Of a stretch of 64,000 nt of DNA, positions 1 through 64,000 are shown in pieces. This DNA comes from Actinernus sp. WN-2022 (Eukaryota; Cnidaria; Anthozoa; Actiniaria; Actinernidae). The notes beneath the pieces were generated by a model that was not told where the DNA came from, did not search any database, and saw only the letters and a list, made by a program, of their open reading frames with translations. The translations under genes and the position numbers were made by a program. Location: contig JAOWCC010001501.1 in the NCBI GenBank assembly GCA_030867875.1, positions 23,681,036 through 23,745,035 of the forward strand. Reading direction: 5' to 3'. Position 1 is the first letter of the stretch. The number at the start of each line of letters is the position of its first letter.

Positions 1-228
1 TTAGTTTCCCTCTTTAAAATATCGTCTGTCACTGATAACCAGTTTGAGGCTTTGTACTGGTTTATATCTGGAAAGGAATTTTATGTTAGTTTACCCGCAG
101 GTAGTGGAAAATCTTTAATTTTTCATGTGGTTCCTTATAGTCTTGTTCACATGTCATGTATGACAACGAAGACAGCAATCAAAACACAGTCTCCTGGAAA
201 AAGGTATAAGCATTCAGTGTGCTTTTAA
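1..228 (+). pseudogene. RecQ-like helicase fragment, Walker A region (partial)
   Basis: Frame 1 is open from the window edge to a stop at 226-228. It reads as the start of a superfamily 2 helicase of the RecQ-like type that is abundant in cnidarian genomes: a Q-motif-like stretch (DNQFEALYWFISGKEF), then Walker A (SLPAGSGKSLIFHVVPYSL). After about residue 55 the similarity stops and the frame soon ends, so this is either one exon or a decayed piece. No DEAD-box or helicase C-terminal motifs follow. The beginning lies left of the window. The helicase reading is family knowledge applied to one motif. Confidence 0.5.
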
Positions 229-848
229 GGTTTATTCCATGTAATTAATTAGCACGTACACATTTAAACATGAAAATGTATGTCAAAGCGAGATAGTTGA
301 TAAGGCGACTAAAGAATATCATGTAATGAATACAGCTGTATGTCAGGAAGCATTTTACAGTCTACAAAGAGGACCATTAATACAACATAATTGCAGGCCG
401 TTGAGCAGCAGAATGCACTGGGGCATAGGTTCTGTTGTGGTTCAATAATTATTATTGTATGATTTGATTTCTATTAAACTTTATTCAAGTGTTGGTAATA
501 ATGAACATGAAACAACACACCGGTATATATGAATCCGATACCTATCTTATATTAGTACGTCTTAGTACCATACATATGTAAATCAATGACAATACTTACA
601 CATAAATTGTCTTATTTATTGTACTTTTTTTCCTCGACTATCTTCTCCGTGGTAGTGGTCAACTCGAAAGCCACTGGCTACGTATACTTTGATCACTACG
701 CACTTTTCCTCAAAGCTGTAAATATCTATTTCTCCTCTTTCTCTCCCCCCCCCCCCCCCCATATATTATATTATATAAATATGTGCAAAATTAAAATGAA
801 TCTGATGAATCTGACAACAAAATAAAAGTAAGGTAACATTGAACCACA
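229..848. other. AT-rich intergenic DNA, no gene seen
   Basis: No supportable coding exon. A C-homopolymer lies at about 747-762. Confidence 0.5.
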
Positions 849-1093
849 GCATATCTGTTGTAGTTCAAATATATACATTTGTTTAAATATATTTAAACCA
901 GTTCATTTTTTTTTAACATTTGAACTGGTTAATTTTTTTCTAAAATTTTGAAACTGTTTAAGAATTTCAGCAAGGTAATTTTTTTCAAGATTCTAAAAAG
1001 GGAACTTTGATATTTAAACCTGCAGTTTAATTATTTTTGAACTGGTTTAAATATATTTAAACCAATGTATATATTTGAACTACAACATATCCA
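849..1093. repeat. Foldback (palindromic) element, arms about 55 bp
   Basis: The arm beginning GCATATCTGTTGTAGTTCAA at about 849 returns inverted before 1093 (TTGAACTACAACATATCC). Both arms carry the motif TTTAAATATATTTAAACCA. The middle is AT-rich. A MITE-like hairpin with no coding content. Confidence 0.7.
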
Positions 1094-1747
1094 CTTGGAA
1101 GAAGTTATAGACAGCTATCTCAGAGTAGGAGACCTTCAAGGTTTTAGGGGAAAAAATATACCTTGAAACTTAACTTTTCCTTCCCCTCCTCCAAATGTAA
1201 TGATGGTCCCTGAGCCAAAAAAGGCTCAACAATGTAAAACATGATTGAATGTGTACATACTCTTTAAATATGGCAATGATACATTTAAGTTATATATCAA
1301 AAATGTGTTCAACTGTTTGACCATGGTATCAAAACATCTAGAAGCAATTTATCTTGATTATGCTGTGGTGGGGTGGGGGGTATTCCCATATATGGACTAT
1401 ATGGGGATGATCTGCTGGACAGGTATGGTATTTCGAGTTTCTGGTCTTAGACAGGGTATCCATTTTTACATCGACAGATCTTGAACAGGGTATGCTATTT
1501 ATCTACTTTCGTAGTGCTTTATTTAGTCTAACGCTTGATAGACACTTTAGTTATGACACTCATCGTACAAGATCACAAACACTTACATCCAAGTATAGAT
1601 GATATGTTATTTGTCTTTTTCAGGGATATAAAATGTTAACACTTTGTCTTGAACAGAGTATGGAAATTTGATTGTTTTTGTCTTAAACAGGGTAAGGGTT
1701 TCAGAACCCCAGTGGCACACCCCTACCCAACTTTGGGTAGAGTACCA

Positions 1748-1784
<37 letters not shown>

Positions 1785-1890
1785 AAATTATATTTATTAT
1801 ATTGTGTTTTCACGAATCAGAGTATTATTCCCGGAGCCTCATTTCAAAACTTTTGTGTGTGACAATGAAACATGTATCAAAAGTGGGCTA
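1094..1890. repeat. Degenerate short repeats and long poly-G tract
   Basis: Diverged copies of a unit containing CTTGAACAGGGTATG occur at about 1446, 1482, 1648 and 1680. They are followed by an uninterrupted G tract of about 34 bases at 1750-1783. The ORFs across the G tract are low-complexity artefacts. Confidence 0.55.
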
Positions 1891-1891
1891 T

Positions 1892-2275
1892 TGCCCTTAA
1901 CCGAAATGAGTAGGAGACTTGGTACTAGTTTGTCGCGCAGGGCCTGGACAACACGTTTGGATAGATCTAGACAGGACTTTTCTTCGCATCGAAACAACAA
2001 GGCGGCGAGTGAGCAATCTTCTCAATGTTTTCATGTTTCTTTAGCTGAAGAGTACATTCCTGGTGCAAGTTTGCCTCGGAACACTCCAGAGGAACTCGGC
2101 AATTTAGTGGCTTTGGCATATCTCTGTAAACTCTTGGTACACATTCAAACACTCATCATGTTGTTTCGATGCAATGACAACAGACAGACAGACAAGTCCT
2201 GTCTACCCAAATGCGTTGCTCAGGCACCACACGACAATCTAGTACCTAGTCTCCTACTCGTTTTGGTTAAGGGCA
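1892..2275. mobile_element. MITE with inverted terminal repeats
   Basis: Left end GCCCTTAACCGAAATGAGTA with continuation to CTAG; right end is the inverted copy ending GGTTAAGGGC near 2275. Terminal repeats are about 36 bp. The 158-residue ORF inside resembles nothing and is probably chance. The element abuts a possible minus-strand exon on its right. Confidence 0.65.
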
Positions 2276-2532
2276 ATTGACTGCAACAGCAATGCCATGC
2301 TTTTTTTGCCATATGTCAACATGTTTCAAGATATCCTCTAGAGTAAATATTATGTCAGAGTGTTCCACAACTTGATTAATTTGTTCTTTACCAAGTTCTA
2401 AAAGTACAGTTGGGTAAGACATAACAGTAGGAGTGTAGTCCTCATTGACAATCACTGCTTTCATCACAAGCCTTTTCTGTAACTGTCTTAGCTTATAGAG
2501 AAGTGTACTTTTCTGTTCTTGCTTATGGATTC
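2276..2532 (-). CDS. Possible host exon, unrecognised protein
   Basis: On the minus strand a splice acceptor (TTTGTACAG) precedes 2532. The reading frame is open from there into the MITE border at about 2276, through residues such as QKSTLLYKLRQLQKRLVMKA and EQINQVVEHSDIIFTLEDIL. Composition and helix pattern look protein-like, and the length exceeds random ORFs nearby. No family recognised and no donor identified. The MITE sits at the 3' side, so the exon may be cut short. Confidence 0.3.
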
Positions 2533-5500
2533 CTGTACAAATATTATTATGTATTATTATGTATTAGTAACCATTAGGCAAATGAAAAGAGAGAGATACA
2601 TGTACAAACAGTTTAATCAACTGTTAGAATATATATTTAAGGCTTAACTTTATTGCATCCTGTGTTATGTCACCTATTGGTTGGATATTTATAAACTCAG
2701 CAAGATAGTAGAGAATTCTGCTGCATGTTAAAAACATTAATTAAAAGCAAATACTTAAAAAAAATATTTTTAGTCCTTCCTCTGTTGTACCGTACAGGTT
2801 TACAATTAACACTCAAATAAAGTATACATGAAAAATGTAGATTTGTTCTCATACATGTACATTGCTATGGAGCCTATTTATATCTCTTTCAATTATCCTA
2901 CACATGTATTTGTCTCAATTTGCTTGTGCTTGTGGAGAATAAAGTGAAGATCAAGAGAAGTGATGGTGCTTGAAGAGTCTCCATTTCTCAAGTAGTCTAT
3001 ATACAAGCAAACATGTTCCTTTGCTAGCTGTTTAGTCCAGATATTAAATAACATCAAGTATAAACACTGAGGGAGCTGGGAAGGGAAAGGTATACTATTG
3101 CAGGCTTTCTTTTTTCTGGGAAAACAACAAGAAGTACTGTTTCGTGTATTAAAAAGCAAACACAAAGCTTGGGTGAGAAAGTCCACATGCAGGCTCTTGA
3201 TTTCATACACCAACCACCAGGCACCATACAATGTACCACCCTACAGAACCACACAAAACTCCCACACAACACAATTAGTGTCAACCCACTTCTAACATGA
3301 ACAAAATAAAATGAACACAAAACTGCTTTGCCAAAGGGATTCGATTACAACTGTTTTATTGTTGGCTTTCTGAAAACAGAACAATTATAACATTTTTTTT
3401 ACATGTATAATTCTTCGTGTGCAACCACGTGACTCGAATTTTTTTTTATTGCCAAATTAAATAAAATGTTTTTCAGCTTGAAGAGATATCAAAACTACGT
3501 CTCTGGGCCGAATTTTGAAGCAGAAGAGCATTTCGTTTCAGAGTTATGGGCGAACAAATATCAGAGGTTATTAGTGTAAAATGTATGCCGCGGCCATGTT
3601 GGATGACAAGGGTTATCATCCAACATGGCCGCCAAAACTTCAACATCTTAAACAAAGCGAATATTCCATCCATTTCAGTCGGTTTCACTATGAGTCCTAT
3701 TAAACATAACTTTTAAACATTTGTAAGGCCAAAAACCTTTAATTTGACGCAAATTTGTGACTTTCGTGATTAATATAAACACGTGAAGGACCGCTGTTGA
3801 GACATAATTCAAACCTCTGTATCTCGTGAGCAAAACATCGTATTGAACTGAAATTTCGTCTGAGAACTTAAATCACACACATCTACAAAATGTTAAATAA
3901 TTTTTTTTATAGGATATATAGTTTAGAATTTAAATTTTTGAAGACACCGTGATGACGTCACGTGCACGCCAAGAATATTATAACACTTCATTTTAAAACA
4001 AAATTAAAATTTGTTTCTTTACATAATGGTAAAACAGTCAACTGATTCCTCAAAATGTCGATGTAATACCATAATAACCAATTCAAGTGAAATATTGTAT
4101 AATTTCCTGACAATAGCTCTGTAGATTTACTTACAGTCTTTGGTAATGCTCATCGTTCCAGGATTTCTACTGCTGAAGACAGTCTAGTCACTACTGTAAC
4201 TTCAAATGCTTCGTTTGAAAAATGGTATGAAAATCTTGAATATGGTATTTTATATGTTGAAACCCATTACCTCCTTAGTTCTCTACCGAAGTATAAAGCT
4301 TATATATTCACAAGTTTCCTTATTTTTGGCGTTTTTCCAGTCGCATATGAAAATTTCGAAACGGTTCGTTTTTCTTGAAGACAGAGTTAAACGAGGAATT
4401 GTAGCGTTCTTTCAGTGGCTATCAGTGGTGTGGATTATGTGTTAATTGGGCTCAGAGAAGTCACTGAAGAATATCAGTCCATGGTGTGAAGTAATAAAAG
4501 TAATCGTGGTATTTTCTGAGCTGTGAGAGGTCCCTGAAAAGAGCTACAAACCACTCCCGCTCGCCGGCCATCTTGATTCACTTTTAATAAAGTGGCTAGT
4601 GCGCATGCGCTCCGTTTTTCCGCTCTGTCGGCTGCTGCACGTGTATATATATTTTTAGAACAATAACTCATGTTCCATTCGCCCTGCTAGGTGAGGTTTC
4701 TCTCTTCTTATTTTACCTGTAGAGACCGGTGCTAGCTGTGAGTCTGAGGGAACCTAGCTGTGACACTTTAACCGAAGAAATATTACTTGGTTTTTTTTCC
4801 CTCACTCTACCTCTGGATATTTATCGAAGTCTGAAGTGTGGGTCGACATCTCCGCGTATTTTCAAACTCCATCGCTTTCTGAGCTGTTTATTGGAATCAA
4901 ATATGTGAAAAGAATCCCTAGATCTTCTTTTCTGGCTATTATTTGTACAATTGGAATTACAGAAGTGGAGATGAAGTAGCCGTTTTTCATCCAAACTCGC
5001 GACCAACAACAGAGCAAATAGTAAGCGCTGCGTAACCGACAACCCGGAAGCCTCGCTTTCAATCCAAGATGGCCGAAGTGCGATAATAGCGAATACAACA
5101 AATAAATGTGGCGTGCTGGCCTGTGTGACGTCACATTAAGTATCACTATTGGCTGTGAGTCTGTGAGAAATATTTTCTAATTATCAGCCAATTACGCAAT
5201 CAGGTTTTGTTTTAGCGACAGTATCGACGATTGCGTTTATTTTGCCTCGTGATTGGTTCAAGTAAAACCAATCGTGAAGTTACTTCGGTTCGTGTTTTCA
5301 CTTGCTCCCGTAGTTGGCTATGTAATTACTATGGTTTTGGTTTTACTACACTCAACTGAAAATCGCTCTAAGTAAGGTTAACATTTTAATATCTTTAATT
5401 TGTTTCACGATCATTTCTTACAACGTATACAAACAACGCTTCTGCCGATATAAAAACATTCGCTGCCTCCCCTCTGGTTTCAATCTTTAGAAGTGCACTA

Positions 5501-5702
5501 GAATGATTATAACCGTCTACAGCTACTTCAGAATACGAAAAAAATGAGTCTAGTCGGCGGTTTCACTCAATGCCAATATTTCTGTTTTTTTGTCTCTCAA
5601 AAATAAACGATCTGAGCAGTATGCTTCAAGAGACTCGTCACGTTTAGCAAAGCTAATTTATAACCTTTGACGTTTTCTGTAGTGAACCCAAGTTGAGTGG
5701 AA
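2533..5702. other. Intergenic DNA upstream of BTB gene A
   Basis: No exon I can support. It holds a hairpin at about 3588-3634 (arms around GGCCATGTTGGATGA), an NRF1-like palindrome GCGCATGCGC at about 4603-4612, and a GC-rich patch at 5040-5090 with ETS-like CCGGAAG and YY1-like AAGATGGCCG that could be a promoter. Confidence 0.4.
5219..5368. repeat. Dispersed repeat containing an ATTGGTTCAAGTAAAACCAAT hairpin
   Basis: A recurring unit of about 150 bp: CGTGATTGGTT, an inverted partner AAAACCAATCGTGAA, then ACACTCAA(T/C)(T/C)GAAAA(C/T)CGCTCT. Related copies lie at about 27670-27815, 36940-37545 (split by a MITE) and 49400-49730 (inverted). Confidence 0.6.
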
Positions 5703-8700
5703 ATGGAAAGTACTCTGGAACAAAGCGAAGAATCAAGCGCTACCGGTGAGCATCATGAATATGTGACCGCTGCATCCTAGTCCATTACCTTCACCGATGG
5801 CGCTAAATCACGGGCGTGTCTTGTTGTAATATATATAGGAACTTATATTGTATAGTGAGCACTCGTAGTTTATAGCTGTGAGCTTATGTTCAAGATGGTT
5901 AGCTAGCTGTTGTGTTATGATAAATTTGACGTTCTTAGATTTAGCGCGGCGAACCTTGTGCAAACCGTACCTGCTAGAGTATGCGCTTGGTAACCACTCG
6001 ATTATGATGAGAAAGCCTGGGTCAACGGCAGCCGTTAATAAACGGTTCACATAATTTAAATTCGCATTTTTTTTCATTCTTGGTTGTTTATGGTATTGAA
6101 CAATTTAAGTAATGTTCTCGTAAGAACAGGAGCACTCAACGGCCAGAGGAATGCACAATGGTGTTAATGTTTCTATTGTTGAAACTTGATATCTCATTGG
6201 TTATACACAAATAAACATCCTAAAAATAGCTTTAACATCATTTTTTTAAAGAAAATGATTAAAGCGGACAATCTGTAACTATGTAAAAAGAGAGAGAAAT
6301 CCTATTTGGGAACATTGAAATATTTTATAATATCTCCGCTTTTGTTTTAGTGTCTTTCTATTGGCTGAATTTGTTTAGGAATCAAAAGGCATATACGCAA
6401 CGAGCGATTTCATGCATTTTAATTTGAGAACATTAATAGCACTAGTCAAGAGATTTCTCGAGCCTCTCGGCTTTCGGGACAATGAGGTGGTGCAAACTCT
6501 CAGCATCAAGCCGTTCAAAACCTTCCTGCATTTTCAGTTCTTTCATTGTCATACCCTTCAGTAGGTCATACTCAAGCATGTTAAGGCCTGGGTCATGGGC
6601 TTATACGCGGATATATGGTTTATTACCGATTTCTCGTTACTTCAACAAGCTATGGAAACCAAACTTGGCAGTAATGTTGGTATCACAGTTCTTAAAAGTA
6701 TTAGACATTTGGTTACTATGGAAACCGAAATTAAGGGTGCTCCAGCATTAACCACGTATTTGAGTGTTGAAGTGAAAATGGGCCGGTTAGAAGCAATTTC
6801 TTTCTCCAAAGTTTCTTTCTATTCTTAAAGAGTCTATAGGTAAACATATATATCTGCCTAGTATGGTTGTCCAGCTAATGTATTAACTGAGATATTTAAG
6901 GAAGAGTGTTGCTATGGTAACAATTCTCATGGTCACGTGGTTTATGGACAACCATACTAGGCAGATTTATATGTAGACCTATACGTTCTTTAAGAATATA
7001 AATATATTTTGGAGAAATAATATGCTTCTAACCGGCCCATTTTGACTTAAAGCTGAAATACGTGGTTAATGCTGGAGCACCCTTAATTTCGGTTTCCATA
7101 GTAACCAAATGACTAAAAATGTCAAGGACCGTGATGCCAACATTACTTCTAAGTTTGGTTTTCGTAGCTTGTTCTAATAACGAGAAATTGGCAAAAACGA
7201 CATTTACGCGTATAAGCCCATGACCCAGGCCTTAACATGCTTGAGTAGCATTCCCGGCGTGCCTCTGTTACTCAAAGATTCTGTGCAAGTAAGAGAACTC
7301 GCATGGCATTACCACTGGTTTTCTTTGTTGTCTTTATATTGTTAGTATATAATTGTTAGTATATAATTGAACCATTTTCTATGTGGGATTAATGAAATCA
7401 CATTCATTGCCGTGAAACAATAGATCTTGCTCCAGTTCTTACTTGAATACTGAATACATATTTGGAATAAACTTGATGTTAATTATCCCAATACTTCTTC
7501 TTTGAATATCCCTTATCCCTATATTTTTTCTTCCCGTATCCCTATATATAACTTTTTCCTCAAATATCTCGTATCCCGATAATTCCTAATTATTATTATT
7601 ATTATTTTTTTTGGGGGGGGGGGAGGCTCTGCATTAGCTGGTAAGCCGACTAATAACCCTTATATGTTATCACAGAAACGCAAGAAGCAACTATCACCAT
7701 TAAACATGAATTCTCCCAACCGTGGAAAGGAAGTGATCTGATCCTTGTTATTGAGGAGCAGAAGTTCCACGTTCACAGATCCATAATCATGTTGGCCTCC
7801 CCTGTGTTTGAAAAAATGCTTCAATCGGAGTTCTTGGAGAAAGATGCACAGGATATTCCCCTTCCTGGAAAAAAGGCAAACGAGTTTGTTAATCTGCTGA
7901 AGCATATTTACCCCAACATGAAAGGAGAAATGTCGTGTAGGTATAGTAATAACTGCGTTCTTCTTTTAGTGAAATACCAGAAATTAATCACCCTTAACAA
8001 TGTGCAAATAGACAAACTGTCAAAGAAATGGCGCGCTGAAACGCACGAGACCTTTTGTACCTTTTGAAACACTCTTGTGTATCTATAATGCTTTAGTGCA
8101 GCCCCATTTCGACTACTGTAGCGTTGTTTGGGGAAATTGCAATAAAACTCTTGCCACTAAACTTCAAAAGCTACAAAATCGTGCTGTACGAATTTTGACT
8201 TTTTCCAATTACGACGCCAATGCTGATGATCTGTTGAAAAAACTTGGCTGGAGAAAACTAGACAATCAACGGAAAATTCTAACTACTACTATGGTCTATA
8301 AATCGCTAAATGGCCTAGCGCCTGAATATCTTTGTTCAAAGTTCGCTGACCATAGTAGCGTTTCGAGTTATTCTGTAAGGGACACCGAGGGCAAACTAGC
8401 TATTCCTCTGCCCCGCACCAATTTTCTAAAGAACAGCTTCAGTTATAGCGGTGCGGTGCTTTGGAATAGCTTACCTGTCGAGCTGCGGCAAGCAAACTCT
8501 CTCACTTGTTTTAAATCTCGCTGCAGTGATTTATTTTACAATTAGTAAAAATCATTATACACACGGCATTCATGGAAAGCAGGCATCTCTATTTTATTCA
8601 TTTGTTTTTTATTCATAGTTAATATTAGTTAGATAATTATAGTCAGATATTGTATAGATGTAATAGTTAGATATTAGTTAGGTGCGTAATTCAAATTATT

Positions 8701-11166
8701 AGATATTAACATTGTACTGATTAGATATTTCAACTATTCCTACTTTTTATAATGTAATCGAAGGCCTGATGTTTTAACCGTGTATAAATAAAGTTATTAC
8801 TTACTTACTTACTTACTAGTCTCCCCCCCCCCCCCCCAACGGCTACGCCATCCTTGGTATAATAAAAGGGTCATGGCCAGGCTACTGACACCTTCAGTTA
8901 TCACTAACCTTTGTTTAGTGAACATCTCTGTGATGTTCCGCTTGGGTGCTCCCTACTGATTGCTTATCGCACGAGATTCAAATCAAACATAAATGTTTAA
9001 AGGAGCTGTGCCACGTCGTGGGATATGTCTTTATGTTCCGGGCCGGAACAAAATTATTTTCAGTGATTTTCATATAAACTGACGACAATAGCACACGTGT
9101 GGGATGGTTGAAATCAAAGTAAATGTGCAAAACTGACTAACAAACTGTGCGTAGATCTAGTCTTTAGGAAAATATTGCATATTCTTACAATCAAGCATTA
9201 AGGGAGGGAACCTCTAACTGTTTGTAGCCAATTAACAGCCACCAATCGAACATTGATTCCAGACATCCGCACAGCCATTACACAGCGTCTTTATATTCAG
9301 AGTAAGGGCTACAAAGTTCGTATAAACAGTTATAAAATATCTTTGGAAGTCATTCATAAACAAATATCTGTTTTTTAATGGCTTGTTTAATTTTAAACCT
9401 AAAAATCTAGCATTCTAGCAGGAGAGGTCTAATATACTTTCTTCACTGCTTAGCAATTTGAATTTCAAGAACTATGTCAAACACGAATTGGAGTCTTTCA
9501 TCAGGGGTTCCAAATATTGAGAAAACAAATGAAACCCGAGAGGCGTAGCCTCGAGGGTTTTATTGTTTTCGAAATATTTGGAACCCTTATGAAAGACGAA
9601 CAATGAGTGTTTGACATGTCTTCTCATGCGAATGCAAAACTGACAATTTACAACGTTTCTTTTCAAACTTCATTAGCAAGTATTGTTTACCGTTTGACTG
9701 TTGTATCTAATTATTCAATAGATGGCTTATTCTTCTTTTTTGATGCAGTGATTTCAACTAGCGTACTAGTAGAGTAGTGGACAAGAGTTAGTACAAGCAG
9801 TCGGAAGGGTCGTGGTTCGAACTCCAGTGGAGGCAGACTTTTTCTTTCTATGTCATTCTTTATTTCTTTACTTCTTCGCTCCTTACTTGTAGTTTATCAG
9901 TATGTAATTAGTTAGTGGTTCATGAATATGATGATTAAGAAATATTAATCACAAGTGTTGGAAATATGACTGATCAAACACTAGTGCGTTTGGAACTGGT
10001 GTTTCATTGGATGTCAAGATGCATCCACCTGACGAAGCTTCGAACAAGGGTTTCACCCGGTATCAAGACCCATGCATGTGACCAAATGCAGTTCCTCCAT
10101 TGGATGACTATCTCATGAATTATTAATGAGTTTGAGAAATTTCAGTCGAATTTCAAAGGTGTGAAAAGAGGAGGGGCTAACCTGTTTATACCGGAACTTC
10201 TTGTTTAAAAAGCTGAACAAACGGCTCTTAACTGTGGACCATTGTGTGTTCTTATGTGTGACGTACGATATGGGGAAATTAGCACTGAATTGAGCCGCTA
10301 CACAAGCTAGATTTATCAGCGGAGAATCGGTTATGTTTCGCACGTTTTCTCTTCATAGACACGAAACACAGAGAACTAACGTAGCAAAACTTATTTCTTT
10401 CGAATACATCTTTGTATAGTCGTTGGGTTGATTTGGGATTCAGTTCCCCTTTAATAGATCGCGTCCGTATAAAATTGATCCTAGACGTCTGCAGAAACTA
10501 GACTATTCAATACACTAACAAGATAATAAAACAGTAATGCTAATAAACAACCCATTTTCTTATTTTCTTTTTCCTTACACAGTTGACAGTTTCGAGTATC
10601 TCTTCAGGCTTTCAGACGAGTACCAGATGAGTACTTTGATGAGCGCATGCGAGGAATATTTAAAGACAACAAAGAAAACCAGTGGTAACGCCATGCGAGT
10701 TCTCTTACTTGCACAGAATCTTGGAGTGACAGATGCACGCCGGGAATGCTATGACCTACTGAAGGGTATGACAATGAAAGAACTGAAAATGCAGGAAGGT
10801 TTTGAACGGCTTGACGCTGAGAGTTTGCACCACCTCATTGTCCCGAAAGCCGAGAGGCTCGAGAAATCTCTTGAAGGTGTTTATCCTCAATTTGCTGGTG
10901 TGATTGATTGTATGGTGAGTATTTGGGATACGAAGGCCAGGCCGCTGACAAGGTGCTCTTTTCATTACGGAACAGGAACACAATGCTCTGTTAAGCTTAG
11001 TGAAAGAGTCCGTAACTGCGAGGCTTGCAGACAAATGATTCTGCAATTAGCTTCTTTAACCAGCTGTAGCATATATTCTTTTAGATTTTATAGTTCAAGT
11101 GGGATATACTTCAACGCTACCATAATCAATGTACTAAATGAGATGTTAGAGCTTTTAAAAGTTTAA
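5703..11166 (+). CDS. BTB/POZ domain protein, gene A (three exons)
   Basis: Exons 5703-5745, 7676-7936 and 10583-11166 join in phase to 295 residues. Junctions: donor CCG/GTGAGC, acceptor ATCACAG, donor TCGT/GTAGGT, acceptor TTACACAG. Exon 2 is a BTB fold: SDLILVIEEQKFHVHRSII, then the typical ASPVFEKML. Exon 3 continues it (YLFRLSDEYQM) and adds a BACK-like helical part and a Cys-containing tail (RNCEACRQMI). BTB-BACK proteins usually dimerise and often serve as cullin-3 adaptors; the substrate is unknown. Gene B has the same exon layout, phases and start context (GAGTGGAAATGGA), which fixes exon 1 and the start. It matches cnidarian BATH/BTB-38-like expansions. No disabling change seen. Intron 1 holds an antisense copy of exon 3; intron 2 holds a LINE end. 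Confidence 0.8.
6450..7343 (-). pseudogene. Antisense partial copy of BTB gene A exon 3, split by a MITE
   Basis: 6450-6570 and 7246-7343 are together the reverse complement of about 10657-10873 in exon 3 of gene A. The left part differs at about one base over 100, so it is a recent copy of gene A and not of gene B. It lies in intron 1 of the same gene, inverted. The two halves are separated by a 675-bp MITE. Confidence 0.85.
6571..7245. mobile_element. Tc1/mariner-like MITE, 675 bp, TA target duplication
   Basis: Ends are CTCAAGCATGTTAAGGCCTG and its inverted partner, flanked by TA at 6569-6570 and 7246-7247. The interrupted BTB copy shows the empty site exactly (ggtcaTAgcat), so borders and a TA duplication are certain. 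The whole element is a long foldback (actual arms over 200 bp). No transposase. A lone end-like motif occurs near 32640. Confidence 0.85.
8060..8820 (+). mobile_element. LINE 3' end (CR1/L2/Jockey-like reverse transcriptase tail)
   Basis: An open frame at 8075-8545 encodes the C-terminal part of a non-LTR reverse transcriptase, with family hallmarks YNALVQPHFDYCSVVWGN, LQKLQNRAVRILT and GAVLWNSLPVELR. The polymerase core is missing, so the copy is 5'-truncated as is usual for retroposed LINEs. It ends in a TTAC microsatellite (about 8797-8816), a typical LINE 3' tail. It lies in intron 2 of BTB gene A, same orientation. Confidence 0.85.
9478..9617. repeat. Foldback element, arms about 45 bp
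   Basis: TCAAACACGAATTGGAGTCT with continuation is mirrored by the segment ending at about 9617 (GAGTGTTTGACA). Inner parts pair as GGTTCCAAATATT / AATATTTGGAACC. Confidence 0.7.
9755..9845 (+). repeat. tRNA-like / SINE head
   Basis: It contains a good B-box (GGTTCGAACTCC at about 9812), an A-box-like stretch (TAGTAGAGTAGTGGAC) about 45 bases upstream, and a T run after it. The cloverleaf does not close well, so I read it as a tRNA-derived SINE fragment and not a working tRNA gene. Confidence 0.35.
10195..10454. mobile_element. Partial copy of a TTAA-flanked piggyBac-like MITE
   Basis: It matches the right half of the element at 49934-50442 (shared GACGTACGATA, TTTATCAGCGGAGAATCGG, TTGTATAGTCG) and ends in CCCCT followed by TTAA. 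The left end is not clear. Confidence 0.6.
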
Positions 11167-11480
11167 GATGTCGATCCTGGTAGATATTAAACACTAACTG
11201 GTCCTGAGTGATTCAGTTAGTTCTGTTTCTCCAAGAATATATAATTGGTTCCATAAAGGAGTGGAATGAAGCATCGAGTTCGAGGAGAAACAAAACCACA
11301 AAGTAGTTTCCCGCAGTAATTATTTAAATAAGTGATTGTGAGATAGCAGCAAACAGAGAGACTTGAGGGGCTTTATTGTATGGACGGGAGTATTGTACTA
11401 ACATTAAAGGGAAAAAAACACTCGTTGCAGCTTGAGTGACGTATTTTCCATATCTTCACTAGCAAAGATATTGATGACGT
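11167..11480. other. Downstream region of BTB gene A, no gene seen
   Basis: 3' flank of BTB gene A. No clear polyadenylation hexamer close to the stop and nothing else supportable. Confidence 0.35.
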
Positions 11481-11484
11481 CACG

Positions 11485-11672
11485 CTTGCCGCCATTTGAA
11501 CTATACAAAGATTGGGACAGGTTTGTGAAAATTACAGAGGAAGATGTAAACAGCTTGAATGAGCAGGAACAAAATGAGAATTCCGGAAAAACATGATATC
11601 AAACTCAAACTCGAAAGATTTTCTGCCGAAACAATTCCTTCAGAAGAGTTTCAAAAGATCGGCATAGGAAAT
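11485..11672 (+). pseudogene. Crypton-like (DUF3504-type) N-terminal exon remnant
   Basis: One frame reads LPPFELYKDWDRFVKITEED followed by VNSLNEQEQNENSGK, which resembles the N-terminus of cnidarian proteins with the Crypton-derived tyrosine-recombinase-like domain (QRICH1/KIAA1958/ZMYM relatives). A stop follows soon after. It abuts copy 1 of the 0.94-kb repeat. The family call rests on pattern memory only. Confidence 0.4.
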
Positions 11673-11681
11673 GTGTTATTA

Positions 11682-12625
11682 CGTACTGTTTAAAACACGA
11701 ACAGCAGTGTTTTATCAAGTTTAAAAATTCGAGGGCGAAGCCCGAGAATTTTTAGACTTGATAAAACACGTGCTGTGAGTGTTTTAAACGGCTTCAAAAA
11801 CGCTTTAAGGATGCAATGAAAGAAAGACGCACATCTCAAGGGAATGGTTACTTAATGAAGCATTGAACCTTTGTATTCACAACGCCATGCAAAATATTCG
11901 AGTAATCACCGCCTGCAATTACGAACATCTCAAGGAAATGACATGAAGAAATTACCATACTATGTTGTTTGAAGCGGCATTTCGCAATACAAGAAAAATC
12001 TGCACTTGAAGGATTTGGTGTCGTGGTTTACCTCGATAAAGTTCAAGACTTGGAAAGCGATGTGACTGACATGACGGCAGACTCTAAATTTTTGACTCCG
12101 GCACAAAATATGTAAGTTTATTGCACGTTTTTATAATTTTACGGCTTTGAGTTTGGTTTAATAATTGGAACTAAACAGTGGCTCGGTAAACAAGTAATGG
12201 TAGTTGGGATAACTTCATTTTAAAAATATTATCTGTGTATCTCGGTAGTCTGCTGATATTAGTAAATTTAGTGCAAAATTTATTATCTAGGTACCTTATG
12301 TTCCGTGTACTTTTTGCTATCTTTGGGTCTTTATCAGTGAATTCTTAATTAGGATGAAACTTTATATAATATTTCATGTTCATTAATATTCTTTATATAA
12401 AACGTTCATCCTAATTACCAATTCAGTGAGAAAGCTGAAACATCAATAGAAATTCCATTGTCTCAATCATTAACCCCGTTTCCCTCTGGGACAGAATTCA
12501 AATCCCTCCGCGGGCCTTTTAGAATGATGAGATTTTATCAGGTATAAAGGAGCATGCACGTGACTGATTTGCTTCATCTGATTGGACAAAATGCTCATTA
12601 ATTATTCATGAGTTTTTGAAAGCAG
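11682..12625 (+). repeat. 0.94-kb dispersed repeat, copy 1 of 3
   Basis: It starts TGTTTAAAACACGAACAGCA with a foldback (loop GAGGGCGAAGCCCGAG) and ends near ATTCATGAGTTTTTGAA. Copies at 17628-18568 and 31418-32305 match over their length. All share a short open stretch (MQEEPALEGFGVVVYLDKVQ in copies 2 and 3) ending at AAAATAT/GTAAGT, which looks like a splice donor. Copy 1 has changes at the start of this stretch. Confidence 0.8.
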
Positions 12626-13150
12626 TTTAATTGTCCATATAATAATAATAAATACACGTTTAATTTGAAGATATGGAGTTTATCCTCGCTCGTGAAATGT
12701 TTTGAATCTCGAAGATAAACTTCGTATCATCACCGTCTAATATCCTCTATATACAGCAATAATTCTTATTCACATATAGACGGACTTAGGTAAAATAATA
12801 AAAACATTATGTGCAGTTGAGTATTCGGGTTTTGTATAATTACAAAAAATAATGTCAGTATAATGGTTTTCCATAAAACTACTACTTTCTTGTAATATCA
12901 TGTAATGCACTACGGTAGCATAGCAAGTTTACCCAAATTTGACCTGCTCACTTATGGCACAGGAAGCCCAAGCTTTGTAAACCCTGAAGAAGGTTGGCCG
13001 TGCCAGCCGAAATATTGGTTCATATAAATTACCATTACCGTATAATCAGCCTTTCTTCGTTGTTACTGTTTACACATTTTCGCTGATTAGATCCCTCCAA
13101 GGTGATCCGGTATTATACTTCGTCCGTTGGTCCCTGCAGTTTTACAATAT
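12626..13150. other. Repeat-like intergenic DNA, no gene seen
   Basis: No coding exon. The motif GAAGAAGGTTGGCCGTGCCAGCC at about 12988-13010 resembles hairpins found near 3' ends of retroelements, but nothing else supports one. Confidence 0.35.
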
Positions 13151-13532
13151 TCTGTTTATTTGAGTTTAATTTTAGAAGGGTTTGTATGGGATTTTTTAAT
13201 CTGGCTTTTCGATAAATATACTGTAATAACATGAATAAAACTTACCTTACCTGGTGTCTATAATATGTGTCTTGGCTGTGTCTGTACGTAGTTTCAGCGA
13301 ATTTGGGCGAATTTTAAATCCCTTACTCTACATGCCATTGGAAGGTTCCATTTCTTCTTTAGTATATAGAGTAAGGGATTTAAAATTCGCTGAAACGACG
13401 TACATACACAGCCAAGACACACATTATAGACACCAGGTAAGTTTCATTCATTTTATTACAGTATATTTATCGAAAAGCCAGATTTAATGATACCCATACA
13501 AACCCTTATAAATTAAATTTACTTAAACAGAG
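13151..13532. repeat. Near-perfect palindrome, about 380 bp
   Basis: Arms of roughly 170 bp: the left arm contains CTGGCTTTTCGATAAATATA and ACCTGGTGTCTATAAT; both are mirrored on the right (ATTATAGACACCAGGT, TATATTTATCGAAAAGCCAG). The loop is about 50 bp (13330-13375). A diverged single arm lies at about 34565-34672. Confidence 0.85.
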
Positions 13533-14990
13533 CTTGGGCTTCCTAACCTACTATTCCACTGATATCCTATGTCCCATGTCAGTCCTATGTCCTAAATATA
13601 CTGCTATTGGTTTAAGATGTCACAGTATATGGTTCACGTGATCGGGTGTAGCCTGCGAAACGGGCCCTCGGTGTTATTTCAACGCAAAGGAAGTGATAAA
13701 ATAGTTTGGCCGCGTGAAAATGGAAAAAGGAGTGGCACACGTCTCGCTCCGCTTGCATTACAACGAACTCGCTTCGCTCACAAGTCTTTTCTCAAAGCGC
13801 CTGTTCTGCAGGCCAGATCGGGTGTGACTATTCTGTCTGGACATATATGATTTGTAACTTGAAAAATATAAAATTTGTAATATAATTTTAAAAATGATTT
13901 CGCCAGTGTTACAAGCAGAATATCGATGTAATATAAACGTAAACGTTTTAGGGCTTGGTGAACCGAGTTGTTATCGATCGATTACAAGTTAGAGGGATGT
14001 ATTAGCCATTTTGTAAACTGATGAAGGACTGTTCCAAGTGTGTAAATTTAATCAAATTCAATACAAATTATTTTAAAATTGAACCCCACCACATGAAAGA
14101 TCACATCGAAATTAGTATGTTTACCGAGTTTGATGATTTTTGAGTAAATAAGAATTTGAAAATCACAAAAATAAGAGAGTTCAGTATATGGTTTGGGGAG
14201 ACGGCCGTTCCCAAACCACACTAAGCTCTCTTATTTTTGTGATTTCTAAAAGCTCGCCACCTCGTTAATATTAATTCAAACGCCCCCAAACTCAGGCAAC
14301 GCACTAATTTTTATGTGATCCTTTTTTGTGGTGGGATATATTTTTCAATTCAACTTAAATTTACATGCTCGTTCCCACTGAGTCTATTTTTCGTTTACGA
14401 AATGGCTAACGTGGGGCGCCAAACGTAATAATATTAGGTGACGTACACCTATTTCATAAACATTGTCATGTGCATATTGCATTGTGCATGTTGCATTGCC
14501 GTTTTAATACAGAAATTCATTACTGATTTTTATAGTATATCTGTTTAGTCATGCAAGTTCGCATGTGTGTCATAAGTATTCAATTCAATAACAGTATATT
14601 AAGGGAGTCACTATTATTTCTCGACAGAATTTTTTTCCATGGCTGGACCCGGTCTGTGAATGCATAATGCAACATGCATGCATTCTGGCAACGGTGTATA
14701 CTTAAAATAAGAAATGTGTGTAGTAAGAGATGTATACGGCAATTAGATAATATGTAATTAAGGATACGGACTTCAATAGGCAATAAAACATATGGTAAAA
14801 ATACGTACAATATAGGTCATGCTTTTGCTGGACTTCAACTTCCACTGTCTGGTTGTTTTGAAGACAAATTAAGTGACAGAAATAAATAAATAAACGTACC
14901 CTATTTAAGGATCATTATGCCCGTCTTCGGCTATTGTAACGTACTGCAAATCTATGTCCATCAGGGAATTCGCACCTTATAACGATTTAT
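13533..14990. other. Intergenic DNA with a hairpin at 14158-14247, no gene seen
   Basis: The hairpin pairs AATCACAAAAATAAGAGAG with CTCTCTTATTTTTGTGATT around a GC-rich loop. An outer, weaker pair (CCCCACCACAT / TTGTGGTGGG) suggests an older foldback at about 14085-14345. The other ORFs here look like chance. Confidence 0.5.
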
Positions 14991-14991
14991 A

Positions 14992-15605
14992 ATATAGATA
15001 CGATAGTATGGTTAAAAAGCCATGTTTTATCGGAGTTATTAAACATGGTTTGCCGTGTTTTATTGTTTTCAACTGGCGGTTTCCTTTCATCGCGCATGTA
15101 AATCTATATTATAAAACAGATAAAGAAGCCTTAAATCCATGTTTTATACTATCATAAAACACTCTGGTCATTTGAGAACACTCGAGAAATGTTGAAAGCA
15201 CGCGCCTTCGCCTTGTGCTTTAACATTTCTCTCATGTTCTCAAATGCCCATCGTGTTTTATGATAGTATAAAACATGGCTAAGGCTTCTTTATTTGTTAA
15301 TTATAACTGATATAGATACGATAGTACGCGCGCTCTGATTGGCTAAAAAGCCATGTTTTATCAGAGTATATAACATGGTTTGGCGTGTTTTATTGTTTCA
15401 ACTGGCGGTTTCCTTTCATCGCGCATGTAAATCTATATTATAAAACAGATAAAGAAGCCTTAAATCCATGTTTTATACTATCATAAAACACTGGTCATTT
15501 GAGAACACTCGGGAATTGTTGAAAGCACAAGCCGAAGGCGCATTTCTCATGTTCTCAAATGGCCATTATTGTGTTTTATGATAGTATAAAACATAGCTAA
15601 GCCGC
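14992..15605. repeat. Tandem duplication of a foldback element
   Basis: Two units, about 14992-15290 and 15311-15605, each start TATAGATACGATAGTA and share AAAAGCCATGTTTTATC and TTTCATCGCGCATGTAAATC. Each contains an inner hairpin pairing ATGTTTTATACTATCATAAA with TTTATGATAGTATAAAACAT. Units differ by small indels. Confidence 0.8.
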
Positions 15606-16134
15606 TTCCGGCTTTAGTTGTTAAATGCAGAACTATAAGACGCATCCCGTTGGAAGATCAGATCGGGGGACAGACAGACAAACAGACAGCGATTGTTTAT
15701 TGCCACTTTGTAAAAAGACTTTTACATGAGTGGGAGTCCAATTATAATAGCAGACTGAATAAAAACGGAAAGCTAGCTTATCTAAGGCAGTGCCTTTTTT
15801 CTCTTTTTGAAGAAATCATAAATATATTTCGAAATAGTTTACATTAATTTTCTTGGTGGATTTATTAGTAGCCTAAATTGCTTGTCAGCACTGAGTTAGG
15901 TGTTGGAATTGGAGGTGGTTCTGTTATCTCAGATCCGCTTTAGTCAATTGCCTTAGGTTTTAGGTCAGTGTAAAATCCACAATTGGTGAGAGAATGTTTT
16001 TCATCTTCCTTTTCAATTGTACAAAAAGGACACCGCCTCTATTCGGGGGGGTGGGGGGGGGGGGGTGGGGGGTAAGGGCGTACATGTGTCCCCTTTTGAG
16101 TCATTAAATTATGATTGCTTATTCTTAACTTAGT
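15606..16134. other. Intergenic DNA with a G-rich tract, no gene seen
   Basis: An impure poly-G run lies at about 16047-16073. No exon can be supported. Confidence 0.4.
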
Positions 16135-16596
16135 TAAAGTGCATATGAGCCCTAGCCAGTTATCTTTGATATCGATTGTACATGAAGTGGATACTCCAAC
16201 TGTAGAATATTTCTTGATTTGGGTGTTGCATCTACGAGATATGAAGGTTTATATTTCCAATATGCTAATGCTGTGATGTCATCACCGACAGCACTTATTA
16301 TACAAAAGCATGCTGGTATAGACAAATTCCCCATTTTTAACTTCTAAGTTATATTTGAAGCTTATCAAAGTGATTTTACCAAACAAAAATTCTAAATTAG
16401 AAAATAGCTTAATTCACAAGCACAAAGAAATTCAGCAAATGTCGGTGATGACATCACGTCATTAGCATATTGGAAATATAAACCTTTATATCTCGTAAAC
16501 GCAACACCCAAATCAAGAAATATTCTACCGTTGGACTATCCACTTCAAGTACAATCGATATCAAAGATAACTGGCTAGGGCTCATATGCACTTTAA
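16135..16596. repeat. Foldback element, arms about 160 bp
   Basis: TAAAGTGCATATGAGCCCTA at the left end is mirrored by TAGGGCTCATATGCACTTTA at the right. Arms pair through GATGTCATCACCGACA / TGTCGGTGATGACATC, with about 145 bp of unpaired middle. Arms differ at only a few positions. Confidence 0.85.
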
Positions 16597-16719
16597 TGAA
16601 ATTCGGTGTTTTATGTTCTTTATTTGTAAGAGAGAATCCTCTAGCGCGACCTCTGTTTTAAAGGTACGGATCGGAAGGTTCTTAATTTGTTTTGCTGGTT
16701 ACAGTTATTTCTATTGTCG

Positions 16720-17015
16720 TTAAACAACTGAGGTAGAGAGGCATTCTTGTCTTACCATATCTCTAGCTCTGTTGAGAAATACCTTTGGAAACACCTTCAG
16801 TTCAGGATTTGAGTTGCCGAGCAACCAAATTTCACCCAAACCGTACTTACATAAAATATTACGTATTTTTTGTGTCCAAGTATCATTATCATTGGTACTT
16901 TTCATTTCCTTATAAGCTTTTAAGAGCAGCGAGTCATTGTCAAGAGCAAGAAGTCTTACCCAGAATTTTATGCTATTCGGTTTGGCAATCGGATTTTAAG
17001 CTAAACTTCCCAAGC
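16720..17015 (-). pseudogene. LINE ORF2 C-terminal fragment
   Basis: Minus strand reads IKFWVRLLALDNDSLLLKAY, then TWTQKIRNILCKYGLGEIWL and FLNRARDMVRQECLSTS. This matches the layout of the region after the reverse transcriptase in cnidarian CR1/L2-like LINEs (Asn-Trp-x-x-x-Ile/Leu-x-x-Leu-Leu, Gly-Leu/Phe-Gly-x-Val/Ile-Trp). No RT core is present nearby. A decayed, truncated insert. Confidence 0.55.
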
Positions 17016-17209
17016 TCGCATCTGCTCCGCTACTAACTCGTAACAGCTGCGGTTTACAAAACTTACTCTGCACTAGTAACCACACACGGCTGGGATCGGG
17101 AGGGGGAGGTTGGAGGGGGTTGCGAAGCAGTCGTGTCCCATAGGAGTTGCAACTAGCTCCAAATTGAATTTTAATTACTTTCAGTTGAAAGCTGATTCGG
17201 TGAACTGAG

Positions 17210-17606
17210 CATGTCCGGTCGATTTCGCTCTCCAAAAAGTGGTGAGACTCAAGAGAGGCCGATCTTTAGTATCGGGGGTTATTCGAAAAAGTACCCAATA
17301 CAACACCAAGTGGGGTCTAAAACTCTTTGAGGAGTGGCGACAAAAAAAGTAGCAGAACTGGAATCAGTTGGCGTGGACGGGCTTGATTTTGACAACGTTG
17401 AAGACCTGACGGTGAGAATAGAACACATGTCGGCATACAGTCTCAACTTTTGGTTATGCAAGTTCACTGATTTGCGAAGTTGCCAAGCACAATGGTGAGC
17501 GATATCCCCCTAAGACGTTGTATTTGTTGTTGTGTGCGATTAATCGACATTTGAGTGAAATGGATGGAGAAGAAGCGTTTAACATTCTCAACAAAGCTGA
17601 CAGGAG
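17210..17606 (+). pseudogene. Crypton-like tyrosine recombinase exon, frameshifted
   Basis: Signature pieces in order: NTKWGLKLFEEWR (about 17302), MSAYSLNFWLCKF (about 17428), and GERYPPKTLYLLLCAINRHL (about 17495). They match the N-terminal domain of DUF3504/Crypton-derived proteins (typically N-T-x-W-A-x-x-x-F-x-x-W, then Y-P-P-K-T-L-Y-x-L). The pieces are in different frames and an in-frame stop follows the first, so it is broken. It ends in a perfect donor (GACAGGAG/GTAAGT at 17607), and copy 2 of the 0.94-kb repeat starts about 20 bases later. Confidence 0.6.
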
Positions 17607-17627
17607 GTAAGTGAACGTGTTCTTTAT

Positions 17628-18568
17628 GTACTGTTTAAAACACGAACAGCAGTGTTTTATCAAGTTTAAAAATTCGAGGGCGAAGCCCGAGATTTTTTAG
17701 ATTTTAGTTCATAAAACACGTGCTGTGAGTGTTTTAAACGGCTTCAAAAACGCTTTAGAATGCAATGAAAGAAAGACGCACATCTCAAGGGAATAGTTAC
17801 TTAATGAACCATTGAACCTTTGTATTCACAACGCCATGCAAAATATTCGAGTAATCACCGCCTGCAATTACGAACATCGCAAGGGAATGACATGAAGAAA
17901 TTACCATACTATGTTGTTTGAAGCGGCGTTTCGCAATGCAAGAAGAACCTGCACTTGAAGGATTTGGTGTCGTGGTTTACCTCGATAAAGTTCAAGACTT
18001 GGAAGGCGATGTGACTGATATGAGGGCAGACTCTAAATTTTTGACTCCGGCACAAAATATGTAAGTTTAATGCACGTTTTTATTATTTTACGGCTTTGAG
18101 TTTGGTTTAATAATTGGAACTAAACAGTGGCTCGGTAAACAAGTAATGGTAGTTGGATAACTTCATTTTAATAATATTATCTGTGTATCTCGGTAGTCTG
18201 CTGATATTAGTAAATTTAGTGCAAAATTTATTATCTAGGTACCTTATGTTCCGTGTACTTTTTGCTTTCTTTGGGTCTTTATCAGTGAATTCTTAATTAG
18301 GATGAAACTTTATATAAAATTTCATGTTCATTAGTATTCTTTATATAAAACGTTCATCCTAATTAGCAATTCAATGAGAAAGCTGAAACATCGATAGAAA
18401 TTCCATTGTCTCAATCATTAACCCCGTTTCCCTCTGGGACAGAATTCAAATCCCTCCGCGGGCCTTTTAGAATGATGAGATTTTATCAGGTATAAAGGAG
18501 CATGCACGTGACTGATTTGCTTCATCTGATTGGACAAAAAGCTCATTAATTATTCATAAGTTTTTGAA
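17628..18568 (+). repeat. 0.94-kb dispersed repeat, copy 2 of 3
   Basis: Same start, internal foldback, short open stretch with GTAAGT donor, and end as the copy at 11682. It lies just behind the donor of the Crypton-like exon, where an intron would be. Confidence 0.8.
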
Positions 18569-20787
18569 TGCAATGTAAAGTTCGTATTAAGAAATAAAGA
18601 GAGTTGGGATTAAGGTTTTTAACAAACATTAGCTGAGTTAGAGATCTTTATCGAAGTTATGAATATGTATTAGGCTGCTAATTAATAATTCATCAACCCC
18701 AGCCTTTCCCTGCTGCCTTTTCAAACCCTCTCCGTGCTTTTAGCTACTTGATCTTTATTGGGATTTTTTAAGTGGTGACCTGAATACTGAGTTTGGATTG
18801 GTTGTTTCACCCTCATGAATAAGTAATGATTTTACAATATGTGCCATTAAACTTTGGGTGACAACCACCTTTAAGATACTCAACAAAATATCTGGATTCT
18901 GATTGGTCACTGACGAGTGCATCTAAAGGTTATTGAGTACACAGTCGCATGCTCTCAGCAAATGTTTACTCAGTATATTATAAACAAAACATCGCATAAA
19001 CCGCTCATGCTATAGTTGATTTATAGGCACTCAGTGATACTTTGAAAGTTCTCAAAAGGCGAGTGCAAATTAGAACTTTCAAAATATCACTCAGTGCCTA
19101 TAAATCCCGTATAGAACTCGCGTTCATACGATTTCGAATTCCTATACTTATCGCATACTAATTAGTACTTATCGCATACAAATGCATATTTATTACTCCA
19201 CTATTTCCCGGTCATTAACGTTCATATATCGCATCAGTTGTAACAATGGATTTTACGTGTGGCCTACGATAAACAACTTCTTCAAACAGCGAAAGCTTTT
19301 TATTAAATAGGTCGATATCTTAGGATACAACTGAAAAATGTTAGTAATTTCCCCATTATAATAGCAGAAATAAGGAACCGGCGGGCATCCGAATTTACCT
19401 TTTCGCCAGACTTAACGGCGACAGCACCTTATTAAATTGGCGAAGTGTTTGATTTCACTTTTACTGTGGGAAGGCTTGCAGGGCGTGGATGTTTTTATAG
19501 ATAGATTACAAAGACAGTACATTCTTACTCCTGACAAAATGTTTTTGTGTGACCCACCATATAAATTTAAAATCAGAAAATCCTATGGTGATCATATCAC
19601 AATTCCTGTCCATCATTTCAATGTCTTTTTTTTTCAAAAGCAGGGCCATTGCCAACTGACTCAGTGAAAATTTAAACGAGGTAATATTTGCAGATTCCAT
19701 CACTAGGGGGGTCGGGGGGCATACGTCCCCAGAAATGTTTGAAAATCTAGGTTCTCAAAAATGGCATTTCTAAATTTTGAGAGGGGTTTTAACATTTTAG
19801 AAAAGGTATTTGCCTTGTCTGCCTGTTTGCTCGCTATGCTACTGGAAAGTAGAGGGAATCGGACTGGATCTCCTGCTGACTGTCCTTACATAACTTTGAT
19901 GTGTGAATATTATCATTCTGCATCAGGGGGGTGTAGCTAAATGCTTTGTATTGTAAGCCCAAGTACGGTACATGATCGTTGTATGGCGGAAGGTACTGCG
20001 TGAGGGGTTTCCCGGAAATTTTGAAAATCTAGGTCCTCCTGAATTGTATTTCCTGCATTTCGAGGCGAAAATTGAAGTAAAGAGACTAGACTTGAGACAT
20101 TATAATAATTGCATTTGCACGATATTTTTTCCTTCGGTTTGTTGTGCAGGATATATATTTTTTTCTCTTTAAAACCTCTGCAAGAATTATTTTTGGGTAT
20201 TTCCCAACCCCCCTCCCCCCAAAAGGTGCATTCCTTACAATAGCACAATATACCAGTTAAATATAGTTAATCTTTCGTGCAAGACAATTATTAAAACAAG
20301 ATATGCTTGATCTCCTGAGCGATATCAGAAGACTTGAAAATCTTCACGTTCAAATCCTCCTCATTACATGCAGAATGCATTTCATCACACAGATAGATAG
20401 ATATAATGTTACATGCGACTACTGAAACCAGGGCCACTTAGACGCGGAGAACCAATCACGTTGAAGAACGAAAACAAAGCATTCCAACTTACGGTTACTT
20501 GAGCCAATCAGTGTCGAGTACAAGACAATAGCATGTCGACTTGCTCGAGCCTTGCGGGCCAAATTCGCCTTTTACCGGATCTACTAGTTCTGAAGTAAAA
20601 GTCTTTCGAATGAAGAAAATCGTATGGATGTGGTAGGATTTATACTTTGGAATGCTGAATATATTTTGTTTTTCATTAAGGTGTTTAGTTCTCAGCTCGT
20701 TGTCTAATTGGCACTGCCAGTAAGCCGCCCTGTAACTTGATCAGTTTGTTCACAGTCGATTCATCCTGATAAGTGAAGGTCCCCCTC
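18569..20787. other. Repeat-rich intergenic DNA, no gene seen
   Basis: It holds a foldback at about 19005-19108 (ATTTATAGGCACTCAGTGAT and inverted partner) and copies of a widespread G-rich repeat at about 19704-19800 and 19925-20075 (GGGG tract, then AAATCTAGGT). 20418-20725 is similar to 38653-38935 and may be a 3' remnant of the GPCR unit. Confidence 0.45.
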
Positions 20788-21648
20788 TCATTCCTTCAAG
20801 ATCGTCTCCGCTTTTCGACACAACATTTTTGTTAACTCTCTCCTAAAGTCAGGCATTCGGAAAGAATACACCACTATATTAATGAATGAATTGCTAAACA
20901 GTAGTAAACCTAACGAATGTGATATATATCGGGAACTGGAATGTTTGATACACCATCCTCCGGTTATGTGAAATGCGGCAACATCCAATTGGTTAGGCAG
21001 CCAAGTTATCAAAGAAACTACTGTAACGATGAACAGTGTTTTAGCTAGTTTAACGCCGTTTAGTTGCAGCCTAGTTCTTTGATTATTCAAAGGTTTGAAG
21101 AACGTCAATTTGATCCAAATGGAAGTGTACGATATTAACATTACAAATAAACAGAAACAATTAACGACGATGGCGAATGTGAACGTCATTTTCAGAGTTA
21201 TAAGCTTTGCCAGTTCCCTTGTGGAATAACTAACAGTACTCAGAGATGGTATTATCGTTGCTATAAGCCAAGTGACACCAATCGTCAAATAGTAGTGACT
21301 CGACTTCGCCTGTCGATGACGGAAAGGCCGGTGGGGAAAATTGCAAGCAAACGTGCTATTTTAGCTCCTATCTGGCTATAATCTTCAGGAAAATTGATCG
21401 CATATATACTCATTATCACGGTTCCTGCAACAAGAAGGTCGGCAATTGTCAAGTTCACCAGAAAAAAATTGCGAATTCCTGACAAGAAATGTTTTCTTGA
21501 GGAACACAGTGAGAGCCATGGAATTGCCAGTGATAATAACTAGAGTTATGAGCGTATAGACGGCTGTTATTACTATCCGCTCTGTAAGTTCTGGTGTCGC
21601 TTCGTTGCATTTGGGTTGTTTAGTTGATGATCTGTTTGTGACATTCAT
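20788..21648 (-). pseudogene. Rhodopsin-family GPCR, broken
   Basis: Pieces of a class A seven-helix receptor occur in order but in three frames: N-glycosylation sites (NVTNRSS) and TM1 (TLVIITGNSMALTVFL); TM2 with NLTIADLLVAG; then TM4-TM7 with TWLP in TM6 and the TM7 end NIVVYSFRMPDFRREL (NPxxY-like with Val for Pro). Between TM3 and TM4 most of TM3, the DRY region and loop 2 are missing: after SVIDR the sequence jumps within about 10 residues to TM4. Frameshifts at about 21480 and 21300 plus this deletion argue for a pseudogene; assembly error could explain the shifts but less easily the deletion. Ligand unknown. Confidence 0.75.
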
Positions 21649-22850
21649 ACTTGACCCTCCCTCCTGATATTGAGGTCTAAACTTCTGCTGATTGCATGAT
21701 TTTGAACTTCTGAATTTCTAACGAGACCTGAAACAACCATGGGGGCTGATCAAAGCCAGGTCCCGGCTAATCCACAGATCGAAGTGGAGTTTTTGCGGAG
21801 GGAGGAAAACCTGGTTGTGTGTTCAAGTGGATCTTCTGAATCTCTGTTGATCCTTTCACCCTACAACAGGATTGGATAGACTGCACAACGGTACTTAATT
21901 GGCGATGTTCTCACATCAAATAAGATCTCAGAGACTTGGGAAAAACTATTACGAGAATGTTGCAGGGTTCAATGTTTTGGTAAGATTGTTCTATAACATA
22001 TTTCACCTGTCTAATTTGAAGACAGCAAGTAATGAATGTTCTCATTTAAGTAGTGTACTGATGTTATGATAACTGATCGCGGTTGAGCTGTTGTAATTAA
22101 ACGGAACCGGGTCAGAGCTGTTAGAGTATAAATAATTATAACAATAAGATCAACGCTTAAAAGACGTAAATTTTCGCATTTTATAATCAAGCTGTCAAAT
22201 CGAATCATGATAATCAAGGACGGTTCGAATTCATTGTGCCGCTATAAGTGTAATAAGATGTCCAGGGTTTGATTAGAAGATGAGTTGTGTGTATTCTTGT
22301 CGCCAGAAAGTCTTTCATTATAAAAAATTGCATATGAATGAGGGCCTTTTGTAATTTTCTTTTACCTATCCAAACCATCAGATAGTGACAGTTAAAGGCT
22401 TCTTTCAAACAGCAATCGAACAAGCTTTAAAAAAATTTCAATTTAATTCCTCCAAATGAAATTCGGCTCCTGTGTTATTTTTAACAAAAGCCCATCTGGG
22501 CTTTCACTCGGGCCACATGAGATTGAAGATGAAATACACTTTCATTTGAAATCCTCTTAGTAATAACCAAAGGGAAGAATCATTAGCTGAAGTTAGCAGT
22601 CTTTAGGAGTGGCCGGTAGCGCGGTGACTTTCATTCTCTGCTCCCCTAGTATATATGTAATTTAATATTTTTGTTTTTCTCGTATGTTGACCTTTTAATT
22701 TAAACACTACTTATTGGGTAGTCTCGGAACACTGGAGACCTTGGTCTTTCATTGTCATCTTCTTTGTTTTCTTGATTTTTTTTTTAAAGTTTGAAAGTCG
22801 GATCTCAGCTTTATTATATCTGCTTTCAACTCGCCATAATATTTCAACTT
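21649..22850. other. Intergenic DNA, no gene seen
   Basis: Upstream flank of the GPCR remnant. ORFs here have no recognisable content. Confidence 0.4.
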
Positions 22851-23711
22851 CTAGGTCAGCATCTTGATTTCGGTCTTGTATATATTATCTTGCTGCACTA
22901 ATTGGTCTTCCAAATGACTGAGTTTCGTTTCTTGATTCGTGTTTTGATGTAACGAGAGTAAGAATTCATTACGCATATCAGTTAGGTCAGCCTCCATGTT
23001 ACAAATCAAGGTCATTAAATCAGTGAGAGAGTTCTTATTGCGGGCTAACAATCTAAAGAATTCCGTCCCTTCGGTTTGAATTTGACTCATGTGTATGTTG
23101 CTTTTGGAGTTTCAAGGATATGTTGATTTTGGAGTTTCAAGGATATGTTGATCCAAAACTACAGGCTCTTGGGGTTTTTCATTGACTTGTGAACTTGCAG
23201 GCTCTGTAACTTGTTTTGTTTTCTTAGTATAACATAAAGTGTTGAACATGTTCTCAAGCATGTCGCGCGTGACCTCTGTTTCTTCATTCATTAAGTTCTC
23301 TACTTTCATCTGTAATCTGGGAAACTCCATCTTTGCCCATGCCTTGGCACATAACTATTCCTGTTAAGTAGATGTGGATGGTTCAGTATAAGTAAAATCC
23401 TTCGACAGCTTGTACCGTTTCCGCTAGGTCAATATCCTCGCTGGAACGAAATAACTTGATCTCAATACTCTCTGACTGTATCAACTTACGGTAAATTTAA
23501 ATCTCTGACAGTTTTTAAGAGACTCATAATATTGGTTTTGAAGTGCCTTCACCCAAAATAAGATGTTCTCCTCGGATGTTTTAAATGCAGCACAGCGAGC
23601 CGATGGCTTATAGATTCCAATATCTATTTCTTCGAATTTTAGCTTTCCGGATCGTGACCCCTTCACTGGCTTCAGGTCGTCGTACGTGTCGTATATAAAA
23701 TCACTGGCCAT
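22851..23711 (-). CDS. Unrecognised minus-strand gene, possibly broken
   Basis: The first exon looks real: ATG at 23711 (MASDFIYDTYDDLKPVKGSR), open for 74 codons to a consensus donor (TTTACC/GTAAGT at 23489), with a CpG-richer stretch upstream. Farther along, 23330-23112 and 23090-22851 are open in one frame separated by a single TGA. They encode an acidic, helical, coiled-coil-like protein (NMEADLTDMRNEFLLSLH). A 25-bp direct duplication (GGAGTTTCAAGGATATGTTG) sits exactly at that TGA; because 25 is not a multiple of three it shifts the frame. No domain recognised. Exon joins after the first are uncertain. Confidence 0.4.
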
Positions 23712-25146
23712 CTGGGTAAAAAACGCGGTCCTTTGGCTCCGACAATAGCGCCAGTTGAAATATCCTGAGCCTGTTGGAAGGCTTTCGCACGAGTGAAGTT
23801 AAATAAAACATTAAACTGCTTACATTTGGGAGATGGGACTCCAAATTAGAGAGAAAGTTCGTCGCGGGTCCTCCATCATCTTGATTTACTGTATTAAATT
23901 ATGTAAATAAATTAACTTGGCGATTGTTGCTTGACCAGCACAGTGCAATCTGATTGGTGTGAACTTGACCTTTAACGCATGCGCAGAAATTTTGCGACAC
24001 CCAACAAAACGGCTTGCATTTTAAGACTCGGTGCTGCCACAGGCAGCCCGAGTAATCAAAAAGGCATTGCATGCACGAGTAAACAACACTAACACAATCT
24101 CATTCCCAGCGCGCGTTTTTCAGCCAGCGGTGACCAAACGCTGGCCTAAAGATCGCGGGCTCTGGGAACGAGAGTGACACTAACATAATCAAAAATATAT
24201 GATTTCCTAGGAGAAAGATTTAAGAAATTGTTAAAATAAACTTGCAATAAAGCAAAGCTATTCGGTACCCAAAGGGTGGTTATTAACATCTGCATGATCA
24301 CGAATTCTTTCCGGTTCTTAATCTATTTATGTGCAATGCGCATGGTATACTTTACTTCGTTGACTGAAATGTTTGCTTTGAGTTTTATGGAAAAACAGAG
24401 CAAATATTTGACCTTGGTATTTTTTCATTTATACTCTTTTCTATTTATAATAAAAATAATAAAGTCTTTATTTAACGAGGGTAGCACTAAATAGCGTATA
24501 ATGCTAACAAACCAGTGGCCCTCTATAGCTAAATACTAATGTAAAGTACAATAAGAAATATAATATGAGTGGAAATTGCTAAAAACGATGTAAGTTAAAA
24601 GACTAGTAATGATTAAATGATTAAAAGATAAAAATTATATATATTGTGAAAAACTACGTGCTAATACTAATGAATAATGAGATATAACAATTCAACCAAC
24701 AATTGTTAGACTGACAAACACTGTCTAACATATTGGACGTTACAATAACAGTTTTACATGGATGAAACCAAAAATATATTGCATCAATAACTGCTTGTTG
24801 TGGAAACGTATTACAGCATGAATTTGATCGACAATTGGATGTCCCATATATGCAATTATATTGCGTTTTTATAGCACAATCAAATGTGTTCGTGACTGTT
24901 TGACCCATGCAGTCTTCCGCTAACTGTATTCAATAAAATACTCACTCCTGTAAAAGTAAATAAACATGATAATACCACTAAATTTCTCTCATTACGCATA
25001 GAATTAGAAATTTGCATTAAATCTTCCTCCTGAAGACAATGCATATTTCTAACTTTCCCCTGCTAACTTAATGAGGGAAAATTAGAAGACAATGCAGGCT
25101 TCAATCTTCCACCTCATTGGCTTAGACATTAACATCTATCTAAACT
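23712..25146. other. AT-rich intergenic DNA, no gene seen
   Basis: An NRF1-like GCATGCGC at about 23980 and hairpin-forming GC-rich stretches at 24108-24165 lie upstream of the gene at 23711. The rest is AT-rich. Confidence 0.4.
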
Positions 25147-25513
25147 TGACAGTAATCCTGTACCGCTCGAGACCTGTATTCTGATTGCATCATTATACTG
25201 TAGCTCTATTGTTTTCGTACTGCACGTTCTAAAGATTAGGGTGTTTTGTATTGTTGGGAAGTATTGTTCGTCATATCAAACGTTATGAGTGTTTTCACTA
25301 GATGCAAATTCAAATCAGTTTATAAAAAGAGAACAAATTATATTCTTCTTCAAGTTTGGGCCATCCTGTACTGCTCGAAACGAGCCACAGCATTGGCTTA
25401 CCCAACAATGCAATAACACCCTAACCTTTAGAATGTGCATTACGAAAACAATAGAGCTACAGTATAATGGTGCAATCAGAATACAGGTCTCGAGCGGTAC
25501 AGGATTACTGTCA
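25147..25513. repeat. Foldback element, arms about 112 bp
   Basis: TGACAGTAATCCTGTACCGC at the left end is mirrored at the right end (about 25513). Arms pair through ATACTGTAGCTCTATTGTTT and its inverse, with about 140 bp unpaired. ORFs on both strands here are products of the palindrome. Confidence 0.85.
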
Positions 25514-25890
25514 TTAGAGCGGTTTTCAATTGAGTGTCGAAAAGTAATTGCTTTCGAGTTTGATTGGTTAGTTACATCGCGTAGAATCCTATTGTTTTTG
25601 GCGACATGCACTTGCGGTCGCTAATCAGATGTGAGATGGGAATTATTATGATACGCCTGATTAGATATTCAGTAAAGCGCTTTCGATTGGCTGTTAGGGA
25701 GTCCTTCAGGGAATACCTCGTTCCAATACCGGCTAAAGCGCCTTTCAATCAACCGCAAAATCAATTTACTCACAGATAAAAACACACGTTCTAAAACTGC
25801 CTTACGGTAACTAGACGACATTCATTAGGCACATCTTTATTTGCAGCATTTTTTTCATTATCGGCATAAACTCCTTCAAAATCCCTAAGC

Positions 25891-26492
25891 TTAAAGTGCC
25901 CCTACGATCAAATTTTGAGAAAGTGATATTTTTACGTATTTGTAAAGTAAAGTTGCTATATTTCTTGCCTGTGCAAACCGTTTTTCGATATGACGACGGG
26001 AAGTCTTAGTTTTTGTGGTCCGAATCTTGAGTTTTATGTCCGCACTGAGCCCAATCCGTTCCGTGACAGAGCCTGTACAGAGCTAATTTCCAGCTGGCGT
26101 GACGTCATCTTCTCAACACAGCAACATGCGGGGCTATGTTCACACAAACTTCCGCACAAACTTATAAGTAAAGTACATGTTTATACTATTTTTTTCCAAA
26201 AAGGAAAGGTAAGAACAAAGTTTTGAATGGAAATACGCATTTACAAGAGCGACGCGTTGAGAAGATGACGTCACGACAGCAAACCGCTGGTCGAAAATCT
26301 CGAAGTATTTGGAACACACTTCAGTAATGGCGGACGTGATTTCGACGGTAAACTCTCTGCAACATTCATAGGTTAATTTGGTCCTTTGGTAATATTTTTC
26401 AATGATTTGGATATTTTCGACACTGTGTGTCGTTTTGGAAGACAAAAAAGTAGAAAAGAAAATGGTCGAATTTCGTCGTAGTGGCACTTTAA
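25891..26492. mobile_element. piggyBac-like MITE, TTAA target sites
   Basis: TTAA at 25891-25894 and 26489-26492 flank inverted ends AGTGCCCCTACGATCAAATT and AATTTCGTCGTAGTGGCACT, similar except for one-base differences. An inner inverted pair (GACGTCATCTTCTCAAC at about 26100 and its partner at 26255) adds foldback structure. No transposase. The 115-residue minus-strand ORF inside has no recognisable content. Confidence 0.75.
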
Positions 26493-28129
26493 GAGGAGTG
26501 GTAGTTAAATTCCCTTAGCTTTATTATTAGTGATTTTCATTAGCCCGTTAAACAAAATGTAATAGAGCGTAATAGTAAAATAAACACACACACACAAAAT
26601 ATAATTCAAGCGTAATATTAGAGCTAAATACTCTAGTATCTATTTCACAAGTTTATGAAAATCACTGTCTCCGAGTTAAAAAAAAACGAAAAAAGCGACG
26701 TGCGTATTAGACGCTGTAAAATTACCAGATTGTTTAATATACTGTTTCTATCATCTCGGCCGTCACTGAGAATGTGACTTCTAGAAAAAAATTGAAGGAT
26801 CCTTAGTAAACCTCTTTCATTAAACCTGTTTCATTAAATATTTGGGTTGTTTGCGCTTCCAAGTTTTATTTTCACTAGCCGCTTTCAATGTTTGCTCTAT
26901 TTTTCAGTTTCATCGGCCGATCAGATATGGGTCATAGACGGAAACAGCTATATATTGACTATAACGTTAAGCTACGGTAGAACGGAAGTATTTATTTGAA
27001 ACTGTACTCGAACTCAAAACCTAGGTTTTTCACCATAGCAATTATTACAGATTTTTTCGCCTCATTAGGTTTGTTCGAGCGCCAAATTCGATTTGGATTA
27101 ATAACTTCAGATTACAATAGAGCTTCTGGGCAACGTGTGCTCCGTTGTCTTTGGAGGGGGAGCTAAGAGGATCAATGAAATTGCCGCGCGAAGTTTTAAA
27201 GGAACAAATTAGCATTTTGAGCAGTTCGCTTGGAAAAATCGAAATTGAGAAGTGAAATATTCAATAAATTGCGCCAAGAAAAGAGATATAGTTTTATGAA
27301 GCCGTGATCTCACTTTTGCCGTTTGTCGCATTTTGATCGAGCCAGATGTCGCCGAGAAAATAGACTTTTTAACTTTGCTCCATACTAATAATTACTAATA
27401 TACAGAAATTTCGCTTGCAATTTGAGAAGCTTAATATTTGCACTATAGTTTTAGTTATCCCCGCAAATTGTTTATGACTATTTCATCTCCGAAATGCCGT
27501 GTGTCGCATATGTATACCGCTAGTCCATTTTACGTAATCAGAGAGTTTTCTAACAGCACTTTAGCTTTCGGCCCCGTTTTCTCTGTTACGATTGATTAAT
27601 TATCTTTTGAATCTGGCGGTGGCGGCTTAGAAAAGTCCCGGATGTGTCGCCCCATTCTGCCCGATGATCCATGATTGCGTTTACTCTTCCTCGTGATTGG
27701 TTGAAGTAAAACCAATCGTGAATTACTTCAGTTCGTGATTGGTTCATTTATGTTTTTACTGGCTCCTGTGATTGGCTCACTGGTTTTGGTTCTACGACAC
27801 TCAATTGAAAACCGCCGCCGCTATAACCTTCAACGTAATCCATAGTCTACATTTTTATGACGTCATTTGTCGAATTTTCTGGCCTGAAATCGTGGAAGGC
27901 CTCTTCTCTGGCTTTGCTCCAGGATTGAAATTCCAACACGTGTGTTTTTTAGTATTTGTAGGACTCCTTTCCTCCCTTATATCTGCAACATCCTGTTCGG
28001 AAACGAACACGAAGCGTTCGAATTCCGCCACTCTTAAGAGAGCGCTAGTTCGAATGAAACCAATAAAAGCTCTAAACCGAATACTGATTAAATTTATTCA
28101 AATCGCTTTTAATCTATTTTCCAGGTATG
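26493..28129. other. Intergenic DNA, one dispersed repeat, no gene seen
   Basis: A short CA microsatellite lies at about 26584-26597, and a copy of the ATTGGTT-hairpin repeat at about 27670-27815. No exon can be supported. Confidence 0.45.
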
Positions 28130-28352
28130 CGTAGACTGCGAACTAACAGTCCCTCCTTTTTCCTCCATTGATAGTAATTTGAGAGCGGAGCGAGAGAAGA
28201 GAAAATATGGCAGGCGTTCGAGCGGAGCGAGAGGAAGAATGGGGCATTCTTCCTCTCGGTCCGCTCGAACGCCTGCCATATTTTCTCTTCGCTCGCTCCG
28301 CTCGCAAATTACTAACAATGGAAGGAAAAGGAGGGACTGTTCGCAGTCTAGG
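28130..28352. repeat. Near-perfect palindrome, about 220 bp
   Basis: Arms of about 100 bp centred near 28240. CGTTCGAGCGGAGCGAGAGG is mirrored by CCTCTCGGTCCGCTCGAACG, and the outer CAGTCCCTCC by GGAGGGACTG. The ORFs reported on both strands are palindrome artefacts. Confidence 0.85.
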
Positions 28353-28496
28353 TATGCGTCTCTGTGTGCTTTTGCTGCTCTTTGTTCAAAACACAAGACA
28401 TGACCGCCAGTGTCGCTGGTGTTTATTGTTCCATGACCTCGCCAACTAAACTCAAATATAGTAATAAAAGGTTCCCTTTCTCTCGGCAATCATAGT

Positions 28497-28670
28497 ATTA
28501 CAAACTTATACCATGGCAATTCGGGGTATTAGTGATTAAATTGCCCTTCGAGCCTCGGGAGGGTTTGTAAAAGTCCCTCTGCCTGCTGCGTCGGAACTTC
28601 CACAAACCTCCCTCGGCTCGCGGTGAAATTTCATCACTAATACTCCTCATGCCATGGTATTACTTATAAT
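28497..28670. repeat. Foldback element
   Basis: AGTATTACAAACTTATACCATGGCA pairs with TGCCATGGTATTACT; inner parts GTATTAGTGAT / ATCACTAATAC and GAGGGTTTGT / ACAAACCTCC pair too. Confidence 0.7.
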
Positions 28671-28975
28671 TAAATCTAAGAGGCAACAAGCCATCAAACC
28701 TCGCATAATACAACATGTACATCTGTGTTTAGATGGTCTACAATAGGGTTGTTAAACCCGCTAATCGCACAACGGTTTTGATTCCGATAGATCTTTTTCT
28801 GAAGTAAGAACTGTAAACCTGTAGGAATTTGCGCAACTCCAGCAGTTGCGATAGTCCTCAACGTACGTTGGGCAATACAATGAACCATGGAATTTATCAC
28901 ATCCACTACATCGTGTACGGGGGCGTTCTTAATTAAGTGTGGTGCATGAGCGTTGTGTGCTGGAGGAACTTACAT
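28671..28975. other. Intergenic DNA, no gene seen
   Basis: Nothing I can support in this stretch. Confidence 0.35.
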
Positions 28976-30690
28976 ATATGATACATACATACATGTTTTA
29001 TTGAAAGCTCCCGACAGGGCTTTTCAGCTTCAATTTACAGTGATCTTAAAAGTGTTATAACTATAGTACATGCAGTAATAGATTTAAAATGTAAAAATGT
29101 AAAATAAAAAAATATAAAAGACAAATCTGTGAATTAATGCAAACCTAAAGAATGAGAAATCAAATTTTTTTAAGCTGTTTCTTAAAAGTGCTAAGATTAG
29201 TAATAAACTTCAAACTGTCACCAAGTTATTCCATATATTTACAGATCTATAATTAAAAGATCTTTGCCCCGTGGCAGTTCTAAATAGCGGAATGTTGAGG
29301 TTTTTACTTCCTCGGGTCGCGTGATCATGTACTCTAAATCGTTTAGAGAAGTAATGGCTAAGATAAGTAGGCGCCATACCCTCTAGACACTTAAAGGTCA
29401 TTATAGTGTCTCTATAAAGCAATTGTTGTTCTACTGGCAGCCACTGATACGGGCTGCATAATTCAGTACTAATTGTAATTTATGAATATTACCTAAAGAT
29501 CTGTTCGACCATACAGTCGAACAATACAACAACTTACTTATGACTAGAGATTGTATGATTAGTGATAACGTTTTGGTATCAACTATCCCTAACTCGATGT
29601 ATCTGCCCTAATTTGGACATACATGATGATACGAGCTTACTGATGTGATCATCATAAGTCAAATGGGAGTCTAAAATGACACCTAAATCTTTGGCTGAAT
29701 CAACAGGCTTCAAGTTCTTGCCAAGAAAAGACAAACACATTTCTGATGGTAGTCTCAGTAACAACTGTCTTGTTCCAATGAGTAGAAACTTGGTCTTGTC
29801 TGGGTTAATATTGAGTTTGTTCTCACAGCACCATTTTGCAACTTTGGAGAGGTCGTCCTCCAGGTTCTTTGTAGCTTGCTCGATGTTCTTGATTTGAAAT
29901 GATAGGTAGATTTAAGAATCATCGACATACGATTGGAGTTGGCAGGAGGATGGAACCAACGGGAGATCATTCAAGAGGATACAGAACAGTAAGGGCGAGA
30001 GTATGGCACCTTGTGGTACACCATGTGTAATAGGCAGTGGAGAAGAAGTTGATGTTCCGATTCGGACAGACTGCGTTCTGCCTGATAAGTAGCTACTAAA
30101 CCACTGCACTGCAGTGGGAGATGCTCCTACTTTGCTCAGTGTATGTAGTAAAATTGGGTGGTTTATGCTATCAAATGCTTTGGAGAGATCTAACAGGATG
30201 AGCGCAGTAAGCTTCTTCTTGTCCATTGCAGCGAGAATACTATCTGTTACGAGAATATTTAGTGATTCAGTTGAGTGATACTTTTTGTTACCACTTTGTC
30301 ACGAGGTCAATCGACCTTTTGATGTTAAATAGGTGCTAAACTGACTCAAGACAATTTTCTCGCATATCTTGGAGGCCACCACCAATAACGATAGGGGACG
30401 GTTATTGAATGGGATCTCATGTTACCCTCTTTCGGCAAAGGAATGACTTCTGCTTCTTTCCACGCAGTAGGAAATGAAGATGAAATAAGGGAGCAGTTTA
30501 TAATATCCGTTAATGCTGGCAAGATAGTAGGTAGACAATCTTTGATGACACGTATTGATATTTTATCCATTCCTGGTGATTTGTTAGAAGGCATAGACCA
30601 AACAGTACGTTGTACTTCTACAGTCGAGAGGTGTTTCTGGGGCGTGGGCACGTATAGGCGTTTCTGGGGCATGCTCCAGGGGCGGATTTA
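28976..30690 (-). pseudogene. Decayed LINE (CR1/Jockey-like), reverse transcriptase
   Basis: Minus-strand pieces follow the RT order: KSPGMDKISIRVIKDCLP (about 30600), AWKEAEVIPLPKEGN, LLDLSKAFDSINHPILLHTL (about 30190), GVPQGAILSPLLFCILLNDL (about 30030), the catalytic box YVDDS in place of the usual Y/F-A-D-D (about 29912), KDLGVILDSHLTYDDHI (about 29660), and a C-terminal part ending SFNYRSVNIWNNL. Frameshifts and stops separate them, so the element is dead. No endonuclease domain appears, so it is 5'-truncated near 30690. An ATAC-type microsatellite at about 28980-28995 marks the 3' end. Confidence 0.85.
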
Positions 30691-31417
30691 GGGGGGCAGA
30701 GGGGACTGCAGCCACCCCTTATGTTGGCATGTCCCGCACCCCCTTAGCTAATCGCGCCTATACGGCGCGAGGTTCGGCTTACCCCGCTTTTTACGGCCAC
30801 CTCTTTCTGCATTTCCTGGATCCGCTCCTGTGCTCCCTCGGAAAATTTTCACTCAGAAAATCTTGGTCCTCCGAAATTATATTTTCTACATTTTGTAACT
30901 GCTTTCAAGCAACAAATGAAAGGGGGAAAATGGTAACGAGAACGACTTATTAGCCCGTGCTTATTGGCTTCAAGGTATAGGTACAACCCTAGCTATTTCA
31001 TCTTTTTCATCTCTTCAGGCCCTCGATGGTCATAACGGCCGAACAAGAACACAGCCCCGACGGCTACACGTTTTTGATCAGGGTAATTGATCATTGATTA
31101 GGTCTTGTTGATAAATCAAGGGAAAATCGTTTGTGATTTCTTCATGATCTTGACTCATTTTCTACAAATGCATTCACTTAAAATTTCCATCTGGGAAATT
31201 TAGAAATTCTTCATGAACTTTATTCTGGCTGGCACTGCAGTATTGCTGTTCGTCTGCCAGCTAAAATAATATAGGCCTCTAATTTGTCATAAAAACACCA
31301 TAATATTCGTTTTTATGAAGTTTTACCGTTGAATGCCCCTGTACTAATAGAGGAAACAAACAAGCATACTCGCCATGTCAGAGATCAGACATTATGTTAA
31401 CACAGATATTCTAAGTA
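30691..31417. other. Intergenic DNA, G-rich repeat at its left edge, no gene seen
   Basis: 30670-30905 resembles the G-rich repeats at 19.7 and 20.0 kb (GGGGGG tract, then AAATCTTGGTCCTCCGAAAT). The remainder has no recognisable content. Confidence 0.45.
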
Positions 31418-32305
31418 CTGTTTAAAACACGAAGCCCGAGAATTTTTAGACTTGATAAAACACGTGCTGTGTGTGTTTTAAACTGCTTCAAAAACGCTTT
31501 AAGAATGCAATGAAAGAAAGACGCACATCTCAAGGGAATGGTTACTTATTGAACCTTTGTATTCACAACGCCATGCAAAATATTCGAGTAATCACCGCCT
31601 GCAATTACGAACATCTCAAGGGAATGACATGAAGAAATTACCATACTATGTTGTTTGAAGCGGCATTTCGCAATGCAAGAAGAACCTGCACTTGAAGGAT
31701 TTGGTGTCGTGGTTTACCTCGATAAAGTTCAAGACTTGGAAAGCGATGTGACTGACATGACGGCAGACTGTAAATGTTTGACTCCGGCACAAAATATGTA
31801 AGTTTAATGCACGTTTTTATTATTTTACGGCTTTGAGTTGGGTTTAATAATTGGAACTAAACAGTGGTTCGGTAAACAAGTAATGGTAGTTGGATAACTT
31901 CATTTTAAAAATATTATCAGTGTATCTCGGTAGTCTGCTGATATTAGTAAATTTAGTGCAAAATTTATTATCTAGGTAGCTTATGTTCCGTGTACTTTTT
32001 GCTATCTTTGGGTCTTTATCAGTGAATTCTTAATTAGGATGAAACTTTATATAAAATTTCATGTTCATTGGTATTTTTTATATAAAACGTTCATCCTAAT
32101 TAGCATTTCAATGAGAAAGCTGAAACATCAATAGAAATTCCATTGTCTCAATCATTAACCCCGTTTCCCCCTGGGACAGAATTCAAATCCCTCCGCGGGC
32201 CTTTTAGAATGATGAGATTTTATCAGGTATAAAGGAGCATACACGTGACTGATTTGCTTCATCTGATTGGACAAAATGCTCATTTATTATTCATGAGTTT
32301 TGAAG
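31418..32305 (+). repeat. 0.94-kb dispersed repeat, copy 3 of 3 (hairpin arm deleted)
   Basis: Same element as 11682-12625, but about 50 bases of the left foldback arm are missing (TTTAAAACACGAA jumps to GCCCGAGAATTTT). The short open stretch and GTAAGT donor are kept. Confidence 0.8.
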
Positions 32306-32890
32306 CAAGATTTACTATTTAATAATATATATGGCGTTTTCTCCTGGGGTAACACTTACCCTACTTTAATAATTTTGAATAATTGTACAAAAGAAAACAT
32401 TTACGGATCAGCACACTTTCTAACTGATGTACCAACCCGTTATTTAACCCTTTCCCTCCTGCACCGCCAGTAACCGCCCAATATGAAGCATGTACCTGGA
32501 GAAAATTTTGCATCAAACCTAGACATGCTGGAAATACGATGTTGTGATATTATTTCAAGGGATGAATGACTTCGAAGCCACATACAGCTATAACGGGGAT
32601 CGCTTGACTCTCCCACTTGGAGAAAAACTCATTTGTTTCTCAAGCATGTTAAGGCCTGGTTCATTCACGGAAAATAGATTTACGTTAAAATAATGCGGTT
32701 TTCTGAGAGAAATTTGTTAGAAGTCTTTTACCCCTACAACCAAGAGCGGTAATTTGGACTCAAGCCGTTGCTTTAAAGTGACAAAAACACATCCTAATAG
32801 GTTGAGCAGGGGGAAAAGATCACCAACTGCAGAATTTCAAGGATTTCATTGAATAATTTTTTTCATGTGTCTCAAAGCAGAAACACAATG
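32306..32890. other. Intergenic DNA, no gene seen
   Basis: CAAGCATGTTAAGGCCTGG at about 32642 matches the end of the MITE at 6571, without a partner nearby. A solo end or remnant. Confidence 0.4.
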
Positions 32891-33590
32891 GAAAAACCCT
32901 GGATACCCCTCACAAGGCCTACTAAAAGCAAACCAAGTACTTTTCAGCCGTCCTCAGACTTAATGATGTCCTCTAGCTCTCTTGCAGTGGCTTTTTTCTC
33001 CAAAATTAGAGCACATTTCATTGGAAACCCTACCGAAGCAGCCATACCTACCGTCAACGAGTGCACAGAATTCTCCCAAATGGCATTGTGGGAAAAGTTT
33101 GAGCTCGTCTTAAAAAGTCAGCAGTATTTAACTACCCCGGGCTAGCCAAACTGGAACTGAGGGGGAGGGTTGAGTTAGCACTCAGGATTTCACCAACTGA
33201 GCCAAACGTGTCCAGTAGGGTTAAGAAATTGAAAATTTTGAAACTCCCTGATATAATCACTTTACAGATTACTATATTTATACTCGATTATTATCATCAT
33301 TATCTTCTCTCAGCCTTTGATGTCTTCTTCACTCAAACCACAAAGGTTCATAATTGTAACACCAGCCAGATTAGCATCTAATGCTGCACTCTGTGTTCCG
33401 CAAGTTCGAACAAACAACGATAAACTCGGTCAGCGCGCGCATAGGTACAAAGGTGAAATAATCTGGAATGCACTTAGTGAAGATCTTAGAAACTTGAACG
33501 ACTCCACAATTTCATTTAAATCAAAATTCAAACGTAAGCTTTTTCAGAATATTATGATATTTTTTTAAATCTATATTTTGTGTTCATTAA
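32891..33590 (+). pseudogene. LINE fragments (linker and C-terminal end)
   Basis: 33317-33568 encodes a typical LINE ORF2 C-terminus (YKGEIIWNALSEDLRNLND, then FKSKFKRKLFQ). 32920-33145 (SSSLAVAFFSKIRAHF) resembles the segment that precedes the RT domain in the same family. If both belong to one insert, the RT core is deleted between them. The first piece is the weaker call. Confidence 0.5.
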
Positions 33591-35085
33591 TCTGTATACT
33601 TCGGCCTTCTAATGCACTTAACAAGAGAAGCTAACGAGGAATCTTTGTTAACGTCCACCAACATGGCGGCGATGACGTAACGTGCTAGTCAGCAATTGGC
33701 CGGTTTTGGCCGGCTGCACAAATCTTAAAAGACGTTGTCGTTGGACAGCTTCAGTCTGGGCATATCGCTTGTCGTTTGTGAATACAAAAAGCAAATAGAA
33801 AATGGCAGTAAAATAGTATATGGCGAAGACCAGTAATAAAAAACATATCAGTGCTTGTTAAGAGTTATATCCTATTTTTATTGCATTTTGTCATAATATT
33901 ATGCTACATTTAGAATTCGACGAAATAAAGAAACAACGCATAAAACAACAATACCCTCGACACGTGACAATATTTATTCAGGCATCAATGGGCCTTATGC
34001 AGGAATGCAATCAAGTGGTTGTACTGGATATCAAAACGAGATCGGTAGTGTTGTTTGTAAATGCTATTTTCCACCTCCAATCGGTTGTCGATCTTTCTAA
34101 AACAGCGTTTTGAAGTTTGGTTGCCATCGATCCAGTAAAGCTTTTCCCATAGGATCACTAGCGCAATTCATTGGTTATTGACGAGTGCTATATCAGCACG
34201 TGACTGTTTTCCAAAAAAGGCCTATTCACTAAACAATTTAATTAAGTGCGGAACCAATTTTCGAATTGTTTGATGGAGTGCTGGGTTTCCTGTGGTGCCA
34301 AATCCTCAGGCGAGGATGAGATAAGGTAACCCTAACTCCTATTTTGATTTCTCTCATTTCCCCCTAACAGTTGCCTTCGGTGGAGGCTATGATGAATGGT
34401 AGAGTGACCACAATTAATCTGGGCAGGAGCCTTTGTTTATTAAACAATGTAGAACAAATGCTTTAGAGGTAATGGACACACGCTGTTGCTTTGCAAATTC
34501 GCTCCTTGTCGGCGCTCACAACTAAAAGCAACATTACCGCAGGTAAAGGCGGGTCAAAAATCACTCAATTGAAATTGCGTACAGACACAGCCAAGAAAAA
34601 GGTGAAGACACCAAGTAAGTTTCGTTTATTTTATTGCAGTATTTTTATCAAAATCTACATTTAAAGTTGTACTGCGATCGTTGTTCCACTGCAAAGTGTT
34701 GAACATTGTATGACGGCAGCTACAATCATTGCCAAAAATACCTTAGAGGATTTTTGGATACTTTTAGGGATTTCATAACATATCATGTCCCCCATCTAGT
34801 GCCAAATCGTGTAAAACCAGTGCCGAATCATGTAATACTTCAGATGTGAACAATCCAGAACTCGTGAATTGGATTGACTGAGAGGCGGCGGTGTTTCCAA
34901 ACTTTTGCAACAATTCAATAACAATGAAAGAAAGATTTCCACATCTAGAGTCGGGACTGGGAAGTTAAAAAACTGAAAGAAAACAATTTTAATACTGATA
35001 TCACAACAAAAAGCACGAATATTCAGTAAAATGTCCAATTAGTTGGGAAGTCGGAAACCGGTCAGATTTTTTTCTGGATCCGCGC
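33591..35085. other. Intergenic DNA with repeat fragments, no gene seen
   Basis: 33612-33672 resembles one half of the hairpin at 46225-46290 (GAAGCTAACGAGGAATC, CACCAACATGG). 34565-34672 is a diverged single arm of the palindrome at 13.15 kb. Nothing else is recognised. Confidence 0.45.
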
Positions 35086-36080
35086 CTGAGAGTGTACCGG
35101 TACGGTTCTGTTTACACTGCACCGTTCATTTTTTTATCCTTTTACGGATACGTGTACACTGTACCGGATAAATATAGCCAGGTCAGATATTTTTGCCATG
35201 TCCTCATGCGCAGAATGACTGTATCAGGAAAAAATGGCGGCAAAGCTAAACTGGACAGGTGCGGAGAAAAACTCCAACTTCTGTTGGACAGACGAAGAAT
35301 TATCGCTTCTGCTATCTGTAATTATCGATTACAAGGCGGAAAATTCGTCTCTGGGTCTAGATTGTGCTACCGTTAAAACTAAATATGACGATATTCTGGA
35401 CCAATTTATCGAGAGATATCCCAAGATCAAAGATGACGATGACTCAATGAATGCAGAAGGTTTTCCGAACAAGGAAACGTTAAGTGTTTTTACAAAAAGG
35501 ACAGAATAATAGCAAAATCGTATCCAAAATCTCTTATTTCTTGTACGGTGATGCGGTGTGCATTTTCTGTTAATTGCATGAGAACTTCCCGAGTTTAACA
35601 TAAGTATACATCTTCGTCTCCTTGTTCGATAAATTGTCATATTCAGCGCCATTTGCAGTAGATTAACCTGCATCAAACCAATTAAACCTAAAACCAAGGC
35701 AAGTATAGCAACCGCTAGTTGGGATCTCATATTTTTCTTTGTCAAGCCGTCCTCTTTTGATGAAAATACAGCTGAAAATATGTAATCACTCGAACTGTAG
35801 AAGCTGTAGTTAGCCAGGCCAAATTTAACTTGGTCCCAAGCCTAAACTGCGCAGTCGGTACAAAATTAAACCGGTCCAAGTGTTTATACGATATCGGTAC
35901 AATTTGTAACCGGTACAGGACCGAAACTGTACCTGCTTTTTTTAGGTCTGAAACTTGTACGGTTAGGCGGTCTAAAATTCGTCCGGATAGCAGGTATCAG
36001 TGTAAATGAAAGGCCTAACCGTACGAATTTTGATACGGATCCACATTCGTCCGGTACTGTGTAACTGTATCCTAAGTACA
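35086..36080. mobile_element. PIF/Harbinger-like element debris with SANT/Myb-like ORF
   Basis: ACCGGTAC-rich stretches with GTTTACACTG or its variants lie at 35092-35165 and 35870-36080, either side of a 91-residue plus-strand ORF (35234-35509). Its N-terminus (SNFCWTDEELSLLLSVIIDY) looks like a Myb/SANT-type helix-turn-helix such as Harbinger transposons carry beside their transposase. The rest of the domain and any DDE transposase are absent. The same ACCGGTAC motifs occur in the MITE at 39382-39613. A host SANT gene exon is the alternative. Confidence 0.45.
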
Positions 36081-36084
36081 CTGC

Positions 36085-36350
36085 ATGAGTATGACTAAGT
36101 CAGTATGACTATAACTGAGAAGGCCTAAGTATGATTATAAGAAGACTTAATCCCGTAGGACTAATAAGGCTTAAGTAGGACTAAGCAAGCCTAAGTAGGA
36201 CTAAGCAAGCCCATGTAGGACTAAAGCATGCCTAAGTAAGACCAAGAAGGCCTAAGTAGGACTAACTGTCAGCTGAAAGAAGGCATAAATAAGAAGAAGC
36301 TTATGTAGGAATAAGTAGGACTACGCAAGGATAAGGCTAACTATGTCTGA
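36085..36350. repeat. Degenerate minisatellite, core GTAGGACTAAG
   Basis: About a dozen imperfect copies of a 14-17 bp unit (AGCCTAAGTAGGACTA and variants) in direct order. Confidence 0.75.
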
Positions 36351-37065
36351 AGTACGATAGATAAATAGATTATGTATTAGAGGATTGTTTTCAGGACATC
36401 ATAATCGGCATACGTGAAGTATCTACCGGACTTCGGCCGTATTAAAGGTAAGACTCGCAGCTTTTTACACAGCAACTTGGCACTAACTAAATAAGCCTTC
36501 ATATTATACCATGTCTTGAGCTACATTCAAATTTGTTAAGCTTCAATACCTAGTTGAGAACAATCGAAACAAAAACAAAATACTGAACCCCAATAATCTG
36601 CCAAAATGGCGACTGGTCACGCCTCATCAGTACTGGCCTAGAATTTCTAGTTCCTGGAATTTTCAAATGTTCTTCCTGGGCCCTGGAAAACTCCTGTAAA
36701 AAAAAATTCTCCATCTATTCCTGAAACTTTGCAGACATTATGTGAATGTCTATAACATGGCATACCGGCAACAGGGTTGTTTAATACTTGATTTCTTTTC
36801 GTAATACAGCAAACTTCAATCTCTTCGAATCTCGTCAATGGCTTTATCCTAGTCTATGCCCTTAGAGCGTTTTTCCGCGATTGTGTCGAAAACTGAAAAT
36901 CATGAATTAGGTGATTGGTTTCGAATTTGATTGGTTAGTTATCAACGATTGTATTTACTTTTCCGGCGTCATGATTGGTTCAAGTAAAACCAATCGTGAA
37001 GTACTTCAGTGCAGGTCAGTTCATTGCGTTTTCACTTACTCTCGTGATTGACTCTGGTTTTGGAT
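36351..37065. other. Intergenic DNA, no gene seen
   Basis: From about 36900 it is the left half of the ATTGGTT-hairpin repeat; otherwise nothing recognised. Confidence 0.4.
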
Positions 37066-37066
37066 A

Positions 37067-37517
37067 CAGTAAAAACCCGCGTATAAGAACCTTAATTTTT
37101 CAATTTAGCCTAAACAGGTTCTTATATAAATGGTACTTAAAGCAAATTTAGGCTACCAAGGTTCTTAAAATAGGTTCTTATACTGCTATTATTTATTTTA
37201 TTGGGATATATTTTTTGTGATTCTCACAGAGCCTGAGATGGTCAGAAAGCTTTTTTATATTAGTTGAGTGGTAGTAGAGGAACTATTTGAATGGTAAACT
37301 TAATAGACTTACACACAGTACTATGTCAAGATGATTATGATGATTATGATTATCCCAATTCATCAGTTTCTACCTATGCACTTTTACCACAACTCCACTG
37401 ATAAGAACCTAACTTAAAATTTTAGCCTTAATAGGTTCTTATGTGGAGGGTGCTTAAAATGAACATTTTAGCCTAATAGGTTCTTAAAACCCAGGTTCTT
37501 ATACGCGGGTTTTTACT
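37067..37517. mobile_element. Tc1/mariner-like MITE, TA flanks
   Basis: Ends CAGTAAAAACCCGCGTATAA and its exact inverse (about 25 bp) are flanked by TA on both sides. Internal GGTTCTTAT/ATAAGAACC motifs recur several times. It is inserted in the ATTGGTT-hairpin repeat, whose halves (GGTTTTGG / CTCAATCGAAAACCGC) continue on either side. No ORF of note. Confidence 0.85.
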
Positions 37518-38434
37518 GTACTCAATCGAAAACCGCTCTAAATTTATCTCACGGTGTAACTCTTGATCGAATTTATGATATATATGGGCGCGTTCTTTAC
37601 TCATTCACACGGCTCAAAAGCTAATTAAAATTCATTCATTAAAATTCACTCATTAAAATTCACATCGAAATCTAACCCAAACCATAACCATAAAACTTTA
37701 ATACCCTAACCATAAAACAGAATTCTCACCCACCTAGAGTTCATAGGTAAACAAGACAAGATTTAGATGTGAATAATTGCTGCGAGCGGAGCGAGCATCA
37801 ACACTAATCTTGACGTTATAACACAGGGTGATCACACGCATACCTTTTCACAAGTACATACCATTTCCTTGAAAAATATTTTGGGTTATGGTCACCAAAG
37901 CCAGTGATCGCCTCGCTTTGACGCCCTGGGCTCAAAGGATATGTCCCGGATGTAGCATTTTCGATTTTATCAAATGCATCCCCTCGCAGCACTTCACTTT
38001 CTATTAGAAACTTCTAGTATTAATAATATTAATGAGTTGTCCTTTTGAGCCGTGTGAAAGAGTCCTAACCCAAAAGTTATTTTTGGGATAACATTCTAGA
38101 TCTGTTCACTCTGCTCCGGTTAGCAGTATAAATAGAATGAACGGTTTACTCGAAAAGGCAAAATGTTCGGATATTTTTGGCGGGAGACTTGTGGCGCGCG
38201 CGCGGCGCGCGCGGTCGGCTGAGTTGTTAGTTCCCAGGTCACCTCCATCAACCGAAAAGGGAATGCTGCAGGTTTCCATGTTTGCAGGCCAGCTATTTTC
38301 AAAAAACATTTGATGTATTCTTAGATTTCATCGGCTTTTATACAACTCTGAAGACAAATTACGAGAACACGATTTTAAATTGGCGACGTGTATAATTAAT
38401 ACTTGTAGGAAATACAGACTCGAGTTGAGTGGAA
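37518..38434. other. Upstream region of BTB gene B, no gene seen
   Basis: A GC-rich alternating tract (GGCGCGCGCGCGGCGCGCGC at about 38191-38210) lies 225 bp before the start codon and may belong to the promoter. Confidence 0.4.
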
Positions 38435-41400
38435 ATGGACAGAACGGAACTAAGCAGTGAAACCAGCGAGTCTGGTGAGTACTTGATACGTCATAAACTC
38501 TGCCTGATATGATACAAATCTTTCATTCTTGGTTCTTTAGTAGTTTAGATATTTATTGTACAAGACAGTTCTTTGCGTTCGCGGACGCGGTCTGCGCCGA
38601 CAGCGGAGGAGACGAGGCAGCTAGCTAGTAGGCTGCAACTGATTTTCAGACTTACAGTTCGACTACTGAAGCCGGGGCCACTTTGATAACGAGAACTAAA
38701 CACATTGCAAAACGAAAATATAGCATACCAACTTACGGTTACTTGAGTCAATCAGTATCACCGGATTACGAGACTATAGCATTTCGACTTGCTTGAGCTT
38801 CGATCTGGTAAAAGGCGTATTTGGTTCTGAAGTCAGTCTTGCGATAGAAGAACATCGCATGGATATGGCCGGTAGGATTTATACTTTGTTTTGCAATGTG
38901 TTTTATCTCGTTGTCTAAGTGGCCCCGGTGTCTATGCACTGTAATCTTTTTCAATAGACCAGTTGCAAACGTGGCGCAAAATACAGTGTTTGTATGGGAT
39001 CCGATGCCAAATTTTCCCGTAAAATATAATTCCTGAATTATAGTCTCCAAACAAGATACAAAATTTGAGGAATGTAGCTGTGCTGGGCCATGGGAAGCGT
39101 GCAGCCGTGTTTTAAGTTTTCCATAGATTTATCTGTAAGAACGAGTCAAAGTCCGCGAGAAAATGTTCAGACAAATTATTTGGAAAACTGAAAACACGGA
39201 ATTAACCGCGAACTGGTCTATTGCTCTCTTCTAAAACAAGGACTGAATTCAAACCCTACTCCATATTGAAAGGTTACATAGGTGCTTGATATGGTAGGTC
39301 CATATTATGGCAAAGAATCGTTTCAATCTGAATCTCTGAGGCTAGCAGCGAGATTACTTCTGTTCGATTAGTCTGAACTTAGGCTATGTTTACACTCTAC
39401 CGGACACATTTGGAACCGGTACAAAATTTAACCGGATCAATTGTGCGTTACCCCGCTAGCAGTCACCCTACGCGCCATACGAAGCAGGGTGGAGCCGGTA
39501 CGTACCTGATTTTTCCAGGTCTGAAACTTGTACGGACACAGTGTAAACGAAAGGCCTAACCGTACGAAATTTGTACCGGTTTCAAATTCGTCCGGTACAG
39601 TGTTAACATAGCCTTTAGCTTAGACCAATCAAACAGAAGTAATCTCCCTGCTAGCTAATCCGCCATTACTGTTATGACAGAAGCACTCGACGTCACGCAC
39701 GAGTTCTCTGAGCCCTGGGAGGCAAGTGACCTGATCCTTATCATCGAGAAACAAGAGTTTCACGTCCATCGACTGATTCTCAAGATGGCGTCTCCAGTAT
39801 TTAGGGCCATGCTGGAGGCGGACTTTAAGGAAAAAGAATCAAACGAGATTCCTCTATCGGGAAAAGAGGCCGGAGAGTTTATTCACCTGCTGAAACACAT
39901 CTATCCAAACATGACTGGGGAAATATCACGTAGGTATAGCAATCAGCTTTTTGTTTAACCAGAAAATAACCCGTCACTTCGTGCCGGAATTCCCACGCGG
40001 CGGCCATCTTGGAATAAACCTATTGTTAATGCTTACCCAGCCTCGGTCTCAAACGTGTTTTAACCGAGGCTGGGTGAGCATCAACAATAGGTTTATTCCA
40101 AGATGGCCGCCGCGTGGGATAGGTCTATACCATGGGCTCCTGGTCTATACACACGAATTAAGACGGTCCGAACTACTTGCATTGAAATACACACGGTTAT
40201 ATCAGCTCTACAATCGACACTATTTACTAAACTGCTGTGAAAACAGTCCGTACCCGTACTAAAGGAGCTCTCCCGTTTAAACAGGGACCCGCATCTTGTC
40301 CTTTGGGATTCGAAATTTTAATTTCAAATTCAGAACAGAATACTAAATTGCTGAAGGCAAAATTAAAATAAGCGGAGCATTACATGTCAAAGGCTGATTG
40401 ACAATGAAGGTGTCTTCAACCTGGTTGAGGCCCTTTTATAGTGCGGGTACTTATTTAAAAATAATTACACTTGTAAAATCATGAATAATTCACGAGGATG
40501 CAAGCCAATCCAAGCTCAGTATTCAGATCACATGTACAGTACTGTAAATCCCAATAAAATTATTAATGAGTAAATCAACTTTTGATAAAGATTTCGTACT
40601 CAGCTAATAAGTATGCATAACTTTTGATAAAGATCTGTAACTCCTATGGGACATACATGGTCATTTCAAGTCCATAATTAGAATAACACATAATACGATC
40701 GTCCGCTCATATTTTATCTACCACTTATATTCCGTTTCCCGTGATCTCGAACCGAACCACTGAGTAAACGCGGTACGTTAGTGCAAACGTGAAGACAGGT
40801 AAGCCATTTCAATGCCCACCGGGGGGACAGCTATCCTGATGGTTTTTGTGACAATGACGTTAGTAGTAGGCACCGAATTAACCCTTTTTTGTTTGCCGAG
40901 GAATCTCATTAAACTGCGGAGGAATAAATTGACTTTTGCATTGACGTCACAATAGGTAAATTAGTCTCTTTTGTTTTCATGGACATTACAGTGACGTCGT
41001 TTTTTTTCTCGGAGGAATCTCAGTAAATGACGTTACAGGGACGTTCTATTTTTGGAGAACTTTTGTTCTTCATTTGCGGGGGAATACTAATTTTTGGAGG
41101 ATAACATTATCTATTGTCTTTACGCATGAACAAAGTGATCCACAGATAAATTAAACAAAGTTTATTTAATCTCAAAAACCCTGACCTATTTACAGTTCGT
41201 TTTCCTTATCCTCGCGGAATTGATAAATTTCTTCTTTCTCAGTGCTTTATGATTAGTTTCATTGAATTGTTTGTTTTTCTTGTTGACAAATGCTAGAGGC
41301 AGCAACGCCCGCCGCCTCCCTCCCTCCCATGAAAGCCAGGGCAGTGATTTGTCTACTGAGAAGTTATGAGAACTCCAGAATAAAGTGTGTTCAAACTTTC

Positions 41401-44149
41401 CTTCAAAACAGCAAACGTTTCAAGAATCCAGCAAATAGGACCATCGATCTTAACCAACTTAAAGGGGCATGGTCATCGGTTTATACGCATGCGCAGCAGA
41501 GACGAGTAGTTGAGTTTTCCGTGGGCCACGGGAAACTCAACTTATCCGCCATCAATGCGAGCGTGGTATAATCTGGTCCAATTTAACAGCTTGTGTGGGC
41601 CATCAGTCCTCCAAACTTCGTACAGTATTTTAGATGTATATATTTATTAGTTCTATAGCCTTTTTTTGTTTGATTTGCGAAAATGAGCTAGAAAATTTCG
41701 AACAAAACACGAAGTCATCGTGGCGTGAACTAACGGTATGTTTGTACTAGTTCGATTTATCGGATGTCATGCACTTGAAAACAATTTTTATCACTTCAAA
41801 TGAATGTCGATTGTTCACATGGCTATCCTGTGTGAGCTGCTGTAGTTAATTTGGAATCATGGAATGTTTGAACGGTGCATTTCGTACACTTTTGCAAGCA
41901 TAGTGTAGCGCGCTGTTTACTCGTAACGCAGTCTGTGAATTAATAACCGAAGCTTATTTGTACTAGTTCGATCTATCGGTTTTCAACTCCAAAACAATTT
42001 CGATGCCTTCAAACGAATTTCGATTGCTCATAAGACTATCCTGTGTGAGCTGCTGTGGTTATTTGGGCGTCAGGGAATTATTAAACGGGAGTTTGCCTAC
42101 AGTTTTGGAAGCATACTGTAGCGCGCTCGACCATAGAATGTTTATTTGCAACGGAAGTCTGTTTATAACCTAACTAGTTCGATCTATCGGTTTTTATGGA
42201 CTCCAAAACTATTTTGATAGCTTCAAATGAATGTAGATTGCTCAGAAGACTATCCTGTGTGAGCTGCTGTGATTATTTGGACATCAGGGAATTTTTAAAC
42301 GGGAGTTTGCCTACAGTTTTGGAAGCATTGTGTCAGTCGGCTTGACACTACAATGTTTACTTGCAACGGAAGTCTGTTTATAACCTAACTAGTTCGATCT
42401 ATCGGTTTTTATGGACTCCAAAATAATTTTGATAGCTTCAAATGAATGTAGATTGCTCAGAAGACTATCCTGTGTGAGCTGCTGTGATTATTTGGACATC
42501 AGGGAATTTTTAAACGGGAGTTTGCCTACAGTTTTGGAAGCATTGTGTAGTCGGCTACAATGTTTACTTGCAACGGAAGTCTGTTTATAACCTAACTAGT
42601 TCGATCTATCGGTTTTTATGGACTCCAAAATAATTTTGATAGCTTCAAATGAATGTAGATTGCTCAGAAGACTATCCTGTGTGAGCTGCTGTGATTATTT
42701 GGACATCAGAGAATTTTTAAACGGGAGTTTTCCTACAGTTTTGGAAGCATTGTGTAGTGCTTGACACTGCAATGTTTACTTGTGAAGAAAATCCTTTGAG
42801 CTTACCTAGCGTGTTTGTACTAGTTCGAACTATCGGCTTTTATGGACTGGAAACTTATTTTACAGCTTCATGAATACGTATGTCAGTTGATCAGAAGACT
42901 ATGCTCTTTGTGTTTGTGGTTTGTTTGGCATCAGAAAGTATTTTTAATGTACTTTTTGTTCGATTTTCGTGCAGTGTTTGGACATAATTCGCCGATATCA
43001 GATTTTATGCAAAATTGTCCAAATCAAGCATGTTCAACATTCTAAGAACAGAACTATTTGTCCAAATGTTATCATATCCAACTCAACTTCTTCCTCCATC
43101 GACTCTGAAGCCATTGTTATAACGTGGTACCCTAATACAGGGCCGCCAGCCTTCAAAATGCTACTACAAATCCTTCCCTTTGCGACCTTCTCACGTACGC
43201 TCGCTCAACCGGGAAGATTTTGATATGCTAATTAGTACTTTCTGCACGCCTACTGCGCATGACTACCAGGTGACCATGCCCCTTTAAGTCTGGCCCATAA
43301 CTTACGCCACCTTTTCCCTTCTTTTTCCCCCCTTCATTATGTAACTCATATATCGAACACTATTAGCTACTATATGCTCTTGGAGCAGACACTACGAATT
43401 ATATGTTTAAATAAATAAAAACGTTAAGAGAAGTCGAGCTTCGCATATCCGCGAGTCAAATGACAGATTATTATTATTTTTCCCACGTCTGTTACCTTGT
43501 TTACTAATTTGACTTTTTAACCAGTGATAAATGACTAAGGCTTAAACTATAAAAGGCACTATTTTTCTTTTCGTCTTTCACAGTTGAGAGTGTCGATTAT
43601 CTCTTCACGCTAGCAGATGAGTACCAGATACGTTCTGTGATCAACGCATGCGCGGAATACCTAAAGACAACAAAGAAAACCACTAAGAACGCCATGCGAG
43701 TTCTCTTACTTGCACAGAAACATGGGGTGACAGAAGCATGCCGAGGATGCTATGACGTACTGAAGCGCATGACCATGAAAGAGCTGACAAAGCAGGACGG
43801 TTTTGAACGGCTTGATGCTGAGAGTTTGCACCACATCATTGTCCCGAAAGCAGAGAAGCTCGAGAAATGTATTGAAGATGTTTATCCTCAGTTTGTTGGT
43901 GTGATTGATTGTATGATGAGTCTTTGGGATACGAAGGTCAGGCCGCTGACAAGGTGTTCTTATCATTACGGAAAAGGAATAAAATGCCTTGTTAATCTTA
44001 GTGAAAGAATCCGTCGTTGCGAGGCTTGCAGACAAATGATTCGCCAAACTGCAAATCACAGCCCTCAATACAATTTTTATGGACAGACTAGATTCAACAA
44101 GGACATTATCCCAGCTCTAGAACAGATGTTAGAACTCTTGAGATTCTAA
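38435..44149 (+). CDS. BTB/POZ domain protein, gene B (three exons)
   Basis: Paralogue of gene A with the same structure: exons 38435-38474, 39681-39929 and 43584-44149 join in phase to 284 residues. Signals: TCTG/GTGAGT, TATGACAG, TCAC/GTAGGT, TTTCACAG. BTB core: SDLILIIEKQEFHVHRLIL, ASPVFRAMLEADF; then YLFTLADEYQI and a BACK-like C-terminus with RRCEACRQMIR. An ATG inside exon 2's acceptor (39674) could mislead, but the exon 1 start matches gene A in position, phase and flanking bases. Likely dimeric adaptor protein; partner unknown. Intron 1 holds a Harbinger-like MITE, intron 2 a foldback and a large piggyBac-like element. Confidence 0.8.
39382..39613. mobile_element. Harbinger-like MITE, 232 bp
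   Basis: Inverted ends GGCTATGTTTACACT and AGTGTTAACATAGCC. Interior rich in ACCGGTAC. Flanks TTA / TTT resemble an imperfect 3-bp Harbinger target duplication. It lies in intron 1 of BTB gene B. Confidence 0.65.
39991..40120. repeat. Perfect-looking hairpin, arms about 57 bp
   Basis: TCCCACGCGGCGGCCATCTT continues to CCAGCCTCGGT and is mirrored to 40120, loop about 16 bases. It lies about 60 bases after the exon 2 donor of BTB gene B, so it would fold in the pre-mRNA. Confidence 0.85.
40262..41458. repeat. Intron DNA with dispersed repeat fragments
   Basis: 40275-40455 is similar to 45728-46205 (TATAGTGCGGGT, AAATTCAGAACAG, AAGGCTGATTG). The remainder to 41458 shows nothing recognisable. 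Confidence 0.5.
41459..43287. mobile_element. piggyBac-like non-autonomous element with six tandem internal repeats
   Basis: TTAA at 41459-41462 and 43284-43287 flank inverted ends AGGGGCATGGTCA and TGACCATGCCCCT. Inside, a unit of 207-224 bp starting ACTAGTTCGATCTATCGG begins at 41746, 41962, 42173, 42388, 42595 and 42819. Shared blocks: AGACTATCCTGTGTGAGCTG and ACGGGAGTTTGCCTACAGTT. Middle units are nearly identical; outer ones diverged, as expected for unequal exchange. No transposase ORF. It lies in intron 2 of BTB gene B. Confidence 0.8.
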
Positions 44150-45477
44150 AACTGTCGAAGTTATTTTCAATCCACTAAATACCTTACAAAGCCTTTGCTG
44201 AAGATTGATAAGTCGTTTCTCAACTGCAAGAAAGAGTAAAAAGAAAACCTTACGCCAAGTACAAAAACTGAGACAGAACTAGCCTAGTCCTCTGGCTTAT
44301 CGTTAACGCGCGGCTGAATACCGTAGATATAAACTGATGGGCCGTGGACTTCTGTGTACAAGCATACCGCCACACAAACTTCTTCTAAACCCGTCAGTAC
44401 CGAATATTGGCTCAATACGCTGTTTAAATTGTTCCTGATAAGGTATCTTGATGATTATTCAGTACAACATTTGACCGTATTCTCATAAATGCTCACAGCG
44501 TGGCAGTTGTCCCAGGAATGTACATACTATCTACACTCTGACGGAATATAACGTTAAATAAATTTGCTTAGGATACAAAGAACACAACAGTGCGGTACGA
44601 CCGAAACTAAGACATTTCTAACCGACAGCAATTTTACGATCTTTGGGACAACTGGCCTCGCTCTGATACCATGGTTACCAGACCTCTTTCCGCGCAGGAA
44701 TGAGTTATGAATAAGATGAATTGTCTTCTTGCCAGCAAGCTCTCTTGACACTATTTCAGCTGACTTTATCCCCCTTGATAGTTGTTATGTTTTTAAGGAT
44801 CAGTTTGAGTGATCAGGAATTCCTCAGGGTATGCACTCTGTGCTTCTGTTATCGCGCTCCAAGAGAAAAAGGCCACGACAGCCACTTGAGTTGCTTTGAC
44901 CCAGGCCTTGACGGGCATCGCGGATGACTTGCCTGTCAAAGAAATGACGTGATGCTATGGGTTAGTATGCCTTGTAAAATTGAAAAATGGTGGAATATCC
45001 AATTGGGCCATATTATACCATACTGTTCAAAAGAGAAATAATGTACTGACTGGAATGATCACAAAATCACTAAATAAAGATTTTCTGTTTTTTTGTAGTA
45101 CTGTGAATAAATTCCAGATCTTTTTCTTTTAAGAATAAAATGTCTTCTTGATTCTTAAAATGATCACACGTTTTTAAAATTCGTGTATATACTGTAGGTA
45201 TTCAAGTACAAGTCGGTATTTGTATGTTTAGTTCGAGGCTAGACCTAGTCAGCTTACCTGTTTGTTGTCCATTTCAGACCACCTGACTTTTCTCTTAAGT
45301 AATGCTTTCTTTTTCTGTATCCCAAAGGAAATGTACGGTAGCAATTTCGATAATTGGAAAACAAAGCACTCAATCCTCTGGAGAACTATCACGCGGTCTG
45401 AAATGGGGCAACAAAGAGGCAAGCTGACTAGGTCTATTGTGGTCAAAGCTTTAAACCAGTTTAACTAAAATACTTAC
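44150..45477. other. Between BTB gene B and the CNB gene; foldback and a doubtful exon
   Basis: 45243-45437 is a foldback (GACCTAGTCAGCTTACCTGT and inverted partner, arms about 38 bp). On the minus strand 44420-44289 is open to a stop with protein-like content (LTGLEEVCVAVCLYTEVHGP) and could be a last exon, but its acceptor is weak and its phase does not fit the CNB exon at 45478 directly. Confidence 0.35.
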
Positions 45478-48400
45478 GGAATACTTGTTTGACATCTATG
45501 GTGTGAAAAACATCATGCTGCCCCTCAGTCACTACTGCACTGCCCTGTAGCACTAGGAACAGTTTGTCACCTGAAAAATACAATTAAACCACAAAAATGG
45601 GTTTCAGTGAACTTGATCAATAGGAGATACATGTATAACTTGGTAAGAAAGTTTGAAATCATTTTCAAACCCGTGGAATCTACATGTATTTTTCGATATT
45701 TTAATCGTTGGCAGGGTCTTTTCACTTTATTTTATAGTGCGGGTCCTTCCCCCTTTGGGTTTCTAAATTTGAATTATCAAATTCAGAACAGTGAGCAAGT
45801 AAATCAGTCTCCTTCTGTTAGAAACTAAATACTAATAAAAGCTAAAATTAAAATTAGGCCAGAAAAAGTAAACAGTAGGAAGCTAGTTGCTCAGTTACGC
45901 CAGTCAATCGCGTTTTAGAACCGTTTACAAACTTTATTTTTAGACATTCAAGATTTCGATTTGAATTTCGCGCGATAACAGAGATCGCTCAAGCGGAGCA
46001 TCGCATGTGGCAGAACTTTGAACAGATGTTCACTTGACACCTTTAATATGTATATTGTACCTTTATCATTGACTTTTTCTTATTTTGCTTCAATTTGTTT
46101 TCCAAACAATGAACTGTAAATGTACAAATAGGTGTGAAATAAAGATTGATTGATTGATTGACAAAGGCTGATTGGCAGCGTCTCTAACCTGGTTAAGGGT
46201 CCTTGTTTAAATAGTCATAGCCGCCATGTTGGTGTACAGTTAACAATAGATTCCTCGTTAGCTTCTTTTGTTAGGTACACCAACATGGCCGCCATGCCCT
46301 TTGTCATTTGAATCTCTGGGGATTGAGTGCAAACCATCTATAGGAAGTTTCGGTTAGCCCCTCCTCTTCACGCCTTTGGAACTCCATAGTTGCAGCTTAG
46401 CAAAAGCAAGGACTTGGGTCCGGGTTTGAACCTAATTTTGATTTCCAGGTCCGGGTTTTTCATTAAAAAAAATCGAATTCCGACAGACTATTCAGAATAA
46501 TTAAAATAGGGTTCGTTTTCTCGATAACCTGGAAATCTCAATTTTGGGGCTATTTTTTCTCGTAAAATGGGGTCCGATTCTGTACCCTATGGCCACACAT
46601 ATCACATCAGGGAACGAGCCACGCTGCGCCATTCCCGCTTTAAAAACACATTTGTCCCTTGAAAAATACGATAAGGGTCAAATTGTCCCGCTTTGTCCCA
46701 CACTTCCAAAGGAAATTAAGTGGCAGAAGGGCCAAATTGTCCCTTCTGGCTCAATTTCTGCCCATGTACCCATTTATTATACAAGTGCCCCCCGGCGAGT
46801 CTCAGGTTTTTACCTTGAGTGTACTGAGCATGGGACAGGACGGCTTGCTCTTCCTGGACTTCCTTCACCTCCATGGCCAGTGCTATTATATACAGGAAAC
46901 CCGACGAACAGCTCTGGAACAACTGATTCTACAGTAAAGTGCAAAAAAAGAAAGACGGTTAGGCACTACTGAAAAATAACTGCCTGTGAAACTTCAGCTA
47001 AAAGGTTGGGTGTTGAGAACAGACTTCGAAATTGAATATGAATCAGTTTGATTTGATCGCCGTGCGTTTGTCCTCTTATAAATAACAGATATTTAATAAC
47101 GCGCACTCTGATTGGTGTGTGAGTATAGACAAACATGACGTCATATTTCAATAACGCGCGCTCTGACTGGTTTGCGAAATTATAGATACATGGATACCCG
47201 GTTGGAAACGACGTCAAGTCCACGTTATCTTTAATAAATTTACGATACTTTACCGTGGTATGTCCTGTTATTTACCACGTTTTGCGTCATCGCATGGTCA
47301 ACATTGTTGTGGATTTCACGAGGCGCCAGCCGAGAGATAAAATGACGCGGTCAAAACGTGACGAGAACAAAGTACGTTGCGAAACTCGTATTTCAAAATG
47401 ACACTTCGCGTGGGTGCCTGGCAGTGCTGACTTAAAAACAAACTCTTACCTGCTTCAGTGCCATCCTCAAAATCTGGGAAAAAGGATAAGAACGAAGAAT
47501 AAGGCTATGCCAACCCCCAAATGATAAACTTTATCATGCCGCAAGACAAACACAACTATACTCAGATTAGCAGAGTATACTTTTCAGGTATACTGGAAAA
47601 AAGTTGAGACAATTTTGATGAAGGATGGCTAAGATTCGAGTGGATAAAAAAATTCTGCTTTTAAGAGAAATTTCGAGCAACTTGGAACCGGTTCACTGTA
47701 ACCGAAATCAAGTTTCTAGAATAAGCTTTTGTAATCCACTTTAATCTTTGCCATCATCTATCGAAAACGTTTGAAAAGCATACCAGGACATTCACCTGGT
47801 ATTTGTCTTCACTCACGGTGATATTTTTGTAATTTTGTTTTAAAGAAACTTGGAAGGTTTTCCGTCGTCGACTTTTATAATAACAGTGAAAGGGAAATGG
47901 TGTTTATTCAGCACCAAGAACCTCTGAGCGCAGAAGCCGCGATGAGCGAGTGCTGGAGGCGCGAGAACAACCTCTGGAATGAAGCGCTAAGTCCTCTGAT
48001 GTAGCCGAGCGAATAAAAAGACTGCTAATACATTTTCGTTCGAATTCTGCATACAAAAACGGGATTAGCTCTATCTAACATCCTATTTTATTAGCTGACA
48101 AAAATAATCTGCATCTTGTACAATCACGTGATACTGTGTCGTATAATATCACGAGCAGCTTGCCAAACTTCGAATGACACCCATTTCAATTTGCATGGCG
48201 ATAAATGTGGACCAAAGATTATTCTTGAAACCGTTGTTTGTGCTCGTGTCTGCTCGCTTTATTTCAAGTACCATCCACACACGTCCTATATTGCTTGTGA
48301 TCTGCTTCCAATTAATATCGTTTGTTCATTTGGAATTTATGTGCAGTGGAAACACTTACTAGTACTAGTCACCCCATGCTGAAAAATCACTAGTATAATG

Positions 48401-49337
48401 TGTGCAATGAACTCTATTTTATTAGCTTGACTTGTCTCAGTCAAAATATAACACTTCAGTGGGATCAAAGATCATCCAGAACAGTAAAGCAGGCTTCTTC
48501 TCGCGGCACTCGTGCGTATGTTCGTGAACTGAACGAGAGACAAACTACGGCATGTCCGTAACCGTGTTGTATATGTACCAGATCTCTGTACTTTGATTGG
48601 ATCAGCAGGACTAAAACAATAGGGAAACCATGTCACAGTGTGTCGTACGGTAATCATGCCGTAGTCATTGCCGTAGTTTGTACCACTCATACGAAATCTA
48701 CTTGAGATTAGCTAAACCTGGACTTAAAGCACGTTAAGGCCAGGTTTTGACACGATAATTCCCATGATAATTTCCATCGTCCTTAGTTACCAACTACACC
48801 AAATTATGCAGACTACAACGAGTGATCACGTGACTCCTCCGCTGACTTTGGTTTTACATAACATTTCAATAACAAACGGGCCAATAAGTATTCCTGGTAC
48901 ACAGTGTTTGATAATGCCTTTAATAATCTGCCCTCACAGTAGAACATCTTTTTATCCATAAGGGGATATTGTGCAAAACAGGTCACGTGACCTGGTACTC
49001 GATTTATTGATCAGTTTTCTCCTTACCAATAACTACAAGTCATGGTGTAAGCAGATTTTTCTTTCTCCAAGTTCTTGATATTTTAAAACCAAATGTGTTC
49101 TTTAAGGAAGTCCTCATTTTGTGTGGCAACATGAACACGAGGCTAATGTCTCCAGGACAATACCTATTTCAATTGATGCCATATATGGGTATATATTCAA
49201 CAACGTCACGTTGTCTCTTTACGTACCTCCAGATCCAAAGCTCCTCCGTATTTCTTGTACAACTCTGGATCCCTCTTTCCTACATGTTCCTTCCATTTTT
49301 CATTAACCATTTGAAGAAGTGTGTGCTCTGTGGGATG
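45478..49337 (-). CDS. Cyclic-nucleotide-binding-domain protein, partial, at least four exons
   Basis: Minus-strand exons 49227-49337, 47450-47473, 46814-46928 and 45478-45570 have good acceptors (ATTCGCAG, TTTTTCCCAG, TTACTGTAG, TTTTTCAG) and donors (GTACGT, GTAAGA, GTAAAA, GTAAGT), and all phases fit. Exon one reads TLLQMVNEKWKEHVGKRDPE. The joined frame across exons two to four has the CNB-domain layout: an aliphatic helix before a Leu/Phe-rich pair (NQLFQSCSSGFLYIIALAME), then the beta-barrel core GDKLFLVLQGSAVVTEGQHD (family: G-D-x-x-x-x-V-x-x-G-x-x-x-V). The phosphate-binding cassette would lie in a later exon not found here. CNB proteins sense cAMP/cGMP; a Popeye-like or non-binding CNB fold is possible. 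The 24-nt exon is unusually small. Confidence 0.6.
45728..46205. repeat. Dispersed repeat with a LINE/SINE 3' tail inserted
   Basis: Longer copy of the repeat at 40275-40455. Inside it, about 46020-46162 ends in AATAAAGATTGATTGATTGATTGAC, a GATT-type tail typical of LINE or SINE 3' ends. It lies in an intron of the CNB gene. Confidence 0.5.
46223..46292. repeat. Hairpin GCCGCCATGTTGGTGTAC / GTACACCAACATGGCCGCC
   Basis: Arms of about 20 bp around a 30-base loop. The loop sequence (GATTCCTCGTTAGCTTCTTTTGTTA) resembles 33612-33645 inverted. Confidence 0.6.
47475..49226. other. Intron DNA of the CNB gene
   Basis: No further exon recognised with confidence. ORFs at 48116-48961 look like chance. 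Confidence 0.35.
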
Positions 49338-49933
49338 CTGCGAATATTAATCGGAAATTGGAACTTTTCATATTATCAAAGAGCGCTTTTCGATGCAGTG
49401 TCGTAAAACCAAAACCAAAGTAATTACAGAGCCAATCACGGGAGCAGGTAAAAACGCAATGAGCCAATCACGAACTGAAGGAATTCATGATTGGTTTTAC
49501 TTGAACCAAACACGAGGAAAAGTAAAATTAAAATGCAATCGTGGATAACTGTCGCTGAAACGAAAATACGGTATATCGCGTGACGGGCCAAAACAATATG
49601 TGGCTTTAGTTTAGAAATCGATTGGCTGATAATTACAAAACACTTTTCACAGCCAACAGAAAAGCAAAGCAAACGCAAAAACAAAGCAGTCACCGAATTA
49701 CTTTCGACACTCAATCGAAAACCGCTAATGCGACAAGACTTAATATTCATTTGAAAAAGAATAATTTAAATATTTCCAGTGACCCCTTTTGACTAAGCTT
49801 TTAACATGCTATGGCAATGATTCCATAACACTGGTTATTAGAGGCTCTAAGCTAAACAGACATTAGAGAAATTAAGAGAGCACTCAGTTTAAAAAAACCT
49901 CTTGAATGCAAAGAATATGATGATTACTGTCTT

Positions 49934-50442
49934 TTAAAGGAGAACTGAAGCCTAAAATCAACTTTAGCTGAATGAGTAGATCTCAACATTAAAAGACTCA
50001 TAACCAAAACTTATTTTACTGTGTTATGCGTCAAAGGAAAGGAAATCTGCAAATCTTCCTCCCAACCGCCGCAAAGTACAGACGGCTCAATTCCTGTAAT
50101 CTGTGACGTACTATACGGGGAATAAATTAGTTTTGCCATGTTGTTTTCGGCTTTGAATAGATGGACTAACGACTCATAATTGCGCGCTATTGTGCTTTCT
50201 TTGTGCTGAAGGTGTGGTTGTTACACTTTGGTATGCATGACGTACGATACGGGGGAAAAGGACTGAATTGAGCCGCCACACGAACTAGCTTTATCAGCGG
50301 AGAATCGGCTATTTTTCGACCTTCGAATCGTATTTCCTCTTCTTAGACGTGCACCACAAAGAAATAAAATAGCAGAACTTATTTCTCTTGAATACAAGTT
50401 TGTATAGTCGTCGGATTGATTTAGGGTTGAATTCTCCTTTAA
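49934..50442. mobile_element. piggyBac-like MITE, 509 bp, in or beside a possible first exon
   Basis: TTAA at 49934-49937 and 50439-50442 flank ends AGGAGAACTGAAGCCTAAAA and TTTAGGGTTGAATTCTCCT, an imperfect inverted repeat. Internal GACGTAC(T/G)ATACGGGG occurs twice. The right half matches 10195-10454. Confidence 0.75.
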
Positions 50443-50556
50443 AGACTCTATGTCGACCGGCATCCATTGCGGGCGTTTGTTTTTGTTTTGATTCAAGAAT
50501 TCGACCTGGCGTTCCTCGCTAGCCTTCGTGACGGCCATCTTGATCTCACAAGACAT
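50443..50556 (-). CDS. Possible 5' exon of the CNB gene
   Basis: ATG at 50556 opens a frame (EIKMAVTKASEERQVEFLNQ, then KRPQWMPVDIESL) with protein-like content that ends exactly where the MITE begins. A C/G-richer stretch with GCCATCTTGAT lies around the start. Taking out the MITE restores AGTCTTTAAAAGACA/GTAATC, where a weak donor could follow. Join to the exon at 49337 is plausible in direction only. Alternative: a chance ORF. Confidence 0.3.
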
Positions 50557-51249
50557 CGGAAGACGAATTGCAGAGGATTAATGTTTATGGTGAGTTTTAA
50601 GTTTCTATGAAACGCCAACAAGTCAATAGACAATACGATCGGTATTTATCTGTGTTTCTTTCAATTCAATTTTACTGAAGGTTGCCGGCGAAGCCGAAGT
50701 TCTTCACGAAGACAGAGCCGATATTTGCAGTTCAACTTATACTTGTATTATTTCTATATAATTTATAAAAAAAAAAGGAAAGATGGCCAAACACGTGGCT
50801 GCCCTTGTAGCACGGCTGACTTAGAATGTATGGCGAATCGGTATAAGTGTGGTACATCGAGAAAGCCATGTGCAACTGAAGGTATGAACAGCTGAAAAGA
50901 AAGTCAAAAGTTTGTGCAATCAACAAAACACCCGACTAAATATTTTTATCACAGCCAAACTAAAGACAAAAATAAAAAGGTGTAAAACATGTTTTTGTAT
51001 TACGAACATTATTTCAGAATTAGAAACAGTTCCTCAAGGAAGTGCGCATTATGTAAGTGTACCAGACTGTTCACTAGTGAGAACACCAAACAGGAAATAG
51101 CTAGTGTATTAAAGTACACGATTTATATTTTTCAGAAGGATTTTAGTATAATCTCTCCACATTTCTTTTTATAAAGATTTCTTTAACGATTTAGCACGAC
51201 GACAGAAGTAGTATAGTAGGGCAAGTATGGAGCACGGGTACTTGACTAT
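50557..51249. other. AT-rich host flank before the viral element, no gene seen
   Basis: No exon recognised. I found no clear target-site duplication or transposon end here, so the left border of the viral element is placed by composition and repeats only. Confidence 0.4.
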
Positions 51250-51440
51250 GCATGAGGTATGCCCATATATGGTCATAACAAATTAATTATTCATGAGCCT
51301 ATGCCCATATATGGGCATACCGGAAGTGAAACAACGAAACGGTTTCGCAAAACCGGAAGCGAAACAACGAAACCGGATGCGAAACAACGAAACGGTTTCG
51401 CAAAACCGGAAGTGGAACAACGAAACGGGCGAAAAACCGG
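51250..51440. repeat. Left terminal region of the viral element: palindrome and tandem repeats
   Basis: A perfect 20-bp palindrome TATGCCCATATATGGGCATA occupies 51300-51319; a shortened copy is at 51258-51272. Next come direct repeats: CGAAACGGTTTCGCAAAACC at 51335-51354 and again at 51388-51407, interspersed with ACCGGAAG(T/C)GAAACAACG. Such arrays are typical of transposon or virus ends and of origin or packaging regions. Whether this is the terminal inverted repeat cannot be tested because the other end is outside the window. Confidence 0.6.
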
Positions 51441-51535
51441 ATCTACGTCAGAATATTATCCTGGGCTGAAAAACGGAACTACGTCAGATGATAAAGTGGC
51501 CTATAAATATAGAAGCGCCAAGGCTTGTTTTACCA
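51441..51535 (+). promoter_or_regulatory. Viral promoter P1: two TACGTCA sites and TATA box
   Basis: TACGTCA (CRE-like half site) at 51444-51450 and 51480-51486, then TATA box CTATAAATA from 51501. Expected transcription start about 51530, 25 bases before the ATG at 51556. The 35-base block from GGAACTACGTCAG to the TATA box is repeated identically at 53337-53371. Confidence 0.75.
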
Positions 51536-51555
51536 ATCCTTCTGAGAAAGAAAAA

Positions 51556-53274
51556 ATGGCTACCTCCATGGACGCTCCCCTATCCAGCGAAATGGTGGAG
51601 GTGTATCGGATCGACGAGTGTGGTTTGAAGAAAGTGGAGGCCCACCTGAGTAATTTTGGGGTGTTGGAGGGTTGTATAGAGCCTATGAGGTATTTGTGGA
51701 GAATATCACCCCGCGATGAAGAGTTCGAGGAGAAAGAGAAAGACAACCTAGCAGACATGACAAACAGGCAAGAGCGCGAATTCAGCTCCACCTCCTTGAA
51801 CGCGCAAGAGGCCTATGAGGATTACATGGTGCGTATGTCCCATTCTACAGAATGTGGGGTATGTACCTACAAGGATAAGCAAGGATACACGTACAGCAAC
51901 TGGATGGAACGTCTTCCCAGTGGTTTGCTCAGGTCTCTCAACAAGATGATGTATACCTATAAGGTGCAGTCCAGACAGCCTGAATTAATAAAATACACCC
52001 CTCGGTATGGCCATGAAACACAACATTTCACAAGCCCCGAGTGGGATCTGCATATAGCACACGTTCAGTTCGGTAAGAAATGCGAGATTATGAGGGATCT
52101 AGACCTGGAGAAGAAAGAAGAATACTCACGGAGACTTAGAAATGAAGAGATCATCCACTACTTGGAGACCCGTCTGGAGATTCATCCCGAGGGACAGGCA
52201 TGTTGTTGGGATCGTTCTATCGATCCCATCACCAAGATCCAACAATCACTGGGGGGTATGGATGCCGAAGAAGCGGCATGGTTGGGGAGGCATTTATCCT
52301 ATCCTTTGAGAGAAGTGGTGTTTCATGTACAACCGACGTTTAAACAACTTTTGAACTGTGTTGAATACCTGGGTACAGAAAAAGAAGAAGTCGAATCCTA
52401 CGATGTGTTTTTTGAGTGTTATACACATCTCGTGGATTTCCAGAAGAAGTACAGTATCAAAGACGACGAGGTCATTCTATGCCACCGCACTTGGATGATA
52501 GAAGAGGAAGAGTTAAAGAATGTCTACAGTCGCCCACTCCAGACCGGTAGAAGCACAGAGGAGCTACAGTTTCGCAATAAAAGGCATAAAAAATGGGTCG
52601 AGCAGGCTCGAGCTGTGGAGAAGAAGAGTCAACAACAATACGCCCAAAGATCCGTCGAAGTAAGACGTGTGCGTCTGAATTCCGTATCGTCCATGAAGAA
52701 GAAGAATGATAAAGAAGAAGAAGAACCCCAGAAGTCGCCGCAGCAGTCGCAGCAACCCATGGACACATGCTATAGACGGAGGCAGCGTGTGTATGCAGAA
52801 TGGAGCAAGAACCATTGGTTTCTAGGCTACGTTCAGTTGGTGGTCGGCAAGACGGTGATGGTGAAGTTTGACGATGGAGACACTAAAAGCTACACCTGTT
52901 CAAAAAATGAATTTCATCATCCCAAGGTTGAAGACATCTCCCAGTTGACGATGGCGAAGCCCTACGTGTACGATGGCAATAACTACCTGGGCGACAAGGT
53001 TGTGGCGCGTTGGGAAGATCGTCACTACTATCCTGGAAAGATAGAAGAGTACGACAACGAGGCGGTGACGGTCGAGTTTGACGACGGGTTTGAGGAAAGG
53101 TACAAACACCCTGTCCCTAAAGAGTGGTTTCTGAATTCTATAGGCGGCACCTCTCTCTTCTCGTCTTTTGAGGAGCTGGCGAATCAGGAAGAGGAGAAGG
53201 CGGCGGCGGAGGCGAACCAATTCCCACTGAAAAAAAAGATAAAGCTCGCTCCGGCGTTAGACACCCTTCAGTAG
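51556..53274 (+). CDS. Viral protein with C-terminal tandem Tudor-like domains (572 aa)
   Basis: The frame is open upstream to 51259, but those codons run through terminal repeats and promoter. The ATG at 51556 (AAAAAATGG) follows the TATA box by about 50 bases and is the likely start. Residues 1-390 are acidic and helical, with Cys pairs but no family I recognise. Residues about 390-405 are Gln/Ser/Glu-rich linker. Two Tudor-like barrels follow: one at about 409-452 (VYAEWSKNHWFLGYV, VMVKFDDGD) and one at about 479-520 (VVARWEDRHYYPGKIEEYDN, VTVEFDDGF). Aromatic residues lie where methyl-lysine/arginine cages form, as in 53BP1- or SGF29-type readers. A basic NLS-like end (LKKKIKL) suggests the nucleus. 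First gene of the plus-strand block; role in chromatin targeting is inference. Confidence 0.7.
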   Translation: MATSMDAPLSSEMVEVYRIDECGLKKVEAHLSNFGVLEGCIEPMRYLWRISPRDEEFEEKEKDNLADMTNRQEREFSSTSLNAQEAYEDYMVRMSHSTECGVCTYKDKQGYTYSNWMERLPSGLLRSLNKMMYTYKVQSRQPELIKYTPRYGHETQHFTSPEWDLHIAHVQFGKKCEIMRDLDLEKKEEYSRRLRNEEIIHYLETRLEIHPEGQACCWDRSIDPITKIQQSLGGMDAEEAAWLGRHLSYPLREVVFHVQPTFKQLLNCVEYLGTEKEEVESYDVFFECYTHLVDFQKKYSIKDDEVILCHRTWMIEEEELKNVYSRPLQTGRSTEELQFRNKRHKKWVEQARAVEKKSQQQYAQRSVEVRRVRLNSVSSMKKKNDKEEEEPQKSPQQSQQPMDTCYRRRQRVYAEWSKNHWFLGYVQLVVGKTVMVKFDDGDTKSYTCSKNEFHHPKVEDISQLTMAKPYVYDGNNYLGDKVVARWEDRHYYPGKIEEYDNEAVTVEFDDGFEERYKHPVPKEWFLNSIGGTSLFSSFEELANQEEEKAAAEANQFPLKKKIKLAPALDTLQ

Positions 53275-53289
53275 CGCTATGATCTTTTG

Positions 53290-53400
53290 ACACCGGAACT
53301 ACGTCAGAATCTTACCTCTGGCATGGGTGTAAAAAACGGAACTACGTCAGATGATAAAGTGGCCTATAAATAGAGTAGTGCACCAAGTCTTGTTTTATCA
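53290..53400 (+). promoter_or_regulatory. Viral promoter P2, duplicate of P1
   Basis: TACGTCA at 53300-53306 and 53343-53349 and TATA box CTATAAATAG from 53364. The segment ACGGAACTACGTCAGATGAT through the TATA box equals P1; upstream spacing and flanks differ. ATG of the next gene is 43 bases after the TATA box. Confidence 0.75.
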
Positions 53401-53406
53401 TTAATC

Positions 53407-53709
53407 ATGGACATGGACGATACATGGTTCAAAGAGAACAGGAGTCACCCTGGTTATATACCTTTAATGAAGTATATCAGATCCGGGGGTGATGAAAAGT
53501 CCCTAGTCTGCAGTACCTTTCGCTACATTGTAAAATGTATGAATGACACATTACTTCATGAGGAGTGGCCTCGTTTGCTAGTGGGCCTGACCGATTTTCA
53601 ATTGGATTTAAGCACTATGAGCGAAGTCAACAACTCAGTGCTTTTGGCAGCATTGTGTATCAAATGGGATGTGCTTAAAGATGAGGATGAGGAGGAGGAG
53701 GATGATTGA
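53407..53709 (+). CDS. Small acidic viral protein, unrecognised (100 aa)
   Basis: ATG at 53407 just after promoter P2. The protein starts MDMDDTWFKENRSHPG, is mixed helical, and ends in a run of Asp/Glu (DEDEEEEDD), like many nuclear acidic-tail proteins. No domain recognised. It shares a promoter type with the Tudor protein, so the two are probably expressed together. AATAAATAAA about 25 bases after the stop can serve as polyadenylation signal. Confidence 0.6.
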   Translation: MDMDDTWFKENRSHPGYIPLMKYIRSGGDEKSLVCSTFRYIVKCMNDTLLHEEWPRLLVGLTDFQLDLSTMSEVNNSVLLAALCIKWDVLKDEDEEEEDD

Positions 53710-53777
53710 TGGATCGAGTGAGATGTTGTAAATAAATAAAAGGCCACCCCAGTCGTCCGCTACCACTCAGTAGCGTC

Positions 53778-54122
53778 ATGTCCTTTCACCACTGCAGTTC
53801 GCCGTCGAGAGGTCGGACCTCCTCGGAAAGACTGACTCGTGTGTTTACCCCGAAAGGGGGTATAGAAAGAAGAAGAAATGTGCAAGAATTTTGCCGTTTA
53901 CGCGGCGAACTGTCTAGTATCGCCCTGAAACTTTTACTGGACAATGCCGAGAGGCATTCTATTAGTATGCAAGGCGACGTTGTAAATAAAGCCTTATTAA
54001 AGTGGATGCATCACGCCTGTGAGGCAGAACGAATCTTGTTGGCCCGAGAGAAAGACTGGCAAGAGTTTGAGCAAGACGTTAAAGCACAAGGTATAGAAGT
54101 GGTCGATGGAGAGGCGAACTAG
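53778..54122 (+). CDS. Viral helical protein, unrecognised (114 aa)
   Basis: ATG at 53778. An AAATAAAAGGCC stretch about 40 bases upstream can act both as TATA-like box here and as polyadenylation signal of the gene before. N-terminal 30 residues are basic and Ser/Thr-rich; residues 35-100 look like continuous helices (SSIALKLLLDNAERHS, ALLKWMHHACEAERILLA). No family recognised. Its last codons overlap the next gene's start by 17 bases in another frame. Confidence 0.55.
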   Translation: MSFHHCSSPSRGRTSSERLTRVFTPKGGIERRRNVQEFCRLRGELSSIALKLLLDNAERHSISMQGDVVNKALLKWMHHACEAERILLAREKDWQEFEQDVKAQGIEVVDGEAN

Positions 54123-54309
54123 AAAGCTCCTTGGTCTAGTGGTAGGCTTGATCCTGTTTTTGATCCATCAGTTTTTTAACCGGAAGTTAGAGGGAGGAGG
54201 AGGAGGAACTACGGCGGAAGTACGTCAGATGCTGGATACGGTTTTGGATTTGACATATTTAGAACCCTCCTATTCTTGCAATCATTCGACCTCGACTGCG
54301 GAGCTGTGA
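54106..54309 (+). CDS. Small viral membrane protein (67 aa)
   Basis: Starts at ATG 54106 inside the end of the preceding gene. Short basic N-terminus (MERRTRK), then one hydrophobic segment of about 17 residues (LLGLVVGLILFLIHQFF), then a Gly-rich linker and a short soluble tail. It looks like a signal-anchor or single-pass protein. No homologue recognised. A TACGTCAGATG site at 54221-54231 lies within it and may serve the next gene. Confidence 0.45.
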   Translation: MERRTRKLLGLVVGLILFLIHQFFNRKLEGGGGGTTAEVRQMLDTVLDLTYLEPSYSCNHSTSTAEL

Positions 54310-54352
54310 ACATCCTCCAGAGACAAAGATAAAGAAAGAAAGAGAGAGAGAG

Positions 54353-55390
54353 ATGGCAAGTCACGAGGAGGGAATGAAGTTGCGGCCTATTATGACCTTA
54401 AAACGGGTGAATGCCCCCGAACGTGCTGTGTTCGAGTACGATCACCCCATGCATCTTCTGGTGGGCAAAGCCAAACCCATGGTCTTATTGTTGCGCAAGA
54501 TGACCAGGGAATTGGACGAGATCTTAGAATACTTGGAGGCGGTGTCCAAACCCGAGGTGTCGGCCAAGGACCTAGACAGGCTGAGTCTGACCCAAAGAAA
54601 ACTGCCCAATTGGGTGGAGCGAGAGTTTCTGGAACCCGGTTTTACTCTCCATGGAAGTATGATGGATGAATACCAGATGAAAGTGTACGTGGGCGATGTG
54701 GACAGAATAGCCCGTGAGATGTTGAAGGTGGGCATGGGGAAGTTGTTGGACGCTCATCTTAGTCACGGGGTGTTCTCCGACGATGTGGAACCCGACACCG
54801 TAAGACCTAGGACGGTGACTAAGAAGGTGCGTAGACAGTTGGCCACCTCCACTCGGAAGTACGCCAAAGCAAAAAAATGTATTCCAGAGACTCCAGAAAA
54901 AAAGAACGAGGTTGTCAAGCAGGAAAAGAAGAAGAAGAAGAAGGAGACGAAGTATGTGGATCTAGTGCCCTACCCAACAACAACAACAACAATAACAGAC
55001 AGCGGCTACTACCCTCTTCCTCCTCCTCCTCCTTCTACCCCCGTTCCTGCCAGTGTTGCCCCTCTCGTGTTCACCCCCGAGAACATACCACCGCCCCCTC
55101 TAGCGCCTATAAAGAAGAAGAAGAATAAGAATAAGCCGAGAAAAAAGCTGCATCTCAACATCCCCCCACGTAGTCTTATGGAGGATATCATGTCTGAAGT
55201 ACCTCCCACGCCTATTGTCCAGGACAAGCCTTGGGACTTTGAAGTTCCGATTCTACCGCCAGAGCAAGTGTTGATCGACCAGCCCGAGCCAGGTTTTAGC
55301 AATTATATTACGGCCGGCATCAAGCAAAGGGAAGCGGATTTGCTACAACGCCTGATGAATGGCGAGACTCTTACTGCTGTAAATTTTTAA
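54353..55390 (+). CDS. Viral Lys/Pro-rich protein, unrecognised (345 aa)
   Basis: ATG at 54353 after a GA-rich leader. Residues 1-150 are folded-looking and helical (RKMTRELDEILEYLEAVSKP). Residues about 165-265 are low-complexity: Lys runs (KKKKKK), TTTTT, PPPPPP. The last 80 residues are again ordered-looking (IPPRSLMEDIMSEVPPTP, GIKQREADLLQRLMNGETLT). The layout suits a structural or scaffold protein whose linker binds nucleic acid, but that is inference. No family recognised. Last plus-strand gene before the convergent border. Confidence 0.6.
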   Translation: MASHEEGMKLRPIMTLKRVNAPERAVFEYDHPMHLLVGKAKPMVLLLRKMTRELDEILEYLEAVSKPEVSAKDLDRLSLTQRKLPNWVEREFLEPGFTLHGSMMDEYQMKVYVGDVDRIAREMLKVGMGKLLDAHLSHGVFSDDVEPDTVRPRTVTKKVRRQLATSTRKYAKAKKCIPETPEKKNEVVKQEKKKKKKETKYVDLVPYPTTTTTITDSGYYPLPPPPPSTPVPASVAPLVFTPENIPPPPLAPIKKKKNKNKPRKKLHLNIPPRSLMEDIMSEVPPTPIVQDKPWDFEVPILPPEQVLIDQPEPGFSNYITAGIKQREADLLQRLMNGETLTAVNF

Positions 55391-55473
55391 GAAAGCAAAA
55401 CGGAAAAAACATGTATGCTAAAGTGTCAGAAATAAAAAAAGACAGTAGACGATTCAGGTGTCCTGGTATTTAT
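55391..55473. terminator. Back-to-back polyadenylation signals between convergent viral blocks
   Basis: AATAAA at about 55432 serves the plus strand. TATTTATTTATT at about 55467-55478 contains AATAAA on the minus strand, partly within the last codons of the opposing gene. Only 83 bases separate the two stop codons. Confidence 0.65.
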
Positions 55474-56121
55474 TTATTTTTTAAATGATACACTCAACCA
55501 AGGATTAATAATACTACTGGGAATACGTCCTCTTCCTTTTGTTTTCGTTTTCTTTTTCTTTTTAATCTGTATCGTTGACGAGGGCGATGTCTGCGGTGGG
55601 TCGGGTCCTAGATACTTGGGCTTTTTGGGGCGTGTCATGATGTTGTAGTGGGTTTTCGTTTTAGGAACATGAGGTGTGGAAGGGGGCAGTGTAGGCGCTT
55701 CCACCGTCTTCTTCTTCTTTTTAGGGGGACCAGGGGTTCCTACGGGGGGCGACGGCAGAGGGGGAAGCGACGAATCTTCTTCTTGTTGTTGTTGTTGTGG
55801 GATGCCGGCGGTCGCAGTATTATTTTTCTGCCAGTCGCGTGAGTCGGCCATAAGTTTACGATAACGTTTGAGCATGTTTTCAAACATGTTGATCTTGATT
55901 TCAGGATTGATCTTGCTGTTTAAAATACGGTGGATGTTGTCGTTGGTGTCCACCAGATTGCTGGTGTAAGGCGTTTGTCGTTCTTCTTGTAGAATAGCAG
56001 CTACTTTGGCCATACGGCTGGCATTCGCTCCACTGCCTGTTTGGTCCAGAGGAGTCTCGACAGACTGTACATCCCCCATATTTTTTTCAGGAACTACGTA
56101 GGCACGCTCATTGTACTTCAT
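55474..56121 (-). CDS. Viral Lys/Pro-rich protein, unrecognised (215 aa)
   Basis: ATG at 56121 (MKYNERAYVVPEKNMG). An upstream GTG-extended frame exists, but a TATA-like box at 56156-56170 places the transcript start after it. Residues 1-110 are helical (NPEIKINMFENMLKRYRKLM); then a Gln run, Pro-rich stretches and four Lys clusters up to the C-terminus. The general layout (ordered N-terminus, Lys/Pro-rich tail) resembles the convergent gene opposite, without alignable sequence. No family recognised; a virion core or cement protein is a guess. Confidence 0.6.
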   Translation of the reverse strand: MKYNERAYVVPEKNMGDVQSVETPLDQTGSGANASRMAKVAAILQEERQTPYTSNLVDTNDNIHRILNSKINPEIKINMFENMLKRYRKLMADSRDWQKNNTATAGIPQQQQQEEDSSLPPLPSPPVGTPGPPKKKKKTVEAPTLPPSTPHVPKTKTHYNIMTRPKKPKYLGPDPPQTSPSSTIQIKKKKKTKTKGRGRIPSSIINPWLSVSFKK

Positions 56122-56155
56122 CTCTCGAGTACTGAAGAGAAAATCAAATCCCACG

Positions 56156-56170
56156 CCGTATTTATCTCTT
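56156..56170 (-). promoter_or_regulatory. TATA-like box for the 215-aa gene
   Basis: Minus strand GAGATAAATACGG, about 46 bases before the ATG at 56121. Confidence 0.5.
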
Positions 56171-56204
56171 TTTTTCTCGGGTGAAGAGGGAAAGGTCTCT
56201 TTTT

Positions 56205-56612
56205 TTATTTCTGTCTGGATTTATCGATTTTAGCCTTGATGGTTTTGAAAATGGGTTTTAAAATCATAGGAAGAATGGAAGAGGCCAGCATGCCTACAAC
56301 AGCTCCCACACCCCCGCCACGTTGTCGGAGGGCACGTTGACGACGTTGGGCCGATTGATTGGGATTCCCCAAGATGCGTAAGGCCTTGGTAATGTGAGGT
56401 TTGTTCTTGATGTCATCGAGGATGCTGCGATGGACCACAGGGGTGTTGCCTCCAAGAAAGTTGTGCACCACTTCACCACAGGCTGTAATTTGTTCGGGCG
56501 AGGCATGCAGGGCTAGCTTATGGCACTGATGCTTGTTTCCACGGGCCATGGCCTCTAGAAAGACCCGGTGCTTGTACAAACGTGTGGACCTATGCGTTTT
56601 TACCCGAGGCAT
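56205..56612 (-). CDS. Polinton-type small virion protein, core/pX-like (135 aa)
   Basis: The pattern matches a short protein found in most animal Polintons/adintoviruses: basic N-terminus, LYKHRVFLEAMARGN, a Cys/Glu/Asn core (ACGEVVHNFLGGNTPV), a charged helix, RQRGGG, then a hydrophobic C-terminus (VGMLASSILPMILKPIF). That family is a virion component of adenovirus core/pVI-like type; exact role unproven. The hydrophobic Gly-rich end could touch membranes. ATG at 56612 is only 4 bases after the stop of the upstream gene, so both may share a transcript. AATAAA overlaps its stop codon. Confidence 0.6.
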   Translation of the reverse strand: MPRVKTHRSTRLYKHRVFLEAMARGNKHQCHKLALHASPEQITACGEVVHNFLGGNTPVVHRSILDDIKNKPHITKALRILGNPNQSAQRRQRALRQRGGGVGAVVGMLASSILPMILKPIFKTIKAKIDKSRQK

Positions 56613-56616
56613 TTTT

Positions 56617-56841
56617 TCAAGGTATCTTTTTCGTCTTCTTCTTTCTTTCCAACTTGTTTAGATAGACGGGTCTTCCCGCGACGGTGATGAATGGCGGTGG
56701 GCTGCGTAGACTACCTCCCACATGGTGGGGGAACACGTCTTTTAAACCATCGTAGCGTGGAGGCCCATGTTTCGAAAATAAAGAGCTGCCTTTTGTTTGA
56801 CGACGGCTTTTCCTTCTTCTTCTTCTTCCTCCTCTCGCCAT
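56617..56841 (-). CDS. Small Arg/Lys-rich viral protein 1 (74 aa)
   Basis: It starts MARGGRRRRRKSRRQTKG, has a neutral Pro/His-rich middle and ends in KKKTKK. The strongly basic ends and size fit a DNA-condensing core protein of the protamine or adenovirus mu/VII type (inference from composition). Own TATA box 48 bases upstream of the ATG. First of four such genes in a row. Confidence 0.65.
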   Translation of the reverse strand: MARGGRRRRRKSRRQTKGSSLFSKHGPPRYDGLKDVFPHHVGGSLRSPPPFITVAGRPVYLNKLERKKKTKKIP

Positions 56842-56879
56842 GCGGTTGGGATATGTGTTTTTTTAGTGACCCTGCAGGT

Positions 56880-56891
56880 CTTTTTATAGTC
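56880..56891 (-). promoter_or_regulatory. TATA box for basic protein 1
   Basis: Minus strand ACTATAAAAAGACC, about 48 bases before ATG 56841 and 10 bases beyond the preceding stop codon. Confidence 0.7.
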
Positions 56892-56895
56892 TAGC

Positions 56896-57078
56896 CTAAA
56901 AAATATCCCCTAGAATAGGGATGCCTCGAAACGGCGACTTGTTTCCAAAAATAAGTCCACCTCCTTTTCGACTTCTTCTTTTTCTTCCTCTTTTCTTTCG
57001 ACCCCCTACAGTACGACGTCGTTTAAGAAGACTTTTTTTCTTTCTCGGACGACGGCCACCGGATTGACGACGGACCAT
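56896..57078 (-). CDS. Small Arg/Lys-rich viral protein 2 (60 aa)
   Basis: About half of its residues are Arg or Lys (KRRRTVGGRKKRGRKRRSRK), with a short hydrophobic C-terminus (RGIPILGDIF). It is the most protamine-like of the four and close to adenovirus mu in size. It probably packs the genome in the capsid; the C-terminal patch could bind another virion protein. Own TATA box. Confidence 0.65.
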   Translation of the reverse strand: MVRRQSGGRRPRKKKSLLKRRRTVGGRKKRGRKRRSRKGGGLIFGNKSPFRGIPILGDIF

Positions 57079-57120
57079 GATGGCGGGCGTGAATGTTGTG
57101 GACTAGAGGAGGGTGTGTGC

Positions 57121-57132
57121 GGGTTTTTATAA
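57121..57132 (-). promoter_or_regulatory. TATA box for basic protein 2, containing the upstream stop codon
   Basis: Minus strand TTATAAAAACCC, 52 bases before ATG 57078. TTA TAA are the last codon and stop of basic protein 3. Confidence 0.75.
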
Positions 57133-57324
57133 TTTTTTGAAGAGACGGTATAGGGCTTTATACTTGGCTATTTTTTTACGGCCTTTCTTAACCGTGGCAG
57201 GGTTCCGTAATCGCATCGAAAGTGTGTGTAGATTGCCGGCTAAGCTGAAACTACGGCCCCGCTGCCGTCGACGACTTCTTTTTCTTCTTCTTCTGCTGTT
57301 GGAACGTTGGCGAGGCCGAGCCAT
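57127..57324 (-). CDS. Small Arg/Lys-rich viral protein 3 (65 aa)
   Basis: Start taken at ATG 57324 (MARPRQRSNSRRRRKRSRRR); ten further codons upstream are open, but the TATA box at 57361-57372 puts the transcript start close to them. Arg-Ser repeats in the N-terminal half, basic helix in the C-terminal half ending in FKKL. Basic protein 4 ends IKKL, hinting at a shared origin of the tails. Confidence 0.65.
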   Translation of the reverse strand: MARPRQRSNSRRRRKRSRRRQRGRSFSLAGNLHTLSMRLRNPATVKKGRKKIAKYKALYRLFKKL

Positions 57325-57360
57325 GATGTTTCTGAAGATGAGGGTATGAACCACCCCTAC

Positions 57361-57372
57361 ATCATTTATAGT
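57361..57372 (-). promoter_or_regulatory. TATA box for basic protein 3, containing the upstream stop codon
   Basis: Minus strand ACTATAAATGAT, 46 bases before ATG 57324. CTA TAA are the last codon and stop of basic protein 4. Confidence 0.75.
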
Positions 57373-57587
57373 TTTTTAATCAGCTCGCGAACGAATTTAA
57401 GAGCATCTTTTGCATGCTTGGATTTGGCTAGAATAGGTCTGAGGGCAGACCCGGCACTGTCGGCAGCATAGCTGATCGCTTTATTCTTGATGAAGTCTTT
57501 AACCCCTCTTCCACGACGTCGACGTTTCCTTCTTCTTCTTTTTCCACCCACCACACTTTTACGTCGACCGCCTCGTGTGTTAGCCAT
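57366..57587 (-). CDS. Small Arg/Lys-rich viral protein 4 (73 aa)
   Basis: ATG at 57587. The N-terminal third is almost purely basic (GGKRRRRKRRRRGRG); the C-terminal two thirds form a normal amphipathic helix pair (DFIKNKAISYAADSAGSALR, AKDALKFVRELIKKL). The mix suggests DNA binding plus a protein contact. Own TATA box, which also holds the end of the 392-aa gene. No closer family recognised. Confidence 0.65.
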   Translation of the reverse strand: MANTRGGRRKSVVGGKRRRRKRRRRGRGVKDFIKNKAISYAADSAGSALRPILAKSKHAKDALKFVRELIKKL

Positions 57588-57620
57588 AGCGACACTGGGG
57601 AGTCTAGGCGGGAATGACGG

Positions 57621-57633
57621 TCTATTTATATCC
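57621..57633 (-). promoter_or_regulatory. TATA box for basic protein 4, coding for the end of the upstream protein
   Basis: Minus strand GGATATAAATAGA, about 43 bases before ATG 57587. TAT AAA TAG are the last two codons and stop of the 392-aa gene. Confidence 0.75.
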
Positions 57634-58800
57634 TAGTTGTCTTTCTAAATCCGCTTGTCTCTTCGCACTCTTTTTGACAGCATTTCCAAACCGTTTCAGT
57701 TTATTTTTCTTGTCCCTTATCTTACGTATAACGTCATCCACCCAAGTGTGCCCGCGCCCCCTACGGGCATTGCTGCCTGTGGTGACGGAGCCCTCGCTAC
57801 TGGTGCTCCTCCTCCTGGCTCTTCTTCTGCGGCGGCGGACAGAAGACCTGTTGCGAGGTCCAGGCATGGACAGGCTTTCCGATTGACGTTCCACGACCGG
57901 CTGCTGTCCTTTCCGCACCGTCGTCGTGGTGCGTGTGCTGGTAATGGTTTGATGATCTCCTTGCCCCAAGTCTCGACGTACGGACCCACTCGACATGCGA
58001 TGGGTGTTCTCTCCTTGAACATGAGTATAATCGTCATCGTTGCGGGCGGGATGTTGGTTCTCTACAATCGCCTCATTAATACGGTCTTCAATACGATGCA
58101 GTCGCGCTTGAAGACGCTGTCGTACAGAATCTTCCAGTCTTGGGTTGGTGTTGTGAATCATTCTATTGAGGTCATCCGATTGTTCTATCAGGGCGTTTAA
58201 GGACAGGGTGTTTGTAGCATCGCCCGAGTTATCCAAAGGCACCTGCTGATCGAGAAAACCGGTCACGAGCCGACGCACCTGTGAGTCTGTGTCGGCGGAC
58301 GGTGCGGGCAAGGTCTGTTGTTGTTGTTGTTGTTGTTGTTGTCTTGGAGGAGGCGGAGGTCGCGGGGAAGTCGCCGGCAAGGAAGCGTACGTGTCATTGA
58401 TCAGATCTGCCAAGGGCTGTGTCGGCGACCGAGCCGGCTGTGGCGTGCTGGTGGCTGTGGTGGCGGCGGGTAGTCTCGCATTCGCGACGAGCCGTTCAAA
58501 TTCCCTTTGGAGTTGGGCCGTATGCGGATCGGTATCTTGTGTGATTGGGGACAAGGTGTCTTCATAATTGGAGATGGTGATGGGAGAAGGGGTGGCGGCG
58601 GCAGCGGTGGTAATAGAGGGCGAGGTGGGGTTGGAGCGGATGATGGTTCGTAGAGTGTCCTGAACGTCACCCACCAGTTGGTTGGCGACAGACACCTGTC
58701 CGCTGAGCATAGCCTCTTGCGAGGACATCAGCCGCTCCACCGAATCGTTCAGCAGAGTCGGCACAATCTCTCCGGCATCCCATCCTGAAGGAGCGCTCAT
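57622..58800 (-). CDS. Large low-complexity viral structural candidate (392 aa)
   Basis: The ATG at 58800 overlaps the ATPase stop codon (ATGA). N-terminal 60 residues are helical (VERLMSSQEAMLSGQVSVAN). Then follow Thr/Ala/Pro-rich sequence, PPPPP, a nine-residue Gln run, a helical middle (SVRQRLQARLHRIEDRINEA), a Ser/Thr-rich part, an Arg block (SVRRRRRRARRRST) and a basic C-terminal helix (KNKLKRFGNAVKKSAKRQAD). No family recognised. Domain order suggests a virion protein linking capsid and DNA, as adenovirus core or IIIa proteins do, but this is inference. No TATA box seen just upstream, so it may be made from the ATPase transcript by reinitiation. Confidence 0.6.
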   Translation of the reverse strand: MSAPSGWDAGEIVPTLLNDSVERLMSSQEAMLSGQVSVANQLVGDVQDTLRTIIRSNPTSPSITTAAAATPSPITISNYEDTLSPITQDTDPHTAQLQREFERLVANARLPAATTATSTPQPARSPTQPLADLINDTYASLPATSPRPPPPPRQQQQQQQQQTLPAPSADTDSQVRRLVTGFLDQQVPLDNSGDATNTLSLNALIEQSDDLNRMIHNTNPRLEDSVRQRLQARLHRIEDRINEAIVENQHPARNDDDYTHVQGENTHRMSSGSVRRDLGQGDHQTITSTRTTTTVRKGQQPVVERQSESLSMPGPRNRSSVRRRRRRARRRSTSSEGSVTTGSNARRGRGHTWVDDVIRKIRDKKNKLKRFGNAVKKSAKRQADLERQLGYK

Positions 58801-59501
58801 TTATTTTTTCCCTTAGGCAGCCAAATAACCTGGTAGTCGAGGTCGGAAGGTAATATGTTCCCGCGAAGCCGGTAGGCATCGTCTGTATGTTGTGTAAAGT
58901 CAAACAACATGTACTTATACTCTGCACTCTGGGATCCCCCTTTCGTAGCGTCGTGAAAAGCTTCTTGCACGCGAGCTTGTTCTCGGGGAAACGCTTGTCG
59001 GATCAGATTGGTCAACTGCAACCGGTCACGAGGGTTATTGAACATGATGACATACTGCGTGTTGAGACTCATGGTCCGCGAATGTTTTCCTCGGGGAAAC
59101 ATGTTTTGCGTTAATAAAATAGTGGTAATGTTCCGATGATGGGTCCCGCCTGTAAACAATTTTTCTATCATACCGCTGCTTCCGCTTTCTTGCATGAGAT
59201 CGTCTAGGACGAGTAAGGTGCCCTCTCTGCGGCCGGTATCACCTCCCGTGTAATCGTAAATGTTTTCAGGAAGTCCCTCGACCATCGCCACACCTTGTTT
59301 TTTCAACCCCTCAAAACCAGGCTGCCATTCGCCATAACAGTAGACGACATGAGGTATGTATTTTTGAAACGCATCTTTACGCTGGCGTATCAGCTCTAGC
59401 GTGAGCGTCGTCTTACCGCTCATCGTTGGGCCCACGATCGTGATGTTCGAGGGGACGTGGAAGCGGGGATCAAAGCGGGGTGACTTTAGAGGTTCTCCCA
59501 T
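58797..59501 (-). CDS. Genome-packaging ATPase, Polinton/adintovirus type (234 aa)
   Basis: FtsK/HerA-superfamily packaging ATPase (A32-like), which drives DNA into preformed capsids. Walker A GPTMSGKTT at residues 24-32; Walker B TLLVLDDLMQE near residue 95; then the family block HRNITTILLTQNMFPRG with the sensor Gln-Asn, and SLNTQYVIMFNNPRD. An in-frame GTG four codons upstream is not used here; ATG 59501 (MGEPLKSPRF) fits the TATA-like box at 59531-59543. Length is usual for the family. It sits between the protease and the 392-aa gene. No broken motif. Confidence 0.88.
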   Translation of the reverse strand: MGEPLKSPRFDPRFHVPSNITIVGPTMSGKTTLTLELIRQRKDAFQKYIPHVVYCYGEWQPGFEGLKKQGVAMVEGLPENIYDYTGGDTGRREGTLLVLDDLMQESGSSGMIEKLFTGGTHHRNITTILLTQNMFPRGKHSRTMSLNTQYVIMFNNPRDRLQLTNLIRQAFPREQARVQEAFHDATKGGSQSAEYKYMLFDFTQHTDDAYRLRGNILPSDLDYQVIWLPKGKNK

Positions 59502-59530
59502 GACGACTGACACAGGATGGAAGTGTTCAC

Positions 59531-59543
59531 AGGCTTTTATTCG
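59531..59543 (-). promoter_or_regulatory. TATA-like box for the packaging ATPase
   Basis: Minus strand CGAATAAAAGCCT, about 38 bases before ATG 59501. The same AATAAA could be the polyadenylation signal of the protease gene. Confidence 0.5.
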
Positions 59544-59573
59544 TTTTTTTCGACCACCCTAAGACTAAGTTAT

Positions 59574-60188
59574 TTAACAAACACGACGTGCACAAGCACG
59601 GCTCTGACAAACTTGACTTAACAATTGTCTCCGTCGTTTTATTTTACGGATGCGTTCTTTAATCATGCGACGGCATACATAAGAACATACTTTAAAGTCA
59701 TTGTCTTTATACCCTCTTCCGGGGTAGGAATCGATAATGTCTTGCATCGGTCTTTTCTTCTGAATGCGTTGGTCCAGGTAGAAAAGACAATGGTGTCCAC
59801 ACACGGCCGAGGTGTTGGCTTGAAGTCTGCGGTCGTTGTAGAGAATGTCGCCATTGCCGAGGGTCTTCATGCATTGTACAAAACCGCTACCGTAATGTCC
59901 GGGTAATTCCCCAAAACTGTCGAAGAACTCCACGGGGTGGTGGGAATTCTTAAAAAACATGGCGATCCAATGCACCCCCGGACCTTCAGACGTGTCTGTG
60001 TTGCTAATCAGACCGGCAGGGTAGTGGCGTATTTGTTTTGGCATCGTGTCTATGGAGAAAACACCTAGAAATTGGCGTTGGAACAGGCGAGGCTGTGCTC
60101 GGCCGATAGTGTTCAGGTCGCTGTCCGACAATCCCTTAAACAGGTCGGCCCCCAATAGCTTGTTAACGAGGGTCGTGGTGGTGGTCAT
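59574..60188 (-). CDS. Adenain-like cysteine protease (204 aa)
   Basis: Maturation protease of the adenovirus/Polinton type (peptidase family C5). Active-site positions are all visible: His73 in GVHWIAMFF, Asp90 in VEFFDSFGELP (Glu in adenovirus), Gln123 and Cys130 in LQANTSAVCGHHC, with the Gln-to-Cys spacing of seven as in adenain. N-terminal part has the family's GVFSIDTMP and SNTDTSEGPG. The C-terminal 30 residues are Arg/Lys/Cys-rich (RIRKIKRRRQLL) and may bind DNA, which activates the adenovirus enzyme. It would cleave core and pVI-like precursors in the virion. It starts 28 bases after the capsid gene's stop, with a GT microsatellite between them. Confidence 0.9.
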   Translation of the reverse strand: MTTTTTLVNKLLGADLFKGLSDSDLNTIGRAQPRLFQRQFLGVFSIDTMPKQIRHYPAGLISNTDTSEGPGVHWIAMFFKNSHHPVEFFDSFGELPGHYGSGFVQCMKTLGNGDILYNDRRLQANTSAVCGHHCLFYLDQRIQKKRPMQDIIDSYPGRGYKDNDFKVCSYVCRRMIKERIRKIKRRRQLLSQVCQSRACARRVC

Positions 60189-60215
60189 GTTGTGTGTGTG
60201 TGTGTGGGGGGAAGC

Positions 60216-61604
60216 TCAGTAGTTGTGGCGGAGCGTCACTTGTTTTCTACCGTCAATGTCCACCACGTTTTTATACTCGGGAAGTAAGATCACTTTTATA
60301 TTCTCGGTCAGAGGGGATTTGAATTTTATGAGGCAGTCGATGATCCCGTTATTATTGCCGTACACGTACTTGTTGTACCCGCCACCATCACGGCTGAAGT
60401 CGACCTGGATGATGCAGAATCCCCTCTTGATGTCTTCGATCCTGATACCATTACTTGGACCGTACCACAGATTGCCCGTGGCGCGGTACATCATGGCGAG
60501 AATTTCGGACAGGTCAGGGTCTTTGAAGGTGATGCGGGGCAGGGGTTCTTCGCGGTTGTCTCTCATAAACTGTACGGATTGGATGTCGTGATGTTTGAAA
60601 TTGCAATAGTTTTTTTTGTAGTGACCGCTGTAGGCATCTTGAGCAACAAGTACCAAAGTCACTTTTTGTGGAGACCCTCCTAGAAACACATTGTTGAGCC
60701 TCAATTCATTCAACCCTACCATGCCGACACGGACCACGGGTTTGATGGTGGTCAGGGGGAAATGAATGGTTTCATGGTTCTGGTATTGTCTGGCTTCGAT
60801 TCTTGTGTGTAGTATTTCGCTCAGTTCGACTTCGCGGATCCAAATTTCAGCATTGGACCGTACGATTTTAGCCCCCTTTTCGGGCCCTGTAGTCTCGGCA
60901 TTCATCAGACAAAAGGCGTCGCTATTAAATCGTACGTGGATGCTGATGCCCACTCCGGGGGGCAGGAGACGGTTGGACCCCAGAATGTCCAGACAGGGTT
61001 GAAATTCCACATGCACGTTGGGGCCGTCGTTCGCAAACTTGGCACGTTTGACCAGAGTGGGACTGACGGAAGTATCGGTGATAGGATCCGTCTCATCCAT
61101 GGCGGATGGGGTATCGCCATACCACCCCTCCAAGGCCAGACCGCTCTTCTTCTGGGCTTTGGTGAAGTTCAATAGGTTTCTCAAATAGGCCTTGTACGCA
61201 TAGCAGTCTGTTATTTCCTCGACGCTGGTCCCATTCAACTGAAAGTCGATGGAGGCGATTTGGGCATGGGCAAAGTTATTGACCAAAGCTACTTTTTTAG
61301 CCGCCATAGGTTGCCCCGCAGAGTCCACCACTTTAAAGTCCATATGCATTTCCAGTAGAGTCAGATCGCGGAAATCGTTGGAGGGGTCGATGACGAAGGA
61401 CAGAGGAGTCCAGGAGTCGTTGTGAGGCGTGTAGGGTCTGAGCCGAGAATTCTTGTACGTCGTTTCCACAGGTTCTTCATTGAACAGCTCGGTGACTTGT
61501 GGAAGACTGACGTATTCGGTCTTTTTCTTCTCCACCACGGGAGGTGTGGTAGACACTTCGACATCGCTGTCGCCATCGTCATCGGCGCGTTTGCGTTTAG
61601 GCAT
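60216..61604 (-). CDS. Major capsid protein, double jelly-roll, Polinton type (462 aa)
   Basis: Hexon-like major capsid protein of the Polinton/adintovirus lineage (often annotated after C. elegans F54H12.2). Family landmarks: RPYTPHNDSWTPLSFVID near residue 55, DLTLLEMHMDFKV, KVALVNNFAHAQIASIDFQL with LNG, then YAYKAYLRNLLNF and GWYGDTPSAMDE; later VDFSRDGGGYNKYVYG near the C-terminus. Three copies of the double barrel form one capsomer. Start at ATG 61604 (MPKRKRADDDG, NLS-like); the GTG-led extension of ten codons is not needed. TATA box at 61681-61690. Length fits the family and no disruption is seen. Confidence 0.88.
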   Translation of the reverse strand: MPKRKRADDDGDSDVEVSTTPPVVEKKKTEYVSLPQVTELFNEEPVETTYKNSRLRPYTPHNDSWTPLSFVIDPSNDFRDLTLLEMHMDFKVVDSAGQPMAAKKVALVNNFAHAQIASIDFQLNGTSVEEITDCYAYKAYLRNLLNFTKAQKKSGLALEGWYGDTPSAMDETDPITDTSVSPTLVKRAKFANDGPNVHVEFQPCLDILGSNRLLPPGVGISIHVRFNSDAFCLMNAETTGPEKGAKIVRSNAEIWIREVELSEILHTRIEARQYQNHETIHFPLTTIKPVVRVGMVGLNELRLNNVFLGGSPQKVTLVLVAQDAYSGHYKKNYCNFKHHDIQSVQFMRDNREEPLPRITFKDPDLSEILAMMYRATGNLWYGPSNGIRIEDIKRGFCIIQVDFSRDGGGYNKYVYGNNNGIIDCLIKFKSPLTENIKVILLPEYKNVVDIDGRKQVTLRHNY

Positions 61605-61680
61605 GGTGGTCTCGAGTGTTTTTTTTCGACGCACCGTGGGTTGGGGTGGGTATGATGGGACTCCTCTAGAGGGTGGGGTG

Positions 61681-61690
61681 TATTTATAGG
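61681..61690 (-). promoter_or_regulatory. TATA box for the major capsid gene
   Basis: Minus strand CCTATAAATA, about 85 bases before ATG 61604, giving a leader of about 55 bases. It lies 10 bases beyond the stop of the pVI-like gene. Confidence 0.7.
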
Positions 61691-61699
61691 GTCTCTACT

Positions 61700-62158
61700 C
61701 TAATCCGAGTCGCTATCGAAAATGTCCTGTTGCTTGTGTATCTTCTTCTTCTTTTTTACCGCAAGGGTTCTTTTCTTTTTTTTTTCCTTACCCAAAGGTA
61801 AAGTACGCACCGTTCCATTTTTTTTCTTTTTTTTAAGGATCTTCTTCTTTTTGATTACATTTTTTTTCTTCTTCTTAAAAGACGGTCGGGTATAGGCGTC
61901 CACACTGTGGAGGGCTTTTCTCTTCAATTCTTCGGCCGCCGTCATGGTGCCATCGCGTACGGCTTCCTCTACATCTTTACCCTCAAGCATAGATTTTCCT
62001 ACCCCGGCGGCTTTTTCCAGCAAGGTTCCCGCCACCATAGGAATAACTTTTTTGGCATTCTGCGCCATACGACGGACCAACACAGATCCGAAACCGGAGC
62101 CGAACCGTCTTCCGGGAACCCCGCCTCTATAGATGGGAAAATTAGGTAGTGGTTTCAT
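61700..62158 (-). CDS. pVI-like minor virion protein, Lys-rich tail (152 aa)
   Basis: N-terminus MKPLPNFPIYRGGVPGRRFG, then a Gly/Val/Ala-rich amphipathic region (KVIPMVAGTLLEKAAGVGKS) and EAVRDGTMTAAEELKRKAL. This order occurs in a small protein encoded in most animal Polintons (G-x-G-x-G, R-x-x-x-P, G-A-x-x-x-G, then a charged helix), compared by others to adenovirus pVI, which breaks endosomes. The second half is almost only Lys runs and ends in acidic DIFDSDSD. It sits 16 bases after the penton candidate's stop and may share its transcript. Functional call is inference. Confidence 0.6.
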   Translation of the reverse strand: MKPLPNFPIYRGGVPGRRFGSGFGSVLVRRMAQNAKKVIPMVAGTLLEKAAGVGKSMLEGKDVEEAVRDGTMTAAEELKRKALHSVDAYTRPSFKKKKKNVIKKKKILKKKKKNGTVRTLPLGKEKKKKRTLAVKKKKKIHKQQDIFDSDSD

Positions 62159-62174
62159 CGTTTTTTTCTCGCCT

Positions 62175-64000
62175 TCACGTCAGACCGCGTTTTCTTCGTT
62201 TTCTCAAGTGCAGCTTGATGTTGACCACGCCGTCCTTCTTGAACTGAATGTACCTGCCCTTACCGTCTATTATATAGATGCTGAAGCCATTGAAGCTGTT
62301 CAGAGCCAATGGCACATAGCGAGGATGGATGAATTCGACGGCTCTTTGCTGTTCGTACGACTGTACGGCAGGAATGACATCCAGGATGGGGGCCAATACA
62401 TTGCCTATAGGCGAACTCTGGACTTGAGGGCAATAGATGAAGAGATCGTCGTACACAGACGTAAATGTAGCGTAGAAATGAAGCGTGTAGGGCTGTGAGC
62501 CGGTGATGGCCTGTTGGGTGCTCTTGCCATAGCCTACAGGACCGACCTGTATCATTCTGGTTTTGGCAATGGGAGGATTGTTGTATTGCTCCGATTCAAA
62601 AGGTTTGTTGGGCAAGACCCAAGCCGTCATCTTGGGACGTTTTCCCTCCGCAGGCAAGTCCACTTCAAACCATCGGTTGTCGCTCCAGGACCAATGGGGT
62701 TTCATCAGACCCAACCCGTGACGCAATTCGTCGGACAGGTACAGACAATACCGTCCCGCCTGATGGATAAGACACTGGTGGTGGGCGTTGTGACCGACCC
62801 GAACGTACCCCATGAGATTATTCGACGAGAGTTGGCTTCCGACGAAATGATAATCTCTATGTTGTGGGGCGGAGGGATCGTCGGCCACCCCTAAAGCGGC
62901 CCTCATCTGTTTGGACTGGGCATAGGTGCTTTGTTGAACGAACCCGCGGCGGGCGCCTGCATACGTGTACACCAGGGTGCTGTGGCGCACATCTCCTCCT
63001 ACCAACCAAAACTTCATTCGCGCGTACCAGTTCTTAGGGGGGTCCATCATAGAATTTTGGTCTGGATCCGCCCGAAAGACGTATTTGGTGACATCCGTAT
63101 TCGGAAATTGGGCTTTAAACGAGGTCCATTCCGCCTGCACGGCGGCGGCTTTGGTGGTATACATTAAAGGCGATTTGTCTTCCACCCCTTCTGAAAACCC
63201 GACCAGTTTTAATAGGCTGTGGCTATCGATCTTAATGCCCTCCACATAGTCCGAAGCGATGCTGTAGGTGCACTTGTACTGATTGCCGGACGAGGGATAG
63301 GCATTCTGCATACGAAAGTGGATCGCCACTTGGGAGTTAATCCAGTCCCCAATTTCCTCCATCATGTAACTGCCCGGAGTCATGTGGGCGACCACCCAAT
63401 GTCTGTCGACATCGAAGCGTTTATACGTGAGACGGTTGTTGCTCGTGGTAACATTGTAGCGGATGACAGTGTCGATCTGTGTTTGAATGTCGATCAACAG
63501 TTCTTCAGGATCGTGGTAGACTTCTTTGGTCAAGGTCAGACGGTGGTCGGTCACGTTTCTCTTGAGCTCCCATTCCGGAGTGCCCCATCCTGACGTGGGA
63601 CTGCTCATGGCATTCCAGGCATACCCGATACCCATAGCCACGTCGGTCTCCGTCGGCGCCCACTCTAGAATTCCAAAGGCTCTCAACAGTTGTTCTGCCT
63701 CAATTTTAAAAAGGATCGGAGGGAGACTGACGACTTGCGCGGCTACTTCCATGCTGCCTGCTTTCACATCGTATTCAATGGGAAAGTCGCTGGTGAATCG
63801 GGCCGGGACATTGTCTGGATGAGCCCTTAGACTGTCTGTGTTAGAAATCACAATCACACGGCCTGGCGACCCCATGCTTCCACGCCGTTGCAAATCCAAG
63901 GATAGCACCGTACGTCCTGCGGTAAATTTTAACAAGTCTCCTTTATGATCTTTCAAAGATATACGTATCTTGTTGAAGCCTCCAGTCGTCAAGCGGTGGT
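62175..64000 (-). CDS. Penton/minor capsid candidate, 5' end outside window
   Basis: More than 608 residues. The frame has no ATG near the window edge and continues off it, so the start is not visible; a TTG at 63992 is not a credible start. The N-terminal region has the Polinton pattern of an SN-D/S-x-S-x-x-x-x-P-D-N-x-x-x-x-F-T motif (VISNTDSLRAHPDNVPARFT) followed by SMEVAAQVVSLPP. This pattern marks the second capsid gene of animal Polintons, taken to form the pentons. C-terminal third is beta-rich (YSGH-free, FNGFSIYIIDGKGRYIQF) and ends in basic RKRRKRGLT. Fibre/receptor protein is the alternative. Neighbour of the pVI-like and capsid genes. Confidence 0.6.
   Translation of the reverse strand, partial: HRLTTGGFNKIRISLKDHKGDLLKFTAGRTVLSLDLQRRGSMGSPGRVIVISNTDSLRAHPDNVPARFTSDFPIEYDVKAGSMEVAAQVVSLPPILFKIEAEQLLRAFGILEWAPTETDVAMGIGYAWNAMSSPTSGWGTPEWELKRNVTDHRLTLTKEVYHDPEELLIDIQTQIDTVIRYNVTTSNNRLTYKRFDVDRHWVVAHMTPGSYMMEEIGDWINSQVAIHFRMQNAYPSSGNQYKCTYSIASDYVEGIKIDSHSLLKLVGFSEGVEDKSPLMYTTKAAAVQAEWTSFKAQFPNTDVTKYVFRADPDQNSMMDPPKNWYARMKFWLVGGDVRHSTLVYTYAGARRGFVQQSTYAQSKQMRAALGVADDPSAPQHRDYHFVGSQLSSNNLMGYVRVGHNAHHQCLIHQAGRYCLYLSDELRHGLGLMKPHWSWSDNRWFEVDLPAEGKRPKMTAWVLPNKPFESEQYNNPPIAKTRMIQVGPVGYGKSTQQAITGSQPYTLHFYATFTSVYDDLFIYCPQVQSSPIGNVLAPILDVIPAVQSYEQQRAVEFIHPRYVPLALNSFNGFSIYIIDGKGRYIQFKKDGVVNIKLHLRKRRKRGLT

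What the first reader, a model, noticed from the sequence alone, without database searches (positions are those of the whole stretch)
51250..64000. Intact Polinton/adintovirus-like virus in animal DNA with an unusual accessory gene set
Seen: five recognisable virion-type genes plus about ten small or unknown genes, all open, no stops or shifts. Known: capsid, adenain protease and A32-like ATPase are the Polinton core. Inference: a recent or still active integration, or a virus assembled with host flank. The unknown genes (Tudor protein, four protamine-like proteins, Lys/Pro-rich proteins) do not match the usual Polinton set I know.
Basis: partly seen in the sequence, partly recalled or inferred. 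Interest (0 to 1): 0.88.

Follow-up and report, generated by a model that had tools for sequence, protein, structure and literature searches.

The report
Multi-copy animal Maverick with Tudor gene
This is one of many recent copies of a 27-kilobase virus-like mobile element (a Maverick/Polinton) in an animal genome, probably a sea anemone or coral relative; it belongs to a known kind but carries unusual helper genes, including a partly fast-changing chromatin-reader-like protein and four separately switched DNA-packing proteins.

Summary
The element begins at window 51207 (not 51250) and ends 15.3 kb right of the window: 27,084 bp, (AGT)2 termini, ~259-bp inverted repeats, 6-bp target duplication. 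Four of five other copies tried could be read at both ends; each has its own perfect 6-bp duplication. "Intact" fails for the whole element: here PolB is interrupted by a LINE fragment and ~750 bp is missing.

It is a multicopy Maverick/Polinton (adintovirus-like): 27 ATPase matches over residues 2-238 at 94-100% identity, 25 stop-free, mean dN/dS 0.12. More divergent families share the genome.

Unusual features: a left-end gene whose Tudor region is conserved (omega 0.16) beside a fast-changing stretch (omega 1.9, not significantly above 1); four protamine-like genes, each with its own TATA box, an arrangement partly repeated in five divergent families; a ~930-aa penton-like protein with two similar modules; and an AT-rich block of small Cys-rich genes. 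The capsid assignment is inferred, not structurally tested; no expression data were available. New variant of a known kind.

The parts
51201..51206 (.). 6-bp target-site duplication GACAGA (second copy at L010:4291-4296, outside the window)
   Evidence: four other copies read at both ends each have their own perfect 6-bp duplication
51207..51465 (+). Left terminal inverted repeat: starts AGTAGT, contains palindromic TATGCCCATATATGG motifs and GAAAC repeats
   Evidence: Right copy L010:4043-4290 at 89.6% over 260 nt, 1 mismatch in about the first 150 nt; 40 places scored of 122 candidates genome-wide
51469..51518 (+). Promoter-like 50-nt repeat (CTACGTCAG + TATAAATA) before the Tudor gene
   Evidence: Second copy at 53332, 94%; TACGTCA x2 and TATAAATA kept in 11 of 11 copies within the first 360 nt
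51556..53274 (+). Tudor protein, 572 aa: N-terminal domain of unknown fold, fast-changing 273-390, Tudor region about 430-515
   Evidence: Pfam Tudor_5 2.2e-5, Tudor_2 4.5e-5, Tudor_3 6.6e-5, all below curated cut-off for this start; Tudor_3 passes (6.6e-6) with the longer frame; PHF20L1 Tudor 4.6e-4; selection contrast; AlphaFold of the region unusable (pLDDT 46)
53332..53381 (+). Second copy of the promoter-like repeat (TATA at 53365)
53407..53709 (+). Small acidic-tailed protein, 100 aa, unknown
   Evidence: ORF; TATA 42 nt upstream
53778..54122 (+). 114-aa protein, unknown
   Evidence: Relatives in other families: 52% in L036, 34% in L034
54353..55390 (+). Lys/Pro-rich 345-aa protein
   Evidence: N-terminal part (8-143) 62% identical in L036
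55474..56121 (-). Lys/Pro-rich late-strand protein, about 215 aa from the first ATG
   Evidence: Relatives in 5 divergent families (L030, L031, L032, L034 and L040)
56205..56612 (-). 135-aa basic protein with hydrophobic C-terminus
   Evidence: Relatives in L030, L032, L034, L040
56617..56841 (-). Protamine-like protein 1 (29% K+R), TATA at 56888
   Evidence: relatives in 6 divergent families (L030, L031, L032, L034, L035, L040)
56896..57078 (-). Protamine-like protein 2 (39% K+R), TATA at 57131
   Evidence: short weak relatives in L030, L034, L040
57127..57324 (-). Protamine-like protein 3 (36% K+R for the longer frame to 57354), TATA at 57370
   Evidence: no relative found
57366..57587 (-). 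Protamine-like protein 4 (35% K+R), TATA at 57630
   Evidence: 58% relative in L030
57622..58800 (-). 392-aa protein, unknown (possible minor virion protein)
   Evidence: Middle-to-C-terminal segment found in 4 of 7 divergent pieces at 31-54% and in L040; dN/dS 0.31 in eight copies
58797..59501 (-). A32/FtsK-like packaging ATPase
   Evidence: dN/dS 0.12 over 27 copies
59574..60188 (-). Adenain-type cysteine protease
   Evidence: PF00770 8.6e-6; ASFV S273R E 0.0029
60216..61604 (-). [quoted passage not shown] TATA at 61688
   Evidence: Homologues in the same place in 7 of 7 divergent families; fold not shown
61700..62158 (-). 152-aa Lys-rich protein between penton-like gene and capsid gene
   Evidence: 30-33% relatives in L031, L032
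62175..64000 (-). Penton-like protein, second module and part of the first; the gene continues to about L009:961 (about 930 aa in all)
   Evidence: Read from one genomic stretch, L011; modules A and B hhalign probability 90% over 318 columns; fold not shown

Best explanation
The region is the left half of an integrated Maverick/Polinton (adintovirus-like double-stranded DNA virus/transposon) about 27 kb long. It belongs to a young multicopy family in an animal genome, probably an anthozoan (inferred). Shown: termini, target duplications, gene content, copy number, purifying selection and the broken PolB of this copy. Inferred mechanism: the integrase inserts linear DNA with 6-bp staggered joining, and a protein-primed PolB copies it. 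A promoter at the inner edge of the terminal repeat drives the first early gene, the Tudor protein. That protein uses its conserved Tudor region to bind methylated host histone or protein marks on the viral DNA, and its fast-changing part to engage or evade a host factor. Late genes run leftward from the integrase. Four protamine-like proteins, each with its own TATA promoter, condense the genome for packaging by the ATPase into a capsid matured by adenain.
For: Integrase with rve (7.9e-12) and chromodomain (2.2e-6), PolB PF03175 (9.2e-32). (AGT)2 ends with a 6-bp TSD, the pattern reported for Mavericks (PMC8097293, passages). TSDs in 5 of 5 copies read at both ends: GACAGA, TCCGAT, AAAGTT, ACTCAG, GATGTA (a sixth, L026, gave no match to its right end and could not be judged). 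27 ATPase matches covering residues 2-238 at 94-100%, window included, 25 stop-free. 40 terminal repeats scored, with nine convergent pairs 24-42 kb apart by my reading of the coordinates. The eight best-matching copies are 97.5-98.8% identical in DNA. ATPase mean dS 0.074, dN 0.009, ratio 0.12 over all 27 copies. Order INT-penton-MCP-PRO-ATPase in 7 of 7 divergent families. TATAWAW 43-53 nt before 4 of 4 basic genes, 0 of 20,000 random placements, and before 8 of 10 basic ORFs in five divergent families. Tudor region omega 0.16 against 1.93 for residues 273-390, Fisher p 0.003.
Against: This copy is not complete. Capsid and penton folds not shown. No transcripts, particles or reads were available. 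Omega 1.93 is not significantly above 1 (p 0.097), so the fast region may be merely relaxed; over the whole Tudor protein omega is 0.74. Two of 10 basic ORFs in the related families and both basic ORFs of the most distant family L033 lack the TATA box, and L032 shows no basic ORF by the same rule. Tudor hits are near or below curated cut-offs and the predicted model is poor. ETS-like CCGGAAGT sites are not conserved (0-2 per copy, absent in 4 of 11). Of 12 further left pieces, 6 keep the Tudor frame open and 2 have one stop; the frame is broken in 3 and only partly covered in 1.
Confidence: 0.85

Rival explanations
1. A non-viral self-synthesising DNA transposon: virion genes are carried passively and the copies moved by intracellular transposition only.
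For: Copies lie in the host assembly with TSDs; no particle evidence was available.
Against: ATPase (dN/dS 0.12 over 27 copies) and protease (0.23 over the eight best-matching copies) are under purifying selection between copies, the capsid-gene block is kept in 7 of 7 divergent families, and the basic-protein genes keep promoter-like TATA boxes. Genes that serve no purpose would decay.
Confidence: 0.12
2. The Tudor gene is not an immune or chromatin interface: its N-terminal part is simply under weak constraint and the Tudor domain is a DNA- or protein-binding module of the virion or replication complex.
For: Omega for residues 273-390 is not significantly above 1 (p 0.097); relatives of the N-terminal part in other families show no Tudor match in the pieces read.
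Against: Strong contrast within one protein (Fisher p 0.003) and an early-gene-like position behind the terminal repeat.
Confidence: 0.45
3. The contig is a virus particle genome or contaminant misassembled onto host sequence.
Against: Perfect TSDs in 5 of 5 copies read at both ends, identical left terminus in 11 of 11 covered copies in different flanks, copies on many large contigs, and a LINE fragment inside this copy.
Confidence: 0.01

Closest known systems
Mavericks/Polintons of animals (PMC8097293 and PMC4028283, passages read)
   Same: 6-bp TSD, (AGT)2//(ACT)2 ends, rve integrase, PolB, adenain protease, ATPase, capsid-type genes; [quoted passage not shown]
   Different: Tudor protein, TATA-driven protamine-like cassette, two-module penton-like protein, AT-rich Cys-rich gene block at the right end (differences judged against the passages read and recall, not a gene-by-gene survey)
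Adintoviruses (definition read in PMC11071296 passages), including a Stylophora coral adintovirus named in PMC11071308 (figure legend)
   Same: rve integrase with C-terminal chromodomain, PolB, adenain, packaging ATPase, animal host
   Different: A BLAST-recognisable link to a reference adintovirus hexon could not be tested; OTU-like domain of PolB not detected by Pfam
ATPase-bearing sequences of the sea anemone Actinostola sp. and the coral Montipora capricornis (names as given)
   Same: ATPase 42-52% and 37% identical; one Actinostola record reads protease-like and ATPase sequence in one predicted protein (P0002)
   Different: Their other genes were not seen
Adenoviruses (gene order recalled, not from a call)
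   Same: penton, small Lys-rich protein, capsid gene, protease run in the same order; basic core proteins
   Different: rve integrase, chromodomain, Tudor protein

Membership tests
Maverick/Polinton | Terminal inverted repeats with (AG)3 or (AGT)2 ends | tested here: met
   AGTAGT...ACTACT at both ends (motif from PMC8097293, where it is given for vertebrate Mavericks)
Maverick/Polinton | 6-bp target-site duplication | tested here: met
   5 of 5 copies read at both ends
Maverick/Polinton | rve (retroviral-type) integrase | tested here: met
   PF00665 7.9e-12
Maverick/Polinton | Protein-primed family B DNA polymerase | tested here: met
   PF03175 9.2e-32 and 2.9e-6 in the two pieces; the gene is interrupted in this copy. 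Protein priming itself not testable
Maverick/Polinton | A32/FtsK-like ATPase and adenain-type protease | tested here: met
Maverick/Polinton | Double jelly-roll major and single jelly-roll minor capsid proteins | tested here: inconclusive
   Position and homologues in 7 of 7 families; no profile or PDB hit; model unusable
Adintoviridae | Integrase with C-terminal chromodomain | tested here: met
   Chromo PF00385 2.2e-6
Adintoviridae | PolB with N-terminal OTU-like domain | tested here: inconclusive
   Long N-terminal part present; Pfam finds no OTU, and the published assignment is structural (PMC11071308 passages)
Adintoviridae | Hexon recognisable by BLASTp against reference adintoviruses | not testable with these tools
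   Reference proteins not held; a protein search found no capsid relatives

The most novel reading that the evidence does not exclude
A Maverick lineage has fused a methyl-reader Tudor module to a fast-changing domain and expresses it first, from a promoter at the edge of its own terminal repeat, to control or escape host chromatin silencing of the integrated copies; it then swaps histones for a set of four separately promoted protamine-like proteins before packaging. This would be a histone-to-protamine switch run by an animal DNA virus.
Probability: 0.25. Interest if true: 0.8.

Novelty: new variant of a known kind. Interest (0 to 1): 0.5.

Why it matters
Particles of Mavericks/Polintons are described as not observed, or the extracellular form as not yet detected (beginnings of the abstracts of PMC8097293 and PMC7805220, as listed). 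A family with many recent insertions, conserved late-gene TATA boxes and selection on its packaging genes in one chromosome-scale animal genome is a practical place to look for particles, expression and silencing. The Tudor gene offers a concrete hypothesis about how integrated DNA viruses interact with host chromatin, and the within-protein contrast in selection gives a testable interface.

Tried and rejected
Protein search of the capsid and penton-like proteins found no relatives among 7,294 and 6,989 candidates. PHROGs gave nothing useful. The ATPase profile against PDB matched only general P-loop proteins. Single-sequence AlphaFold models of the capsid candidate (pLDDT 32) and of the Tudor region (pLDDT 46) were unusable, so no fold search was run. 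Considered and dropped: the 51259 start of the Tudor ORF (inside the terminal repeat); an ETS-site enhancer reading, because CCGGAAGT is not conserved among copies; an insertion origin for the AT-rich right block, because it is present in the window copy and in 4 of 4 other copies whose right end was read (a fifth stretch, L026, had no match and was dropped). Pfam hits of the right-end genes were all below cut-off and are not used.
Full report
What is there. The window is G000:C540:23681036-23745035 of a 1.39-Gb, 1,772-contig genome. Up to about 51.2 kb it looks like ordinary animal DNA: BTB-domain fragments, a rhodopsin-type receptor fragment and a reverse transcriptase, at 35-43% G+C. From 52 kb the G+C content is 46-52% and closely packed open frames begin.

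Boundaries. The window stretch 51207-51465 matches L010:4043-4290 (right of the window) in inverted orientation at 89.6% over 260 nt. The first ~150 nt differ at one position; most differences lie in the repeat part. The ends read AGTAGT/ACTACT and are flanked by the same six bases, GACAGA. I fetched left pieces of twelve further copies, chosen from the best ATPase matches. Eleven of eleven whose left end was covered begin at window position 51206 or 51207 (the twelfth, L016, was not covered at its left end). Right pieces of five of these copies were fetched. Four matched, and each of these has its own perfect 6-bp duplication; the fifth, L026, had no match. The element is therefore 23732242-23759325, 27,084 bp. 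A search with the terminal repeat scored 40 places over at least 205 of 259 nt, out of 122 candidates. By my reading of the coordinates nine convergent pairs lie 24-42 kb apart, five of them 26.8-27.1 kb.

Gene content. Plus strand from the left end: Tudor protein (51556-53274), 100-, 114- and 345-aa proteins. Minus strand: penton-like, 152 aa, presumed capsid, adenain, ATPase, 392 aa, four protamine-like proteins, 135 aa, ~215 aa. To the right: the rest of the penton-like gene, integrase with chromodomain, PolB, then a plus-strand block that is AT-rich (38-43% G+C over most of its length) and four minus-strand genes near the right repeat. In that block some of the 297-, 98-, 95- and 94-aa proteins match each other weakly (297 with 94 and 98 with 95 at E 5e-4 to 2e-3 in a set of six; the 177- and 179-aa proteins do not). 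The block's genes are found in the window copy and in 4 of 4 others. A few right-end genes there carry a stop or a shift (a 210-aa gene in L025, two genes in L024, the 297-aa gene in L027).

State of this copy. PolB is in two pieces separated by a LINE 3' fragment. The ATPase-to-PolB distance is 0.88-0.90 kb shorter in the four other copies (coordinates), so among these five the fragment appears private to this copy. About 750 bp present in 4 of 4 others, carrying most of a 179-aa gene, is missing here.

Copies and age. ATPase search: 27 matches covering residues 2-238 at 94-100% identity, window included, 25 without stops; five of the 27 lie on contigs of 0.2-1.9 Mb and may be alternative haplotypes. 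The eight best matches, compared over 3.7 kb, are 97.5-98.8% identical. Over all 27 copies ATPase dS is 0.074 and dN 0.009, ratio 0.12. In the eight best matches the ratios are ATPase 0.05, protease 0.23, 392-aa protein 0.31; these eight were picked by ATPase similarity, so 0.05 is biased low. Ratios well below 1 mean that many differences arose while the genes were still working. More distant families share the genome at about 71-74, 55-60 and 47-49% ATPase identity, the last with 73 of the listed rows and more not listed. In seven pieces from such families the order integrase, penton-like, capsid, protease, ATPase is the same in 7 of 7 (in L030 only part of the first penton module matched; genes with stops occur in L029, L030, L034 and L035). 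In a midpoint-rooted FastTree tree the window family falls with six of these seven, one unnamed sequence and Actinostola sea-anemone sequences (support 0.984 for that group; the six own families plus window alone only 0.355). With that is why I infer an anthozoan host; no call names the host.

The Tudor gene. Pfam finds Tudor models at 2e-5 to 3e-4 from the 51556 start, and the closest solved chain is PHF20L1 (E 4.6e-4). Two similar motifs in the sequence suggest a tandem pair (my reading; the model is too poor to test it). Among nine frames (two with one stop) mean dS is 0.071 and dN 0.050, ratio 0.71; the ATPase of the same nine copies gives 0.056 and 0.004, ratio 0.07. With the seven stop-free frames only, residues 273-390 show 60 non-synonymous and 8 synonymous segregating changes (omega 1.93, p 0.097 against neutrality), residues 1-272 84 and 38 (0.61, p 0.015), and the Tudor region 3 and 5 (0.16, p 0.014); first and last differ (Fisher p 0.003). 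The segment limits were chosen after seeing the sliding-window result, so these p-values are descriptive. Relatives of the N-terminal part occur in two of five left-side pieces of divergent families (L037 2.5e-7, L040 3e-13), where tblastn finds no Tudor part. The simplest reading is an old early protein that gained, or alone kept, a chromatin-reader module.

The promoter logic. A 50-nt repeat with CTACGTCAG and TATAAATA precedes both the Tudor and the 100-aa gene. The two TACGTCA motifs and the TATA box of the first promoter are kept in 11 of 11 copies, while ETS-like sites are not (absent in 4 of 11) and GAAAC repeats vary from 4 to 12. On the late strand each of the four protamine-like genes has TATAWAW 43-53 nt before its ATG; none of 20,000 random placements of the same number of sites gave 4 of 4. 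The capsid and protease genes have one at 84-87 nt, and five of the eleven late genes tested have none. In five divergent families (L030, L031, L034, L035, L040) 8 of 10 basic ORFs downstream of the ATPase have one at 38-47 nt. In the most distant family 0 of 2 have one, and in L032 no basic ORF met the rule (one basic ORF of L030 upstream, at the start of the integrase, was left out of the count).

The penton-like protein. It reads as one frame across the window border (832 aa within L011, and about 96 more in the window). A direct comparison of the two parts is weak (34% over 47 aa, E 0.003); by hhalign they align with probability 90% over 318 columns (three sequences per side, one of which included integrase residues, so moderate evidence). 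Duplicate pentons are known in some adintoviruses (PMC11071296, passages).

Literature. 'Polinton' and 'Tudor domain' occur together in four papers by listing, none of which by title concerns a Polinton-borne Tudor gene (papers not read). In PMC11244446 the word Tudor refers to a cellular KDM4 protein (passages). Searches for coral, sea anemone and basic or protamine-like proteins with Polinton or adintovirus terms (listings only, apart from the passages named here) did not show this arrangement. The adintovirus founding paper is not held. So 'not found in print' is limited to those searches.

Verdict. A genuine, recently active Maverick/Polinton family: a known kind with an unusual and testable accessory set.

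Noticed in passing
window 41746-42782: Tandem array of a 207-bp unit, 4.9 copies, 86% matches, a possible host satellite.
   Followed up: no
window 7657-11166 and 39659-44149: Two similarly built BTB genes split into two pieces each, probably a duplicated host gene family.
   Followed up: partly
window 29579-30687: Reverse transcriptase remnants in the host flank (RVT_1 3.2e-18 for 29915-30298).
   Followed up: partly
L033 and rows: A second, far more abundant Polinton family (ATPase 47-49% identical, frames of about 320 aa, 73 listed places), whose capsid protein is only 22-23% identical to the window's.
   Followed up: partly
L031, oriented 211-3300: One open frame of 1,030 aa holds most of the integrase and both penton-like modules; a fusion or a lost stop.
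   Followed up: no
L010:112-1623 and L009:9169-9999: AT-rich block with a row of small Cys-rich proteins, some weakly similar to each other, present in the window copy and 4 of 4 other copies read; possibly a captured and duplicated gene family.
   Followed up: partly
window 51319-51426 and other copies: GAAAC-containing repeats in the terminal repeat vary from 4 to 12 between copies, and the two ends of this copy differ mainly there.
   Followed up: partly
L037:142-1365, L036:267-2003: Long open frames that look like reverse transcriptases of other retroelements (recalled resemblance, not tested) near or inside the left arms of divergent copies.
   Followed up: no
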